Positions 1-64,000 of a DNA stretch of 64,000 bases are shown piece after piece. Position 1 is the stretch's first letter. Each line of letters begins with the position of its first letter. Origin of the DNA: Glandiceps talaboti (taxonomy: Eukaryota > Hemichordata > Enteropneusta > Spengelidae); the NCBI RefSeq assembly GCF_964340395.1, contig NC_135564.1, positions 7,136,361 through 7,200,360 of the forward strand, in the 5' to 3' direction. Position numbers and translations under genes: made by a program. A model generated the notes under the pieces. It saw only the letters and a program-made list of their open reading frames with translations. It was not told the origin of the DNA and did no database searches.

Positions 1-4439
<4,439 letters not shown>

Positions 4440-4521
4440 GGAATACATTCAAAATAGATACTTCAACACAAAGTGACACACTCAACACAGAAAATAGGAA
4501 TGTGTTACGTTTTCAATGATA

Positions 4522-4522
<1 letters not shown>

Positions 4523-4561
<39 letters not shown>

Positions 4562-4700
4562 TCAAACGCACTACACTTACGTCTTAGCACATTGTACAAC
4601 AAACTAACAACTAAAAAATGAAAAATAATACAACAGCTACTAAAACACAAAAAGTGGACCATCAATAAAATGTCTGAGATGAAAGGGCACAAGTGACTTA
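4523..4700. repeat. (ATT)n followed by dispersed-repeat fragment, family E
   Basis: ATT microsatellite at 4523-4562, then CGCACTACACTTACGTCTTAG, similar to the block at 36862-36895 (CTCACTACACTATGTCTCAG). It lies just 3' of the AspRS stop and may be part of its UTR. Confidence 0.5.
4664..4669 (+). terminator. Possible poly(A) signal AATAAA of AspRS
   Basis: First AATAAA after the AspRS stop, about 225 nt downstream. It lies in a repeat-derived stretch, and another AATAAA occurs at 5176, so the true cleavage site is uncertain. Confidence 0.3.
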
Positions 4701-6400
4701 TAAAATTGCTGGTATATTGCATTATATAAAATATATGCAAATGAACATTGTCTTAACACTAATCTGCATAACAAAACACTATAAACAATTCACAATCAGG
4801 AGAACCTCTTCAACCTCAATCATATTTCAAAAGAGAAAAGTTCCATGTATACCCTTTATTCCAAAAAAAAAGTTGTCAAACTACTCATTACCTTTGGAGG
4901 TAGCCCTCACTTCAGTAACTCATTACTGAATTCTCTTTTGACCATTTCAAGACAAAGTTTGAGAGCATGTTAAACATTGTACATTGATATTTATATACAA
5001 ACCTTATTGATATATTTCATCATTGCACACAGTTGAGGCTTTACTGTTCCTGGGGGTAACATTTTACTTTGAAGTTTAATGTAACGGTATTGTCAGTATA
5101 AAAAGCTTCACACATCTCAAGGGTCCAATACATGTAGGAAAACATTTTCAAAATTGTATGATTTGGTCACCATTTAATAAAATCATGTATATTGCATTTA
5201 AGTTATTAACAGAATGGCCACAAGTTAGACTAGAGTTTCATCCTTGTTGGCACATTGCTGTTATTTACACCAAAAGCAATATAGCAGTGACAACTCTTTA
5301 TGTCTAGTCCCTTTTATGTTGTGTTCTTGTCAGTGTATGTTTAAATGGCTGACGATTTTCACATATCAATCAGTTGCATGTGTTTGAGATCAACTTACTT
5401 TCAGGACAGCTATACAACAAATATAAAAATTGAGAATTGAACACATTCCCTCTATGTGTATTGTCACTTAGGATGTTTTAAATCGTCTGTTTTTGACAGG
5501 TATGTAACAACACTTACACAAAGATCTCATTATCAGAAACAAAATAAAAAAACACTACTAACACTCACAGTATGTGTTTACTGTCTTTACTTGATTTGGA
5601 GGCACAATGTCAAAGGTCAATTTTTGCATACATAATATTGTATACAGTTCTCCACATGCCTCAAAAGAGCATTTCTGCCCACTGCGGTGGTCAATTCCTA
5701 CAATATTTTGTGGCATGTCTGATAAGAATTGGATCACTGTAAATTCATATTATGGATTTTCCAAAGATATTTTAGACACCTTAGTGTCTACTTACAGCTT
5801 CCTTCTGTTGACAAAAAAAGTCTCAGTTTGGGGCATGTTTCCAAGTGAGATAAAACCTGTATTGAAGGGCGCCCTCTATGTTCAGTTTAACAAAAATGCA
5901 TAATGACGAGCCGCTAGCCGTGTACGTACGTATTGGTCAACTACAATAATGCTATGCAAGGAATCAAAAGCAACAAGAAAAGAACTGAAAGAAAAAATAA
6001 ATTCACAAAAAACACCGCACCATCAATAATATGTGTATTCAAACGAACTATTTACAAGATTTGCTTTCAGTGAAGTTTAGACTCACGGTGCATAGTATAT
6101 ACCATTACCAGCGATAGATTCAATGTCGTTTTCTAAAATACAATTTGGCAGCATTGTTATTGTGAAGTCGACTTCAGTTTCGTCGACCATTAAATCGTGG
6201 CTTTCAAAGTTCACAGGAAAGTCAAATACTTGTATTTCAATATTGCAAGTTTATAATGATATTTTTGACATAACTGCTTTAATTAAGTTTACTTGCTTTA
6301 GAATTGTATACCACTCAAAATCTAACTGAAAAACCCTTATTTTTCCGATTTTAAGCTGAAAGTTTTCTGATATTAAAGGAAAATACAGTAAATATAAATT
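4700..6400. other. AspRS-KIF28 intergenic, no gene recognised
   Basis: AT-rich sequence with frequent stops on both strands. The longest frames (5607-5903 and 6123-6329) have no recognisable domain, splice context or codon pattern of a gene. Confidence 0.5.
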
Positions 6401-6405
6401 CTATC

Positions 6406-6408
<3 letters not shown>

Positions 6409-6450
<42 letters not shown>

Positions 6451-6464
6451 AGAGAGAGAGAGAG
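6409..6464. repeat. (AG)n microsatellite
   Basis: GA dinucleotide run interrupted once by CTTG, about 0.5 kb upstream of the kinesin start codon. GA tracts can lie in promoters, but no function is shown here. Confidence 0.9.
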
Positions 6465-6958
6465 CTGTCACTATAAATTTGTATCTAAAACCTTTACTAG
6501 TATTTCAACTGATATGACGTATCGCGATATTAGAAACTGTCACTGCGCAGAAATATTACAAATGTACGACTGATGACCTGCCGAAGGACAATTCAGTGTG
6601 ACGTACATACCTCTTTATCGATTACTCATTACGTAATGCTAGATCCTACATACACCTTCCTCGAGTCTGTGCACACACACTGACGTCACAAGTGTTTATG
6701 TTTCGATTCAGTAGCTAGGGGATCAGAAGACATTTTCATTGACCCCTCAGCTGCACAACGAAAGTTACTATAGCGACATACGTAAACACCGGCATAAACA
6801 CATGTAAATCGGAATATGGTGTCAATTTTACATCATTGATTTTAATCACGGGGCTCTAAATTTAGAAAGCCTTTTGTCAGTCGAGTTGAATAGCAGAATT
6901 TCCGACTCAAACGCGGTTGTCGAGTTTCAGGACTGGTGGACCCGAAGAAAGCGGCAAA

Positions 6959-7000
6959 ATGTCGGAAACTGTGAGAGTGGCGGTGCGAGTACGACCTTTC
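6959..7000 (+). CDS. KIF28: KIF28 exon 1 (start)
   Basis: Encodes [14 protein letters not shown], the first beta strand of a kinesin motor. It ends in phase 0 directly before ATATCCTTTT, a U12 AT-AC donor; no GT donor would keep the motor sequence. Confidence 0.93.
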
Positions 7001-8367
7001 ATATCCTTTTCCACGTTGAATTTACGGGTACAGTAGTGGTAAACCAGTCAGTTTTATTACATTGCTTGGTACGTAGATATGGCTGTATGACAGCTACAGT
7101 ACCTCAAGTTTTTTATTAGGCCTGACTGTGCGATCATTTTGAGTAACGTTACGATAGGAGTGTTGCAGGCCAATGTTTGTATATATTGACTGCGTCGATG
7201 ACAGCCAGTTGTAACTTAGCCTTGATCATTCAAATTTTACCTGTAGCCTACCAACTATCATGGAAGTACCAACCATGACGTGGTGGTACTTCTTCCATGC
7301 TTCTATACTATAGTCCATGCATTAAGATTTATATTGATATGGTTTAAATGTTACAGCTCTATCAAATTTTATGCTTGACATAATGATAATTTCAAGAGTG
7401 GCAGTATCACTTCCCCAAATCTCGTCAAAATCGAAGGTCATGAACTTGACCTAGTATAGTGTTTTAGACAGACGAGTTGTATGATCGACCTGTATACATG
7501 TATTAGCCGTGTTCTTGAAAGCACTGCTCTCAATTTTTTTTTTACAATTAGCACGACAGAAATTATAACAATACAATAGGAAATCAAGGCAACACTGATT
7601 ATGAACAAACATCTCAAGTTCAAACAAGTAAAAGAATAATATTACTAGCCTGCATTTGACATTTTTTTTGAGTTTGCTCAAGTTCAAACAAGTAAAAGAA
7701 TAATATTACTAGCCTGCATTTGACATTTTTTTTGATTTTGCAATAATTGTACTTCTTAATTGTCGTTTCATTCAAAGTAAATGCATCTTGTCGTCCTGTG
7801 TTGCTAATTACAAATTATATAACAGGTGACTGCATGTATGTAGTGAAAGTGAACACTGTTGTATGTATTTTTTTAAAACTGAGTTGGCCAATGTTATTTA
7901 TGTAAATAATTGATTGAATAATTCAATAATATTAGAGAAAGATTAAATCCATAATAAAAATTGGCTTGAGAGCATTTTAAAAATTTATACGTAACATGTT
8001 TTGTTGAATGACATAATGACATACCAATAATTTTAATATTATACTGGAAAGCATTTTACTTTTGTGAGTGACTTTTAACAGCCTGAAAGATCCTGGTATT
8101 GTTTCTACAAATGTAATTTACTCACCAAAGTACCGTTAAAGTAGTCTTGATGCCAACGTGTTATTGAGTCATATCTCGAACCCCAGTTGGGTAAAGACAT
8201 CTTCAGATTCAAACCCAATCAATGGGATGTCTCTAGACTAACCAAAGTACACGTAGTCAGTGGTCACATAAACGGACCAACGACTGGACCTTTTAGACTT
8301 CACCTTTAAATGTTCTATCTTATTCTATTTGGAGCATTCTTCATTACACAACTATGCCACCTGTGGG

Positions 8368-8402
<35 letters not shown>

Positions 8403-11400
8403 AATAACAAGAAGAGTTTTACACTGTCCTCATTTGGCCTCAATGTGGGTGTTTGTGCCTTGGAATCGTTGTTATCTGCCCAGTGCCCTTCTCTTAGTCA
8501 TGGTGGGCATGCAGAGTACATTTACCATCAGATTTCTGAATGCAAACACTTGTATTAGGGCAGTTTTAATCAACACCTTTGCAGTCATCATCTGGGTAAT
8601 GTATTTCATATTCTTTGTCAATTGTTTTTGTAAGGTTTGGATACCCTGGTAACAGAGGGTGGAATTGTGGTAAAATTTGTGTACCTTTCATACTACATTG
8701 TATTTACAACATTTTGATGGGAAGTACCTGTTAAAATACCTGTGAGATTAATGGAGAACTGAGATAGATTTTCTTTGTCAGTGATTTTACCTACTGACCA
8801 CTCTGACAAATAGTTGTATACTTAAAGCTGAGCTAGCTGCAAATGAAACTTATTTTGAAACTGGTTTATTAGATATAATGACTTATTCATAATATTGTAT
8901 ACCCTGAACAGTATTGAATCACCTGTGGGTAAATGTATTGGTGTAGCTATGTACATACAATAAATTTAATCAAATTGATTTTTGGGTCTGCACCCAATAA
9001 TCGATGACCCAATGTACTGTACTATTTCTTGATGCAACCAACCTCCTAATTAACATACAATGTCTAATTATTGGAATTTCATACAGTGAATATATTGCTG
9101 GTTGATCGAAAAAATGCTAGTCAAGACTAAGTCTAAAAGCAGTGAAATAAATTAGACTATGTTCTATATTAAGACTTCAAAATGCTGAATTTGATAGTCA
9201 ATATTTACAATTACTTTTAAAATGTCTAGCTGAATACTTATGTTAAATTTTACCTAGAATTTATAGATATGTCAGCACACCGGTGTCAAAAATGACAATA
9301 CTTGTATGATTAATATACATGTACATGACTACTAGAGGTGACATGTCAATAACATAATTCAATAATCCATTTTACAAAAAAGGTTATGTTTAGTCACAAC
9401 CAGAAACTGAATACCTTCTGCTGAGATAATGATATGAAATAGGCCTTTCCAAAATTTGCCATGGTGGCGCCCTACTTCCTGTCTCTGTGTACCTAGGGGG
9501 TATACATGGTATACAGGTTACTTAGTTATTAATAGAGCACTGCTGCTTTCTTCAATGTCTGAATAATATGAAAAACATCCCTGATTTACACTTCTACAGA
9601 ATACCAAGGGACAAAGCTCTTAAGAAATGGTACTATGAGGTGATGATACCCCCAATTTGAGCGAGGGCGCTGTATTCTCAATTTAAAAAAAAAATTTCTT
9701 GTCTTGACAAGAGTATCAAGACAAAGAGATTCTTGTAAATGTGATGTCATCACACAAGAGGTTTTCCCATAAACCCTTGCAGGATATCCCTCAAAAAATT
9801 GAACACATGTCAAGAACAGTAGAGCTTTATTGCAAAATTGGAGTAAGTTTTAATAAGTTACCATAATACCATTTTATCACATAAAATCATCATAAGGTGA
9901 AAACAGTAATCAATACTGCATGTGCTAATGCAGAAATAAATCTATCTGGCCTTTTTTTTCAGTTGATAACTTCTGAACTTTCTACACTATAAAACATTTA
10001 CTGTAGTATTAGTGTTTATTGCTGTAAATGATTTGCAGTAACTATACTATTTGTGTTAATGAAGGAGATGACTGCTACTGTACATGTACATATAACATGA
10101 TAATAAATACAAGTTGAACCCATAACCTATCCATGTATATCAATTATGCAAGTTTCTCCCCCAAGATAGTGAAACCTAATAATGGTTGCCCTTCTCAGAG
10201 CATTGATAAATATGTTGATTTGGTAATTCAATAGTCTTGTTTCTCCGAGCGGCATCGACATTGTCATTCATTTTCCAAAACGTTGTAATCTGGGTATCTG
10301 AAATCTAATGAAACCACCCACACAAAGACGTAAGTACACTTGACTGGCATGTGTTTTACATACGCTGCAGGTAATTTTGGTGTACCCTTACTTATAAATA
10401 CATGTACTTCTTCATAGGAAAATAAGTTTGACCCTGTCGAACAACGCAGGTTTTCCGTGGATACTCTGCTTTCCTCCTGCTTCAACAACACTAGGGCACT
10501 TGGACACTGCTCTTGTGGTGACCATTAAACAGATTTGAAATTTATTCTGACAAACAAGGATTATTATTAATAGTTCAGCAGTGTTGCAGCCAGACGGGGT
10601 TTTTGGGTCATTTGACACACATTTTTTGGACCTGACACACAATTTTGGAAGTGATGGATCATAAATGACCCACTCTAAAATTGTATGCGAATATGTTTAG
10701 CAACATGACCACGCCTATAGCAACAGCCAAATGATTGCGTATATTGCATAGATAACAACAGGGTTGGATAGGCAACTGCATAATCATTCAGCAAATATCT
10801 AGCATGGATCAGTATATGGGTAAATATTTTTAAAACAGTACAGTTGTGCTACAATGCCATTGGCACTTTTCTATAATGTCCCCCAAAAAATTATGATGAC
10901 CCAGAGAAATGAAAGTCTTTGGGACACAATGTCCCACCCTTCAAAAGGCTGGCTGCAACACTGCAGTTGCTTTCAAAATAATATTCATTTTCTATAGCTC
11001 AAAAGTTAACAATGATTTTGAAGAAAGAAACACAACAATGACAGAGACAGAATTAAACTTAGTGTATAGTTTTGACTCTTGTAATGTTTACATGTATATT
11101 TTGTAAAACCATCACAAAAGCTGAAACTGTAACTCATTTTATTAAAAAAAAGACAAGATTTCATTGAAAACCACATCTTTTAAATGCTTGTTTTACAGTT
11201 CAAAGAGTCACTGATGGTAATAACCAGGTTTTGTTATACGTTTGACCTATTTTTATACTTTGTTCACAAATCAGAATTTCCAGTAAAATTTCAGTAAAAT
11301 GTAATTATTGAGTGAATGACTAGACTGTAAACAAACATAATTACTGTAATTAATTAACATAATTACTGTAAATAGGACAGAGCTCCGCAGCCTCACAATT

Positions 11401-12095
11401 GATGGTGGGACATACTGAAGTTATTTTCACAAGTGATGTGGTGTATACATTGCAGTGCGGCTGTATTTTTTGTGAGCAATAGACAGTAAATATGGTTGAA
11501 CAAAAGTACTGAGAAAATTCAAATATTTGAAGCAATCTGCAGTTTACATAATTTAGGAGTGAATCTTTTTGGATGTATACTATATATATATATATATATA
11601 TATAGCTTAAGGTGATAGGGATTGATAAAAGAAAGAGAGATCACATGTATCTTTCAACATGATATAGGCTGTTGCTATGGCAACTCCAAACATGAAATCT
11701 GTGTTACAAAACAAATAATACAACCAAGTTTAAATATTGTTTTTTTATTTGAAAAATCATATTTTGGATGTTAGTAAATCATTTTCAAGTGTACAAATTT
11801 CGTAAATGATTTTTTTTTAGATATTTTTTTTTTGCAAAAAGAGAACATTGCTTGTTAAATACTGTACACCTGAAAACCTTTGCTAATATAAAGATTTTTA
11901 CTAATTTCACTGGAAAACAAAAAACGCAAAAATAAGTAGTGACTAAAATGCCTTTTTGTACATAAACACAATGTAGCAGTCTGGTAATTAGAGAGTACTG
12001 GTCTTTGAGAACTTGCTGAAGACTGTAAAATCGCAAAATTTTGTAGTAATGAAAATATCTAGGATTACAGTATGGTAGTTTAACTATATTTATAT

Positions 12096-12146
<51 letters not shown>

Positions 12147-13036
12147 TTTGTTTATGTTGCGCCAACTTATTTCAGACAGATGTTGTCTCTGCAGGAAATG
12201 TAAAGTAAACAGAAGAAATATAAAATAAGAAAGAAGATTCTAGCACTAAGTCACAGCAGATTTATAGCTACATGTAAATTATATCAATGTTATCATAAAG
12301 CATATTAATAGTCCACTAAACTACAACTGTACTGGGGCAATATTCAGAACAAATTCAATTACCCATGTCATGACTAAAAGGAAAATAGAAGATATGAATG
12401 ACATTTATTTTTATGTTTTTAAAAGTCCAATTGACTTTATTTTTTGTTTTTATATCAAAGTAAATATTAAAAAAAATCAAAACCAATCAAGAAATAAAAA
12501 AAAATTATAAAAATATAATTGAAAGAACGTCATGTGTCTCATTTTTAGCTGTTTAGTAATGCCCATATCAATATAAATTGTATTATGTCAAAACGTTTCC
12601 TTTTGATAGAATTAAGCTCACTATTGACATTTAGTCATTCAGTTTAAGACAGATGTCTGTAAATGTGTATATTGACTTTAGATATAGAGTCTTATTTAAA
12701 TTCCATTTTCTGTCCTGTGTGTTTTATCGTCATGCATGTTTTATCGTCATGCAACAATTGGTGCAATAATGCTGGGATATTATATTTTAAGTAATTGAAT
12801 ACACACAAGTCGACTGTTATTAAACTTACCGGTAGAATCTATTTAGCAAACATACTGTGAGAGACACAGAGACTGAACAGATGATAAACTACCTTTGAGT
12901 CATACATAACATTGAAATAATTGTTGCTTTAAATAATCATAATTGAGAGGAGATTTAATGTTGGTCAGGTTACAGGGCTTTGTTAAACTCTACATAGAGG
13001 ATAAAGACTGTATGTATGTATGTATGTATGTATGTA

Positions 13037-13115
<79 letters not shown>

Positions 13116-16100
13116 ATGTATGTATGTATAATGTATGTATGTATGTATGTATGTGTGTGTATGTATGTGTATGTGTATGTGGGTGTGATAGGTAGGTATG
13201 TATGTATGCATGTATGTATGTATGTATGTATGTATGTATGTATGTATGTATGTAGGTACTAGGTATGTATGCATTAATTTCCATTTTTGAATATTTGTTT
13301 TACTTAGTCAATTAATTAATTCATAATTTACATATTTATTTGATCTTATCATATTTGATGTATTTGTATTGTCATACTGATAATGTTGAAAGTAAAATCA
13401 TTTACATTATAGTTTTGTGGAGAAAGTAAACTCAACTGTCTTCATGCATCTAATCATGTGTATGTTAGTTGTGTTGACAAAAAGTACATGAGTACATATC
13501 AAATTCATGTTTGATATATCTAATCCAATGAGGTATCTCTTCACTTTCACCATCACAGGTTTTGTTGATTTTATCTGTTTTGTGCATAATTTTATGTTGA
13601 GCTGCGATGTTCATGTAGATATATTGAGTTGTTCTGGCTGTGTGCATTACTGGGACAAGCCATTAAAGAAGCAAGTCCACTTGTTATCAAAGAGTACCAA
13701 TATTTACACATGTGATGATGGGCTCTTACATAACACAAGTAAACAGTGTAGTTCACAGCGTAAGATCATTTCTAAGGAGTGGGTCAATTGAGGCAAACCT
13801 TATCTCCGTCTTATATCAGTTGTTATCAATTTATTAGGCTATTATAAGTAACACTACAAACAGCTTTAGAGATGCAAACAACTTTTATGACACCCGTTTT
13901 CGTCAGGCAAGCCCGCGGGTTTGTTGCACTTGGACCGTTAATGGCTTGTGAATGTCATGGTTGTCATAATCATGGATATTAAGTTGGAGGTTCATTGCAT
14001 TTTTAAAATGTATTTCATAACTTTTTTATGCTGATCATGTGATGTACTTGAACACGTAGACATTTTGAGATGTTACATGTATGATCAACTTATAATATTG
14101 TCATAATAACTCCAGGTTCTCTTGGAAGTTCTTTGCCTTTCTTACATACATTCCTACTTATCACAGTAGTGAACATTGAGACAGTTACATGTATATCTGC
14201 AGTAGATTGTCATAATCACTGGTTTTGTTGTAGGTTCTTTGTATTTTATACGCACATGATTTTGTTAATTCCTTAACTTTTCGTACAATTCTCGTGAGAA
14301 TGCTCGTAATGCTAAAGTGATTATTGGTATGAATGGCAATACAACCACCATTCAGGATCCACAAGCACCAAATGAAGAACCCAAGAAATTTTCATTTGAC
14401 TTCAGTTATTGGTCTCACGACAGTTTCAAAGAATCAGCCACTGGCTACTTAGAACCAACCAGCAAGAAATATGCTGATCAGGTATGTGTTTTGCAATAGC
14501 TACCCTTGTGGTAAAACATTTTTGGTAATTTTGAACTACTGTGGTTTTTGAACTAAATTAACATTTAGCTGCCACTCAAAATAGATATTTTTAAGAGTTT
14601 CTATTTCAGCTAATTTTGAGAATCCTGTGTAATTTCCTGTCTTTGCTAGACTTTCTTTGTACTACTTCTTAGATGACTTTTACTTCTCATCCTTTAGAAA
14701 AGAGTCTTTGAAGATCTTGGAAGAGGAATCCTTGACAATGCTTGGCAGGGATACAACTGTTCCCTATTTGCCTATGGACAGACGGGATCTGGAAAATCCT
14801 ATTCCATTGTTGGATACGGACCAAATAAAGGTATGGAAAACAAAGTGGAGTAATTGAAGGATGTCTAGTTTAGTTTCTAGGTGTTAACATTTTGCGATGA
14901 AAAAACCTCTTTCGGTGATTCTGTCAATGGAAATACGCTTGGTACTACCATATGATAATTCAACTCATACCCTTATTCCATGCCCTGTCATTAACATTAT
15001 TTGTCACTTTTATCATGTGTTTAGGTTACAAATTAAGCTAGGGTACATGTACATAACCTGGAAACTTTTGCTAAAGACTTACCTTTGCTTATTACACTGG
15101 AAAACAAACATGCAAAAATAAGTGGTGACTAAAAAAGCCTCTTTGTACATTAACAGTTCACAAGGCTTAGTAATTCATAAATATTTCGTTTTTGACTTAG
15201 TTGAAGACTGTAAAATTGTACAATTATCTAGTGGCAAAAACATCTAGATTTGAACCATATATTTTGGGCTCAGTGTTCTTTTATAGTCTTGCCATTGTGG
15301 CTGTGCTAAAATCCCTAACCCTAATGTTGCTTGTCTTAATTCTTTTGTCTGGGTTATGAAGTGGGTTTAGGGTATACAATGCATATAGTTTGAGTCAAGG
15401 GGTTTACCTTGTCTTGGCAAGAAATTTATGTGACTAGTAGAATACTAAGATTATTAAGAATGTCATGTTAAGTCATTTTTCACTGTGAGTTTTGAACATT
15501 TCAGTTTCTTTCCACTTTTTGTTTCAATATCAATCTGTTGATAAGTATTACCTAAGATTATTTGCATACTGTTGACCATATTTGGAATCAACATTATTTG
15601 CATACCATTGACCATATTTGGAATCAACATTATTTTTCATCCCATCTAGGTGTCGTACCAATCTTCTGTGAACAAATGTTTATTGGAATAGATAAACAGA
15701 AAGCTGAAGGCACCAAAACAGAATTTGAAGTGGCTTTTAGTATGTTAGAAATTTACAATGAACAGGTCCGTGATTTGCTGAATCCAGCGTCCAATAAGAA
15801 AGGAGGGTTGAAGGTTCGTCAGCATCCCAAGAAAGGCTTCTATGGTAAGCTACCATCTAGGAATTTCACGTTTTATACTATATGGTTATATCACTAAAGG
15901 TAAATGAAAGCACACAGGTTGTACTGAGTGTACATAATTTGAAACATGATCAGAGGAAATTCCATAGACTTGAACAAATCTAAATTCTGTGTACGGTATG
16001 ATGCTTCTAAGAATTAATGGTCTACAGGATACTGGGGTAGTGAAAAAGACTAGCATAGTCTCAGATCCCTCACTACCATGATACACTTTCAAATTTGTAG

Positions 16101-19100
16101 CAATTTTTTTTTATATATTGTGTTATTGCAATTCTTAATAATTGCTCACTTTCATTTACAGTGGAGAGTTTACAGACCAAACCTGTTAATAGTTATAAAG
16201 ACATTGAGAACAGAATGGATGAAGGAACCAGGAACAGAACGGTGGCAGCAACAAATATGAATGCCACAAGCAGGTAATATAGGCTCACACTCTATATGGA
16301 ACATTCTTACCATAGCAATTTGTGAAAATACAGTAAACTTAAGATGCATAAGGGAACTTTTTTGAAATCTCTGTTGCTATTTAGTGGACTATCTTAAACC
16401 TAGTATGTTTGCAATAAACTATACACCTGTTTGGAGTGAAAATCAAACTCTCTTCTTCGTAGAGTGTCTTTGGTCAACGTTTGTTTGTAGAATTGGCAAA
16501 TCTTGTAGTGAGTACTTTAAATGATATATAATAAAAAACAAAAAGTATAAAAATAGACACCTGTGACGTTGAGGGCGCTGTTCACCCATCAAGGCATAGT
16601 TACTTTAGCATAACTAGGCAAATAGTTGTATGTCAAAGAAAACTTTCCATTTCCATTGCAAAGGTCAAAACAATTGCAAATTTGTACCTACAGTTTGGAT
16701 TTGATTACCATAATACTATTATTTTAATGGTACAGAGGCCTTGTAAAAAAAGTAAATTGAGTTCTATGTGACTAAACATAGATGCCTGATTTTTGAAATA
16801 GAAAGAAATTGTCAGTCATCATTTCAGGTACATTGTATTGTGTTTAATTCAGACTCTGGAAGAGGTTATATCTATAATGACACTCATTATTGAAAATATA
16901 TAAATAGATATCGACTTTTGTACTGTAAATTAGTAAATTATTTATCAAATTTACACTCAGCAGTCCATACAAAGAGAGCCTAGAGACTTGTTGTTGGCGT
17001 TGTGAGTTGAGGAAACTCAGTAGAATACAAATCCAGTGATATGTCTTTAGGCTAATACAGAGTGTACTTTTACAGTGAATTTTGGTGTTGATTTAGGACG
17101 CAATTGCTTATATTTGACTTCATGCAAGACTTCTTACTTTACCAACATTCAATGTCTTGCAGTCGTGCCCATACAATAGTTGGCATCATATTCACCCAGA
17201 AATTCAAAAATGAGGCTGGAGCCGAGACTGCTAAAAGTGCTGTGATCAACCTAGTAGATTTAGCTGGTAGTGAACGTGCCGAGTCTACGGGTGCAACTGG
17301 TGACAGACTTAAAGAAGGTGCTGCCATCAATCAGTCTTTGTCCTGTCTTGGAAACGTTATTTCTGCTTTGGCTGATAAAGCTCAGGGTAAAAACGTCAGA
17401 GGTAGGTCAAAGGTTAATTCAAGGTTTTGTACATAATTGTAGATTCATGAATTTTCTAATTTTCTCTATGAGCAAGAGACAGTTGTTGGATTGAAAAGAT
17501 ATATGTATAGTTGATTTGATGATACAGACTGTTGTGTTGTTCAGCCCTATCAGGCATCTAAACCACTACAGTGTGGCTAGTCTGTAAGGTACACCGTGAA
17601 GGGGTGCCCTCACACATCGGTCAACCCCTAGTGTGAGAGGAGGCCGGTGAGGGCAAAATGTTACGACGTATCTTACAGTCTACAGTGTGGCATGAATGTC
17701 ACACCTTGCACTTACAGACTAATTTGCTGAGTGGTCAATTGAAATGAAAATTTTATAGGGAAATTAATATTTTGTAGTTGAAGTTGTCAAGCAAGGAAGG
17801 AAGGAAGGAAGGAAGGGAGGGTGGAAGGAAGGAAGGAAGGAAGGCCATTTCTTCAAAATCTAATACCATCATGTTGTTTTCTTTCTTTTAGTGCCTTTCC
17901 GTGATTCCGTCCTGACTAAACTTCTCAAGAATGCCTTGGGTGGAAACAGTAAAACTATTATGATAGCAGCGTTAAGTCCTGCTGACATCAACTATGAAGA
18001 AACTCTGTCCACTCTCAGATATGGTAAGTTTAGCGTGTAGACTGTAAGGTTCATTGTTGAGGGCGCTATTGAGGAAACTTTGGATTATGAGAATCGATGA
18101 AAGATTCGTTATTTCAAAATTATAGTCATCAATTATATGGCAAAATGTGTGTGATAAGTTTTTGCATCAGTTGTCAAAAGAATACTTGGATACTTGGCAA
18201 TACTTGCATCTCTTCTGTGTATTGATGATACTCTGAAGACACTGACAAGTGCCAATTTATTTTTGTGTGACTGATTGGCTGACTGGCTGATTGGCTGACT
18301 TGCTGATTGGCTGATTGGCTGACTGGCTGATTGGCTGACTCGCTGATTGGCTGACTGGCTAATTGGTTGACTGGCTGATTGGCTTGGCTGAGTGACTGAT
18401 GATTATCTGATTGGCTGATTGGCTGACTGTCTGTCATTTATCTTTTCAGCTGATCGTGCCAAACAGATCAAAACTGCAGCTGTTGTTAATGAAGACCCAA
18501 CAGAGAAGCTAATCAGGGAATTACAGGAAGAAAACGAGAAATTGAAGTTACTAATGACATCTGGTGGCAAGGTATCTTTGAATGACTTAGCAGATGCTGA
18601 AGAATCTGCCGGCATGACAGAAGAAGGTACAAAATCCCGATTTCACATTTAATGTTTCAAACCTTTCGATTTGAAACGTAAAGACAACATGTGAATCTAT
18701 GGTATGAATCCTTTCTCCAGGGATCACATTTTCAGATAAAATAAAGGCAAAAACTGACCAATTTCAGACTGAGATGAGATGTAGAACCCTTTTGATAGCA
18801 TGTACCTATGGGTATAGCTTTTCAATGGGTGTACCCCTCCCATCCCCATCTTAACTGTTTTATGCATTAAACCTGATAAAATTGCAGAATTTTATTTTAA
18901 AAATTGTATCTCGATCATGTTCAATTTGAATCTTCCACTTTTAAGTTGAATGTTAAGGGAAAGTCATGACCTTTGACATGGTTTCATAAACAAAACATTT
19001 TTACATCAAATATGTAGACAGTACTTTCAACAATGTTGACTTACTAGGTATAATTTATTGTCTTTTTTTCTCCTACCCCAACTTTTCTCTCTCCCCCACC

Positions 19101-22100
19101 CACCCACCCACACACACACACAGAAAAGGAAGCTCTAAGGAAAGAGTTAGAGGCTGAGATGCAATCCACTCTAGAAGATAACATGAAAGAGATGGAAGCC
19201 ATGAAACAGTCATGGGAAGAAAAACTAAGAGAAGCCCAGGTAAGATGTCAGTCTAATTCAGGTACAATCGGAATTGTGTTGGAAATCAGGGATAACTTCA
19301 TTTGTTTTTTGGGGCTCAAAATTTGAGTCAAAACAGTTAACATCATCATTATATTCATCGTTTATTTTTAAATCAAACTTAACTTACGCTTGCAATATCT
19401 TTGACTTGTTCAGACAGGGTTTCATTTTATCACTTTTTATTCATTGGATGAGCAAAGAAAATATTGGAGAATGATATGTCCCATTTCAGTTTCATCCTTC
19501 ATGCATACCCTGATATATAGGAAACTGTTTTGCAGTTTGTGTGCTATGATCACAAATTATTTGCTTGCATTTTGAATGTGATAGCACCAACCTGGACATG
19601 TGAGGTGAACTTGTCACTGCGCCCTCTAGTGGTAGGGTTGCATAGCAGCCAATGGCCACCCCAGTGTTTTCTCATGTTTCATATCCGCTAATTTACATAT
19701 GAATGTAATTTTTTGATATGTTGAGCATTTCTTTTGTTTAGATGAAATTATGGGATACAGTCCATATCCTATAACTGTGTAGGGAGAATATTGGTGGGCA
19801 TACTAGCTAACACGAAAGAAATAAGGAATTCTACAATATGTTTTTGTTCGATTTTTGAAAATATTAATGTTTGATATTATTAACAGGCAGCAGCAGCTGC
19901 AGCTGACCAAGCCGAAGAATCGAAGAAGAGTGAGAGAAAAACAACACCACATTTGTATAACTTGAATGTCGATCCTCAACTATCAGGAATGATTGTCCAT
20001 TTATTAAAACCTGGTACTTATAAAGTTGGTAACAACAAGGCAGATCCACCAGCTGATATTGTACTTAGTGGTTTAAGGTAGGTGTTTTAAACATTTTTAA
20101 TATTTTTGTGTCGGAAAATTTAGTCATTGTTTTCCTACTAAACATCCTGCTAAAAACCCAATATTGTAATTTTATATCGTTGTAAGTTCATATGTATGTC
20201 TTTACAGCAATATACACAATGTACTATATACATATTTATTTTGGCGTTTGAAAAATATGGTGCCGTGGAATGGCATTTTAGAACATGTTAGGTACACTTC
20301 AAGTTTGTGGATAGTGCTAGGAAAAAATTAAATGCTCCTTGTAAATAACTCATCTGCCCCCTCCCCCTCTCTCCTCCCCATATTTAGTACAACTGCTGTT
20401 AGCAATTACCTTTCATACAGCCGAGTACAGAAATGTACAAATAGAAAAGTACAAATGAATGCTAACAGAAAACCCTTCCATTTAATAGTTCATAATGTAT
20501 ATAGAATGATAGTGGAAATTCATCCCACAAACAACAAACTTTAAATTTTGCATGTATTCAGCTGAAATAAATAAATCCAGTGTAGATATAAATATGTTCA
20601 CAAGATATCTCTATAAGTATATATCTATAAGTTTTATATTGGAAAATCATTGCAAACATGAGTTGTCTCTGAATCTTATATCAAAAATTCATTTATATAC
20701 TACATTTCAAACTTGAAGAACTTCAAATTTCAGTATAAATTTTCCAGAAAGAAATCCAGACGTCTTGCTCTTGAGTTTATGTGACAAATTTTCTACATAA
20801 AACTTGTTTTCTTAAATTTTACACTGTTCAGACTCAAAGCTGTAGTTTTGTTGTGTGGAATTATCATGGCTCTGTGAAATTTTATGTAATCTTTTCCACT
20901 ACTTCTGGATTTGTGTATGCATACTAAGTAACGTGGATACTATTGTATAAAAGTTTGTATTATTTGATGTACAGGACGTGTAACACTTAGTCATTTTTTT
21001 TTCTTTCCTGACAGTGTTCAGAAGGCCCATGCTACTGTCACAACTGAGGGAGATAATTATTTCATTGAAAGAGCAGCATTAGATGCCAAATTACTGGTGA
21101 ATGGAGAACCAGTCACTGCCAAGGAGAAACTTGAACATAATGACAGGTAACAGCCAAAATTATGTGGATTTTAGAATGAATTCGGATCAACGATTCACAG
21201 TTTTATGGTTCAAAAATCATAAAAATTCTGAAAAGGGACAATATTCTTGAGCGCTCTGAGATTTTATTTAAGCATTATCAGGGGTTCACTAAGTATGTTA
21301 CTAGCAGCTCTGGCAGTAAAATTCAAATAAACATTGCCAAAAATTAAATGTGACTGGTAAATCAGGTATAGAAACAAAACCAAAACAAGGTACAAACGTG
21401 GGTAGAAAACAAAAACAACAAGCTAAGCACTGAAATTTGACAAATTTATGGGTTGCTATTAGTTCATACAACACTTTTTCATGTCTTGTTCTAACTTTGT
21501 TTCTTACTTTGACAGGGTCATGTTTGGAACCAGTCATTTGTATGTCTTCGTTCACCCAAAACAACAACAGGCCAACCCCGCTGCTTACCCTAAAGTTGTC
21601 ACCTATGAAATGGCCCAGGAAGAAATAGCCAAGAATAGTGGTTTTGATATGAATACAGATAAGAAATCAAGTGGTAAGATTTCCCAATGGACCTTTCTGT
21701 AAATATCGCCCTCCAGTGTCACAGTAGGGTAGTAGAATAGTGGTTTGATATGAATTCAAATAAGAAATCATGTGATAAGATTTCTCAATGGACCTCCCAT
21801 AAATATCACATATAAAATAATTACGTTATTTTCCAATATTTTTCTTCATTCAGCCAGAAAATACTCATGACCTACGGGTTGTCACGAAGAAAACTATTGT
21901 GGAATAACATCCAAATGCTTTCAATTTCAGAGGATCTGCTGTTACAAGAAGATTTGGTTGATATGTTACCAGCTGTGGAGGAAGCTAATGCTATTAGTGA
22001 AGAGTTAGACAAGAAAATCACATTTGAAATTGTGGTCATATCACCTAAGGCTCGGGGTCTTGCCTCGGGTAGGACAGAGGTAAGAGAAATTTCTGTAATA

Positions 22101-25100
22101 GGGTTGTCGATGGCCGAGTGGTTAAACCACTTGCCTCTTACCACTGCAGTTGGGGTTTGAACCTATTCAGGGTTTGATTATATTTACCACCAAGTAAGAA
22201 GAATATCGTTCAGTTTGACTACCAAACAACGCAGGTTTTCCCCGGGTACTCTGTTTTTGCTCCTGCATTATCACTGAACCCATGAGGGATGGCCCTCACT
22301 GGACTTCTTGGGAGACAAATGTTTATATAATTAAAGAACTATCCAGTAGCAACAAAGATTATTAATACAAAGCATAATTGCTAATAATGGCCGATGTCTT
22401 GCACAATACAATGGTATCATCTGTACAATTAATGTTTAGCAAAGTTCCATGTGTAATAAATTTAAAATAATTTAAAAGATTTCATCAAATTGATTTAGAT
22501 ATTTTCTTGATATATATTTAAAGTGAAATGCAACATAAAATATGTTGTATTAAAGTGGCCGTATTGGGTATTTATTTTGGCTTTTTAATTTAAACTAATT
22601 TTATCATGGCTTCCTACTTGAAAAATCAATGTGAAACATCATTGACCAAGTCTGTGTTTGTAACTCAGTACATTGCAAAAATGTGTAGAAATTTTGTTAT
22701 TGTACGTACAGTGACAAAGATTTTACACATTTATTAATCTTCTGCAATTTATTGAGTTACAAACACAGACTTGGTCAGTGTTGTTTCACATTGATCTTTC
22801 AAGTAGGAAACCATGATAAAATTAGTTTATAAATAAAAAAATCCAAAATAAATACCCAATCCTCGTCCATATGACCACTTTAATGAAATGACCATTTCTG
22901 AGGCACTTGATGCCTACAATGTAAGAGGTATGAAAACCTTTTCTACAGTAGCTAGCTATTACAAAGATCAATGTAAAAGTAAATATTGTGATTTAAATGT
23001 TGCAAATTGGGAAAAGAGTAACATATGAAGAAAAGAAGAAAACGTATTCTAGTGTAGGTGAGGCAGTTAGTCAGTTATTAAACTTCTCAAAAAATCCTGG
23101 TTTCCATAGTCTTATAAAAACTTTATATTCAAAGATTGGATTTATTAATCTGAATGTACATGACTGGTTGATTTGCTAGGTTTGTGTGAAGATGCGTAAT
23201 ATGGAAAATGGCTTGGAGTTCATCTGGCCAAGAGATAAATTCTTCAGAAGAAAATACATGATGCAAGAAATGTACCAAAATTATCAGGAAGGTGAAGATT
23301 GGCAGTTGCCTGATGTAAGTATGAAAGCTTTGCTGTCATTGGGTATTATGTACTGATGGTAACTATATTCTGATTGGATAAGATATGTAGATATAAGATA
23401 TATATTCTCTGTACTGCTGTGTGCATGTGTTCTTGTGTTATGTGCGCATGTGTGTTTCTATGGTATGTATGTGTGTGTATGTGTGTTTGTTTGTGTGTGC
23501 ATGTACCGGTATGTGTGTATGCGGTACGTATGCGAGTGTGTTTGCATGTGTGCATGTGTATGTATGTATGTATGTATGTATGTATGTATGAATGGTGATA
23601 TGACTATACCGATACGATAGTAATAATCCAAGACTGTGGGGCTCATTCATTTGAGTCTTAAAAAATGTTGGTGATTTGAAAAATATCAAACATTTGATTT
23701 ACAAATAAAACATACAGCTGCCCTAATCTAAAATATTCATCTTGTAACTTATATTTACAGGAGAAAGATCCATTTACAGAACCAGCAGAACTTGAAGTGC
23801 AGATAGGTAGTTGTAATGTGTATTTACAAAGTTTAGCTTACCTGGTAAGTAACTTATAGGCAATTTGATATACATATGACATTGTTGGCAAATAATGTGT
23901 AAAGGAGACATAGGAAGTGAAGGCAGAAAAAACAAAATAATTCAGACCTCAATAATGGAATATAAAAATTGACAATTATCTCATTTTTTACTGAAGAGTT
24001 TTTTAGAATCATGTTATGAGATGAATAGAACTTCTCATGCAATTTCTACTGAGTTTAATCTTTAGAAAATGCATAGTGATTGTATAGGTTGGTTATGGAC
24101 ATCTTTTATCAGTCGCTAAATTTGATTCCAATTCTAGACTATACCTTCTGAGTTATAGTGATTTGTCAGCCAAACATTTTGGTCCATCATTAACCCCAAC
24201 ACACTGTTATAACCAGAATAATATAACAAACTGCATAACTGCAACTGGAACATGGTTTGAAACTATTTTGTTAGAAATGGTGACTTAATTATTCGTAATA
24301 TTGTACATCCTGAACAATATGGAATCACCTGTGGGTATTTGTGTAACTGTACACATAGTATGGTAAAATAATTCAATCAAAACAATTGTTGGGTCTGCAC
24401 CCAAAAATCAGCGCACCAACGTGATAATGATTTCAACCTGTTACAGTAATACATATGGATAAAATTGACCTTATTAACATATACAATGTCTAATTATTGG
24501 TATTTTAACAATTTTCAGTAAATATATATTGTTTGTCTGATTGAATAAATAATACTGCAGTTACAGCTTGTGCAGGTTTTAACCGTGAAATCTGATATCA
24601 TTGTTTTGCCATAGATTGACTTGAAAGAGAGTATGGAAATCACGGACTACAAAGGGAAAGAGCTGGGTATTTTAGAAGTAGAGGCTGCCCCATTAAATGC
24701 TAAAGGCAAGGAGATTACAGACGCTGATGATGTCTTTGTAGAGGATCCCAAAGACCTTGTTGGTGGCAATGTTAGCTTTATTTTGAAACTTCATGCTGCT
24801 AGAGGATTACCTAGCAAATACACAGTAAGTACTTTAAGGGATAATCGCACAATGTCACACAAGCTCAATAAGCAAACTTGGTTCGTTTAGGGGTCTGGTG
24901 TCAATGTGATTGCTGATCTTCATTTTCACACTTCTAACCAAGTTTCGAAAACTTTCACGTCTTCAATGATAAAAGCTTCTGTATTTACTATTGCAATGTT
25001 GATAAGTTTATAAAAGTGTTAATACTTCTACTGTGAGATACAATGCTAGGTTTACGGTACTGTTTTGATGTGTTTACCATCATCTCAGTAAACAGGTTCA

Positions 25101-28100
25101 TAAGGTTGGAACTTCATGTTTACCATCATGTTTTTACATCGCATCGATTGTAGTAGTGTGACCGCTTCAATTTTTATCATGGTTTACATCGTATGTAAAC
25201 GTGTGATGTCACACTTGTGAACGTTTGTTTATGGGAGGTAGTTTAATGCTATTGAAACAGTGATGTAAACATGATGTCATTACCATGTCCTCACATGACT
25301 TGCTGTAAAACTGGAGGTGTAGGTTGTAGTAAATTGAACGAAGTAACCAATTACTATCACCTGTCACTGTGTGATGGATTACTACTGACATGTGCTGTTC
25401 ACCCTTTCACAAACAGACGATTATGTTCTTTTGACTATACGTGGAGAGCGAGATTGTGGAAAATCAAGCCAAACGAACAGCAACTAGACTACAATACATT
25501 GGTCTCTTTCAGCCATATTCCGATCTTAACAGCTTTCCGTATTTCTCACCATCAGGATGTGTATTGCAAGTATTCCTTTTATCTGGACACTGAGGCAACT
25601 GAAACCAAGAAAATTGGTGGTACATCCAACCCCGAATTTGGACACAAGAAAACCTTCAAATACAACCCAGCGACTTCTCAACTGGTCAATTATTTGGCCA
25701 ACAGTATCCTGATGGTTCAGGTTTGGGGAAAACAGAAAGTGGCTGGAGGTAAAACAGGGAAAAAGACAACTAAGGAAATGATGATGTCACGTGCATTGGC
25801 ACAGGGGTCTGGAATTGCTGGCAATGCTGGTGAAAAGGTGAGTAGGAAAGGTGGAATGTTGGAATACTACCAAGAGTATGAATTTGCTATGTAAATGTAC
25901 TCATCGCCTTTATAATGATAGCAACATATCTGCATTCTTTGTTTAGTTCAAGGGGAATGCCATTCTAGGAAATACATGTATTTTCATAACTTTGGGTTCT
26001 GGAGAGTCATTCCATGATTTTCACCTGACTTACTCATTTTACTCATTTGCCAAGAAACACCAAATTGAAACTGTATTTTACCTCTATTGTATTCACACTG
26101 ATCCACCATTGCATCATGGGACTTAGTAAATATACATATTTTTTAGGTGCGCACTGCATGATGGAATATTCATGACTCCTATCATGAATATTCAGTGTGC
26201 ATCTAATAAATATGTATGTCTGCTAATAAGTCCCATGATGCAATGCTGGACCAGTATGAGAACAAGAGAGGTGAAATAGAGTTTTAATTTGATGTTTCTT
26301 GGCAATAGAATAAAATTTATGTGATGTGAAAATCATGAAGTGACTCTCCAGAACCCAAAGTATATGAAAATCTATTTCCTGGAGTGGCATTCCCCTTTCA
26401 ATATGTAGTTACATTTCTGATAGTAAGTAAACCACTTCTTTCTGTTGAGGCCCTTGTACAAACAAACAAACAAACAAACAAAATTAAAAAAGTCAAAAAT
26501 AATAATAATTTACAGAAATGCTAAATGGCCGCAAATACAGAGAGAACATAATTAAACTTGAAAGAGTTAACAAGGGAGACACAATGGGAATTCTATAGCA
26601 TAATACATCATTTTACTAAGTGTAGTAATTCACTTTATAATTACATTGAAGGAAATGAAGTCATTATTGTAAACTATTTTCATTGTGAAAATTGTTAGAA
26701 GATGCTAAGTGTTATCTGAAAAAAAGAAGTGAAAATTATTTTCATAACGATAAATTCTTGAAAAATTACTACAGCATCCCAGTTTGTTATTTTTATTTTG
26801 TATCCAAGTCTTGCATGTGAAAGCAGTGTGTCATGTCAAATGTTCTTTTGGCCTCTATCTGCAATGTTATTGTTATTATCTCTACATTTGATGTATTTTA
26901 TTGAGATGTGTGACCCTTTTCACTTTCCAATATTTTGTCATTGTCTTTTTTGTTCTTGTGTAAATTGAAAGGAAAGCTAATAAACATACAAAGGTATAAA
27001 AAGTGTTGTAACATTTTCTAATAAATTTTACCTATTACCTACAGACTGTGGATACCAATAGAACATTCTACATTTTCCAACTTGCAACACTTAAGAAAAG
27101 ACAAGAGAGGCTGGAAGGAAAAATTGTAAGTAGACAATAATTTATCCTGTTTTTTTTTTCTAAATGAATTTATACTTTACTCAGCATGTGTTATTCATTT
27201 TCAGTCTTGCCTGCACTTTCTAGTTGATGTCTACTTTGTTGTTGATAAGTTGTTGTTACAGGATTGAGAAGTGGTCATGTATATGGTACAGCATTGTTTG
27301 GTGGAATTTCTCCCCACAACTTCCCCATGTTGATGTTAACAAGAGAATTGCACACCTAAAGTTAACTCTGTAACAATTCCAGTCTTATCACCAAGTCAGG
27401 CTGGATCAGTCCAGTTTAAACCAGTTCAGACCACTTTCTCCCAGTTTCACATGCTGGCATATCAACATTGAAAAAACACTGAGAAATGCACTTACACTAT
27501 ATCTGTGATAATGTCAGTGTTAGCACTAAGTCAGGCTGAATCAGTCCAGATTAAACTAGTTCAGACCAGTTTTCCCCACAATTTCACATGCTGGCATATC
27601 AACATTGAAAAAAACAGACAAATGCATGTACACTATAGTATAAGCTTTGTGATAATGTCAGTGTTATTAGTACCAAGTGAGGCTGGATCAGTCCAGTTTA
27701 AACCAGTCCATACCTGTTCTCACAATTCCACATGCTAGTATATCAACTTCGAAAAAACACTGAGAAATGTGCACCTACAGTAATTCTGTAATTTTAGCAT
27801 CAATTTAGGCTTGATCAGTCCAGAATAATCCAGTTCACACCAGATCAGATTTTTTACAATACAAATATTTATATTATGCTTTCAAGCAATCAGGATTTCA
27901 GAACAATACATGTGAATAATATTGTGCGTCTCACATTTCTATAAGATCCTGAAGAATTCTGTTGTTCATTCTTTACATTTATCCTGGGTTTTTTTTCGTG
28001 GTTTTTTTTTTACACAGAATCAATTCAAGAATATGGTAGCTGAGGCTGAAAGATGTAACAAAGCCAGAATACACACCCAGATTGTACAACAAGTATTAAA

Positions 28101-28210
28101 TGCTCAACATCCAAAGATTGCTGAAGCAGCCATTAAAAAGATTAGCAAAGATGACGGGGCAGGAGATCTTAGTAAGTACTGGTACCTTACTATCTATATG
28201 TTTAGTCTTT

Positions 28211-28284
<74 letters not shown>

Positions 28285-29630
28285 TGCAATATTCATAACT
28301 TTGGTTTCAGATTTTTGGTAGTTTGAAAACAGCAAGTTACCTTATATTGAAAAATATGATTTAGTATTAGTGTGAATGTATTATATTGTCAGAAAAACAG
28401 CAGAAATTACATTCAATTAAATCACGGACACAGACACACACAGACACAGACACACATGTACACATGCACACACACAGCACACACATGTTCCCAGGCCAAC
28501 AGACACAAACATATACATAAATTAGTCAGCGAAATCATAGATCTTGCTCTTCTGATTTCTCTATTAAATGTATATTTCTTTGTTATTTTTCTCAGGGGAT
28601 ACAACACCCCCATCACCACTGTCACTGTCATCTGTTTCTAGTCTATCAACTATCATGTCCTTACCATCTCTAAACATCACATCCTCCATAGACATCTTTA
28701 GAATCAAACAAATCATAGACTCAACTATAGCTGAGAAAGAGGGAAAGGCTAACAAGTCACATGACAAAGGTCAAACTATAGAGTCAGGTGACAAGAAAGG
28801 TCAACCATCTCAAGTAGTAGAGGATGCACAGAGTAGGGTTGTAGGTAGTCAGGAGAGTAAGACAGCTAAATCAGTGAGTCAGAAAAGTGAGTCAGCTAAA
28901 CCAGTGAGTCAGGAAACTGAGTCAACTAAACCAGTCAATCAGCAAGGTTTTGAGAGTCAGGGAGGTACTACACATAGTGAACAAGTTTTGAAGAGTCACA
29001 GAGGTTTAATAGAAGGTGGTCATCATAGGGGACATGCTTCACAAATGAGGAAACAGTCACACCATCCACAGGTTGCTTCACAAATGAGGAAACAGTCACA
29101 CCATCCACAGATAGGTAATATAGACTAGATAGATAGATAAACATAGACAGACAGATAGACATACAGACAGACTAATAGACAGTCAGTCAGTCACTCACTC
29201 ACTCACTCACTCACTCAATTAGTCAGTCAGTCAGTCAGTCAGTCACTCACTCACTCACTCACTCACTCACTCACTCAATTAGTCAGTCAGTCACTCACTC
29301 ACTCACTCACTCACTCACTCACTCACTCACTCACTCACTCACTCAATTAGTCAGTCACTCACTTACTCAGTCAATTAGTCAGTCAGTCAGTCAGTCAGTC
29401 AGTCAGTCAGTCAGTCAGTCAATTAGTCAGTTAGATTAATTAGTTAACCAAAACCAAACACCACATCTCTATACAGGCAAAATAGTATGAGTAATTTACT
29501 CATGAAATTAGATCACAAGAAATGTACATAAACAAACTCCAACAAGTGTAGAAATAATTAATAATTGGTATTATACTCTATTTCAGGTTCAGATGCCCCA
29601 CCCAAGTCAGCAGCATGTACCATCATGTGA
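6959..29630 (+). CDS. KIF28: Kinesin-3-like motor, KIF28/KLP-6 type, 21 exons, apparently complete
   Basis: Microtubule motor ATPase with an FHA domain. Coding exons: 6959-7000, 14287-14481, 14698-14830, 15650-15844, 16162-16273, 17163-17401, 17892-18023, 18450-18626, 19124-19239, 19887-20077, 21015-21146, 21516-21673, 21931-22079, 23180-23314, 23761-23844, 24615-24824, 25556-25837, 27045-27125, 28018-28171, 28596-29114, 29587-29630. Phases agree throughout: 1159 codons plus stop. Motor about 5-360 with P-loop GQTGSGKS (106-113), switch I TSSRAH (224-229, the usual SSRSH changed) and switch II DLAGSE (258-263); coiled coil about 368-465; FHA about 470-569; C2-like region about 780-875; Ser/Gln/Lys-rich tail; C-terminal CTIM. 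The start has A at -3. Known relatives: KIF28 (about 1000 residues) and C. elegans KLP-6, linked to mitochondrial or ciliary cargo. KIF1/KIF13/KIF16 are less likely: no PH, CAP-Gly or PX domain. Confidence 0.92.
7001..7010 (+). other. U12 5' splice site (AT-AC class)
   Basis: ATATCCTTTT immediately after codon 14 of the kinesin; pairs with the U11/U6atac consensus. Confidence 0.92.
7613..7740. repeat. 64-bp tandem duplication in the U12 intron
   Basis: Two copies (7613-7676, 7677-7740) starting CTCAAGTTCAAACAAGTAAA, identical until the last few bases, so recent. Confidence 0.9.
8369..8403. repeat. (CAA)n microsatellite
   Basis: About ten CAA units in KIF28 intron 1. Confidence 0.9.
8857..9100. 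repeat. Dispersed intronic repeat, family D, copy 1
   Basis: Resembles 24259-24530 along about 240 bp: TTGTAT-CCTGAACA, GAATCACCTGTGGGTA, TTGGGTCTGCACCCAA and ACAATGTCTAATTATTGG occur in the same order. No coding capacity seen. Confidence 0.7.
9822..9980. repeat. Dispersed intronic repeat, family C, copy 2
   Basis: Resembles 960-1170 in AspRS intron 2, including TTTTATCACATAAAATCAT and GCAGAAATAAAT. More diverged and without the tandem duplication. Confidence 0.5.
10424..10500. mobile_element. SINE body fragment
   Basis: GTTTGACC then CAACGCAGGTTTTCC and TACTCTGCTTTCCTCCTGC match the body of the tRNA-derived SINE at 22102-22327. The tRNA head is missing. Confidence 0.6.
10579..10963. mobile_element. 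Non-autonomous DNA transposon-like element with perfect 15-bp TIRs
   Basis: CAGTGTTGCAGCCAG at 10579-10593 and its exact reverse complement at 10949-10963. The CAGTGTTGC start resembles hAT termini (established hAT trait). Flanking 8-mers TAGTTCAG and CAGTTGCT are not identical, so no clean target duplication. No transposase frame inside. Confidence 0.55.
11860..12070. repeat. Dispersed intronic repeat, family F, copy 1
   Basis: Resembles 15048-15262: CACTGGAAAACAAA, GCAAAAATAAGT-GTGACTAAAA, TTTGTACAT and GAAGACTGTAAAAT occur in the same order. Copy 2 is in KIF28 intron 3. Confidence 0.65.
12081..12152. repeat. (TTTA)n microsatellite
   Basis: About 18 TTTA units in KIF28 intron 1, followed by TTGCGCCAACTTATTTCAG, a possible repeat end. 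Confidence 0.85.
13009..13257. repeat. (TGTA)n/(TG)n compound microsatellite
   Basis: TGTA blocks flank a long TG run. The MYVC- or HTHT-type frames over it are translation artefacts. Confidence 0.95.
14269..14286 (+). other. U12 branch site and AC 3' splice site
   Basis: TTCCTTAAC followed by TTTTCGTAC. The short branch-to-acceptor spacing and the missing polypyrimidine tract are typical of U12 introns. Confidence 0.92.
14287..14481 (+). CDS. KIF28: KIF28 exon 2
   Basis: Residues 15-79. Encodes [10 protein letters not shown] and the kinesin strand [12 protein letters not shown]; ends KKYADQ before GTATGT, phase 0. Confidence 0.95.
14698..14830 (+). CDS. KIF28: KIF28 exon 3, P-loop
   Basis: Residues 80-124. 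Encodes [19 protein letters not shown] and the Walker A motif GQTGSGKS, then [10 protein letters not shown]. Acceptor CATCCTTTAG, donor GTATGG. Confidence 0.96.
15048..15262. repeat. Dispersed intronic repeat, family F, copy 2
   Basis: Counterpart of 11860-12070, same orientation, in KIF28 intron 3. Confidence 0.65.
15650..15844 (+). CDS. KIF28: KIF28 exon 4
   Basis: Residues 124-189. Encodes [11 protein letters not shown] and the kinesin block [14 protein letters not shown]. Acceptor CCCATCTAG, donor GTAAGC. Confidence 0.95.
16162..16273 (+). CDS. KIF28: KIF28 exon 5, start of switch I
   Basis: Residues 189-226. Encodes [12 protein letters not shown], leading into switch I, which is split across the next intron. 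Confidence 0.94.
17163..17401 (+). CDS. KIF28: KIF28 exon 6, switch I/II
   Basis: Residues 226-306. Completes TSSRAH, then [20 protein letters not shown] and [12 protein letters not shown], the kinesin signature and relay helix. Donor GTAGGT. Confidence 0.96.
17565..17695. repeat. Imperfect inverted repeat in KIF28 intron 6
   Basis: CACTACAGTGTGGCTAG-CTGTAAG on the left and CTTACAG-CTACAGTGTGGC on the right, with TGCCCTCAC facing GTGAGGGCA inside. Possibly a small fold-back element. Confidence 0.4.
17791..17844. repeat. (GGAA)n microsatellite
   Basis: AAGG/GGAA units interrupted once by GGGTGG, shortly before exon 7. Confidence 0.9.
17892..18023 (+). CDS. KIF28: KIF28 exon 7
   Basis: Residues 306-350. 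Encodes [17 protein letters not shown] and the motor C-terminal block [18 protein letters not shown]. Confidence 0.96.
18268..18428. repeat. CTGATTGG/CTGACTGG 8-bp tandem repeat
   Basis: About 20 imperfect 8-bp units in KIF28 intron 7, ending about 20 bp before the exon 8 acceptor. Confidence 0.9.
18450..18626 (+). CDS. KIF28: KIF28 exon 8, motor end and neck coil
   Basis: Residues 350-409. Encodes [16 protein letters not shown] (end of motor) and the heptad-like [14 protein letters not shown]. Confidence 0.95.
19124..19239 (+). CDS. KIF28: KIF28 exon 9, coiled coil
   Basis: Residues 409-447, charged helix ([24 protein letters not shown]). The acceptor is formed by a pyrimidine and CA-rich run, CACACACACAG. 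Confidence 0.9.
19887..20077 (+). CDS. KIF28: KIF28 exon 10, start of FHA domain
   Basis: Residues 448-511. Starts with six alanines, then [29 protein letters not shown] and DIVLSGL, the first FHA strands. Confidence 0.94.
21015..21146 (+). CDS. KIF28: KIF28 exon 11, FHA domain
   Basis: Residues 511-555. Encodes [19 protein letters not shown] and [19 protein letters not shown]. Confidence 0.94.
21516..21673 (+). CDS. KIF28: KIF28 exon 12, FHA end
   Basis: Residues 555-608. Encodes [14 protein letters not shown], the last FHA strand. Its 3' end and donor are present a second time about 100 bp downstream in decayed form. Confidence 0.94.
21632..21807 (+). pseudogene. Tandem duplication of KIF28 exon 12 3' end plus donor; second copy decayed
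   Basis: 21632-21707 (exon 12 end, donor GTAAGA and intron start) is repeated at 21734-21807. The second copy lacks one T in GTGGTTTTGAT, has several substitutions, and its donor reads ATAAGA, so it cannot serve as an exon end. Confidence 0.75.
21931..22079 (+). CDS. KIF28: KIF28 exon 13
   Basis: Residues 608-657. Encodes [19 protein letters not shown] and [14 protein letters not shown]; donor GTAAGA. Confidence 0.92.
22102..22327 (+). mobile_element. tRNA-derived SINE
   Basis: Head resembles a Leu/Ser-type tRNA: A box TGGCCGAGTGG (22111-22121) and B box GGTTTGAACC (22154-22163), internal pol III promoter parts. The body CAACGCAGGTTTTCCCCGGG...TCCTGCAT is shared with 10424-10500. It starts about 20 nt after the exon 13 donor. 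Not an intact tRNA gene: the 3' acceptor strand does not pair with the start. Confidence 0.72.
22551..22882. mobile_element. Near-perfect fold-back MITE, about 330 bp
   Basis: KIF28 intron 13. Arms of about 140 bp are mirrored: TAAAGTGG, GGGTATTTATTTTGG, TTTTATCATGG, TTCCTACTTGAAA, CAATGTGAAACA and AGTCTGTGTTTGTAACTCA each recur as reverse complement. The ends TA-AAGTGG...CCACTT-TA would fit a TA target duplication (Tc1/mariner-like), an inference. Confidence 0.82.
23180..23314 (+). CDS. KIF28: KIF28 exon 14
   Basis: Residues 658-702. Encodes [20 protein letters not shown]. Acceptor GATTTGCTAG has a weak pyrimidine tract, but frame and content fit. Confidence 0.9.
23461..23590. repeat. TG/TGTA-rich compound microsatellite
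   Basis: Degenerate TGTGTG and TGTATGTA runs in KIF28 intron 14. Confidence 0.85.
23761..23844 (+). CDS. KIF28: KIF28 exon 15
   Basis: Residues 703-730, [17 protein letters not shown] and VYLQSLAYL; acceptor ATATTTACAG, donor GTAAGT. Confidence 0.92.
24259..24530. repeat. Dispersed intronic repeat, family D, copy 2
   Basis: Counterpart of 8857-9100 in the same orientation, in KIF28 intron 15. Confidence 0.7.
24615..24824 (+). CDS. KIF28: KIF28 exon 16, start of C2-like region
   Basis: Residues 731-800. Encodes [18 protein letters not shown] and [17 protein letters not shown], similar to the C2-like strand found in several kinesin-3 tails. Confidence 0.93.
25556..25837 (+). CDS. KIF28: KIF28 exon 17, C2-like region
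   Basis: Residues 801-894. Encodes [31 protein letters not shown] and [11 protein letters not shown]. The frame is open 285 nt further upstream, but that part is not kinesin-like and a CCATCAG acceptor fits. Confidence 0.92.
25948..26400. mobile_element. Full-length palindromic MITE, family A, about 450 bp
   Basis: KIF28 intron 17. Nearly the whole length pairs with itself: GGGGAATGCCA, AGGAAATA, TTTGGGTTCTGGAGAGTCA, TTGCCAAGAAACA and CATCATGGGACTTA occur at both ends in mirrored order, with a central ATTCATGA/TCATGAAT hairpin. One arm also occurs at 1931-2085. No coding sequence. Confidence 0.82.
27045..27125 (+). CDS. KIF28: KIF28 exon 18
   Basis: Residues 895-921. Encodes [19 protein letters not shown]; acceptor ATTACCTACAG, donor GTAAGT. 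Confidence 0.9.
27380..27850. repeat. Minisatellite, about four copies of a 128-147 bp unit
   Basis: KIF28 intron 18. The core AGGCTGGATCAGTCCAGTTT recurs at about 27399, 27534, 27681 and 27808, each followed by CACATGCTGG-ATATCAACATTGAAAA except in the last, most diverged copy. Confidence 0.8.
28018..28171 (+). CDS. KIF28: KIF28 exon 19
   Basis: Residues 922-973, helical ([17 protein letters not shown]). Donor GTAAGT at 28172, followed closely by a (CA)n run. Confidence 0.9.
28212..28281. repeat. (CA)n microsatellite
   Basis: About 35 CA units 40 bp after the exon 19 donor; a second CAGACACA-rich patch follows at 28427-28483. Confidence 0.95.
28596..29114 (+). CDS. KIF28: KIF28 exon 20, low-complexity tail
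   Basis: Residues 973-1146, rich in Ser, Gln, Lys and Pro. A 13-residue unit beginning [12 protein letters not shown] is duplicated exactly in frame at 29036-29074 and 29075-29113 apart from its last codon. If the donor GTAATA at 29115 is not used, the protein stops at 29128 after IGNID. Confidence 0.85.
29140..29430. repeat. AGTC/ACTC tetranucleotide repeats in the last KIF28 intron
   Basis: GATA/CAGA patches, then blocks of AGTCAGTC and CACTCACTC separated by AATTAGTC. They fill most of the 472-bp intron between the last two exons. Confidence 0.92.
29587..29630 (+). CDS. KIF28: KIF28 exon 21, terminal exon ending CTIM
   Basis: Acceptor CTCTATTTCAG. Encodes [14 protein letters not shown] and stop TGA at 29628. 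CTIM fits the CaaX box form (Cys, two mostly aliphatic residues, Met). The exon is short and rests on splice sites and phase only. Confidence 0.68.
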
Positions 29631-29678
29631 AACCACCATGGAACCACCAAAGACAGTATATCCCCGGCCAGATATCCA

Positions 29679-29684
29679 AATAAA
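29679..29684 (+). terminator. Possible poly(A) signal of KIF28
   Basis: AATAAA about 49 nt after the TGA stop. Plausible but short 3' UTR; not verified. Confidence 0.35.
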
Positions 29685-30060
29685 AGTCAGAAACATTCAT
29701 TTTATACTTCTTCAGTTATGTAAATAAGATTAATCCTGAACCATTTACTAAATCACATTATTGATTTTGTTTTGAAATATGAAATTGTTAACTTGAATGT
29801 GCCATGTGTAAAAAAAAAAGCAATACTTGTTATCAGTTTTGTAGTGTTATGTAGTTGAATACAGTTTGACACAAAATTGTGCTGTGATAATTTTGTCACT
29901 AATTTTATACCATTATTGAGTTTTTAATCCCAAATTGGATATTGATTGAATTAGAAAGTATTAAAACCGTCCTCAGATTATCAATTTTTAAGATTTAAAG
30001 TGAGTGATTAGTGTTGGATCGTTTTTGTGAAATATGAATATCAAATTTTATATGAAAATA

Positions 30061-30350
30061 TTACTATCACCCAATCAACCAAACAACCAACAAACTGACC
30101 ACCTGATGACCAGGCAAGTGATCGAGCGAGCGAGCAACCAATGAACCACTTGACTGAATGACTGACCAACCAACCATCCAAAAAACCAACCATCCAAAAA
30201 ACTGATCATTGCAACAATCAACCAACTGACAGACCAACTCACCGACTAACTGACCAACCAATTGGCCAACAACCAGTCATCCAGCAGCCAGCCAGCCAGC
30301 CAGCCAACCAACCAAACCAAACCAACCAACCAACCAACCAACCAACCATT
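30061..30350. repeat. CCAA-type degenerate tandem repeat
   Basis: Imperfect (ACCA/CCAAC/CAGC) units, purer at the 3' end. No gene in 29690-31500 otherwise recognised. Confidence 0.75.
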
Positions 30351-31501
30351 AGATTAAAATTTGAACTTTACCTCTACTACCAATTGCTGTGGATACAGAA
30401 ACCATTCAGTGACACACTCACATGTTCTTCCTATAAAGAAATGTTACCTCCTATTTGATTGGCTAATCAGTTATTGAATTAAATCAGAGTATGAGGGTAG
30501 CCAGCCAACCAGTTACTCTGTTAGATCACACAACTGATCTAGTATTACACTGAGGTCTAAGCTCCTTCTTTATTGGCTAATCAGTGAAAATAGTAGTCAT
30601 GGTGATGAAAGAATAACTGGAAAGTGCATCCAGCAAAGAATACAGACTGGAACACCTAAGAAGACAAACTCTGGTATGAAAGGTTGATTGACACGAGAAC
30701 TTTTTGTATAAAGATAAAAAATATTGAATCACAGTAGACTAGAACATTCTGGTCAATACAAATACAACTATGGAAAACACAGTATCGGCAAACTAACTAG
30801 ACACAAATTAAAACTACTCTATCGTATATGGTAGATTACACAAGTGAATGATAGCAGTGCCTTGGTTATGTCGATATAAATGTTGTAATCAAGATATTGT
30901 AAACCCTATATGAGGCTAAATGTGTGGCCACTTGAGATAAACTTGCTATCATAGACACCACCCTACTATGAGTGTAATTAAATCAATGTCAATTGGTAGC
31001 CAACATGTTGCAATTAGCTTTGACGATAGTTCATTTTCCATAGTCGTACTACGAATACAAAGTGCAATATGGCATATTAAGGCTGATATCAACAAACACA
31101 GTATTTAGGTGTAAATATATAACATGTACAAATATATTTGTATGTACTTTCTGAACCATTCCACCCCTATTTAGCTCCCAAATAAACTTACTAACCCTTG
31201 TAAACAATAGGCAGATACTAAATACCCATGGAACATGGGGGTGGAAAGGTTGTACCTCAATTTCAAACTTCTGTGTGTTTTAAAATAAACTATCTGTATT
31301 GATATTTTCTATGACAGGGTAAACAAATCTTTCTATCTTTCTATTTTGCTATATTAATCTATTCATGGTTACATCTTTTCTCTGTATTATCATATATGTA
31401 GATGTTAATAGTCATTGAATTTGTATATTTTGGATGTTTTTATTGATATTGTATTAAAATATATACTATCACAATTATCAGTGGAGTTTGTGTTTAATAG
31501 T

Positions 31502-31505
<4 letters not shown>

Positions 31506-31536
<31 letters not shown>

Positions 31537-31590
31537 ATATACTCTGCGTACCTGTATGTATGTATGTATGTATGTATGTATGTATGTATT
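31506..31590. repeat. (TG)n and (TGTA)n microsatellite
   Basis: TG run at 31506-31532 and TGTA run at 31556-31590. Confidence 0.9.
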
Positions 31591-32095
31591 TATGTGCCTC
31601 CATGCATATCTCTGTTTGTTTAAACATAACCAACTAGACCTGTGCACCCTGTAGTTGCATATGTACATTTAAGTGTCCATTTGAAGATCAAGAAATAAAA
31701 GTAAACTTATGTGTGAATTTGCCGTTGGGGGCGGTATCCTCAAGTGACAGGACGTCCCCATCAGTGGGTGTGGGTACTACATGTAGGTGCCAGTGACCTT
31801 TTCATTCTACACACATGACAAGTTTAACCATACAACTTAGATATCTAATAGCGCAATACGGTCAAGTTCCCATGACAGTGCTACGATTGTATGATTCTTT
31901 TGTGTCAAAGAAAAATAAACTTTTACCACCTGAAAACATTGTCAACAGGGTGTCATAACATGTTGAATAGAGTGAAGGCTTTCAAACCAGATCCCTTGCC
32001 ATAACACGAGACTTGCCAGTAATGGCCATGGCAACATGTACATCCCTAAAGTGAAAACTGATTATTGCAAACAGGTATATAAAATGTAGTCTATC

Positions 32096-32247
32096 TGCTA
32101 GACCTCGGATGTTCTTCCGATAGAATACGAAACACGACCGAACATCGCTATCGAGGATGGAACATCCAAGTGTTCGGGCAAGCCCTCACTGCGAACTTCA
32201 ATTCGTTCGCTTTATAGTATCGAAGGAAAGCCCGAACGTCTAGCAGC
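32096..32247. repeat. Short palindromic element, about 150 bp
   Basis: Ends CTGCTAGAC (32096) and GTCTAGCAG (32247) are reverse complements, with imperfect pairing continuing through TTC-TTCCGATA and TATCGAAGGAA. Flanks the retrotransposon remnant. Confidence 0.45.
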
Positions 32248-32250
32248 AAG

Positions 32251-32355
32251 ACTATATACAGTGGTGCTGTTCTGTGGAACTGTCTATTCCCGTCGATCAG
32301 ATTAGCTCCAAGTTCAACGGCATTTAAAAGAGAATTTAATTATTTAGTTTGTTAA
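32251..32355 (+). pseudogene. 3' end of a non-LTR retrotransposon reverse transcriptase (CR1/L2-like)
   Basis: Frame ending TAA at 32353-32355 reads YSGAVLWNCLFP, then SSTAFKREFNYL, the pattern (G..LWN.LP...R....FK..) that ends the ORF2 protein of CR1/L2-like elements. Only about 34 codons are readable, so it is a 5'-truncated remnant with no enzyme activity. Confidence 0.6.
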
Positions 32356-32526
32356 TATTCACGGCTGTCTTTTCATTTTACTTTGTAACTTTTGTGCCAG
32401 TCCGATTTTTAGTTTTTTTGTTTAGTTTTTTTTTGTCCGATATGCGTTGGTTTGTACATCTTACAACAGGTGTCATTCAACAGTAAAGCTTACTCTATGG
32501 AATATGAAGCCTGTATATGAAAGACG

Positions 32527-32572
32527 AATAAATAAATAAACAGACAAATAGATAAATAAATAAATAAATAAG

Positions 32573-32615
<43 letters not shown>

Positions 32616-32619
32616 ATTA
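32527..32619. repeat. (TAAA)n microsatellite
   Basis: AAATA/TAAATA units about 170 bp after the retrotransposon stop. Such a tail could be the 3' end of the element. Confidence 0.85.
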
Positions 32620-32639
32620 AAAGAACAAAAAAAGAAGAG

Positions 32640-34840
32640 ACCCCTTACGATGAAAGTCGGGCGGACGTAGATTGGTCGACGGGTATAAACAATGCAAAGA
32701 AAGTGAGGGTCTTTGTCACGCCAGACGATTGACGAAATCATAGTGTTGTTGGTGAGATTTGAGTCTAGCCAGATGATACTTTTTGTAAAAAAAATATAGC
32801 ACTGTTACAGAATGAGATTTTTGTCATGCCAGGCGACGTTTTGTTTCAGGGTTTATGATTTTCGTTGTATTAGTTGTTCACTTCATGTAATCTCTAGCTT
32901 GTATCCTTTGGAAATAAAGGCATTCTGATTTTAGCCACATTTCAAGCTTAACGACATCTCTCTCAAGTTTCTTCCTTGTCTGTGATTACAGGTACTCTCG
33001 CGAATTCCCAGGAAGTGTGTCAATGCATTTCGATTTAGATCACTACAAGCTCAACACTACATACAGTAACGCCATGTGCACCAATATCGTAGTCCAGTAT
33101 CTGGTCTTAGCACGGCCACCGCGGCATAAACCACTACACGGCGATTATCTTTATAGCTGGCTTTCATGTATAGTCACTGATTAACCGTCACAGTCTAGGT
33201 GTTGATCCTGTCAAATAACTGTTGTCTTAGGTAGATAATCAGTGTTTACCAAGAGAGATAGTAACCTGTTAATAGTTCACTAATTATTAAAGCGATTAGA
33301 ATGAGTGGGCGTGCATGTTCTCACGGACTCCGGATCCCACAAACCGGGGACGTCGCTATCGGTAGCTATTGATGTCATCGCCTGGTATGTTATTAGTTGA
33401 AGCACGTGCAAAGAATGATGTTGTATACTAGTACCTATTCATCAGCATAAACCTATGGAGAGAGTGTTTTGAGATATACCCCTGAGTAACTGAGTACCAT
33501 GGTGTGTTCAAGGACAACATCTATTAGATATAGATTCATTATCACAGGTTTTTAGAATCTGAATTCGAAATAATAATTCTACAACGAACTAATAATAATC
33601 TACTCAGAATAGTTCAATTTGTCGCGTTGTATTTATATCTTAGGTCAGTGACCCAATCCTTTCATTAAAGTCAATAATGTAATCACTGCTAAATGTCTAC
33701 TAGGAAAAAGAAGAAAAACATATATCGTGTATTAAGTGATTAGAACTTAGCGACGACTTCAAATGATCGAAGTCGAATAAAAGACAAAATGCTGTAGAAA
33801 TAAAGGAAACAAGGGGAGGGGCGGGGGTCGGTCGACCAGCTTTCATTCAACTAAAACATTAATTTTTAGTACCATGACAGCCAAATTTTACTTGTCGGAT
33901 GTAATCATTACGTATTGTCACATGGTAACTTTTTGTGATACAACCTAAACCTATCACCAGTAGAGAATGCGGGGTGTGGTTACTTTACCTCAACATAATG
34001 TCAATTAAGGTACTCTTCTTTCTATATAATGGCTTTGCATTTGTATCTGAGATATTTCCACGCCATTTTGAATGTGAAATGTGGCCAATAGGGAACTTGC
34101 AATCGAGACTGAGCATGCTCAGACGCAAAGGACTATGGCATTTTCTGTGGTTATCGTAATACCTAATCAGGAGCTACCGATAAAATCAACCTCCCACAAT
34201 GGTCAGGGCAACTATGAATTGATCATTTATGGTTAAAAATAATGTAACATTATGGTTTACAATACTATTTGATTAGTATTTATTATCACATTTCCCGTGA
34301 TGCAACATTCAACATGGCGGGTTTGCAAGTTCCCTATTAATGGAGTCCTCAATTTTAGCCAGTATAGTTAGATAAGGGTACGGTTAAGAAGTCTGGGGAA
34401 AAACTAACTAAATATTGCTTTTAGTTTTTTATCAGACTTTGACCAGCACTCTTTCAAAATATGTATTTCAAAACCCAATTACGGCGTTTAATTGTACTTC
34501 AGTTAAACACAGAATATGAGAGTAAATTATTCTAATAATGATCTCCTACCGATCGACCACACATTCTGAATAACTGAAGCAGTTATTCATATTACCTAAT
34601 TTGGGTACGAAAAATTCTAATAAATAAACGCAGTCTCTGCAAGATGTTTTACTACTTGAATATCGTGCACTTAAAATGTATTCATCTAATTTTTTTTCCT
34701 ATACTGGATCTCATTTTTCCATTCTTTCCTGTTCATCACGTCATCACAGCCACGCCTCCAGTGGTGATGGAAGCAATTCTTCTGTTTTATACAGCACGTG
34801 AACCTGTCACAGAGTGGTGACATATTTAGTAAAGTTTATT
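32640..34840. other. Intergenic, no gene recognised
   Basis: No conserved domain in six frames. A 16-bp inverted repeat AATAGGGAACTTGCAA lies at about 34089-34104 with its complement at 34323-34338, possibly ends of a small element of about 250 bp. Confidence 0.45.
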
Positions 34841-35234
34841 GGCCCTAGTCTAGAATTCTAAACTGGTACAGTATTACGTTTTAAAAACTTGATTACTAAT
34901 ACCAGTCTAGCTCAGTTCCCAACGATCGTACAGATTTTTGTGCAGTGTTCATAGAAACATCACGATGTCCTGGCGTCCTCACGTGATTTTAGTTTAAACA
35001 GACTGGGGGAGGAGTCATTCTACAAATATGAGAAAGGTCGAAGACGTTTGGTGATGACAGTCTGTCAATTTGTGATGGATTACTTGACATGCGTCATTCG
35101 TTCTTCACTAACCATGGGGGTTCAAATGCACTTGACACCTTTCGTTGGGAACTCAGTGAGCTAGACTGGTTTAATAGTAATGAAGTTTTTAAAACGTAAT
35201 ACTGTACCAATTTAGAATTCTAGACTAATTGGCC
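34841..35234. mobile_element. MITE-like element with about 90-bp terminal inverted repeats
   Basis: Left arm TAGTCTAGAATTCTAAA, GGTACAGTATTACG and TTTTAAAAACTT is mirrored at the right end (CGTAATACTGTACC, TTTAGAATTCTAGACTA). The inner arm CAGTCTAGCTCA-GTTCCCAACG also pairs. No coding frame. Confidence 0.78.
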
Positions 35235-35773
35235 CGGGATCAGCGACATTAGGTTGACTGGTCAGAGTTGTTGACAAGATATAGAAATCAGAAGCATGTG
35301 TGCCCGCATATAGTATCATTTAAGTAATAAATTAACATAATTTGTTTCGACAGATGGCTAGAAAGTGGGTAAACAACTTGATTGAATTTGCATATACTAT
35401 GAAGGACACCTGGTGGCAATTATGATCATCCAATCTTGTGTGCCAATAGAGTTGTTTTGATACTAGTATAAAAGGGACAACATTTGACAGTTCTGGGAGC
35501 TGAACATCAGAATTTGATTTATGAGAAACGTATAACGTTGCTGTAGTGCTGTGGATTCCTGTATGAGGTAGCTCTGAACTCTGTTATTGCTTGGAGACTC
35601 AATATTTTGCCGGGAATGTGAATAATATATTGTTTGGAGCTGAGCTTTTCATCAGTGAACAACCGTAAACGACGCCTACGATTTATGTATGTGTTTTGCG
35701 GTATACACAGTGCGTCCCAAGTCTGCTCTTCAATACGAGACAAAAAAGACTTTACATGTACATCGATCAAACA

Positions 35774-36044
35774 TAGACTGTAAACAGTCGTTCGTGCCTT
35801 TTTTGCTACGTTTTATCTAAAACTAAAGTCGTTGCCTCGCTCCGATCCGGAGCAATACTATAACCGCGTACTGATCAGCGAGTGTCGGAGGCACGTGCCT
35901 TCGGCACTCACAGTTCGTGCCTTCGACAATCGCAGTTCCTAGATCCTATCAGTACGCATTAGTATTCAGTGCTACGGAGCGAGGCCACGACTTTGATTTA
36001 GATGAAACGTAGCAAAAAAGGCACGAACGACTGTCGACAGTCTA
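35774..36044. mobile_element. Palindromic MITE with 8-bp target-site duplication
   Basis: TIRs TAGACTGT...ACAGTCTA, with arms continuing through CAGTCGTTCGTGCC and TTTTTTGCTACGTTT. Flanked on both sides by ATCAAACA (35766-35773 and 36045-36052), an 8-bp duplication as made by hAT and P-type transposases. GC and CpG are higher than in the surroundings; interior has nested CGGAG/GTGCCTTCG hairpins. Confidence 0.85.
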
Positions 36045-36387
36045 ATCAAACATTGTGAGTAGTTTTATTTGACACAACCCGGGCAGCCATCAGTAATTTC
36101 TAAGTGTACTCTAAATGTATAGATTTAAGCATATTTGTTTCGTACAAGCAATTTCGCAGTATAAATTTAAGAGTTGATTTTTTTAATAATTTAGTGAGAA
36201 ATTAGACCAGTTCAAGTTAAACTGTGACATCGGTGTGTGTGTTCCTTTTCTTATTTCTTCAGTGTTTGTGGTCCCTCCCCAATCCTGTACTTTATTAGTA
36301 GAAATACTTGGCTTTCGTGACAGAACCAGAACACCGAAACATTGTGATGGATGTAATGCGTGAGTGTGTTTATATTATACCACAGAC

Positions 36388-36722
36388 AGAGTTACTTTGG
36401 CGTTTCATACACTATGTTTTCACATAAAGATAGACACATTTCAGCTTAAATCCAAACTAACCATATCAGAGGCACTGCACACAGCAGGATCCTGTACCTA
36501 ATCATCTTGAAACAATAATAAGCATTGCTATATACTGTTACAGTTTCAACTCACACTATTATGGATGGTGATTTTATTGTTTACTTTCGTACCAACAAAC
36601 AGCACGATTACTTATATGTATGTACATCCCAACTGTTATGGGGCACACTTGTTTATTTTGCTTGTCTGAGTGTGTTTAAAAGTGTTATGATCTATGAGTG
36701 AAACGCCAAAGTTAACCCCGTT
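36388..36722. mobile_element. Possible MITE with about 20-bp TIRs
   Basis: GTTACTTTGGCGTTTCA at 36391 and TGAAACGCCAAAGTTAAC at about 36699 are reverse complements apart from one base. No coding frame between them. Boundaries and target duplication not resolved. Confidence 0.5.
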
Positions 36723-36828
36723 TGTGTATTTTGATGTTACCCTATGGGATGGATGTAAATTACCTTTTGCAAAGACACAGTAGTGGGAATTGCTTTAGGA
36801 AGCTTTATGCATCACATGGTTTAGTATA

Positions 36829-37250
36829 TTATGATTATGATTATTATTTAATTTTTTAAAAGCTCACTACACTATGTCTCAGTGCTCTTTACACAGTAAA
36901 GAGAAGGTACCATATAACAAAATACTAAAATGTGTCATACAAAAAAAATAAAAAAAATACTAAAAGTGCCATATACAAAGCAGAGAGGAAAAAAATGAAA
37001 ACTTACACTTCATAATGAACTTTAAAAAGGTAGGTTTTCAGGGTACGTTTAAGATTCAATAGGAGTGATGTAAAGGGTAGTTCACTCCATAGGATCGTGT
37101 GCGATGGAAAAGGCGCGGAAACCATAGAGTTTTTGATGTTGTCATTGTGTTGGTGTCGCGTAACACATATACGGTCTTGAGTTCAGTGCAAAACTGAAAA
37201 TCCCACGGGTACCAATATCAAGCAATTGTATCCTCATCATGTTACAACAA
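36829..37250. repeat. Dispersed repeat, family E, longer copy
   Basis: ATTATT start, AGCTCACTACACTATGTCTC and downstream AGGTTTTCAGGGT and AGTTCACTCCATAG blocks. The start matches the copy at 4523-4700. This type of sequence is familiar to me from several marine invertebrate genomes, but I cannot name the family. Confidence 0.45.
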
Positions 37251-37634
37251 TCTAGCTTATTACATTTTCGACAGCAACGTGTCGTTTCATTGAATCAGAT
37301 ACAGTGAGATAGATGTCCAAGGTCCTTTTAGCATCGTGTTGGGTATATTTCATAGCGGGGCCAATATTGGAATGGAGACATATGATGACAGCTTTTGTCA
37401 CTAAACACGGATTTCACACAACGTATGTTGATAATATCCAAATCAATTGAAGTTTTGATTTCATGCGGTGTCCAATTCCTTTCAGACGATAACATGCATT
37501 TGTCCTAGGTGAAGATTTTAGCATATACTTAGCTCCAAGTGAAATACATCCAATGTAGTATTTATACGGCCAAGGTAATCACAGTGTTGGATGCAATGAA
37601 ATGGGAAACTTTCCCCCGAATGCAATATAATATG

Positions 37635-37790
<156 letters not shown>

Positions 37791-37799
37791 GTGTGTCGT

Positions 37800-38960
37800 G
37801 TAAGGTATGTCATTACATGTGTTTGCTATTTGTTTCAATTTGAAATATCCACTCTCCAGTAGTACTTGCAAACATACACATATTAGCCGCTAATATCTAA
37901 TAGTGTAATTATATACCATGAGCCCTCCAATGACAGTGTTAAATTTCTTAATTATTCCATATGTTTTATAAAATGTGAACAACGCGGCTTGTGGTACAGG
38001 GCAGACATCGATATTTTATTCCAAATACACCATATATAGCACAGTCAATGACCCCACTTCGCAGTTATCGCGACGAGAAATACCCATATAAACTGTGATC
38101 GCTCAATCTCAGGAGCCTGAGAGGAAAATTGTTCTTGATATCGGTAATTTGAAATGGCTTTGCTGTCATTTAACCGTATGAATAAATAACTGATGATATA
38201 GATAGCTTGATACAATAGTTAGTCATGTTTGCAGATAAGGGTGTACATTCATGTTATGTTACAAGGCATATCCGTAGGCACGCCACACGTTCATGCGACG
38301 CAAATCACGCAATTACAGAATCAAAGCGCAAGACTATTCTGATCAGAGTCTACTTCCCCTGCCAGTTTATTGTAATTGAAGTATATTTCCCAAATGGAAG
38401 GGGATTTTCTAAGGTGAAAGACACAAGAGACACTTGAGGTCTTAGTTTGGTGACAACGGGTATTAGCCCTGAACTGTGGTGACACGAGTCAACTCACAAC
38501 ACCACGACACCACAGACGCGTCTTGACTGATAATTACTTCGTAGGTGAGGGCAATTGTTTACTTGAGAGTGCCTATTGTAAAGGGTGTGTACATTATACT
38601 TGCATTGCAGTTCGTTTCCTTGGCAACATAAAACACATTCATATCTCAGTGTTTGACTGTCTTGTAGTTCGTGGTTTACGAGTACAGATAGTGCTAATGG
38701 AACACAACGTGACCACTTCTCCATCACATCTAAAGTCTAAATCTCATAAGACTTCGATCGAAAAAGCTTTTATGAAGATAGGGATAGTAGGATAACATGC
38801 AGGTAATATTTAATACAGGGACGTTTATTTCTACTGGTCAGTCAGTTAGAACAGTGCTCACATTACGTGTACGTTTCCCTAACACAAGTAGAGAACGTTA
38901 TTATTCCATAAGATCCGAATCTGTACAAAGTTTAGGTGGCGTTTGACATTGGAATAGTTT
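37800..38960. other. Intergenic, no gene recognised
   Basis: Open frames at 38225-38437 and 38523-38795 show no domain, and neither has convincing splice or start context. Confidence 0.45.
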
Positions 38961-38962
38961 GT

Positions 38963-38978
38963 GAACACGCAACCATAC

Positions 38979-39023
<45 letters not shown>

Positions 39024-39062
39024 GCGTAACACGCAACCATACTGTCTGTCTGTCTGTCTGTG

Positions 39063-39103
<41 letters not shown>

Positions 39104-39105
39104 GC
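38963..39105. repeat. (TCTG)n microsatellite with duplicated flank
   Basis: The unique flank AACACGCAACCATACTGTCTG occurs twice, at about 38964 and 39027, each leading into a TCTG run: the whole unit was duplicated, not only the repeat. Confidence 0.9.
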
Positions 39106-39109
39106 CTGC

Positions 39110-41418
39110 CTGCCAGCCTGCCAGCCAGTCAGTCTCTGTGATTTTTCTTGATTTTAACCAAAAATGAGATTTTGCTTTACCAAATGTAACAGCGACAATT
39201 AGGATTTTGGCTGTAGAGTCGCAATTGAAGTTAGATACCTGACAATGTTTATATCTACCTACATCAATATCTACCCCACTCTTCGATTTGTGTGTCGCAT
39301 ATATATTTGACACGTGTATCAGGGAAGCTAATTCACTTGAGCACGAGGCTTTCGGATAGAGCGACTAGACGTGATAATAGAAATATTCAACTAGGAGAAC
39401 GATTCAACATTACATGTACAAATTAAATAAGCCGCTTATAAAGGTCGACGACTGAGTATATTGTCCTCAATATGAGAACAATTTAGGTGGCAATTAAAAA
39501 CTCCACCTAATTCTGATTGGTTTTTATACTTATGAATCAAAATCCCCCGCGGATATCCAAAATCCAATTTTTCACAAATCACTCATCCTCAAACATTTTA
39601 AATGTTTTCGTAAGATGAATACAAAAAGCAAATTAAAATTTTATGAGTCTTAGAATTGCAGTTGGTGTTACTTTTTTGTTGAAACGTCCTTCAGATTACT
39701 CGTAGCATTTAAAAACGTTGCAGGCATGATCCAAAAGGATTATTAGCTACGTTGGCGGCAAGGATATATATCGATTAGTTGATAACGGTTTACACTCCTT
39801 ATCCTCTTCCGTAAATGACATATTATCGAGTCTGAAACAGACTTGATATCTCTTCATATAAATTCTATACTGATTAATTGAATAAATTTTCAAAATTGCC
39901 TTCTATTGAAGTTGGTGCGCTGTTCAAATAAAGAGTTCAAAGCACAGCATTAGTAGTCTCAGCTTATTGCATTAAAATATATTGTGTTGTTACATTCGCT
40001 TCGAATGTCATCATTCCGCGTAAACATCAGTGACACATCGGTTTTCCTCACACAGTAAAGTCGCCTTTCAAAAAGGGTACATTTGGCCGCAAGCACTCTT
40101 CCTATAGGCTTTACGGGCTGAAGATTTCGGAATGAAATTAATGTAAGATGTAAAGAAAACGATTTTCAAATATAAACGAATGCACGAAAAAGATTTTGAT
40201 AAGACAGAACCCTTATATCTTATTGCAGCTACATTTATCTCAATCTAAGGGTGAGTTATTTCACTTATTATCTACAGCTTGGTTCAAGGCCAGTCAATAT
40301 CCATTAGCTGTATTAGCTGTGTAACCCCAATGAATGTTTTGTTTTGAAATCTAGATCTAGAATTAAAATTCAATCATACTAACGCACTGCAAATTGAATA
40401 GGTATTGGACTACAGTTTGTGATTGCAATTATGGTAGGACCATATACACCACGTGACATTCACAACTGCAAGCAGTTACAGGAGAGGTTATGCTTATTCA
40501 TGATTCTTCTTGAAGAAATTCTACACTCTTCTGTTCGCAGACATAATATATCCTACTAATCCCAAAAAGCAATTAACCTCGCATATACATTCATTGTAGT
40601 GATACCCAAAGCTTAGTCAAGTCATACACATGTACAAAACCACACAAAATAAGTCATGGCAAAAGTATATAAGAGAGAGAGAGAGAGAGAAGACGGACGT
40701 GACAAAGGCATAGAACCCATCCCTCGGGGATTGAGTGGTAGCTCTAAATTCCCAAGGGATACTGAAGAATGAAAGGAATATACGAAACCATTATACACGG
40801 ATCGCGAATCGTGTGCCAATAGATTAAAGTAGGTCTCAATATACAACCCACGACATAACATCGATCGGCGCTTTGCTTGCTGGAGGTAAGCAGGAATGAG
40901 ACAAGTTTCATGCAAAGATATACAATGTAATTAGCATCGATAATTTATCAAGAATAAACACCACAGGAGTAGTTGTTGTTACATGATAATTTCGACAGTC
41001 ATAAACAGACTGATTAAGGCGTCGCCTAAACCTACACCAAAGGTACCCATGTTGCTTTGAGTTGTTATTACCTAATGTTGTCATTGTCAAACGTAAAAAG
41101 CTTCTGTTGTATTTCACACAGCCCTCTATTTGTTTTGTAATTCGTTCTCGCTATATTTGCTGTTTCTGTTCTTGTTTATAGTATAACTTGAGTCCGTAGT
41201 AGCATTTGTGCTAATCTATAATTTTGCACGCAATTGATCATTAAAACTAAAAGTTACATCAACAAGCTTTACTAGTACGTCTGCGCTATGTTATGTTTGA
41301 TGTAGGAAGTATAAAAAATATGATGGAAGAGGTGTAACAAGTTTCATTAGAATCGATGCAGTTTTGAGATCACAGACACAGGGAAATAGGTTCATGGGGC
41401 GCATCCTTGCTTTATGTG

Positions 41419-41420
<2 letters not shown>
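39110..41420. other. Intergenic, no gene recognised
   Basis: AT-rich, stops frequent. A short (GA)n run at 40674-40691. Nothing else supported. Confidence 0.45.
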
Positions 41421-41421
<1 letters not shown>

Positions 41422-41493
<72 letters not shown>

Positions 41494-41620
41494 GAAAGTT
41501 GGATGGTCTCAACAAAACTCAGCTCAAAGGGTGTCCAAAAATTCTAACTAGTTTTCGCCCTGTTAACATGACATCATCAGGTCAGTAAATATAAGTATAT
41601 ATATATATATATAACATAAA
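41422..41620. repeat. (TA)n microsatellite and adjoining repeat-like block
   Basis: TA run 41422-41492, then AAACTCAGCTCAAAGG...TTTTCGCCCTG and CATCATCAGGTC, ending in another short TA run. The block bounded by TA runs looks like a dispersed repeat, family unknown. Confidence 0.6.
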
Positions 41621-41639
41621 GGTTGGCAGCGTCTGGTGA

Positions 41640-43360
41640 CAAACTAACGATGTGAGTCGGGTCATCACATTAATTATGTAACAGCTGTTTGCAAATGATT
41701 CATAAATCAGGATAAGCTACATTAATGTGGTGTTCATCACAATGTATGCCACACCATACTTTTGACGAGGCAATTCATATTTCATAGCTTTAATGCCGGG
41801 CTGCACGTATCATCGTATGTGATAGTGGCAAAGAATAATAAAAAGTGATATATGTTTTACCTTCTTGACTACTGATAGAACCACAGGTCAGGTTATCTGT
41901 TTGCTATTTGTCTGATTGTTATTTAGTATGTTTTTTTGTATTTCTATTTAATAATATCTACCCAGCCTTTCTGTTCTACAGCCTTTGAAAACATGTTTAT
42001 TTTAATGTTTTTTTTGCTATAATGAAAAATTCCAAAGTATATGTTTTCACTATAACTATAGCTTTTCAATCATATACAATTCATTGTTAGTAGCCGTATT
42101 ATATGCGAATATGAATATGAATATTAGTATGAGTATAAATATGAAGATAGATGACATTTTTGATATATTTGAACACAGCTTTAATTCTTTAGATTTTCTT
42201 TTGAAAAGCTATACAGTTTTCTACATCTGTTGCGCATTTATCTCCAAAATTGTTTCCCCCTCAATAATTCCTCATTTGAATATTCCTTATTTGCGTGTAT
42301 TGAAATGCTACGTCATTGGGTCAGTCTATGCCTTTAAATACCTATCAACTAATTGGTGTTTTCCCCCATAATTGACACAAATTCTTCCTCTGCGCCACGA
42401 CCACGTTCTCATTAAAATGAATTTTCATTTAACAGCCGGTATAGATTGTAACCTAAATGTTGTTTAAACGTGTATAAAAACTATTAGGAGCATGTATGCA
42501 AGTAACCTTTCATACTTCATGTTAACGTGAAATGTGCCCTGGAAATAAACTGTTTACACTTTTGTTGCTACTCAGAAAAAAAATCAGTGGTCACCGTACA
42601 CATTTTTGAAGTTGATGTCAAAATGACATCAAAATGGAGCCATGTTATAATCCAATATGGGCGCCTAATACTGTGTTAACTCTATGGAAAAAGATAAGAG
42701 TTTTCAATTTCGATGAAAAGAAAATGGATTCCAAAAAAATTCTTTTACTATTTCAAAAGGACTAGAAGCAACCTTCTGTATGGCAAAGTTGGAATGGCTT
42801 AAAGAACTTTGATTTACAGTGACATTTGTCCCCGTGGGTCATTCTACTCCACTCTAAGAATCAATCACTGACCGATGTGATGTATATCTGCTGCTTTATC
42901 ATTTGAAATATCATTATCAGCAGCTAACAATATGATATTTTGTTGGAGGAGGATATATTATTCTAAAAGATCGTTTATTTTGATGATCAATTGCCAATCA
43001 ATAATAAAACATAGATGTATATTGAATATTTTTTGCTTGGAAATAGTCGGAAATGATAAATGAGCAATGCTCGAGTAACATTATCCAAAACAAAAGACAA
43101 AAACACAAGAGTGTACATAAAAACAATAATAACAACGTCTCAATATATGAATTGAACAAAGTAACATAAAAAGTTTAAACAGTTTATTTCCGAGGGGTAT
43201 AGTACTCTAGATGTTCCTTTAGAATCCTCCTCAAACAAGAATATAATAAAAGCAGTAATATCAGTGGTCTGAGGTAACTGTGTTACTTGTTGGTGCCATC
43301 TTAATGCAGTTACTGTGTGCATTGCCATGCAAGAAAAGCACCTGAGATAACTTGCACCGG
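41640..43360. other. Intergenic, no gene recognised
   Basis: Frame 42084-42371 is Met, Ile and Ser rich over AT-rich DNA with no domain. No other signal. Confidence 0.45.
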
Positions 43361-43400
43361 TGCGCGCGCATACGATTTCCGGTTCTCCCAGCATGCAACG
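43340..43400 (+). promoter_or_regulatory. Promoter-like GC/CpG block upstream of the THAP-like gene
   Basis: A GC-rich island in AT-rich DNA: GCACCGGTGCGCGCGC, then ATTTCCGG (ETS-type core) at 43375-43382 and CTCCCAGCATGCAA at 43385-43398, resembling the ZNF143/THAP11-type motif CCCAGCATGC. It lies 160-220 bp upstream of the ATG at 43557. Site identity is inference. Confidence 0.45.
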
Positions 43401-44489
43401 TATTATTTACAATCAGAACGAGGCGGGGGATACAATCAGGAAACCATGTACACCTGCAATTGTTACATTGTCGTCTGCCTCCCACAGCATTTGTAAATTG
43501 TATGGGAATTAGTAGACGTCGGTATAGACTCCAGACTGAGTGGGTATTTTTCAGATATGGGTAAAAAGAACAACTCTTGTGTTCCCTTTTGTTTTCGACA
43601 ACGTTGGCGCAATGTGGGGAAAGATTACAAGTTTTGAGTAGGGCCAAATCAGGCCGAAATGCGTGGATTGAGGTTGTACAACGGCACCATAAAAATTGAC
43701 GACAATGGCAACAAAGTATCCATCAAAAAGTTTGTGACGTACATTTTGTAAGCAACGTGAAGACAGTGATGATTCTAAGTCGTCTTCATATTTTCCAACT
43801 ATCTTTCCTTGGCATAAGAACAAAGGCGTCCAGAAAGAAGGGACAGTTCAAGTTGTAAACAAGGTTAGTTTAACTTGATTATGTATCGTCTTCCCACCAA
43901 GTGCTGCAGCTGGTCGATCATATACCCATGTGTTGTGAAACCATACATTTGTCAGTTGATGTTACGAAAACTCGACATGTCTACGAAGTTTACCTGGCCA
44001 GTCACACGACAACTGACAACTCAGGTGGGACAGATATGTGGTTTTCAATAATTGTATCAGACTGAGTGTTGTTTCAGACCAACCATGATGTATTTAATAT
44101 AATCGCCTCCTCTAAACAAAACTTTGAGAGGGTCTTTAACTGTTCTTATGTGCCCACTAGTGGTGAAGGATGTCTGCACTCCCTCACTCCCACTGGGTTT
44201 CAACTTGCCTGCCAACCCACTGCCCACCCAATATTGTGAATGATTTACCTACTCTCTACTAGGAAAACGTTTGTGCTTTCCACTATACCAACAATTCATT
44301 TTGACGTACACAATGTGTGCCCCTCCCAACTATTCCATGTTTCCCCTCCCACTGTATCAAAATCAGGACTTTCCTGCCGCTATTCTTCCTTGTTTGCTTC
44401 CTTCCGTTATCGATGTAACAATAGCTGCAATAATTATTTATTTATTTATTTGCCCTGAGCTTGTTCTTCTTTGTTTTAAAACAGCTTTT

Positions 44490-44492
<3 letters not shown>

Positions 44493-44555
<63 letters not shown>
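44493..44555. repeat. (AC)n microsatellite
   Basis: About 31 AC units in the intron after THAP exon 1. Confidence 0.95.
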
Positions 44556-44559
<4 letters not shown>

Positions 44560-44639
44560 AAGTTCAAAATAATGATAATAAAAAACTTTTAAACACTACT
44601 CTGCAGAACTTGACCCTTCAAGTTCCAAAAGCTAGTATA

Positions 44640-44815
44640 GTGTAGTACAGTGTAATGATGAGTGTAATGTAATGCAGTGGAGTGCAGTGCATTATAATGC
44701 AGTGTAGTGCAGTGTATAGTGTAGTATAGTATAGTGTAGTGTATAGTGTAGTGCATGTGTGTAGTGTAATGCAGTGTAGTCTAGTGTAGTCTAGTGGAGT
44801 GGAGTGTAATGGAGC
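44640..44815. repeat. Degenerate GTAGT/GCAGT tandem array
   Basis: Imperfect AGTGTAGTGTA and AATGCAGTG units with 5-10 bp spacing, no coding sense. Confidence 0.75.
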
Positions 44816-45926
44816 ATGTTTTTCCTTAACTGAATGTACACATTTCTTTCTGGTTTTGTTTGAATTACATTAATTTTATATGTACATATTTCTTTAGGTT
44901 TCTGTTGTGATTTAGTTCAGTCAGTATTTGCTTCATTTGAAATTATATCATTATGTAATTTTCATGTTACTTTGTACTATATTTAGAAGATTTTATTTTG
45001 TCATCCTTGAATAGACTACCACAAATATCATTTGACATTTCAGGAAAACAAACAAGAGTCTGTTCATACTACAACACTGGAAATGAATCATCATGATGTG
45101 GAAGATGAATGTACAGTAGACCAGGTATTTATTAATTAATTAATTAATTAATTAATTTCTTTCATTGTATTGATTTCCTCTAATTAGTATTACTACTTTG
45201 CCAGGATAATGTGCCACAAGGAAGTAGTGTAACTTAATGTTCACATGTTTGTGCTACCACTGTTTTGTAAGCATACATGTGTGTTGTATTAAGTTTCTCT
45301 GTGACACTCTGTGTATGAATGTTGTCATAAAACCATAATGGATAAAATACTGGTACGGCAATAGGCACAGTCATATGAGCAATCTTGTAATATACACTAA
45401 TTTGTATGGTTATCATATGATGTGGATTTCATGGTATTCTTATGTTATTCTAATATTTCAGTCAGGTGTTGATGCATGTGAAGGGGGAATGTGTGTGCTA
45501 TGAAACTACTTGATGAGTTAGTTTCCAAAACAGAACCAGAACCAGCTGACCAGAACCACAGTCTAATATTGCAGAGGTAAGTCATATGACTGTATGGTTG
45601 AACATCTTTTTTTTTGATTAATTTATGAAATTCATTATATGATATAATTGAAAATAATTCATTCATATGAGGAGATACAAAAACTGGAAATTCAGTTTGA
45701 GTTATAGCAGTGTTCTTGTCATTGGCTTTTCACCAGGTAGGTTTGTGTTGTTTGTAGTTATGAAATGGAATTATTATATTGTAATGTTCACTCTGGCACT
45801 GGTCGGTCGTAAGTCCAAAAGCAGAACGCAGCCTTCCAATCAAATCATGGTTTGTTCCCGAAAAACCAATTTTGTTCATTTGGCACATATCACAAAGTGC
45901 TTTAACTCTTTGACGATAGAAAGAAG

Positions 45927-46391
45927 TTGCAACATTGCTGCAGACGACACTTTGTTGCCTGCCATTGTAACAACTGCCATTGTTTACATACTGTCAAGAG
46001 CAATTATGTTCTTGATTGTGCCTGCAGTGTTATCTGCTGCACATTCAGCATCATGAGGTTCTGTCATGTTATTACAAATATACCAGAGATTTCTTTGACT
46101 GGTGCGTGCGCCTACAAGTGGGATTTGCACAGAAGAAACAATACCGAAAACATCTTTGTATACCTGCATGCAAACGTTATGCAAATGAGGAAAGTAAGGA
46201 AAGTGTGGCGCAGAGAACACTGCATACACTCGTGCAAACACCCTGAGTATGCCTCACGTGTCATGGGGCTCTGTCATATTACTCATCAGGAATTATCAAA
46301 GACAACCAGTAAATGGATTAATACAAATAAATACGCCTTGTCATATTTTCCCGGTGTGATTGATTTGATGCTGGACAAATTTGCATATTAA
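45927..46391 (+). CDS. Unrecognised 154-codon open frame, Cys-rich start
   Basis: Longest non-repetitive single frame of the region. Its start is Cys/His-rich (QHCCRRHFVACHCNNCHC) and the rest is Arg/Lys-rich without a domain I know. It overlaps another open frame (45667-46056) in a different register. It follows the THAP exons by about 350 bp and could be decayed transposon coding sequence; equally it may be chance. Confidence 0.2.
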   Translation: MQHCCRRHFVACHCNNCHCLHTVKSNYVLDCACSVICCTFSIMRFCHVITNIPEISLTGACAYKWDLHRRNNTENIFVYLHANVMQMRKVRKVWRREHCIHSCKHPEYASRVMGLCHITHQELSKTTSKWINTNKYALSYFPGVIDLMLDKFAY

Positions 46392-46399
46392 GTCGTCTG

Positions 46400-49300
46400 T
46401 ATCTGCATTAATGTAAGTAAACCAAGTTGAACCTGTTTTTGGAACAATAAGACTGTACAGTTGTCTTTTGAATTAACAATTCCATGGTAATGCTCACTTT
46501 ACAATTTGTAAACAAGTCACATGACACAACATTGTCGTAAAGCTGTTGACATATCCAAAGATTATACTAAATAGCGAACTGTAGGAACTGAGTAAATTTC
46601 CTTCCTGTGGCTTTCCTGTTTTTTGAATAAAACTGTTTCTCACACAGAGCATGGTATTCGAAAACATTTCACAATTCTAAATGGAAATTAAGTGAATTCT
46701 TTTGTTACAATGCCTTTCTGGCACTTTGTAATTTTCTATCCTAATGCCTGCGGTACAGAAAGAGAAAACATCTGCAGCATTCATTGAGTTATCCAAATGA
46801 GGACGGTGGCGTTCTGATAATCATGCAGTATTCATAGGATTACATAGTAAAATTGAATGTCTTAATGGGGTTACCGGGGTATGATATAACACACAATAGT
46901 AATATTCAAACGACTTTTTAACAATTTAAAACGTGTTGATGGAAATAATGTCACATTGGAAAGAGCTTTTAAGTGACTTGTTTCCTGTCAGTAATAATAT
47001 CATGTTACATACACAGCATCATCATTACAAGTAAATACTAAAATCAATCCAATATTCTGTACCCAATGCACACATCTGACAGTGTCGGTAAATGGAAACT
47101 GTTCTTTCAAGAGAGTGAACTTCACTGTTATCACTAAGTTTAAAGATGTACTATCAGAAATACTTAGAATGCACTTTTATGGCAATATTCTATATGAAAC
47201 CCAAAGAACATTAAAATGGAACATGATGATTCGATTTGCACGTACTCTGAATAACAAGCATTTATGCATAGGCAGACATACAGATAGATTGACAGACAGA
47301 CAGACAGGCATATGTATGTACATACATACAAACCTATACATACATGCATGCACACCTACATACATATATTCATGCATGCATGCACACATACATACAAAAT
47401 GTACATACATACATACATACATACATACACACGCACACACACACACAGACACACACACACACACACACACTCATCCATGTGGTTGATCAAGGTTTATACA
47501 GAAATAGATTGTTAGCATCACTTGTGGTAATTCTAGTCGTTCATAAAATCATTAAATTGATTTTTTTTGTAACCAGAACGATATATACAAAATGTACATA
47601 CTCATCAGGGTGAATCCGCATTTCTCCTTTATCATATGTGATATATTAGACTAGTAGCATAACAGCTATCTACACAGACAATACACTTTACCTTATCCTT
47701 TACATTAATCCGAACCAGTCGGTCCTAAATATAACGTATGCTCTGCTTTTGTATCTTGATTAATGACGATAAGTCGAATAAAACATTTCATCCAACATAT
47801 GACTACACCATCTTATTCTGATGAAGTGCGATTGAATTGTATATATTCAATATATTGATTGAATATCATAGTATTAGTTGGTATGTCCATTTCACGTAAG
47901 CACAAGTATATGTCATATTAATAATTATTAGTAGCACTTGTCGCTCTAATTAAGTATCTAACAATATTTTCAATCATTTCATAGTAAAGTGGGCCATATC
48001 ATTCAAACACAGCAACACAATCTGAAACCGTTTGGCAGACGTCAAACACGGCTGTTTCAATCTTTTTGAGCAAAGGTCACAGTATTTCCATGTGATAACT
48101 AAATCGATATTTCAAACAACTGATAACATGATCATAATCGGGACCACAGCAGTATTTATGTCCAGTAATACTAGAAAGCAATTAAAATGTTTGGGGTGCG
48201 TTGCAATAACTGGTAATGGAACTCACCGACGTTCCCGCTCCGGGTAAACCATTTTGTATAGTCGAATTTGTTTCCTCTCCATTCTCTTGGATAGTTTCTT
48301 TTTAATAGCGTTTTAGAAAGACATGGTTATATCATCATTAGATATGCTTTATAGAATACTCAAGCCAAATTGTATTCATTCGAACAGAGAGTATGGGATT
48401 TATTTTTTGTTTGTTTTCCGCCACGACAACGCCTGTCAATGTCAATGTCATTAATTCGTAACGAACAAGATAAAAGTGTACGCAGTCCTATATTTTACTT
48501 CGATCATGCATAATAACCACCGATGGTGACTCATTAAAAAGTTTAGGCAATAGTTGTTAATAGATATTTCATTGTATATACTGCCTAAAGACTTGCCTTT
48601 AGAAATAATGGCGATTATGAATGTTTTGACTCCCATTTCGAACACTACAGAGCTAATGACACAGACAGGCATGGTGACATTTGTACAAAACTAGATGACT
48701 TATGTGTTTTTATAAGTAAAGTTGCTTAAAATATACATATCAAAATGAAGAAATGAAATATGATACGGTACATTTTTTTGAAATCGGATCTTAAAAAGGT
48801 TGCAATTCTAAAGTGTTATCGAGAAACTGAAAAGTATGAAGTGAAATATGAATATGTATCTTGGTAGTATTATGATTTTGTCGTCTGCTCAAAGGTTTAG
48901 CACATGTAAATCATCTCTCCTCTCTAAGCTCTGTATAGCTGTTTAAACATTCACATATGTGTTTAGAAATGGGAATTTTTAGCTTTTAAGGTACTAGCTG
49001 ACGACGTGATCAATAGTATGACGAAAGTAAAGAGGTAAACGAACGGAACCATGGAAATGGGTCAAACTGTATGAAAGAAATAGTCCATGAAGTCCTCATT
49101 TAGTCTGTTTATGAAGCCCTTTTAAACGAGAGGACTCATTCTTAGGGTGACAAATTATTTATTTTAACATTGACGATTAAATCAGAAAGAGGAGATGACA
49201 AATTAGTATTTATTTTGCATTCTGAAACAACTTGACTGTATTTTCCTCCATGAAATTATAATGTGAAACGACCAAATCTGTGTAACTCAATGATTAGAAA

Positions 49301-50060
49301 AAACGAACAACAATAAATTAAAAGTTTAATTTTTATTGTAAGTACAGGAAAAGTGTTTACATAAAGTGGAAAAACACATGTGATATCGTCAAGCTGTATT
49401 ATCAATTAAAAATAAATCCATGCAAAATACACATTTCTTACAAATAAGGCTTGTTTATTGTTGAAGGTGGGATCGTACCTTATGAAGGAAAGAAATATGC
49501 AGATGTAAATTGAGCTTTTATGCAAATACATGCTGTACTTAAACCACTCCATACGAAACTAGCATTCATACTATTACGAGTGTTGTTGTACTCGACATTG
49601 CTACCAGAAACTACTATATGATGATAAAGAAGTTGATTTACCACACATCTTGCAGTCGCATTTTTTTACTATATACATTTCATTTCATTTCATTTCGGAA
49701 ATGTTGGTCTGAGTGTGAATCCGTTCTGATATAAGGCTGTTGCACATATTTTCTCCAGGTGCACTTGTATACGTCTCAGTATAGGATGTTTCAAGATTTT
49801 TCGAGAGAAAGAACACCACTCTTTCTATAAAAAACATGATGATCATGACAAATGGAAAGTGTGAAATTATTGGCTGTATTCAAAATGACACCGAAGTATG
49901 TCTAACGAATCACAGCAACTGTTGCATTGTAATTCTTGATCGAAATAGCCTAACCTTTTCCGTACTACCTCACATAAATACAAATATACCAATGGGGTTT
50001 AATAGCTATATTTGTTTTTCCTCCTGAATTGATCTTCATTGTTAGGAGTGTATTGATGTG
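46400..50060. other. Intergenic, no gene recognised
   Basis: AT-rich, stops frequent. Contains a CATA/ACAC-rich microsatellite at 47313-47470 and TTTCA repeats near 49677. No exon-like block seen. Confidence 0.45.
47313..47470. repeat. CATA/CATG/CA compound microsatellite
   Basis: Preceded by a short CAGA run at 47290. The HTYIHTY-type frames over it are artefacts. Confidence 0.9.
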
Positions 50061-50066
50061 TATATG

Positions 50067-50137
50067 CGTATATGCGTATGTATGTATGTATGTATGTATG
50101 TATGTATGTATGTATGTATGTATGTATGTATGTGTGT

Positions 50138-50191
<54 letters not shown>

Positions 50192-50207
50192 ATGTATGTA
50201 TGTATGT
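50067..50207. repeat. (TGTA)n/(TG)n microsatellite
   Basis: Two TGTA blocks around a TG run, ending about 40 bp before the 25-bp minisatellite. Confidence 0.95.
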
Positions 50208-50245
50208 TGTTATGCATACACGCGCCTGTGTATGAGTCAAACGAA

Positions 50246-50697
50246 ACCGTACAGTTCCATTTGAATACAAGCCGTACAGTACCATTTGAATACAAGCCGT
50301 ACAGTACCATTTGAATGCAAGCCGTACAGTTCCATTTGAATACAAGCCGTACAGTTCCATTTGAATAAAAGCCATACAGTCCCATTTGGATACAAGCCGT
50401 ACAGTACCATTTGAATAAAAGCCGTACAGTTCCATTTGAATAAAAGCCATACAGTCCCATTTGAATACAAGCCGTACAGTTCCATTTGAATAAAAGTCGT
50501 ACAGTTCCATTTGAATAAAAGCCGTACAGTTCCATTTGAATACAAGCCGTACAGTACCATTTGAATACAAGCCGTACAGTTCCATTTGAATACAAGCCGT
50601 ACAGTCCCATTTGAATACAAGCCGTACAGTACCATTTGAATACAAGCCGTACAGTTCCATTTGAGTAAAAGCCGTACAGTAGCATTTGAGTAAAAGT
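50246..50697. repeat. 25-bp minisatellite, about 18 copies
   Basis: Unit GCCGTACAGTTCCATTTGAA plus TACAA, with variants at a few fixed sites (TTCC/TACC/TCCC; TACAA/TAAAA). The period 25 is not a multiple of 3, and the minus-strand unit has no stop in any frame, so three long minus-strand frames (up to 269 codons) exist by arithmetic. A 25-residue protein repeat would result, but there is no evidence of expression. Confidence 0.95.
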
Positions 50698-50899
50698 TCA
50701 GGAATGAAGATCTTAAGAACACATAGTAGCGTTTCAGTCCTACAGATTTGTTTCCCGTCATTTTTTCCTAACATGTCAGTGGAATCATGTAATTATGTTC
50801 GTCACGAATACATAGCCTTACAGAATGGCGCTTGTGACTCTTGTCACTGGAGTATTAAAAAGTATGAAATTAGATATTCTTACAAGTAAAGCCATCATG

Positions 50900-51740
50900 T
50901 TCAGTTTACTATAGTGGCCGACCTTTCACTGTCCTTTGTCAGATGAATAATTATATGTCGAGTGGTATGCGTGGAACATCGTGCCCTTCTACCGGAACGA
51001 CTGTAGTATATCAACAAACAGTACTGAGGAATGAAAAATATTCTCAATGACCTCGACGTTGATACTCATTAAGTAATTCCTATCATAATTTAAAATTATT
51101 TGTAAATGTAAACATAAGTCGTCTTTAGATTAGTTGACTATGCTGTACTACAAACCTGGCCGATTTATAGGAAACAACTACTGCCCACTATTTAAATTCG
51201 AGATGTTAGTTACTATCTGTGTCATTACCAATGCGCAGAGTTGCATGTCATGGTATTCCGGTCATTTCACTGATGCGTTGTATTATATGAATATCATATT
51301 CATATAATTTGCATAAACATTATGACAGCATAGACAGTCATTCGCGCGGAGCTGGAGGTATCCACTTAATCTATTAAACTCGTGTGTGAGCAACGGACTG
51401 TTGAGTTTTACACAAAGTCGTTGCGTGTATATGAGTGCATGTCTTCATGTTATCGAACCCAGTGATGTTTTCTCATGATAAACATTCACCCAAGAGATTT
51501 GGTGCAATTAACTGTAGGCTATACATGTGATCTCGACCATATGCTAATGTATGTACACTGATGTTGTGTTGGACGTATCAATTCTGTCGGACCCTCATTA
51601 TTGGCGAAACATCTGATTGTTGCTATGCCCAGACGCGACGTCACACATCACTGAATATACATGTAGCAGGCTGCTGTGTACATACAATATCGAGGAATTT
51701 TCAACATTGTGCAACGAACACCTCCAGTGCAAGGATTACT
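50900..51740. other. Region upstream of the receptor gene, no exon recognised
   Basis: Should hold promoter and 5' UTR of the receptor gene. I see no TATA box, CpG island or conserved block that I can support. Confidence 0.35.
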
Positions 51741-51750
51741 AATACTAATA

Positions 51751-52435
51751 ATGGAAGCTTTTCTGCCGTTTGTTGGTGCATATACTTTGTTGTTGCTTGT
51801 GTCAGAAAGTTATGTTTTCTGTGATGAAATCCGCCTTGCAGTATTTCTTGACAACTCCAGCGATGAATTTTCAACTCCTTACAATTTCGTGCGAGTGATT
51901 CCAGCAATTGAGATAGCACAGGAAAAGATAAATAACAGCTCGGAATTATTACCAAACGATCGAATCAAGTTAATAGTCAAACGGAGCGACTGTCGAGACA
52001 GGCTTGTGAGTACTATTATGGCTACCGATATCCGTTCTTATTGGGAACCTCATGGATTCATCGGACCTGCATGTTGGACTCCTATGGAACTCATTGCAGG
52101 TCTCGCCGGACATTGGAACTTACCCATCGTATCTGGAGCATCTCCCGACTCATATTTAAGTGATAAGATGATTTATCCAACTCTGGTAAGGACTTTCGCG
52201 CCCGTACATCTGGTATCAGGAGCATGCATTGCCTTCTTGGAATACTTAGGTATTGACACCGTGGGAGTTCTTTTCAATTCGATCGATGAGTACACGTACA
52301 TCATTGCATTTTCTATGTACAGAGCCATTGAAGACCATCCGATTGTTTCATATAATGGCATTGACGCCCTAAAAGCATTCAATGAGAATGATATTTTGGA
52401 GAATGTCGTACCGGAAATGACCTCCGTTGCACGAA
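51751..52435 (+). CDS. ANF-receptor-like protein (natriuretic-peptide-receptor/guanylate-cyclase type), first coding exon
   Basis: Encodes 228 residues and ends in phase 1 at GTAAGT (52436). Residues 1-24 form a signal peptide (LPFVGAYTLLLLVS core), then the first lobe of a periplasmic-binding-like ANF receptor domain: IRLAVFLDNSSD, VIPAIEIAQEKIN, C81 and C108 (matching the first NPR disulfide), GFIGPACWTPMELIAGLAGH and WNLPIVSGASPD. The ATG at 51751 is chosen because the hydrophobic core follows at once; an in-frame ATG at 51676 would add 25 residues and bury the signal peptide. Family members are membrane receptors with a kinase-like region and guanylate cyclase, none of which is visible here. 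GABA-B or glutamate receptors share the fold, but the GPxC-HW-LP pattern favours NPR. Beyond 228 codons the frame stops within two codons. Confidence 0.85.
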
Positions 52436-52885
52436 GTAAGTAAAAGTTTCATTAATGGTTAATCTTATCCAAACGTGCTTTATCGTTTTCTTGTTTTTCT
52501 TCTTAACAACAGTTGTCTCTTTCAATCAATCACTAAATGACGAATCAGCAAGTCAATACAACGATCTGCTAGTATAAACAGCGTTTATACAAAAAATTCC
52601 GATTTCTACACTGTGATTACTTTCCTTAATTTGTAATGGAATCCGTCTCCTTAGGATTCGAGTCAAAGGCCAGATGTGGCTTACAACCGTCACAGGTGGG
52701 AGACGTTCAAGTAACTACCATGATGAGTTAAACCAACCCTATACACTCACAATAAAACATTCCCCGACTAACGAAAGGGCAAAGGCTGGGTTTATAGGTT
52801 GACTAGGCGTAATTCATACTGCGTATAATTGTTCAATATATATATGAAAAAAGTAGAATAAAAAAGTACCTTGTGAATAATTATA

Positions 52886-52888
<3 letters not shown>

Positions 52889-52960
<72 letters not shown>
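52889..52960. repeat. (AT)n microsatellite
   Basis: About 36 AT units. Confidence 0.97.
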
Positions 52961-52963
<3 letters not shown>

Positions 52964-55900
52964 TTGTAATTGTGTAATTGACAGAATTCAAACCATGGGT
53001 TGCATTAAGATGTATCTTGTATATGGTACAATGACGTTATTATTATACATATAAATATGGCATAATCCCTGTTATGGAATCAGCTTTTGTAACGTTGCCA
53101 GAAGACATTTGTAGTGTCCTAGAAAGCATGCATTGGCATTAATAGTATACTAGAATAGTTTAATCAAGGTTTTATGTATCGTTACATTAGTAGAAAACCC
53201 GGTCGATCCAGCTTGTGTCACTTAATTACACAAAATGTCTAATATTGATGTAATAACTTCTCTAAATTTGTCATTATGTATTTGTCAAAATGTATTAAAC
53301 TTCATCATCCATAGTGACTGACGTTCGCATCTGTATATACTCATGAAGTCTGTGGACTCTTAGAAGGATATTCACACACGTATGTATGAAACGTTGTTTG
53401 ATAACATATCAAAGTGAAACTAGTGTGCATCTAAACAATGAAAACCACCTATTAAGTTGGATCCCACCATATCTAAATACACCAATTACTGTTTGGGTAT
53501 GTGTGGGTATTTCGATGACACGGGGTATAATCACACGTTGGAATACTGAGTAGTTAATATATACAACTATGTATAATAATAAAAGTGAAATATTTCCATC
53601 TGAGCTGTGGGAACCTCTGACTCTTGCACAATAGCCAAAGTAAGTATGCACAATAAAAAATGCTGCCGAATACATGTTCTTGTAAATATTAATAAAATGT
53701 AATAATAAAACTGTGGAAATAGAGCTACGAAACAATACAACGTCAACAGGAATGTGGGAAAATCAAGAATTCAAAACTGTGACAAAATGAAACAAGACAA
53801 TTATCCTAAAGTGCACATGTATGTTTTCATAAGGGGTTGGAAGTCGTTAAATACGTCAATAGTCACATCTTAATAGATGACATACACAATGTTCGTGATA
53901 ATGCAAATGCAATCATACAACTACCTATACAGGTGTCAGAATTAGACGATGTACTACTTTCAATCATCAATTTATTGCATCTAGTTTCCGAACGTAAGTT
54001 CTTAACAAGAAGTGGTATGTGCTTATGAGTATTTTTAGGAGATAACATTGTATCACAGATAAAAAGTCAATAGCCTTAAGAAATTCAATTTAGCTGTCAC
54101 AAGCCGGATACATAATCCGTTGGATAGTGGACTGCCACACTCACTGGAAAATGTGGCTATATAAAGCCCATATCAACAGCCTATCGTGTATCAGCGATAG
54201 CGATCGGTAGTGAAATAAATGCCATAATACGATATCCTTATCCCCATTAACACCAGCCGTGTAATGTTATCGCACTCTTAAATGTTAGTACCGTTCATCG
54301 AATCTTTTGTAATTATTCGTGCGATGCCATATAGTAACTGGTAGACAGCAAATATCTTGAATATGACGAAAGACGTGCCCAAAATAAAGCAAAGGTTCCA
54401 GAACCCTTTTTGGTAAATATTTGTTTTATCACACAGAATTATACATTCATATTCATGGGAACTCTTCATTCAATACATACTCTTCAAAGAAGTTTCAAAA
54501 CAATGCATCGACTTCGATACTGATTTCCAACAACTCTACATAAGTACTTTAAACCCCTTAAGAGAATTATGTATGACCCATTAGCCTGACTGGGTATCCG
54601 TTATTGATTTAAAGTACACGTTACCACAATATATACTATAGGGCAATTTTATATAATAGAACTAATTTAACACGAAGTTGGTGAGACAAGAAAGGTCTTG
54701 GTTTTTAGGTAGAGAAATTAATTGATTAGAAAGTGTAATTTTTGACATTGCTTGATATTTGTATCGCTATCCAATGAAAGAAATGGCGCCAAGCTTGACA
54801 AACACATGTTAGGCTGACACAAGTGAAATGATTCTGGGCATTTCGTGTGCAAATTACTATTCCCATTATCTTGGCAAAGCTAGACTCAACAAAAATCGAT
54901 AAAACTGGAGGTTAGAGTCCATAATGGAAAACCGTCGGCGAATATTCTCCCTTTTCCTTTTAATTGGTTAAAACATGGGATCCAAACAGTGACCTTTATA
55001 TGGTTCGATGTATCTGCCAGGAATAACGACACAATCAAATATTTAAAGCTATTAAGGGTAATATATTGAGTTATAATTTAACCCGTCTTGATAGATAGGT
55101 GTTAATTAAGATAACATTAAGGGGGAAACTGAAACGTTGTCATTTCAGCTGTATGATAAGAGAAAGGTTATACCTATATTTGCAGTTTTGGAAAAGTAAG
55201 ATGTAAGTAGTTGCAGCAGCAATGTTCAGCAGTCATTATATATATGTTATACCCAGTCTGATATTGCCCATTTCATGAAATTTAATGGGCGAGTTAAATT
55301 GAACAGTTTATGAAAGGGGTAATCATGCTGCCCAAGGCATGAAATCGGTAAAGGAAAATTCCCTGTGCATGAATGGCCTATTTCTATAACACCTAAACAA
55401 ACATGTTTTAACATTGATGACATTGAAACATAACATTTATTCAATGTGGTGCGAGTGATATTGAGTGATATTGAGTCAAAGCAGTAAGTAACATATTGAG
55501 GATTGACGGTATACGTAAACAAGTCACTATCCTGTGCTTAATGTTCAAAAAAGAGTAAAGTTCATATACAGAAAGAAATAGAATTGGAAACGAAAACGAT
55601 TCTTGAGTTAGCATTGATTTAGTGTCTACAATACATGAATAAGAACATACAAACATACAAACATAGTTATCAGACAGGAAACAGTATTTAAACCATCAGG
55701 ATCCCCAGTGTTAAATGTTGTGACATACATCATTTTAAGTACACTAGTATTGCAATATGGAGCTATTTAACTCGGTCCATAAGGTAGTCTGTCTAGTCTA
55801 AACGTTTCCTTTATATTATTCGTTTTAATAATTGATAGATTTTCTATATTATTAGTTGTATTGTCAGATTTTAATTGTCCCTTTAATCATGTATTGCTCC

Positions 55901-56362
55901 TTTCCAAAGTTTTCCAACTCTTTGTGGATTTGCCAAATTAATAAATATAATATTCTTAAATCAATTTCAAACGCTTATTTTCATTATAATTTTATGTTTC
56001 ATTTCTATTCCGTGTTGATCGATTCAGACAGGAATATTGTTTGACATGTACATGATGCTTATATATATATTTTCTGTATGAGGTGTGAATTTCAATATTT
56101 ATGTATATATCAAGTGTTGCTCATCTTCGAGCATGGATTTGTTATTGTAACTGACTATTGTGTCTTGAACATAGAGATAAGTAACCAAAATTAAATCACA
56201 TATTTAATGTACAGTTCATAAAGAAAAAAATACAAATATACGAAAGCAGTTATCATATAAGAAATAGTATCCCATATGATGACACATAATGACACATTCT
56301 CAAACTGTAGCTTTATGTATGGAAAATATAATTTACATATTCCTTTTATTGGTAATCATACC

Positions 56363-56579
56363 CATACATACATACATACATACATACATACATACATACA
56401 TACATACATACATACATACATACATACATACATTCACACCTACATACATACATACATACATACATACATACATACATACATACATGCATGCATACATACA
56501 TACATACATACATACATACATACACACACACATACATACATACATACATACATACATACATACATACATACATACATAC
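56363..56579. repeat. (CATA)n microsatellite
   Basis: More than 50 CATA units with few interruptions; IHTYIHTY and MYVCMYVC frames are artefacts. Confidence 0.97.
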
Positions 56580-58327
56580 TTTCGAGGAAATATCAACCGA
56601 AAAAGCTATGTCAGAAACATAATCCGTCGGATAGCAATTACAATATAACAGCTCAATGTGTAATGGATTGAGCTGATTACATCTGGAAAACGTTCAAGTA
56701 AACACAGTGACTTGATGACAGTTCACTGACAACAATGCGTCCTGCTACGGTTACAAACATAACATTTGATATAAGACTGTACTTCCTTTTCGGATGGTGC
56801 CCTTTTTTCTCTCTTTTAAAAAACCATCTTGTCGCGCCGACTTCAATCTATGCAATCCAGTCATGTCGGTAGTATTATAAATGTTTCTTGATAAGGTTAA
56901 CTGAAATATCACTTCGAAGTTACTTCTAATGAATAAACATGCAAGCAGTTGACAAAAGACTAAACCCCCCTGGCAAACAGAATATTTCACACAGCGTTCT
57001 TGTGTCCTATCTGTCTGAAAGGAAGCTTTCATGTCATAATCTACGAGAAACTCCGTACATGAATTGAGGCTGCTTCAGTTCTACTTTAGAAATATTGAAG
57101 AAAGTAATCATGTCTAAAGGTGAAAGACAGACAAAAGAGCTCCTGTAACCTGCATAATCTTCTCCACAGACTATTTGAGATTAGCAACAATAACTTAAAA
57201 TGTTGTAGATATGTCGCATTTGACCTTTCTCTAGCATTTATTTCTAGAAACTGTTTTGGCTATTACACAACTAGCCTATTGTTACGGATTTAGCATTTGA
57301 TTCGATTCGAATAACGTACAGCATGATGCACAGAATAAGAATTAACTAATTTACTAGTTAGGATGACTGAATATATTGGTGTAAACATTGAACGTCTAAA
57401 ATTTAAACGTTGAGGTAACATGTGTGATGGTTTATGAGTCTAATGATTGAAAGTGGCGCAACGGATAATGGAACATAATGCTGTTGATGTCGGCATACAG
57501 AACCATAATGAACAGTTCCCCAACTCCCTCGCAAAGTCATCTGGAAATAAACACACATACATGTAAACATGCAGTGCTCTAAATTGCAAAATAGATTTGT
57601 TTTGTTCATCATCACATGCCTACATCTTGGTTGTGTTTACTTTAGTATTAAATAAAATCGTGACACTCGGTTATAAGAATTGTTAATGAAGTGTTGCATT
57701 CTTCTGCACTGACCTGGACCTCATTTTTTGGGCATACATTGTTACGGCTACTACAAACTGGCACATGCAATCACTCAAAATGTATATTCGACGTCACTTC
57801 AAACACTACGTTATTTGCACTGTAAAAACTGAAATCTTTACCTCTACAATATTGATCTAATGAATGTTTAAAAAAGAGTTTCCGGAGAAATGTATAGTTC
57901 TTTGAATTAATTATATGGTCACAATTCATTAGTAACCTATTAACGAATTAACTTCTATAATTCTCTTTTCTATCAATTTGAGGCTCACTGCGACATGTGT
58001 TGTCTACTACTTGTTCAGATCGTGTCTAATTCGACTTTCGAATCCAGAGCTTCTGATACAGTTGAGTCTTTGTGTGAAAATGTCCACTCACCTCTCATTA
58101 CTGTATATGTATATATGTGAGCTAACTACACCTACCAACCCATGGGAAATCACTTCCACATATCATGATTCAGTGCACGTGAATATCTCATCTGTGGTTT
58201 CATATATGAAACGATTTGCGGAGCCTGGCCAGCAGAAAAACAACACGCAAACACACAAGTAGACAACCAAAGGCACCAACAGACGAATTTAAATACAATC
58301 AGACAAACAAGGAACACGAACAAGCAA

Positions 58328-58383
58328 CGCAAACAAACAAACAAACAAACAAACAAACAAACAAACAAACAAATAAACAAACA
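58328..58383. repeat. (ACAA)n microsatellite, followed by TAAA/CATA-rich tract to about 58505
   Basis: ACAA units, then degenerate AAATAAAT and ATACATAAAT runs. Confidence 0.9.
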
Positions 58384-58509
58384 CAACCAAACCCCCAAAA
58401 AACAAATAAATGAATAAAATAGATAGATAACTAAATAAATATATATCAATACATAACGAATAATTACGTAAATACATAAATAAATAAATAAATACATAAA
58501 TACAACATA

Positions 58510-61500
58510 CAAGTACATAACTATTTCTATGTACTAGCATCGTCCTTCCCGTAAAAACGTTCAACATCAGATTTAAATGTGAATATAATAGAAAACAGGA
58601 TTCTTTGACATTTCGTTTTGTAAAACAATTTGAAAAGAATCTCATCCATCACTTTCAACACAGTGTCGATGAATTTCTATGCAGCCATATGTGTTTTAAA
58701 AAAATTGAATAATTGTTATCGAATAGCAAATGACAAAATCTTACGATATGAACTACTGGTTATTACCTTAACCTAAATACCAAAATGTACCGAACGAGTA
58801 ACCAGCTGGTACCAGTACATTTGATTGGTGAGTAATATGGCCTAATTATCCTAATGGCGACTTAATTGCATTTGAAAATGAAAATGGCTGAATACCACCC
58901 AGTATATAGATAGCCATACTATGCCTTCTTTGATAATTAACCTTCTAAGACGAATGATAACTACGACTAAAGTAAGCACAAATTGAAATTTACTTTTCTC
59001 ATTATGTGTAAAACGAGAAGGGACACAAGAAAGGACAATTAAGAAAAATAGTGTTTTAGTCACAAAGATTCATGATAATTTGCAAATCGAACGTACAAAC
59101 AAACTACAGTAAGTCACACATATGTATGTAGATATGACTCCGTCAGAGTCACAAGAAGTGAGAAGCAAAATATTTGTTTTAAATAACTTAAAGATAGAAA
59201 TATCAATGTCTTATAATTTACAAAAATACAGTATCAATTCAATCTATGTGTTTCCCTTGTCTACTATATGCCTATGTTGTTGGCAAGGTAGTAAAATTGG
59301 TCACTTTAATTGCAAACTTTAAGGATAGCCAATATCAAAGACTCCACACTACGACTGCATGATTAAATCTGTTTACCGCCCGTTAACTTCTTATATTAGC
59401 AGATCAACTGTTCTAAATTTGACCGAAATTAAGAATGAAGGTTTACATTTCTTTAAGTCTCCGTTTTTGCAAATAAAGTCCCTTTAATTAATTAGATTAC
59501 AATCTACATGCATGTTACAACTGGTATGTCACATCTAAAAATAAAACTGAGTTTTCGTGTTTAAACTTGCTATTATGTCTATGTTTTCGTCAATAACTGC
59601 TTTTGATTTGGTATACACCAATCGCGATGAAATGTCTATCGGTTAACCACAAACAGTACTCTAGCATCCAGTAGACATTAATGAGATCCAACTGTACATA
59701 TATCATTTTTTAGATCGCACTACTATGAAATTTTGGCTACGCATCCTGAAAATAGAATCATACTTATAGAAGCAGCACAAATGGTATCGCCCAATCCACG
59801 ATATCTGTTCAGAAATACATATGACAATGTTTTCATATGTACATTTGTTCACCAATCTTTTTATTAGCAGGAAACAAGGCATGCTAGTCTCCTAAATAAC
59901 TCATATTAATAACAAAATGGATTTTTTTCAATCTAACAAATGCACCAACGGTTCGTCGTCAAATGGGTTTTTACATATGGTGCACTCCATCACTAAATGA
60001 ATTGTAAATCCTGTTGCGATGCAATCGCAATAAATTGATGGTATTCTCTTATTACTTAGCCAGATTTAGTAGCTTATCATATTTTCACGAGGCCCCTATG
60101 AATGGAAGAAACATTATTTCACTTCATGCCAGATAAAGGTAATGAAAGTGAGAAATAAAGCCATATAAAAGCTATCTAATTTTGCATTTCCTATTCGGTA
60201 ACAATGTAAAACAAGATAAATATACCGTTTTTAAATGTGTTCAACAAATATTAGCACTACAAAAATGTTATTTACAAAACATTATACCCCGCGTATACGT
60301 ATAGAAACACAAGTCCCTGATGGGGTATTCTAAGAATTCTTTCTTCATATATAGTTACATTTGTCCAAACCCATGATACAAAAAAGTCAACTTTATGTGC
60401 CCTACAGTGTAACACAAAGTCTGCAAGAGTCTACCTTCTATGATGAATTTAAGGACATCAGGATTTTCACATCTGCAAGAGCAGTTCAAGGTCTTTATCG
60501 GATGTACATTGTTCTTGTTAGAGCCATAGAACATTAATTTGTGTTTGGCTCTATACAAATTATTTTATTGAGTAATTGATGTGTTTATACAAAATGATAA
60601 ATGGTGCCTACGTTTGACAACTAATGTTTTCATGAACTTGTTAGTATAACTGATAGTTATAGGACACGTCAGAGGACATTAACTGAAAATAATCGGACAC
60701 TGTTGGATAAAGCTCCATTATTTTGTCCTCGACGCCGAGGACTTGTTCTATGACAAAGTTATACTACGAATTCGACGAGGTTTTTGGGTTTTCACTAGAA
60801 AGTCAACCTTGTACTGTGTTCGAGACACCCACCAAGGTATTAAAGGGCGATTTTGCACACACACACTTTACAACAGATTAACGCAATGCAGACACTTTCG
60901 AAAATGTTGACTGGGATTTAGTGCTTTCATACCATCCCTAAATAGCAACAGCTTTAGTGCAAGCAAAATAAGATATCTTAGAGTTTACCCACAACATTTG
61001 TTTGACAATGTAATTTCAATGCTACAGTGTTTAGTAATTTACATTATTCCAAAATTGAATACGATCATCAATATATGTTGGACGGACAGCTTAGGAACAC
61101 GAGGACAGTATTGAATTCATCACGAAAACATCCACCTTCTACGGTAAATATAGTTACTTTAGAAATAGACCACTCTTGAAACTTTGTTTTAAATTCAACA
61201 ACGGGTGAATCTATGCACATAATCGAAATTGCCGTTTGTCACAAATTTTATAGTGTTTGGAAATGAAACTTTTGCAAATTGCCACAGTCGGTTGTCAGTA
61301 ATGAATGTTTTATTTGCATATTAACTTTTATTTCTTCATTTGTTTGAAACATAGGGAGAATAGTTAAATGAATCAAAACCCCCCTAGTGACTCAGGTGAA
61401 TAAGGTGATTCTTATTACACGATTCAATCTGACGTTAACAGTGATTAGTCAGCAAATAGTTATTACAAATTAATCAGTAGTGTTTCCAATTTTTCCTGCA

Positions 61501-61800
61501 GTACATTTCTCAATTAATTTATCAATCAATCAATCAAGTCAGTGAACCTGGTGGCCCAGTCTTGGTGATACTGTCTTCAAACCTGTTCATCATGTGTAAA
61601 GACAGACTTCATCACATTTCAATGGAAAGCAATGTGTGTTTTGACAGGTGACACTCTAGACCAGTATTTCAAGTCAGTTAATATGATACCAGACGACATT
61701 TTGATGTCTGATCTTTAGTTTTTATATCAATTTAATTGCTACCATTCTTCAATAACTTAATTTACTGATGTGATTATTTTAAATTAAATAATATCCAGCA
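58510..61800. other. No gene recognised
   Basis: AT-rich single-copy-looking sequence. Frame 60355-60558 (minus) has a Cys-containing patch but no known domain. Confidence 0.45.
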
Positions 61801-61808
61801 GGTACCAG

Positions 61809-61925
<117 letters not shown>

Positions 61926-61984
61926 CAATGCTTCATGACAAATATAAAACAATATACTAGCTATACCTTTCAGAACTACATGCA

Positions 61985-61986
<2 letters not shown>

Positions 61987-62070
<84 letters not shown>
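61987..62070. repeat. (TA)n microsatellite
   Basis: About 42 TA units, 60 bp after the TCTG array. Confidence 0.97.
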
Positions 62071-62072
<2 letters not shown>

Positions 62073-64000
62073 CGTCCCTGTCATAAAATTCATAGATAAA
62101 GATAATTTCTTTGATACAACTAAAAGCAGCATTTCCATTGTGAAAAGTAGAAAATAAATATGTTCACCAACATTAATATTAATCCTACACAAATATTTTT
62201 CTTTTGTATTTGAAAGCAATAGTCTGAATGATACGGTGCGAATGTTTTAAACAGTGTGGCCGTTGTATGACATTATTTTGTATACAAGAACATATTGAGT
62301 TTAAATTTTTACAAGAACTTGCAGTATTTTCTGTTTGTGTTTCTCGTGTACAAAACAGCGTGCTTATGGATTTATATTTTTTCCTCCAAGAAACAATAAT
62401 TGCAATTTTGTAGATTGAAAAGAACAATCTCCTATTTCAAATTTGAGAAAATTGACCATTGCATATAAAAGGTTAATAGGCTATGAAGTTTTCAATATAC
62501 ACCGAATATCTAATATAGATAACGTTTGTGTGAGAGGATGTTATGCGCTAAAAATAAACCCAAAATACCTATGATAGATTAGATTGATTGTATTCAATCT
62601 CCCATGCTGCTGTGGCTGTCAATGTGCAATATGATCGAATCACTGTAAAGTTTTTGCACTATCTAGTTTTTTGAGGATATACACATCAAATGCTTTTCTT
62701 TTAGAAACTATTGAAACCTTTGTATAGGCAGGATTTGGCGGATAGAATAAACGTCCAGAAAGCGATTGCTTTACGTAGGAAACTATTAGATGATACCACA
62801 TATCTTACCTTGAAATTAGAAGTATTAATGAAGATTTTATAGTGAGGTTATCTGAAATGGTCGAAATAGAATAATCTTAATGTGTATCAAAACCAATGAA
62901 ATACGTATTTTCCGTCGACACTTCTATCGCTGAAAAATATTAGCTGAATATAACCCATAGTAAATTAGACACATCAAAAACGTATTGGGCGCCTACTCAC
63001 CTTACCTAACAAACCATTGTAGGAAGATAATTCAAACTAAAGCTTTGAGTAATTTGGTCATGGAAGCTGTTTCATTTTAAGCCTCTTTTAGTTCAGGGAA
63101 CAAAGTTTCCGATGGGTAGGATTAAAAAAACATTCGTTAAAAACTATTCAGCTTTCCTTACTGATAAACCTAATTTCCACCGGCGACGTTTTGTGTGGGT
63201 GGTGATAATATATGAATTATTAATGCTTGTTCTACAATCAGTAACCGATTTAAGCAGTGTTTCAGACATGTGTGTGTTTCTATTCCTTTTATTGTATGGA
63301 GTCAATTTAGGATAGATCCGTCATTAATACATATTAGTATGCCAACAACTTGATGTCTTTACGTGAAACAGTAAATGATGACTTACTGAGGAACGAAAAA
63401 ACGCAATTTGCTCGTTATTTATGGCAATACAAGTTCTTAATGATATTAGGAACCAGCAAAGAAACATGTTACGATTCTTGAATCTATGGAGTATACTCAG
63501 ACGGTGGAATTGGATACTTAATGTTGCCAAATATGTAAAAACTACAAACCCAACATCAATATTTAGCGGAGGAATGTCAAATAAAGTACATCTGAGTCAC
63601 CATCAATCTATCTTATTTCCAAATGTACGTCGCTATAATCTCAGATTAATGTTGTCGTAAAGTCATCATATACTCTGACATTACTGATTACAACTGTATA
63701 ACTTAATCAAAGAAAACATTCCATTAATTGAATTTATGTTTCAGATAATAAACCATGAGAAAATGTGGACTCGTGCAATTTGATAAGTTTGGTTAATGTG
63801 ATTCGACCGGCTATAGATCCCGATTTTACGAAGCAGATAAATCACCATTAATTATGCATTATCAGGAAACATTTGTGTCACTGTTAGATAAGTGACATAT
63901 TGTTGCACAGTATAAAAAATGTTTTGGTGTGCTCGTGTTTGAAAAATTCGATGCTATACGCGTCTAAACCAATGGCGCAGAATGTCAATCCTCAAGCAGC

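What the first reader, a model, noticed from the sequence alone, without database searches (positions are those of the whole stretch)
7001..14286. Minor-spliceosome AT-AC intron in the kinesin motor, directly after VRVRPF
Seen: ATATCCTTTT at the donor, TTCCTTAAC 10 nt before a terminal AC, no GT-AG alternative, perfect in-frame joining of RPF to NSRE. Known: U12 AT-AC introns are rare (a small fraction of introns) and spliced slowly, so they can limit expression. At 7.3 kb it is also the longest intron of this gene. Standard gene finders that demand GT-AG would miss exon 1 or invent a wrong start.
Basis: partly seen in the sequence, partly recalled or inferred. Interest (0 to 1): 0.75.

Follow-up and report, generated by a model that had tools for sequence, protein, structure and literature searches.

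The report
AT-AC minor-spliceosome intron in kinesin KIF28
The first intron of an acorn-worm kinesin gene carries textbook signals of the rare second splicing machinery, and traces left in other animals' misread KIF28 proteins suggest that the intron is very old, but it is one more member of a known class of introns.

Summary
Exon 1 (6959-7000, [14 protein letters not shown]) joins exon 2 (14287-14481, NSRENAR...) across a 7,286-nt intron with ATATCCTTTT at the donor, TTCCTTAAC at 14269-14277 and a terminal AC. The 20-exon model 6959-29630 translates exactly to a database protein, 'kinesin-like protein KIF28 [Glandiceps talaboti]', an acorn worm. The other 18 introns are GT-AG, 216-1,415 nt. 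No GT-AG pair in the range scanned keeps RPF|NSRE. It is a U12-type AT-AC intron. Indirect evidence goes further. Of 251 homologues examined, 46 start at an internal Met as if exon 1 were lost, and I read 8 as running into the intron. All 8 have Tyr or His before exon 2, as an ...AC end gives and an ...AG end cannot. Of the 5 long enough to test, 4 can encode a perfect U12 branch site 9-12 nt upstream (background 26 of 20,000). The 8 are from molluscs, a prawn, a scorpion, cnidarians and one unnamed source. So the intron is probably ancestral to animal KIF28. Four other kinesin genes of this genome lack it at that site. No RNA or snRNA evidence was available.

The parts
6959..7000 (+). exon 1 coding part, [14 protein letters not shown]; in-frame stop upstream at 6887
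7001..14286 (+). intron 1, AT-AC, U12-type, 7,286 nt, phase 0
7001..7010 (+). U12-type 5' splice site ATATCCTTTT
14269..14277 (+). U12-type branch site TTCCTTAAC; branch A at 14275 or 14276
14285..14286 (+). terminal AC of the intron
14287..14481 (+). exon 2, [10 protein letters not shown]...KKYADQ; stop TAA in its frame at 14266-14268, so it cannot extend far upstream
14698..18626 (+). exons 3-8 (14698-14830, 15650-15844, 16162-16273, 17163-17401, 17892-18023, 18450-18626), with the rest of the motor domain, joined by GT-AG introns
19124..29630 (+). exons 9-20 of KIF28 (FHA, KIF1B and C2 regions among them) to the stop codon, GT-AG introns

Best explanation
Intron 1 of the acorn-worm KIF28 gene is a U12-type AT-AC intron. 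By established knowledge of the class (recalled, and PMC3584512 passages), U11/U12 would recognise ATATCCTTTT and TTCCTTAAC, and U4atac/U6atac/U5 would join RPF to NSRE. It probably descends from an intron already present in KIF28 before cnidarians and bilaterians split. If it is retained, translation stops after 25 codons (shown from sequence). Exon 1 carries the conserved RxRP motif of the motor's nucleotide pocket (role recalled), so active motor depends on this splice (inferred). Shown: sequence, junction, protein match. Inferred: the machinery, the age, any effect on expression.
For: Exact signals and junction. Exact identity of the 20-exon translation with a public G. talaboti KIF28 protein of 986 aa. 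No scanned GT-AG alternative keeps the conserved residues. Read-through N-termini: 8 of 8 end in Y or H before exon 2, and 4 of 5 testable ones can encode TTCCTTRAY exactly (background 26 of 20,000), the fifth with one mismatch (background 318 of 20,000). Minor introns are shared between human and the acorn worm Saccoglossus (127 in the alignments used; passage of PMC10639083), so the phylum has the class.
Against: No RNA read was seen; the public protein may be a prediction, and its evidence I could not see. The minor snRNAs could not be looked for: searches for U12 (RF00007) did not complete. The intron is phase 0, the phase under-represented among U12 introns (passage of PMC7367187). The evidence from other species is from proteins, not DNA; I chose 8 of 16 odd N-termini by eye, and noticed the motif before I tested it.
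Confidence: 0.92

Rival explanations
1. Exon 2 is joined by ordinary GT-AG splicing to another donor or acceptor, and the AT-AC signals are coincidence.
For: Four in-frame GT-AG pairs exist between 6975-7130 and 14200-14345.
Against: All four remove NSRE, and three also remove RPF; the public protein has RPFNSREN. Rough joint chance of the signals about 2e-10.
Confidence: 0.02
2. An alternative promoter inside intron 1 makes a transcript that starts translation in exon 2 (the Met at residue 29), so exon 1 is optional.
For: 46 of 251 homologue entries start at an internal Met.
Against: That Met is simply the first one after RPF in 174 of 179 complete rows, so any pipeline that loses exon 1 lands there. 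The short form lacks the first strand and RxRP motif of the motor (inferred).
Confidence: 0.05
3. The intron has AT-AC ends but is removed by the major (U2) spliceosome, as reported for a few sodium-channel introns.
For: Such introns exist; they have G at position +5 (passage of PMC2831892).
Against: Here +5 is C, and donor and branch site fit the U12 consensus in full.
Confidence: 0.01
4. The intron is real and U12-type, but the read-through peptides in other species are coincidental or independent, so it is not ancestral.
For: Peptide evidence only; of 16 odd N-termini I used 8; P0009 needs one mismatch; one short tree moved P0248.
Against: Same codon junction and 9-12 nt spacing in a bivalve (Potamilus), a prawn, an octocoral and P0248.
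Confidence: 0.1

Closest known systems
U12-type AT-AC introns (minor spliceosome), e.g. the domain I intron shared by Nav and Cav channels (PMC6259924, passages)
   Same: Consensus ATATCCTTT and TTCCTTRAC with AC end; for the channels too the position is reported as shared across distant relatives
   Different: Different gene (kinesin KIF28); 7.3 kb long; no paper on a kinesin U12 intron found in the searches (listings judged by title and abstract start)
KIF28P / KIF28 orthologues of other animals (e.g. Ptychodera flava P0157, Saccoglossus P0156)
   Same: Same kinesin with motor and, in many, FHA and KIF1B regions; same RPF|N junction in P0157
   Different: Intron type in those species not readable here; P0156 and others lack exon 1 in the database

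Membership tests
U12-type intron | 5' splice site RTATCCTT | tested here: met
   8 of 8
U12-type intron | branch site TTCCTTRAY close to the 3' splice site (optimum 11-13 nt, PMC3584512 passage) | tested here: met
   9 of 9; branch A 11 or 12 nt before exon 2
U12-type intron | paired termini AT-AC or GT-AG | tested here: met
   AT at 7001, AC at 14285-14286
U12-type intron | no distinct polypyrimidine tract | tested here: inconclusive
   Only 9 nt (TTTTCGTAC) between motif and exon; not scored
U12-type intron | minor snRNAs in the same genome | not tested
   U12 asked for 8 times and U11, U4atac, U6atac once each; did not complete
U12-type intron | excision shown in RNA | not testable with these tools
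   No reads held; a public protein entry has the spliced junction
KIF28 (kinesin-3) | kinesin motor plus FHA and KIF1B regions, orthologue clade | tested here: met
   Pfam hits in P0155; clade with other animal KIF28, support 100/98

The most novel reading that the evidence does not exclude
This one AT-AC intron predates animals or arose at their base. It was in the KIF28 gene before the duplication that gave two KIF28 clades (P0009 in one clade, the window and P0248 in the other). It has kept AT-AC ends and a near-perfect branch site close to exon 2 ever since, and it is a main cause of the KIF28 database entries without their first motor strand. P0248, an unnamed EukProt entry that branches outside the animal sequences of its clade, would be a retained-intron transcript.
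Probability: 0.45. Interest if true: 0.45.

Novelty: new member of a known kind. Interest (0 to 1): 0.33.

Why it matters
It adds a probably ancient, well-marked AT-AC intron in a motor-protein gene, and a cheap test: misannotated proteins that read into a phase-0 intron betray its class, because ...AC gives Tyr, His, Asn or Asp and ...AG gives Lys, Gln, Glu or stop. It also warns that KIF28 entries without VRVRPF are likely annotation losses, not real short motors.

Tried and rejected
Pattern scans for VRPF followed by ATATCCTT in viral contigs (4 stretches) and prokaryote genomes (29 stretches) gave no kinesin match in any of the 33 loci; three hits in one Endozoicomonas contig are a repeated sequence unlike kinesin. 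The other strict U12 donor and branch words in the window lie outside this gene and I found no exon pair for them; TTCCTTRAY at 1471 lies in the open frame 1360-1578 (FLDP), which I take from memory for aspartyl-tRNA synthetase. No Rfam family reaches its gathering score in the window; one search lists 13 weaker matches, 11 of them microRNA models.

Literature: searches listed 0, 1, 9, 9, 2 and 3 papers; I judged them by title and abstract start and looked into one (PMC4394429, passages: KIF1B is named as host of a microRNA). None is about a U12 intron in a kinesin. In four intron papers (PMC7367187, PMC2831892, PMC10639083, PMC2846911) the one word that I looked for (KIF in the first, kinesin in the other three) does not occur in the main text held. 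Supplements, U12DB and IAOD could not be consulted, so the intron may be listed there.

I first took P0248 for a choanoflagellate from the form of its name; no call shows that. Against it: the choanoflagellate Monosiga brevicollis is reported to lack U12 introns (passage of PMC2846911). I leave P0248 unnamed. A short-alignment tree (225 columns) put P0248 beside an amphioxus sequence (96/85), against the longer trees (630 columns; 998 columns), which put it outside the animal sequences of its clade. Identities of the genes on C11 (like KIF14), C9 and C5 (like kinesin-2) are recalled resemblances.

Full report
What is there. The sequence reads ATG TCG GAA ACT GTG AGA GTG GCG GTG CGA GTA CGA CCT TTC and then ATATCCTTTTCC; 7.3 kb later it reads TTCCTTAAC TTTTCGTAC and then AAT TCT CGT GAG. 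Joined, this gives [24 protein letters not shown]. The start codon has an in-frame stop 72 bases upstream. A stop codon (14266-14268) sits directly before TTCCTTAAC in the exon-2 frame, so exon 2 can extend upstream by six codons at most.

Gene and species. A model of 20 exons over 6959-29630 translates, letter for letter with its stop, to the public protein P0155, 'kinesin-like protein KIF28 [Glandiceps talaboti]', 986 aa. Glandiceps is a spengelid acorn worm. The window lies at C17:7136361-7200360 of an unnamed 590-Mb assembly in 47 contigs. Pfam finds kinesin motor, FHA, KIF1B and C2 regions. Eighteen introns are GT-AG, 216-1,415 nt; intron 1 alone is AT-AC and is 7,286 nt.

Strength of the signals. 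Intron 1 fits RTATCCTT in 8 of 8 and TTCCTTRAY in 9 of 9 positions, with the branch A 11-12 nt from exon 2; the best values among the other 18 introns are 5 of 8 and 7 of 9. The published optimum distance is 11-13 nt (passage of PMC3584512). The words alone are expected by chance in 64 kb; both at one conserved codon junction are not (about 2e-10, a rough product of base frequencies). Four in-frame GT-AG alternatives exist in the range scanned but all break RPF-NSRE.

Traces in other species. Two searches listed their best 120 of 7,955 and of 7,963 proteins, and a third all 31 hits; together 251 different proteins were examined. A script classed 185 as having the RPF|N junction, 46 as starting at an internal Met, 16 as other, 3 as truncated and 1 as without a match. 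The Met used is the first after RPF in 174 of 179 complete rows, so these 46 look like models that lost exon 1. Gastropods, bivalves, annelids, hemichordates, echinoderms, amphioxus, arthropods, Trichoplax and corals are among them (names). That alone does not show intron type, since a short first exon is easily lost.

Of the 16 'other' rows I took 8 as read-throughs from the intron into exon 2: P0009 Pinctada, P0143 Potamilus, P0154 Lottia, P0196 Macrobrachium, P0207 Centruroides, P0220 Nematostella, P0224 Paramuricea and P0248 (unnamed EukProt). The 8 dropped are P0045 and P0046 (unclear, unnamed; Ser and the start Met stand before the aligned site), P0064 and P0116 (start later), P0151 and P0214 (joined inside exon 2), P0182 (unrelated start) and P0199 (only cut short). 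All 8 used have Tyr or His before exon 2; counting P0045 and P0046 too it would be 8 of 10. In background peptides of the window 3,510 of 20,000 end in a residue with an NAC codon. Five of the 8 are long enough to look for a branch site: Potamilus FLNDFH, Paramuricea FLNISH, Macrobrachium FLNSNPH and P0248 SLTDSH can encode TTCCTTRAY exactly, 9-12 nt before the end; Pinctada TLTPGY fits with one mismatch. Background: 26 of 20,000 exact, 318 of 20,000 with one mismatch. The window's own read-through is FLNFSY. I noticed the FLN motif by eye before making the test, so the figures are a guide.

Age. In trees of 43 rows (630 columns) and 29 rows (998 columns) the window's protein, those of octocoral, anemone, arthropods, molluscs and Trichoplax, and P0248 form one clade (100/93 and 100/98), with P0248 outside the others (88/74, 98/94). 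P0009 falls in a second KIF28 group (87/93 and 88/92). A short tree disagreed on P0248 (225 columns). So presence in the ancestor of cnidarians and bilaterians is supported by inference; presence before the KIF28 duplication rests on P0009 and is weaker.

Other kinesins of this genome. A regex scan of 9 of the fetched loci found four first exons. A KIF28-like gene on C2 (grouped with Lottia and Mytilus relatives) has RPFNQ|GTAAGG and ...TTTTTACAG|AGAGAG, a GT-AG junction 6 nt downstream; a gene on C11 has a GT-AG junction 8 nt downstream (the pairing of these exons is inferred from order on the contig). Two further kinesins, on C9 and C5, run through the site without an intron. KIF1, KIF13 and KIF16 were not found. 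Whether the shifted GT-AG introns descend from the AT-AC one is open; conversion with a shift of the site has been reported between two nematodes (passage of PMC2846911).

Literature seen. Passages only of PMC7367187, PMC2831892, PMC3584512, PMC2846911, PMC10639083, PMC6259924 and PMC4394429. They say that AT-AC is about a quarter of human U12 introns, that loss is commoner than conversion, that conversion is rarer for AT-AC, that phase 0 is under-represented, and that U12 splicing is slower. No paper on a kinesin U12 intron was found in the searches.

Mechanism and limits. That the minor spliceosome removes this intron follows from the class, not from a test here. Retention would give a 25-residue peptide. 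No RNA evidence was at hand and no snRNA search of the genome was answered.

Noticed in passing
window 51667-52443 +: Open frame with a receptor-family ligand-binding (ANF_receptor) match, E 6.5e-19, probably an exon of a receptor gene.
   Followed up: no
window 1360-4439 +: Open frames that look like the end of an aspartyl-tRNA synthetase gene (name recalled; PF00152 match at 4209-4439), same strand, about 2.5 kb upstream of KIF28.
   Followed up: no
window 50247-50696: Minisatellite of 18 copies of a 25-nt unit, 92% matches.
   Followed up: no
own genome C22, C23, C9, C11, C18, C5, C12, C2: Many kinesin-motor fragments covering profile positions about 245-320, several in clusters spaced about 1.8-2.1 kb (e.g. 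C23:19036435-19042650), as if a kinesin piece had been amplified in tandem or carried by a repeat.
   Followed up: no
L062/L074 (C2) and L067/L077 (C11): Two other kinesin genes have GT-AG introns 6 and 8 nt downstream of the AT-AC position of KIF28, a possible case of intron sliding or of separate gains.
   Followed up: partly
P0248 (EukProt): KIF28 orthologue whose N-terminus reads like a retained U12 intron; source organism unnamed here.
   Followed up: partly
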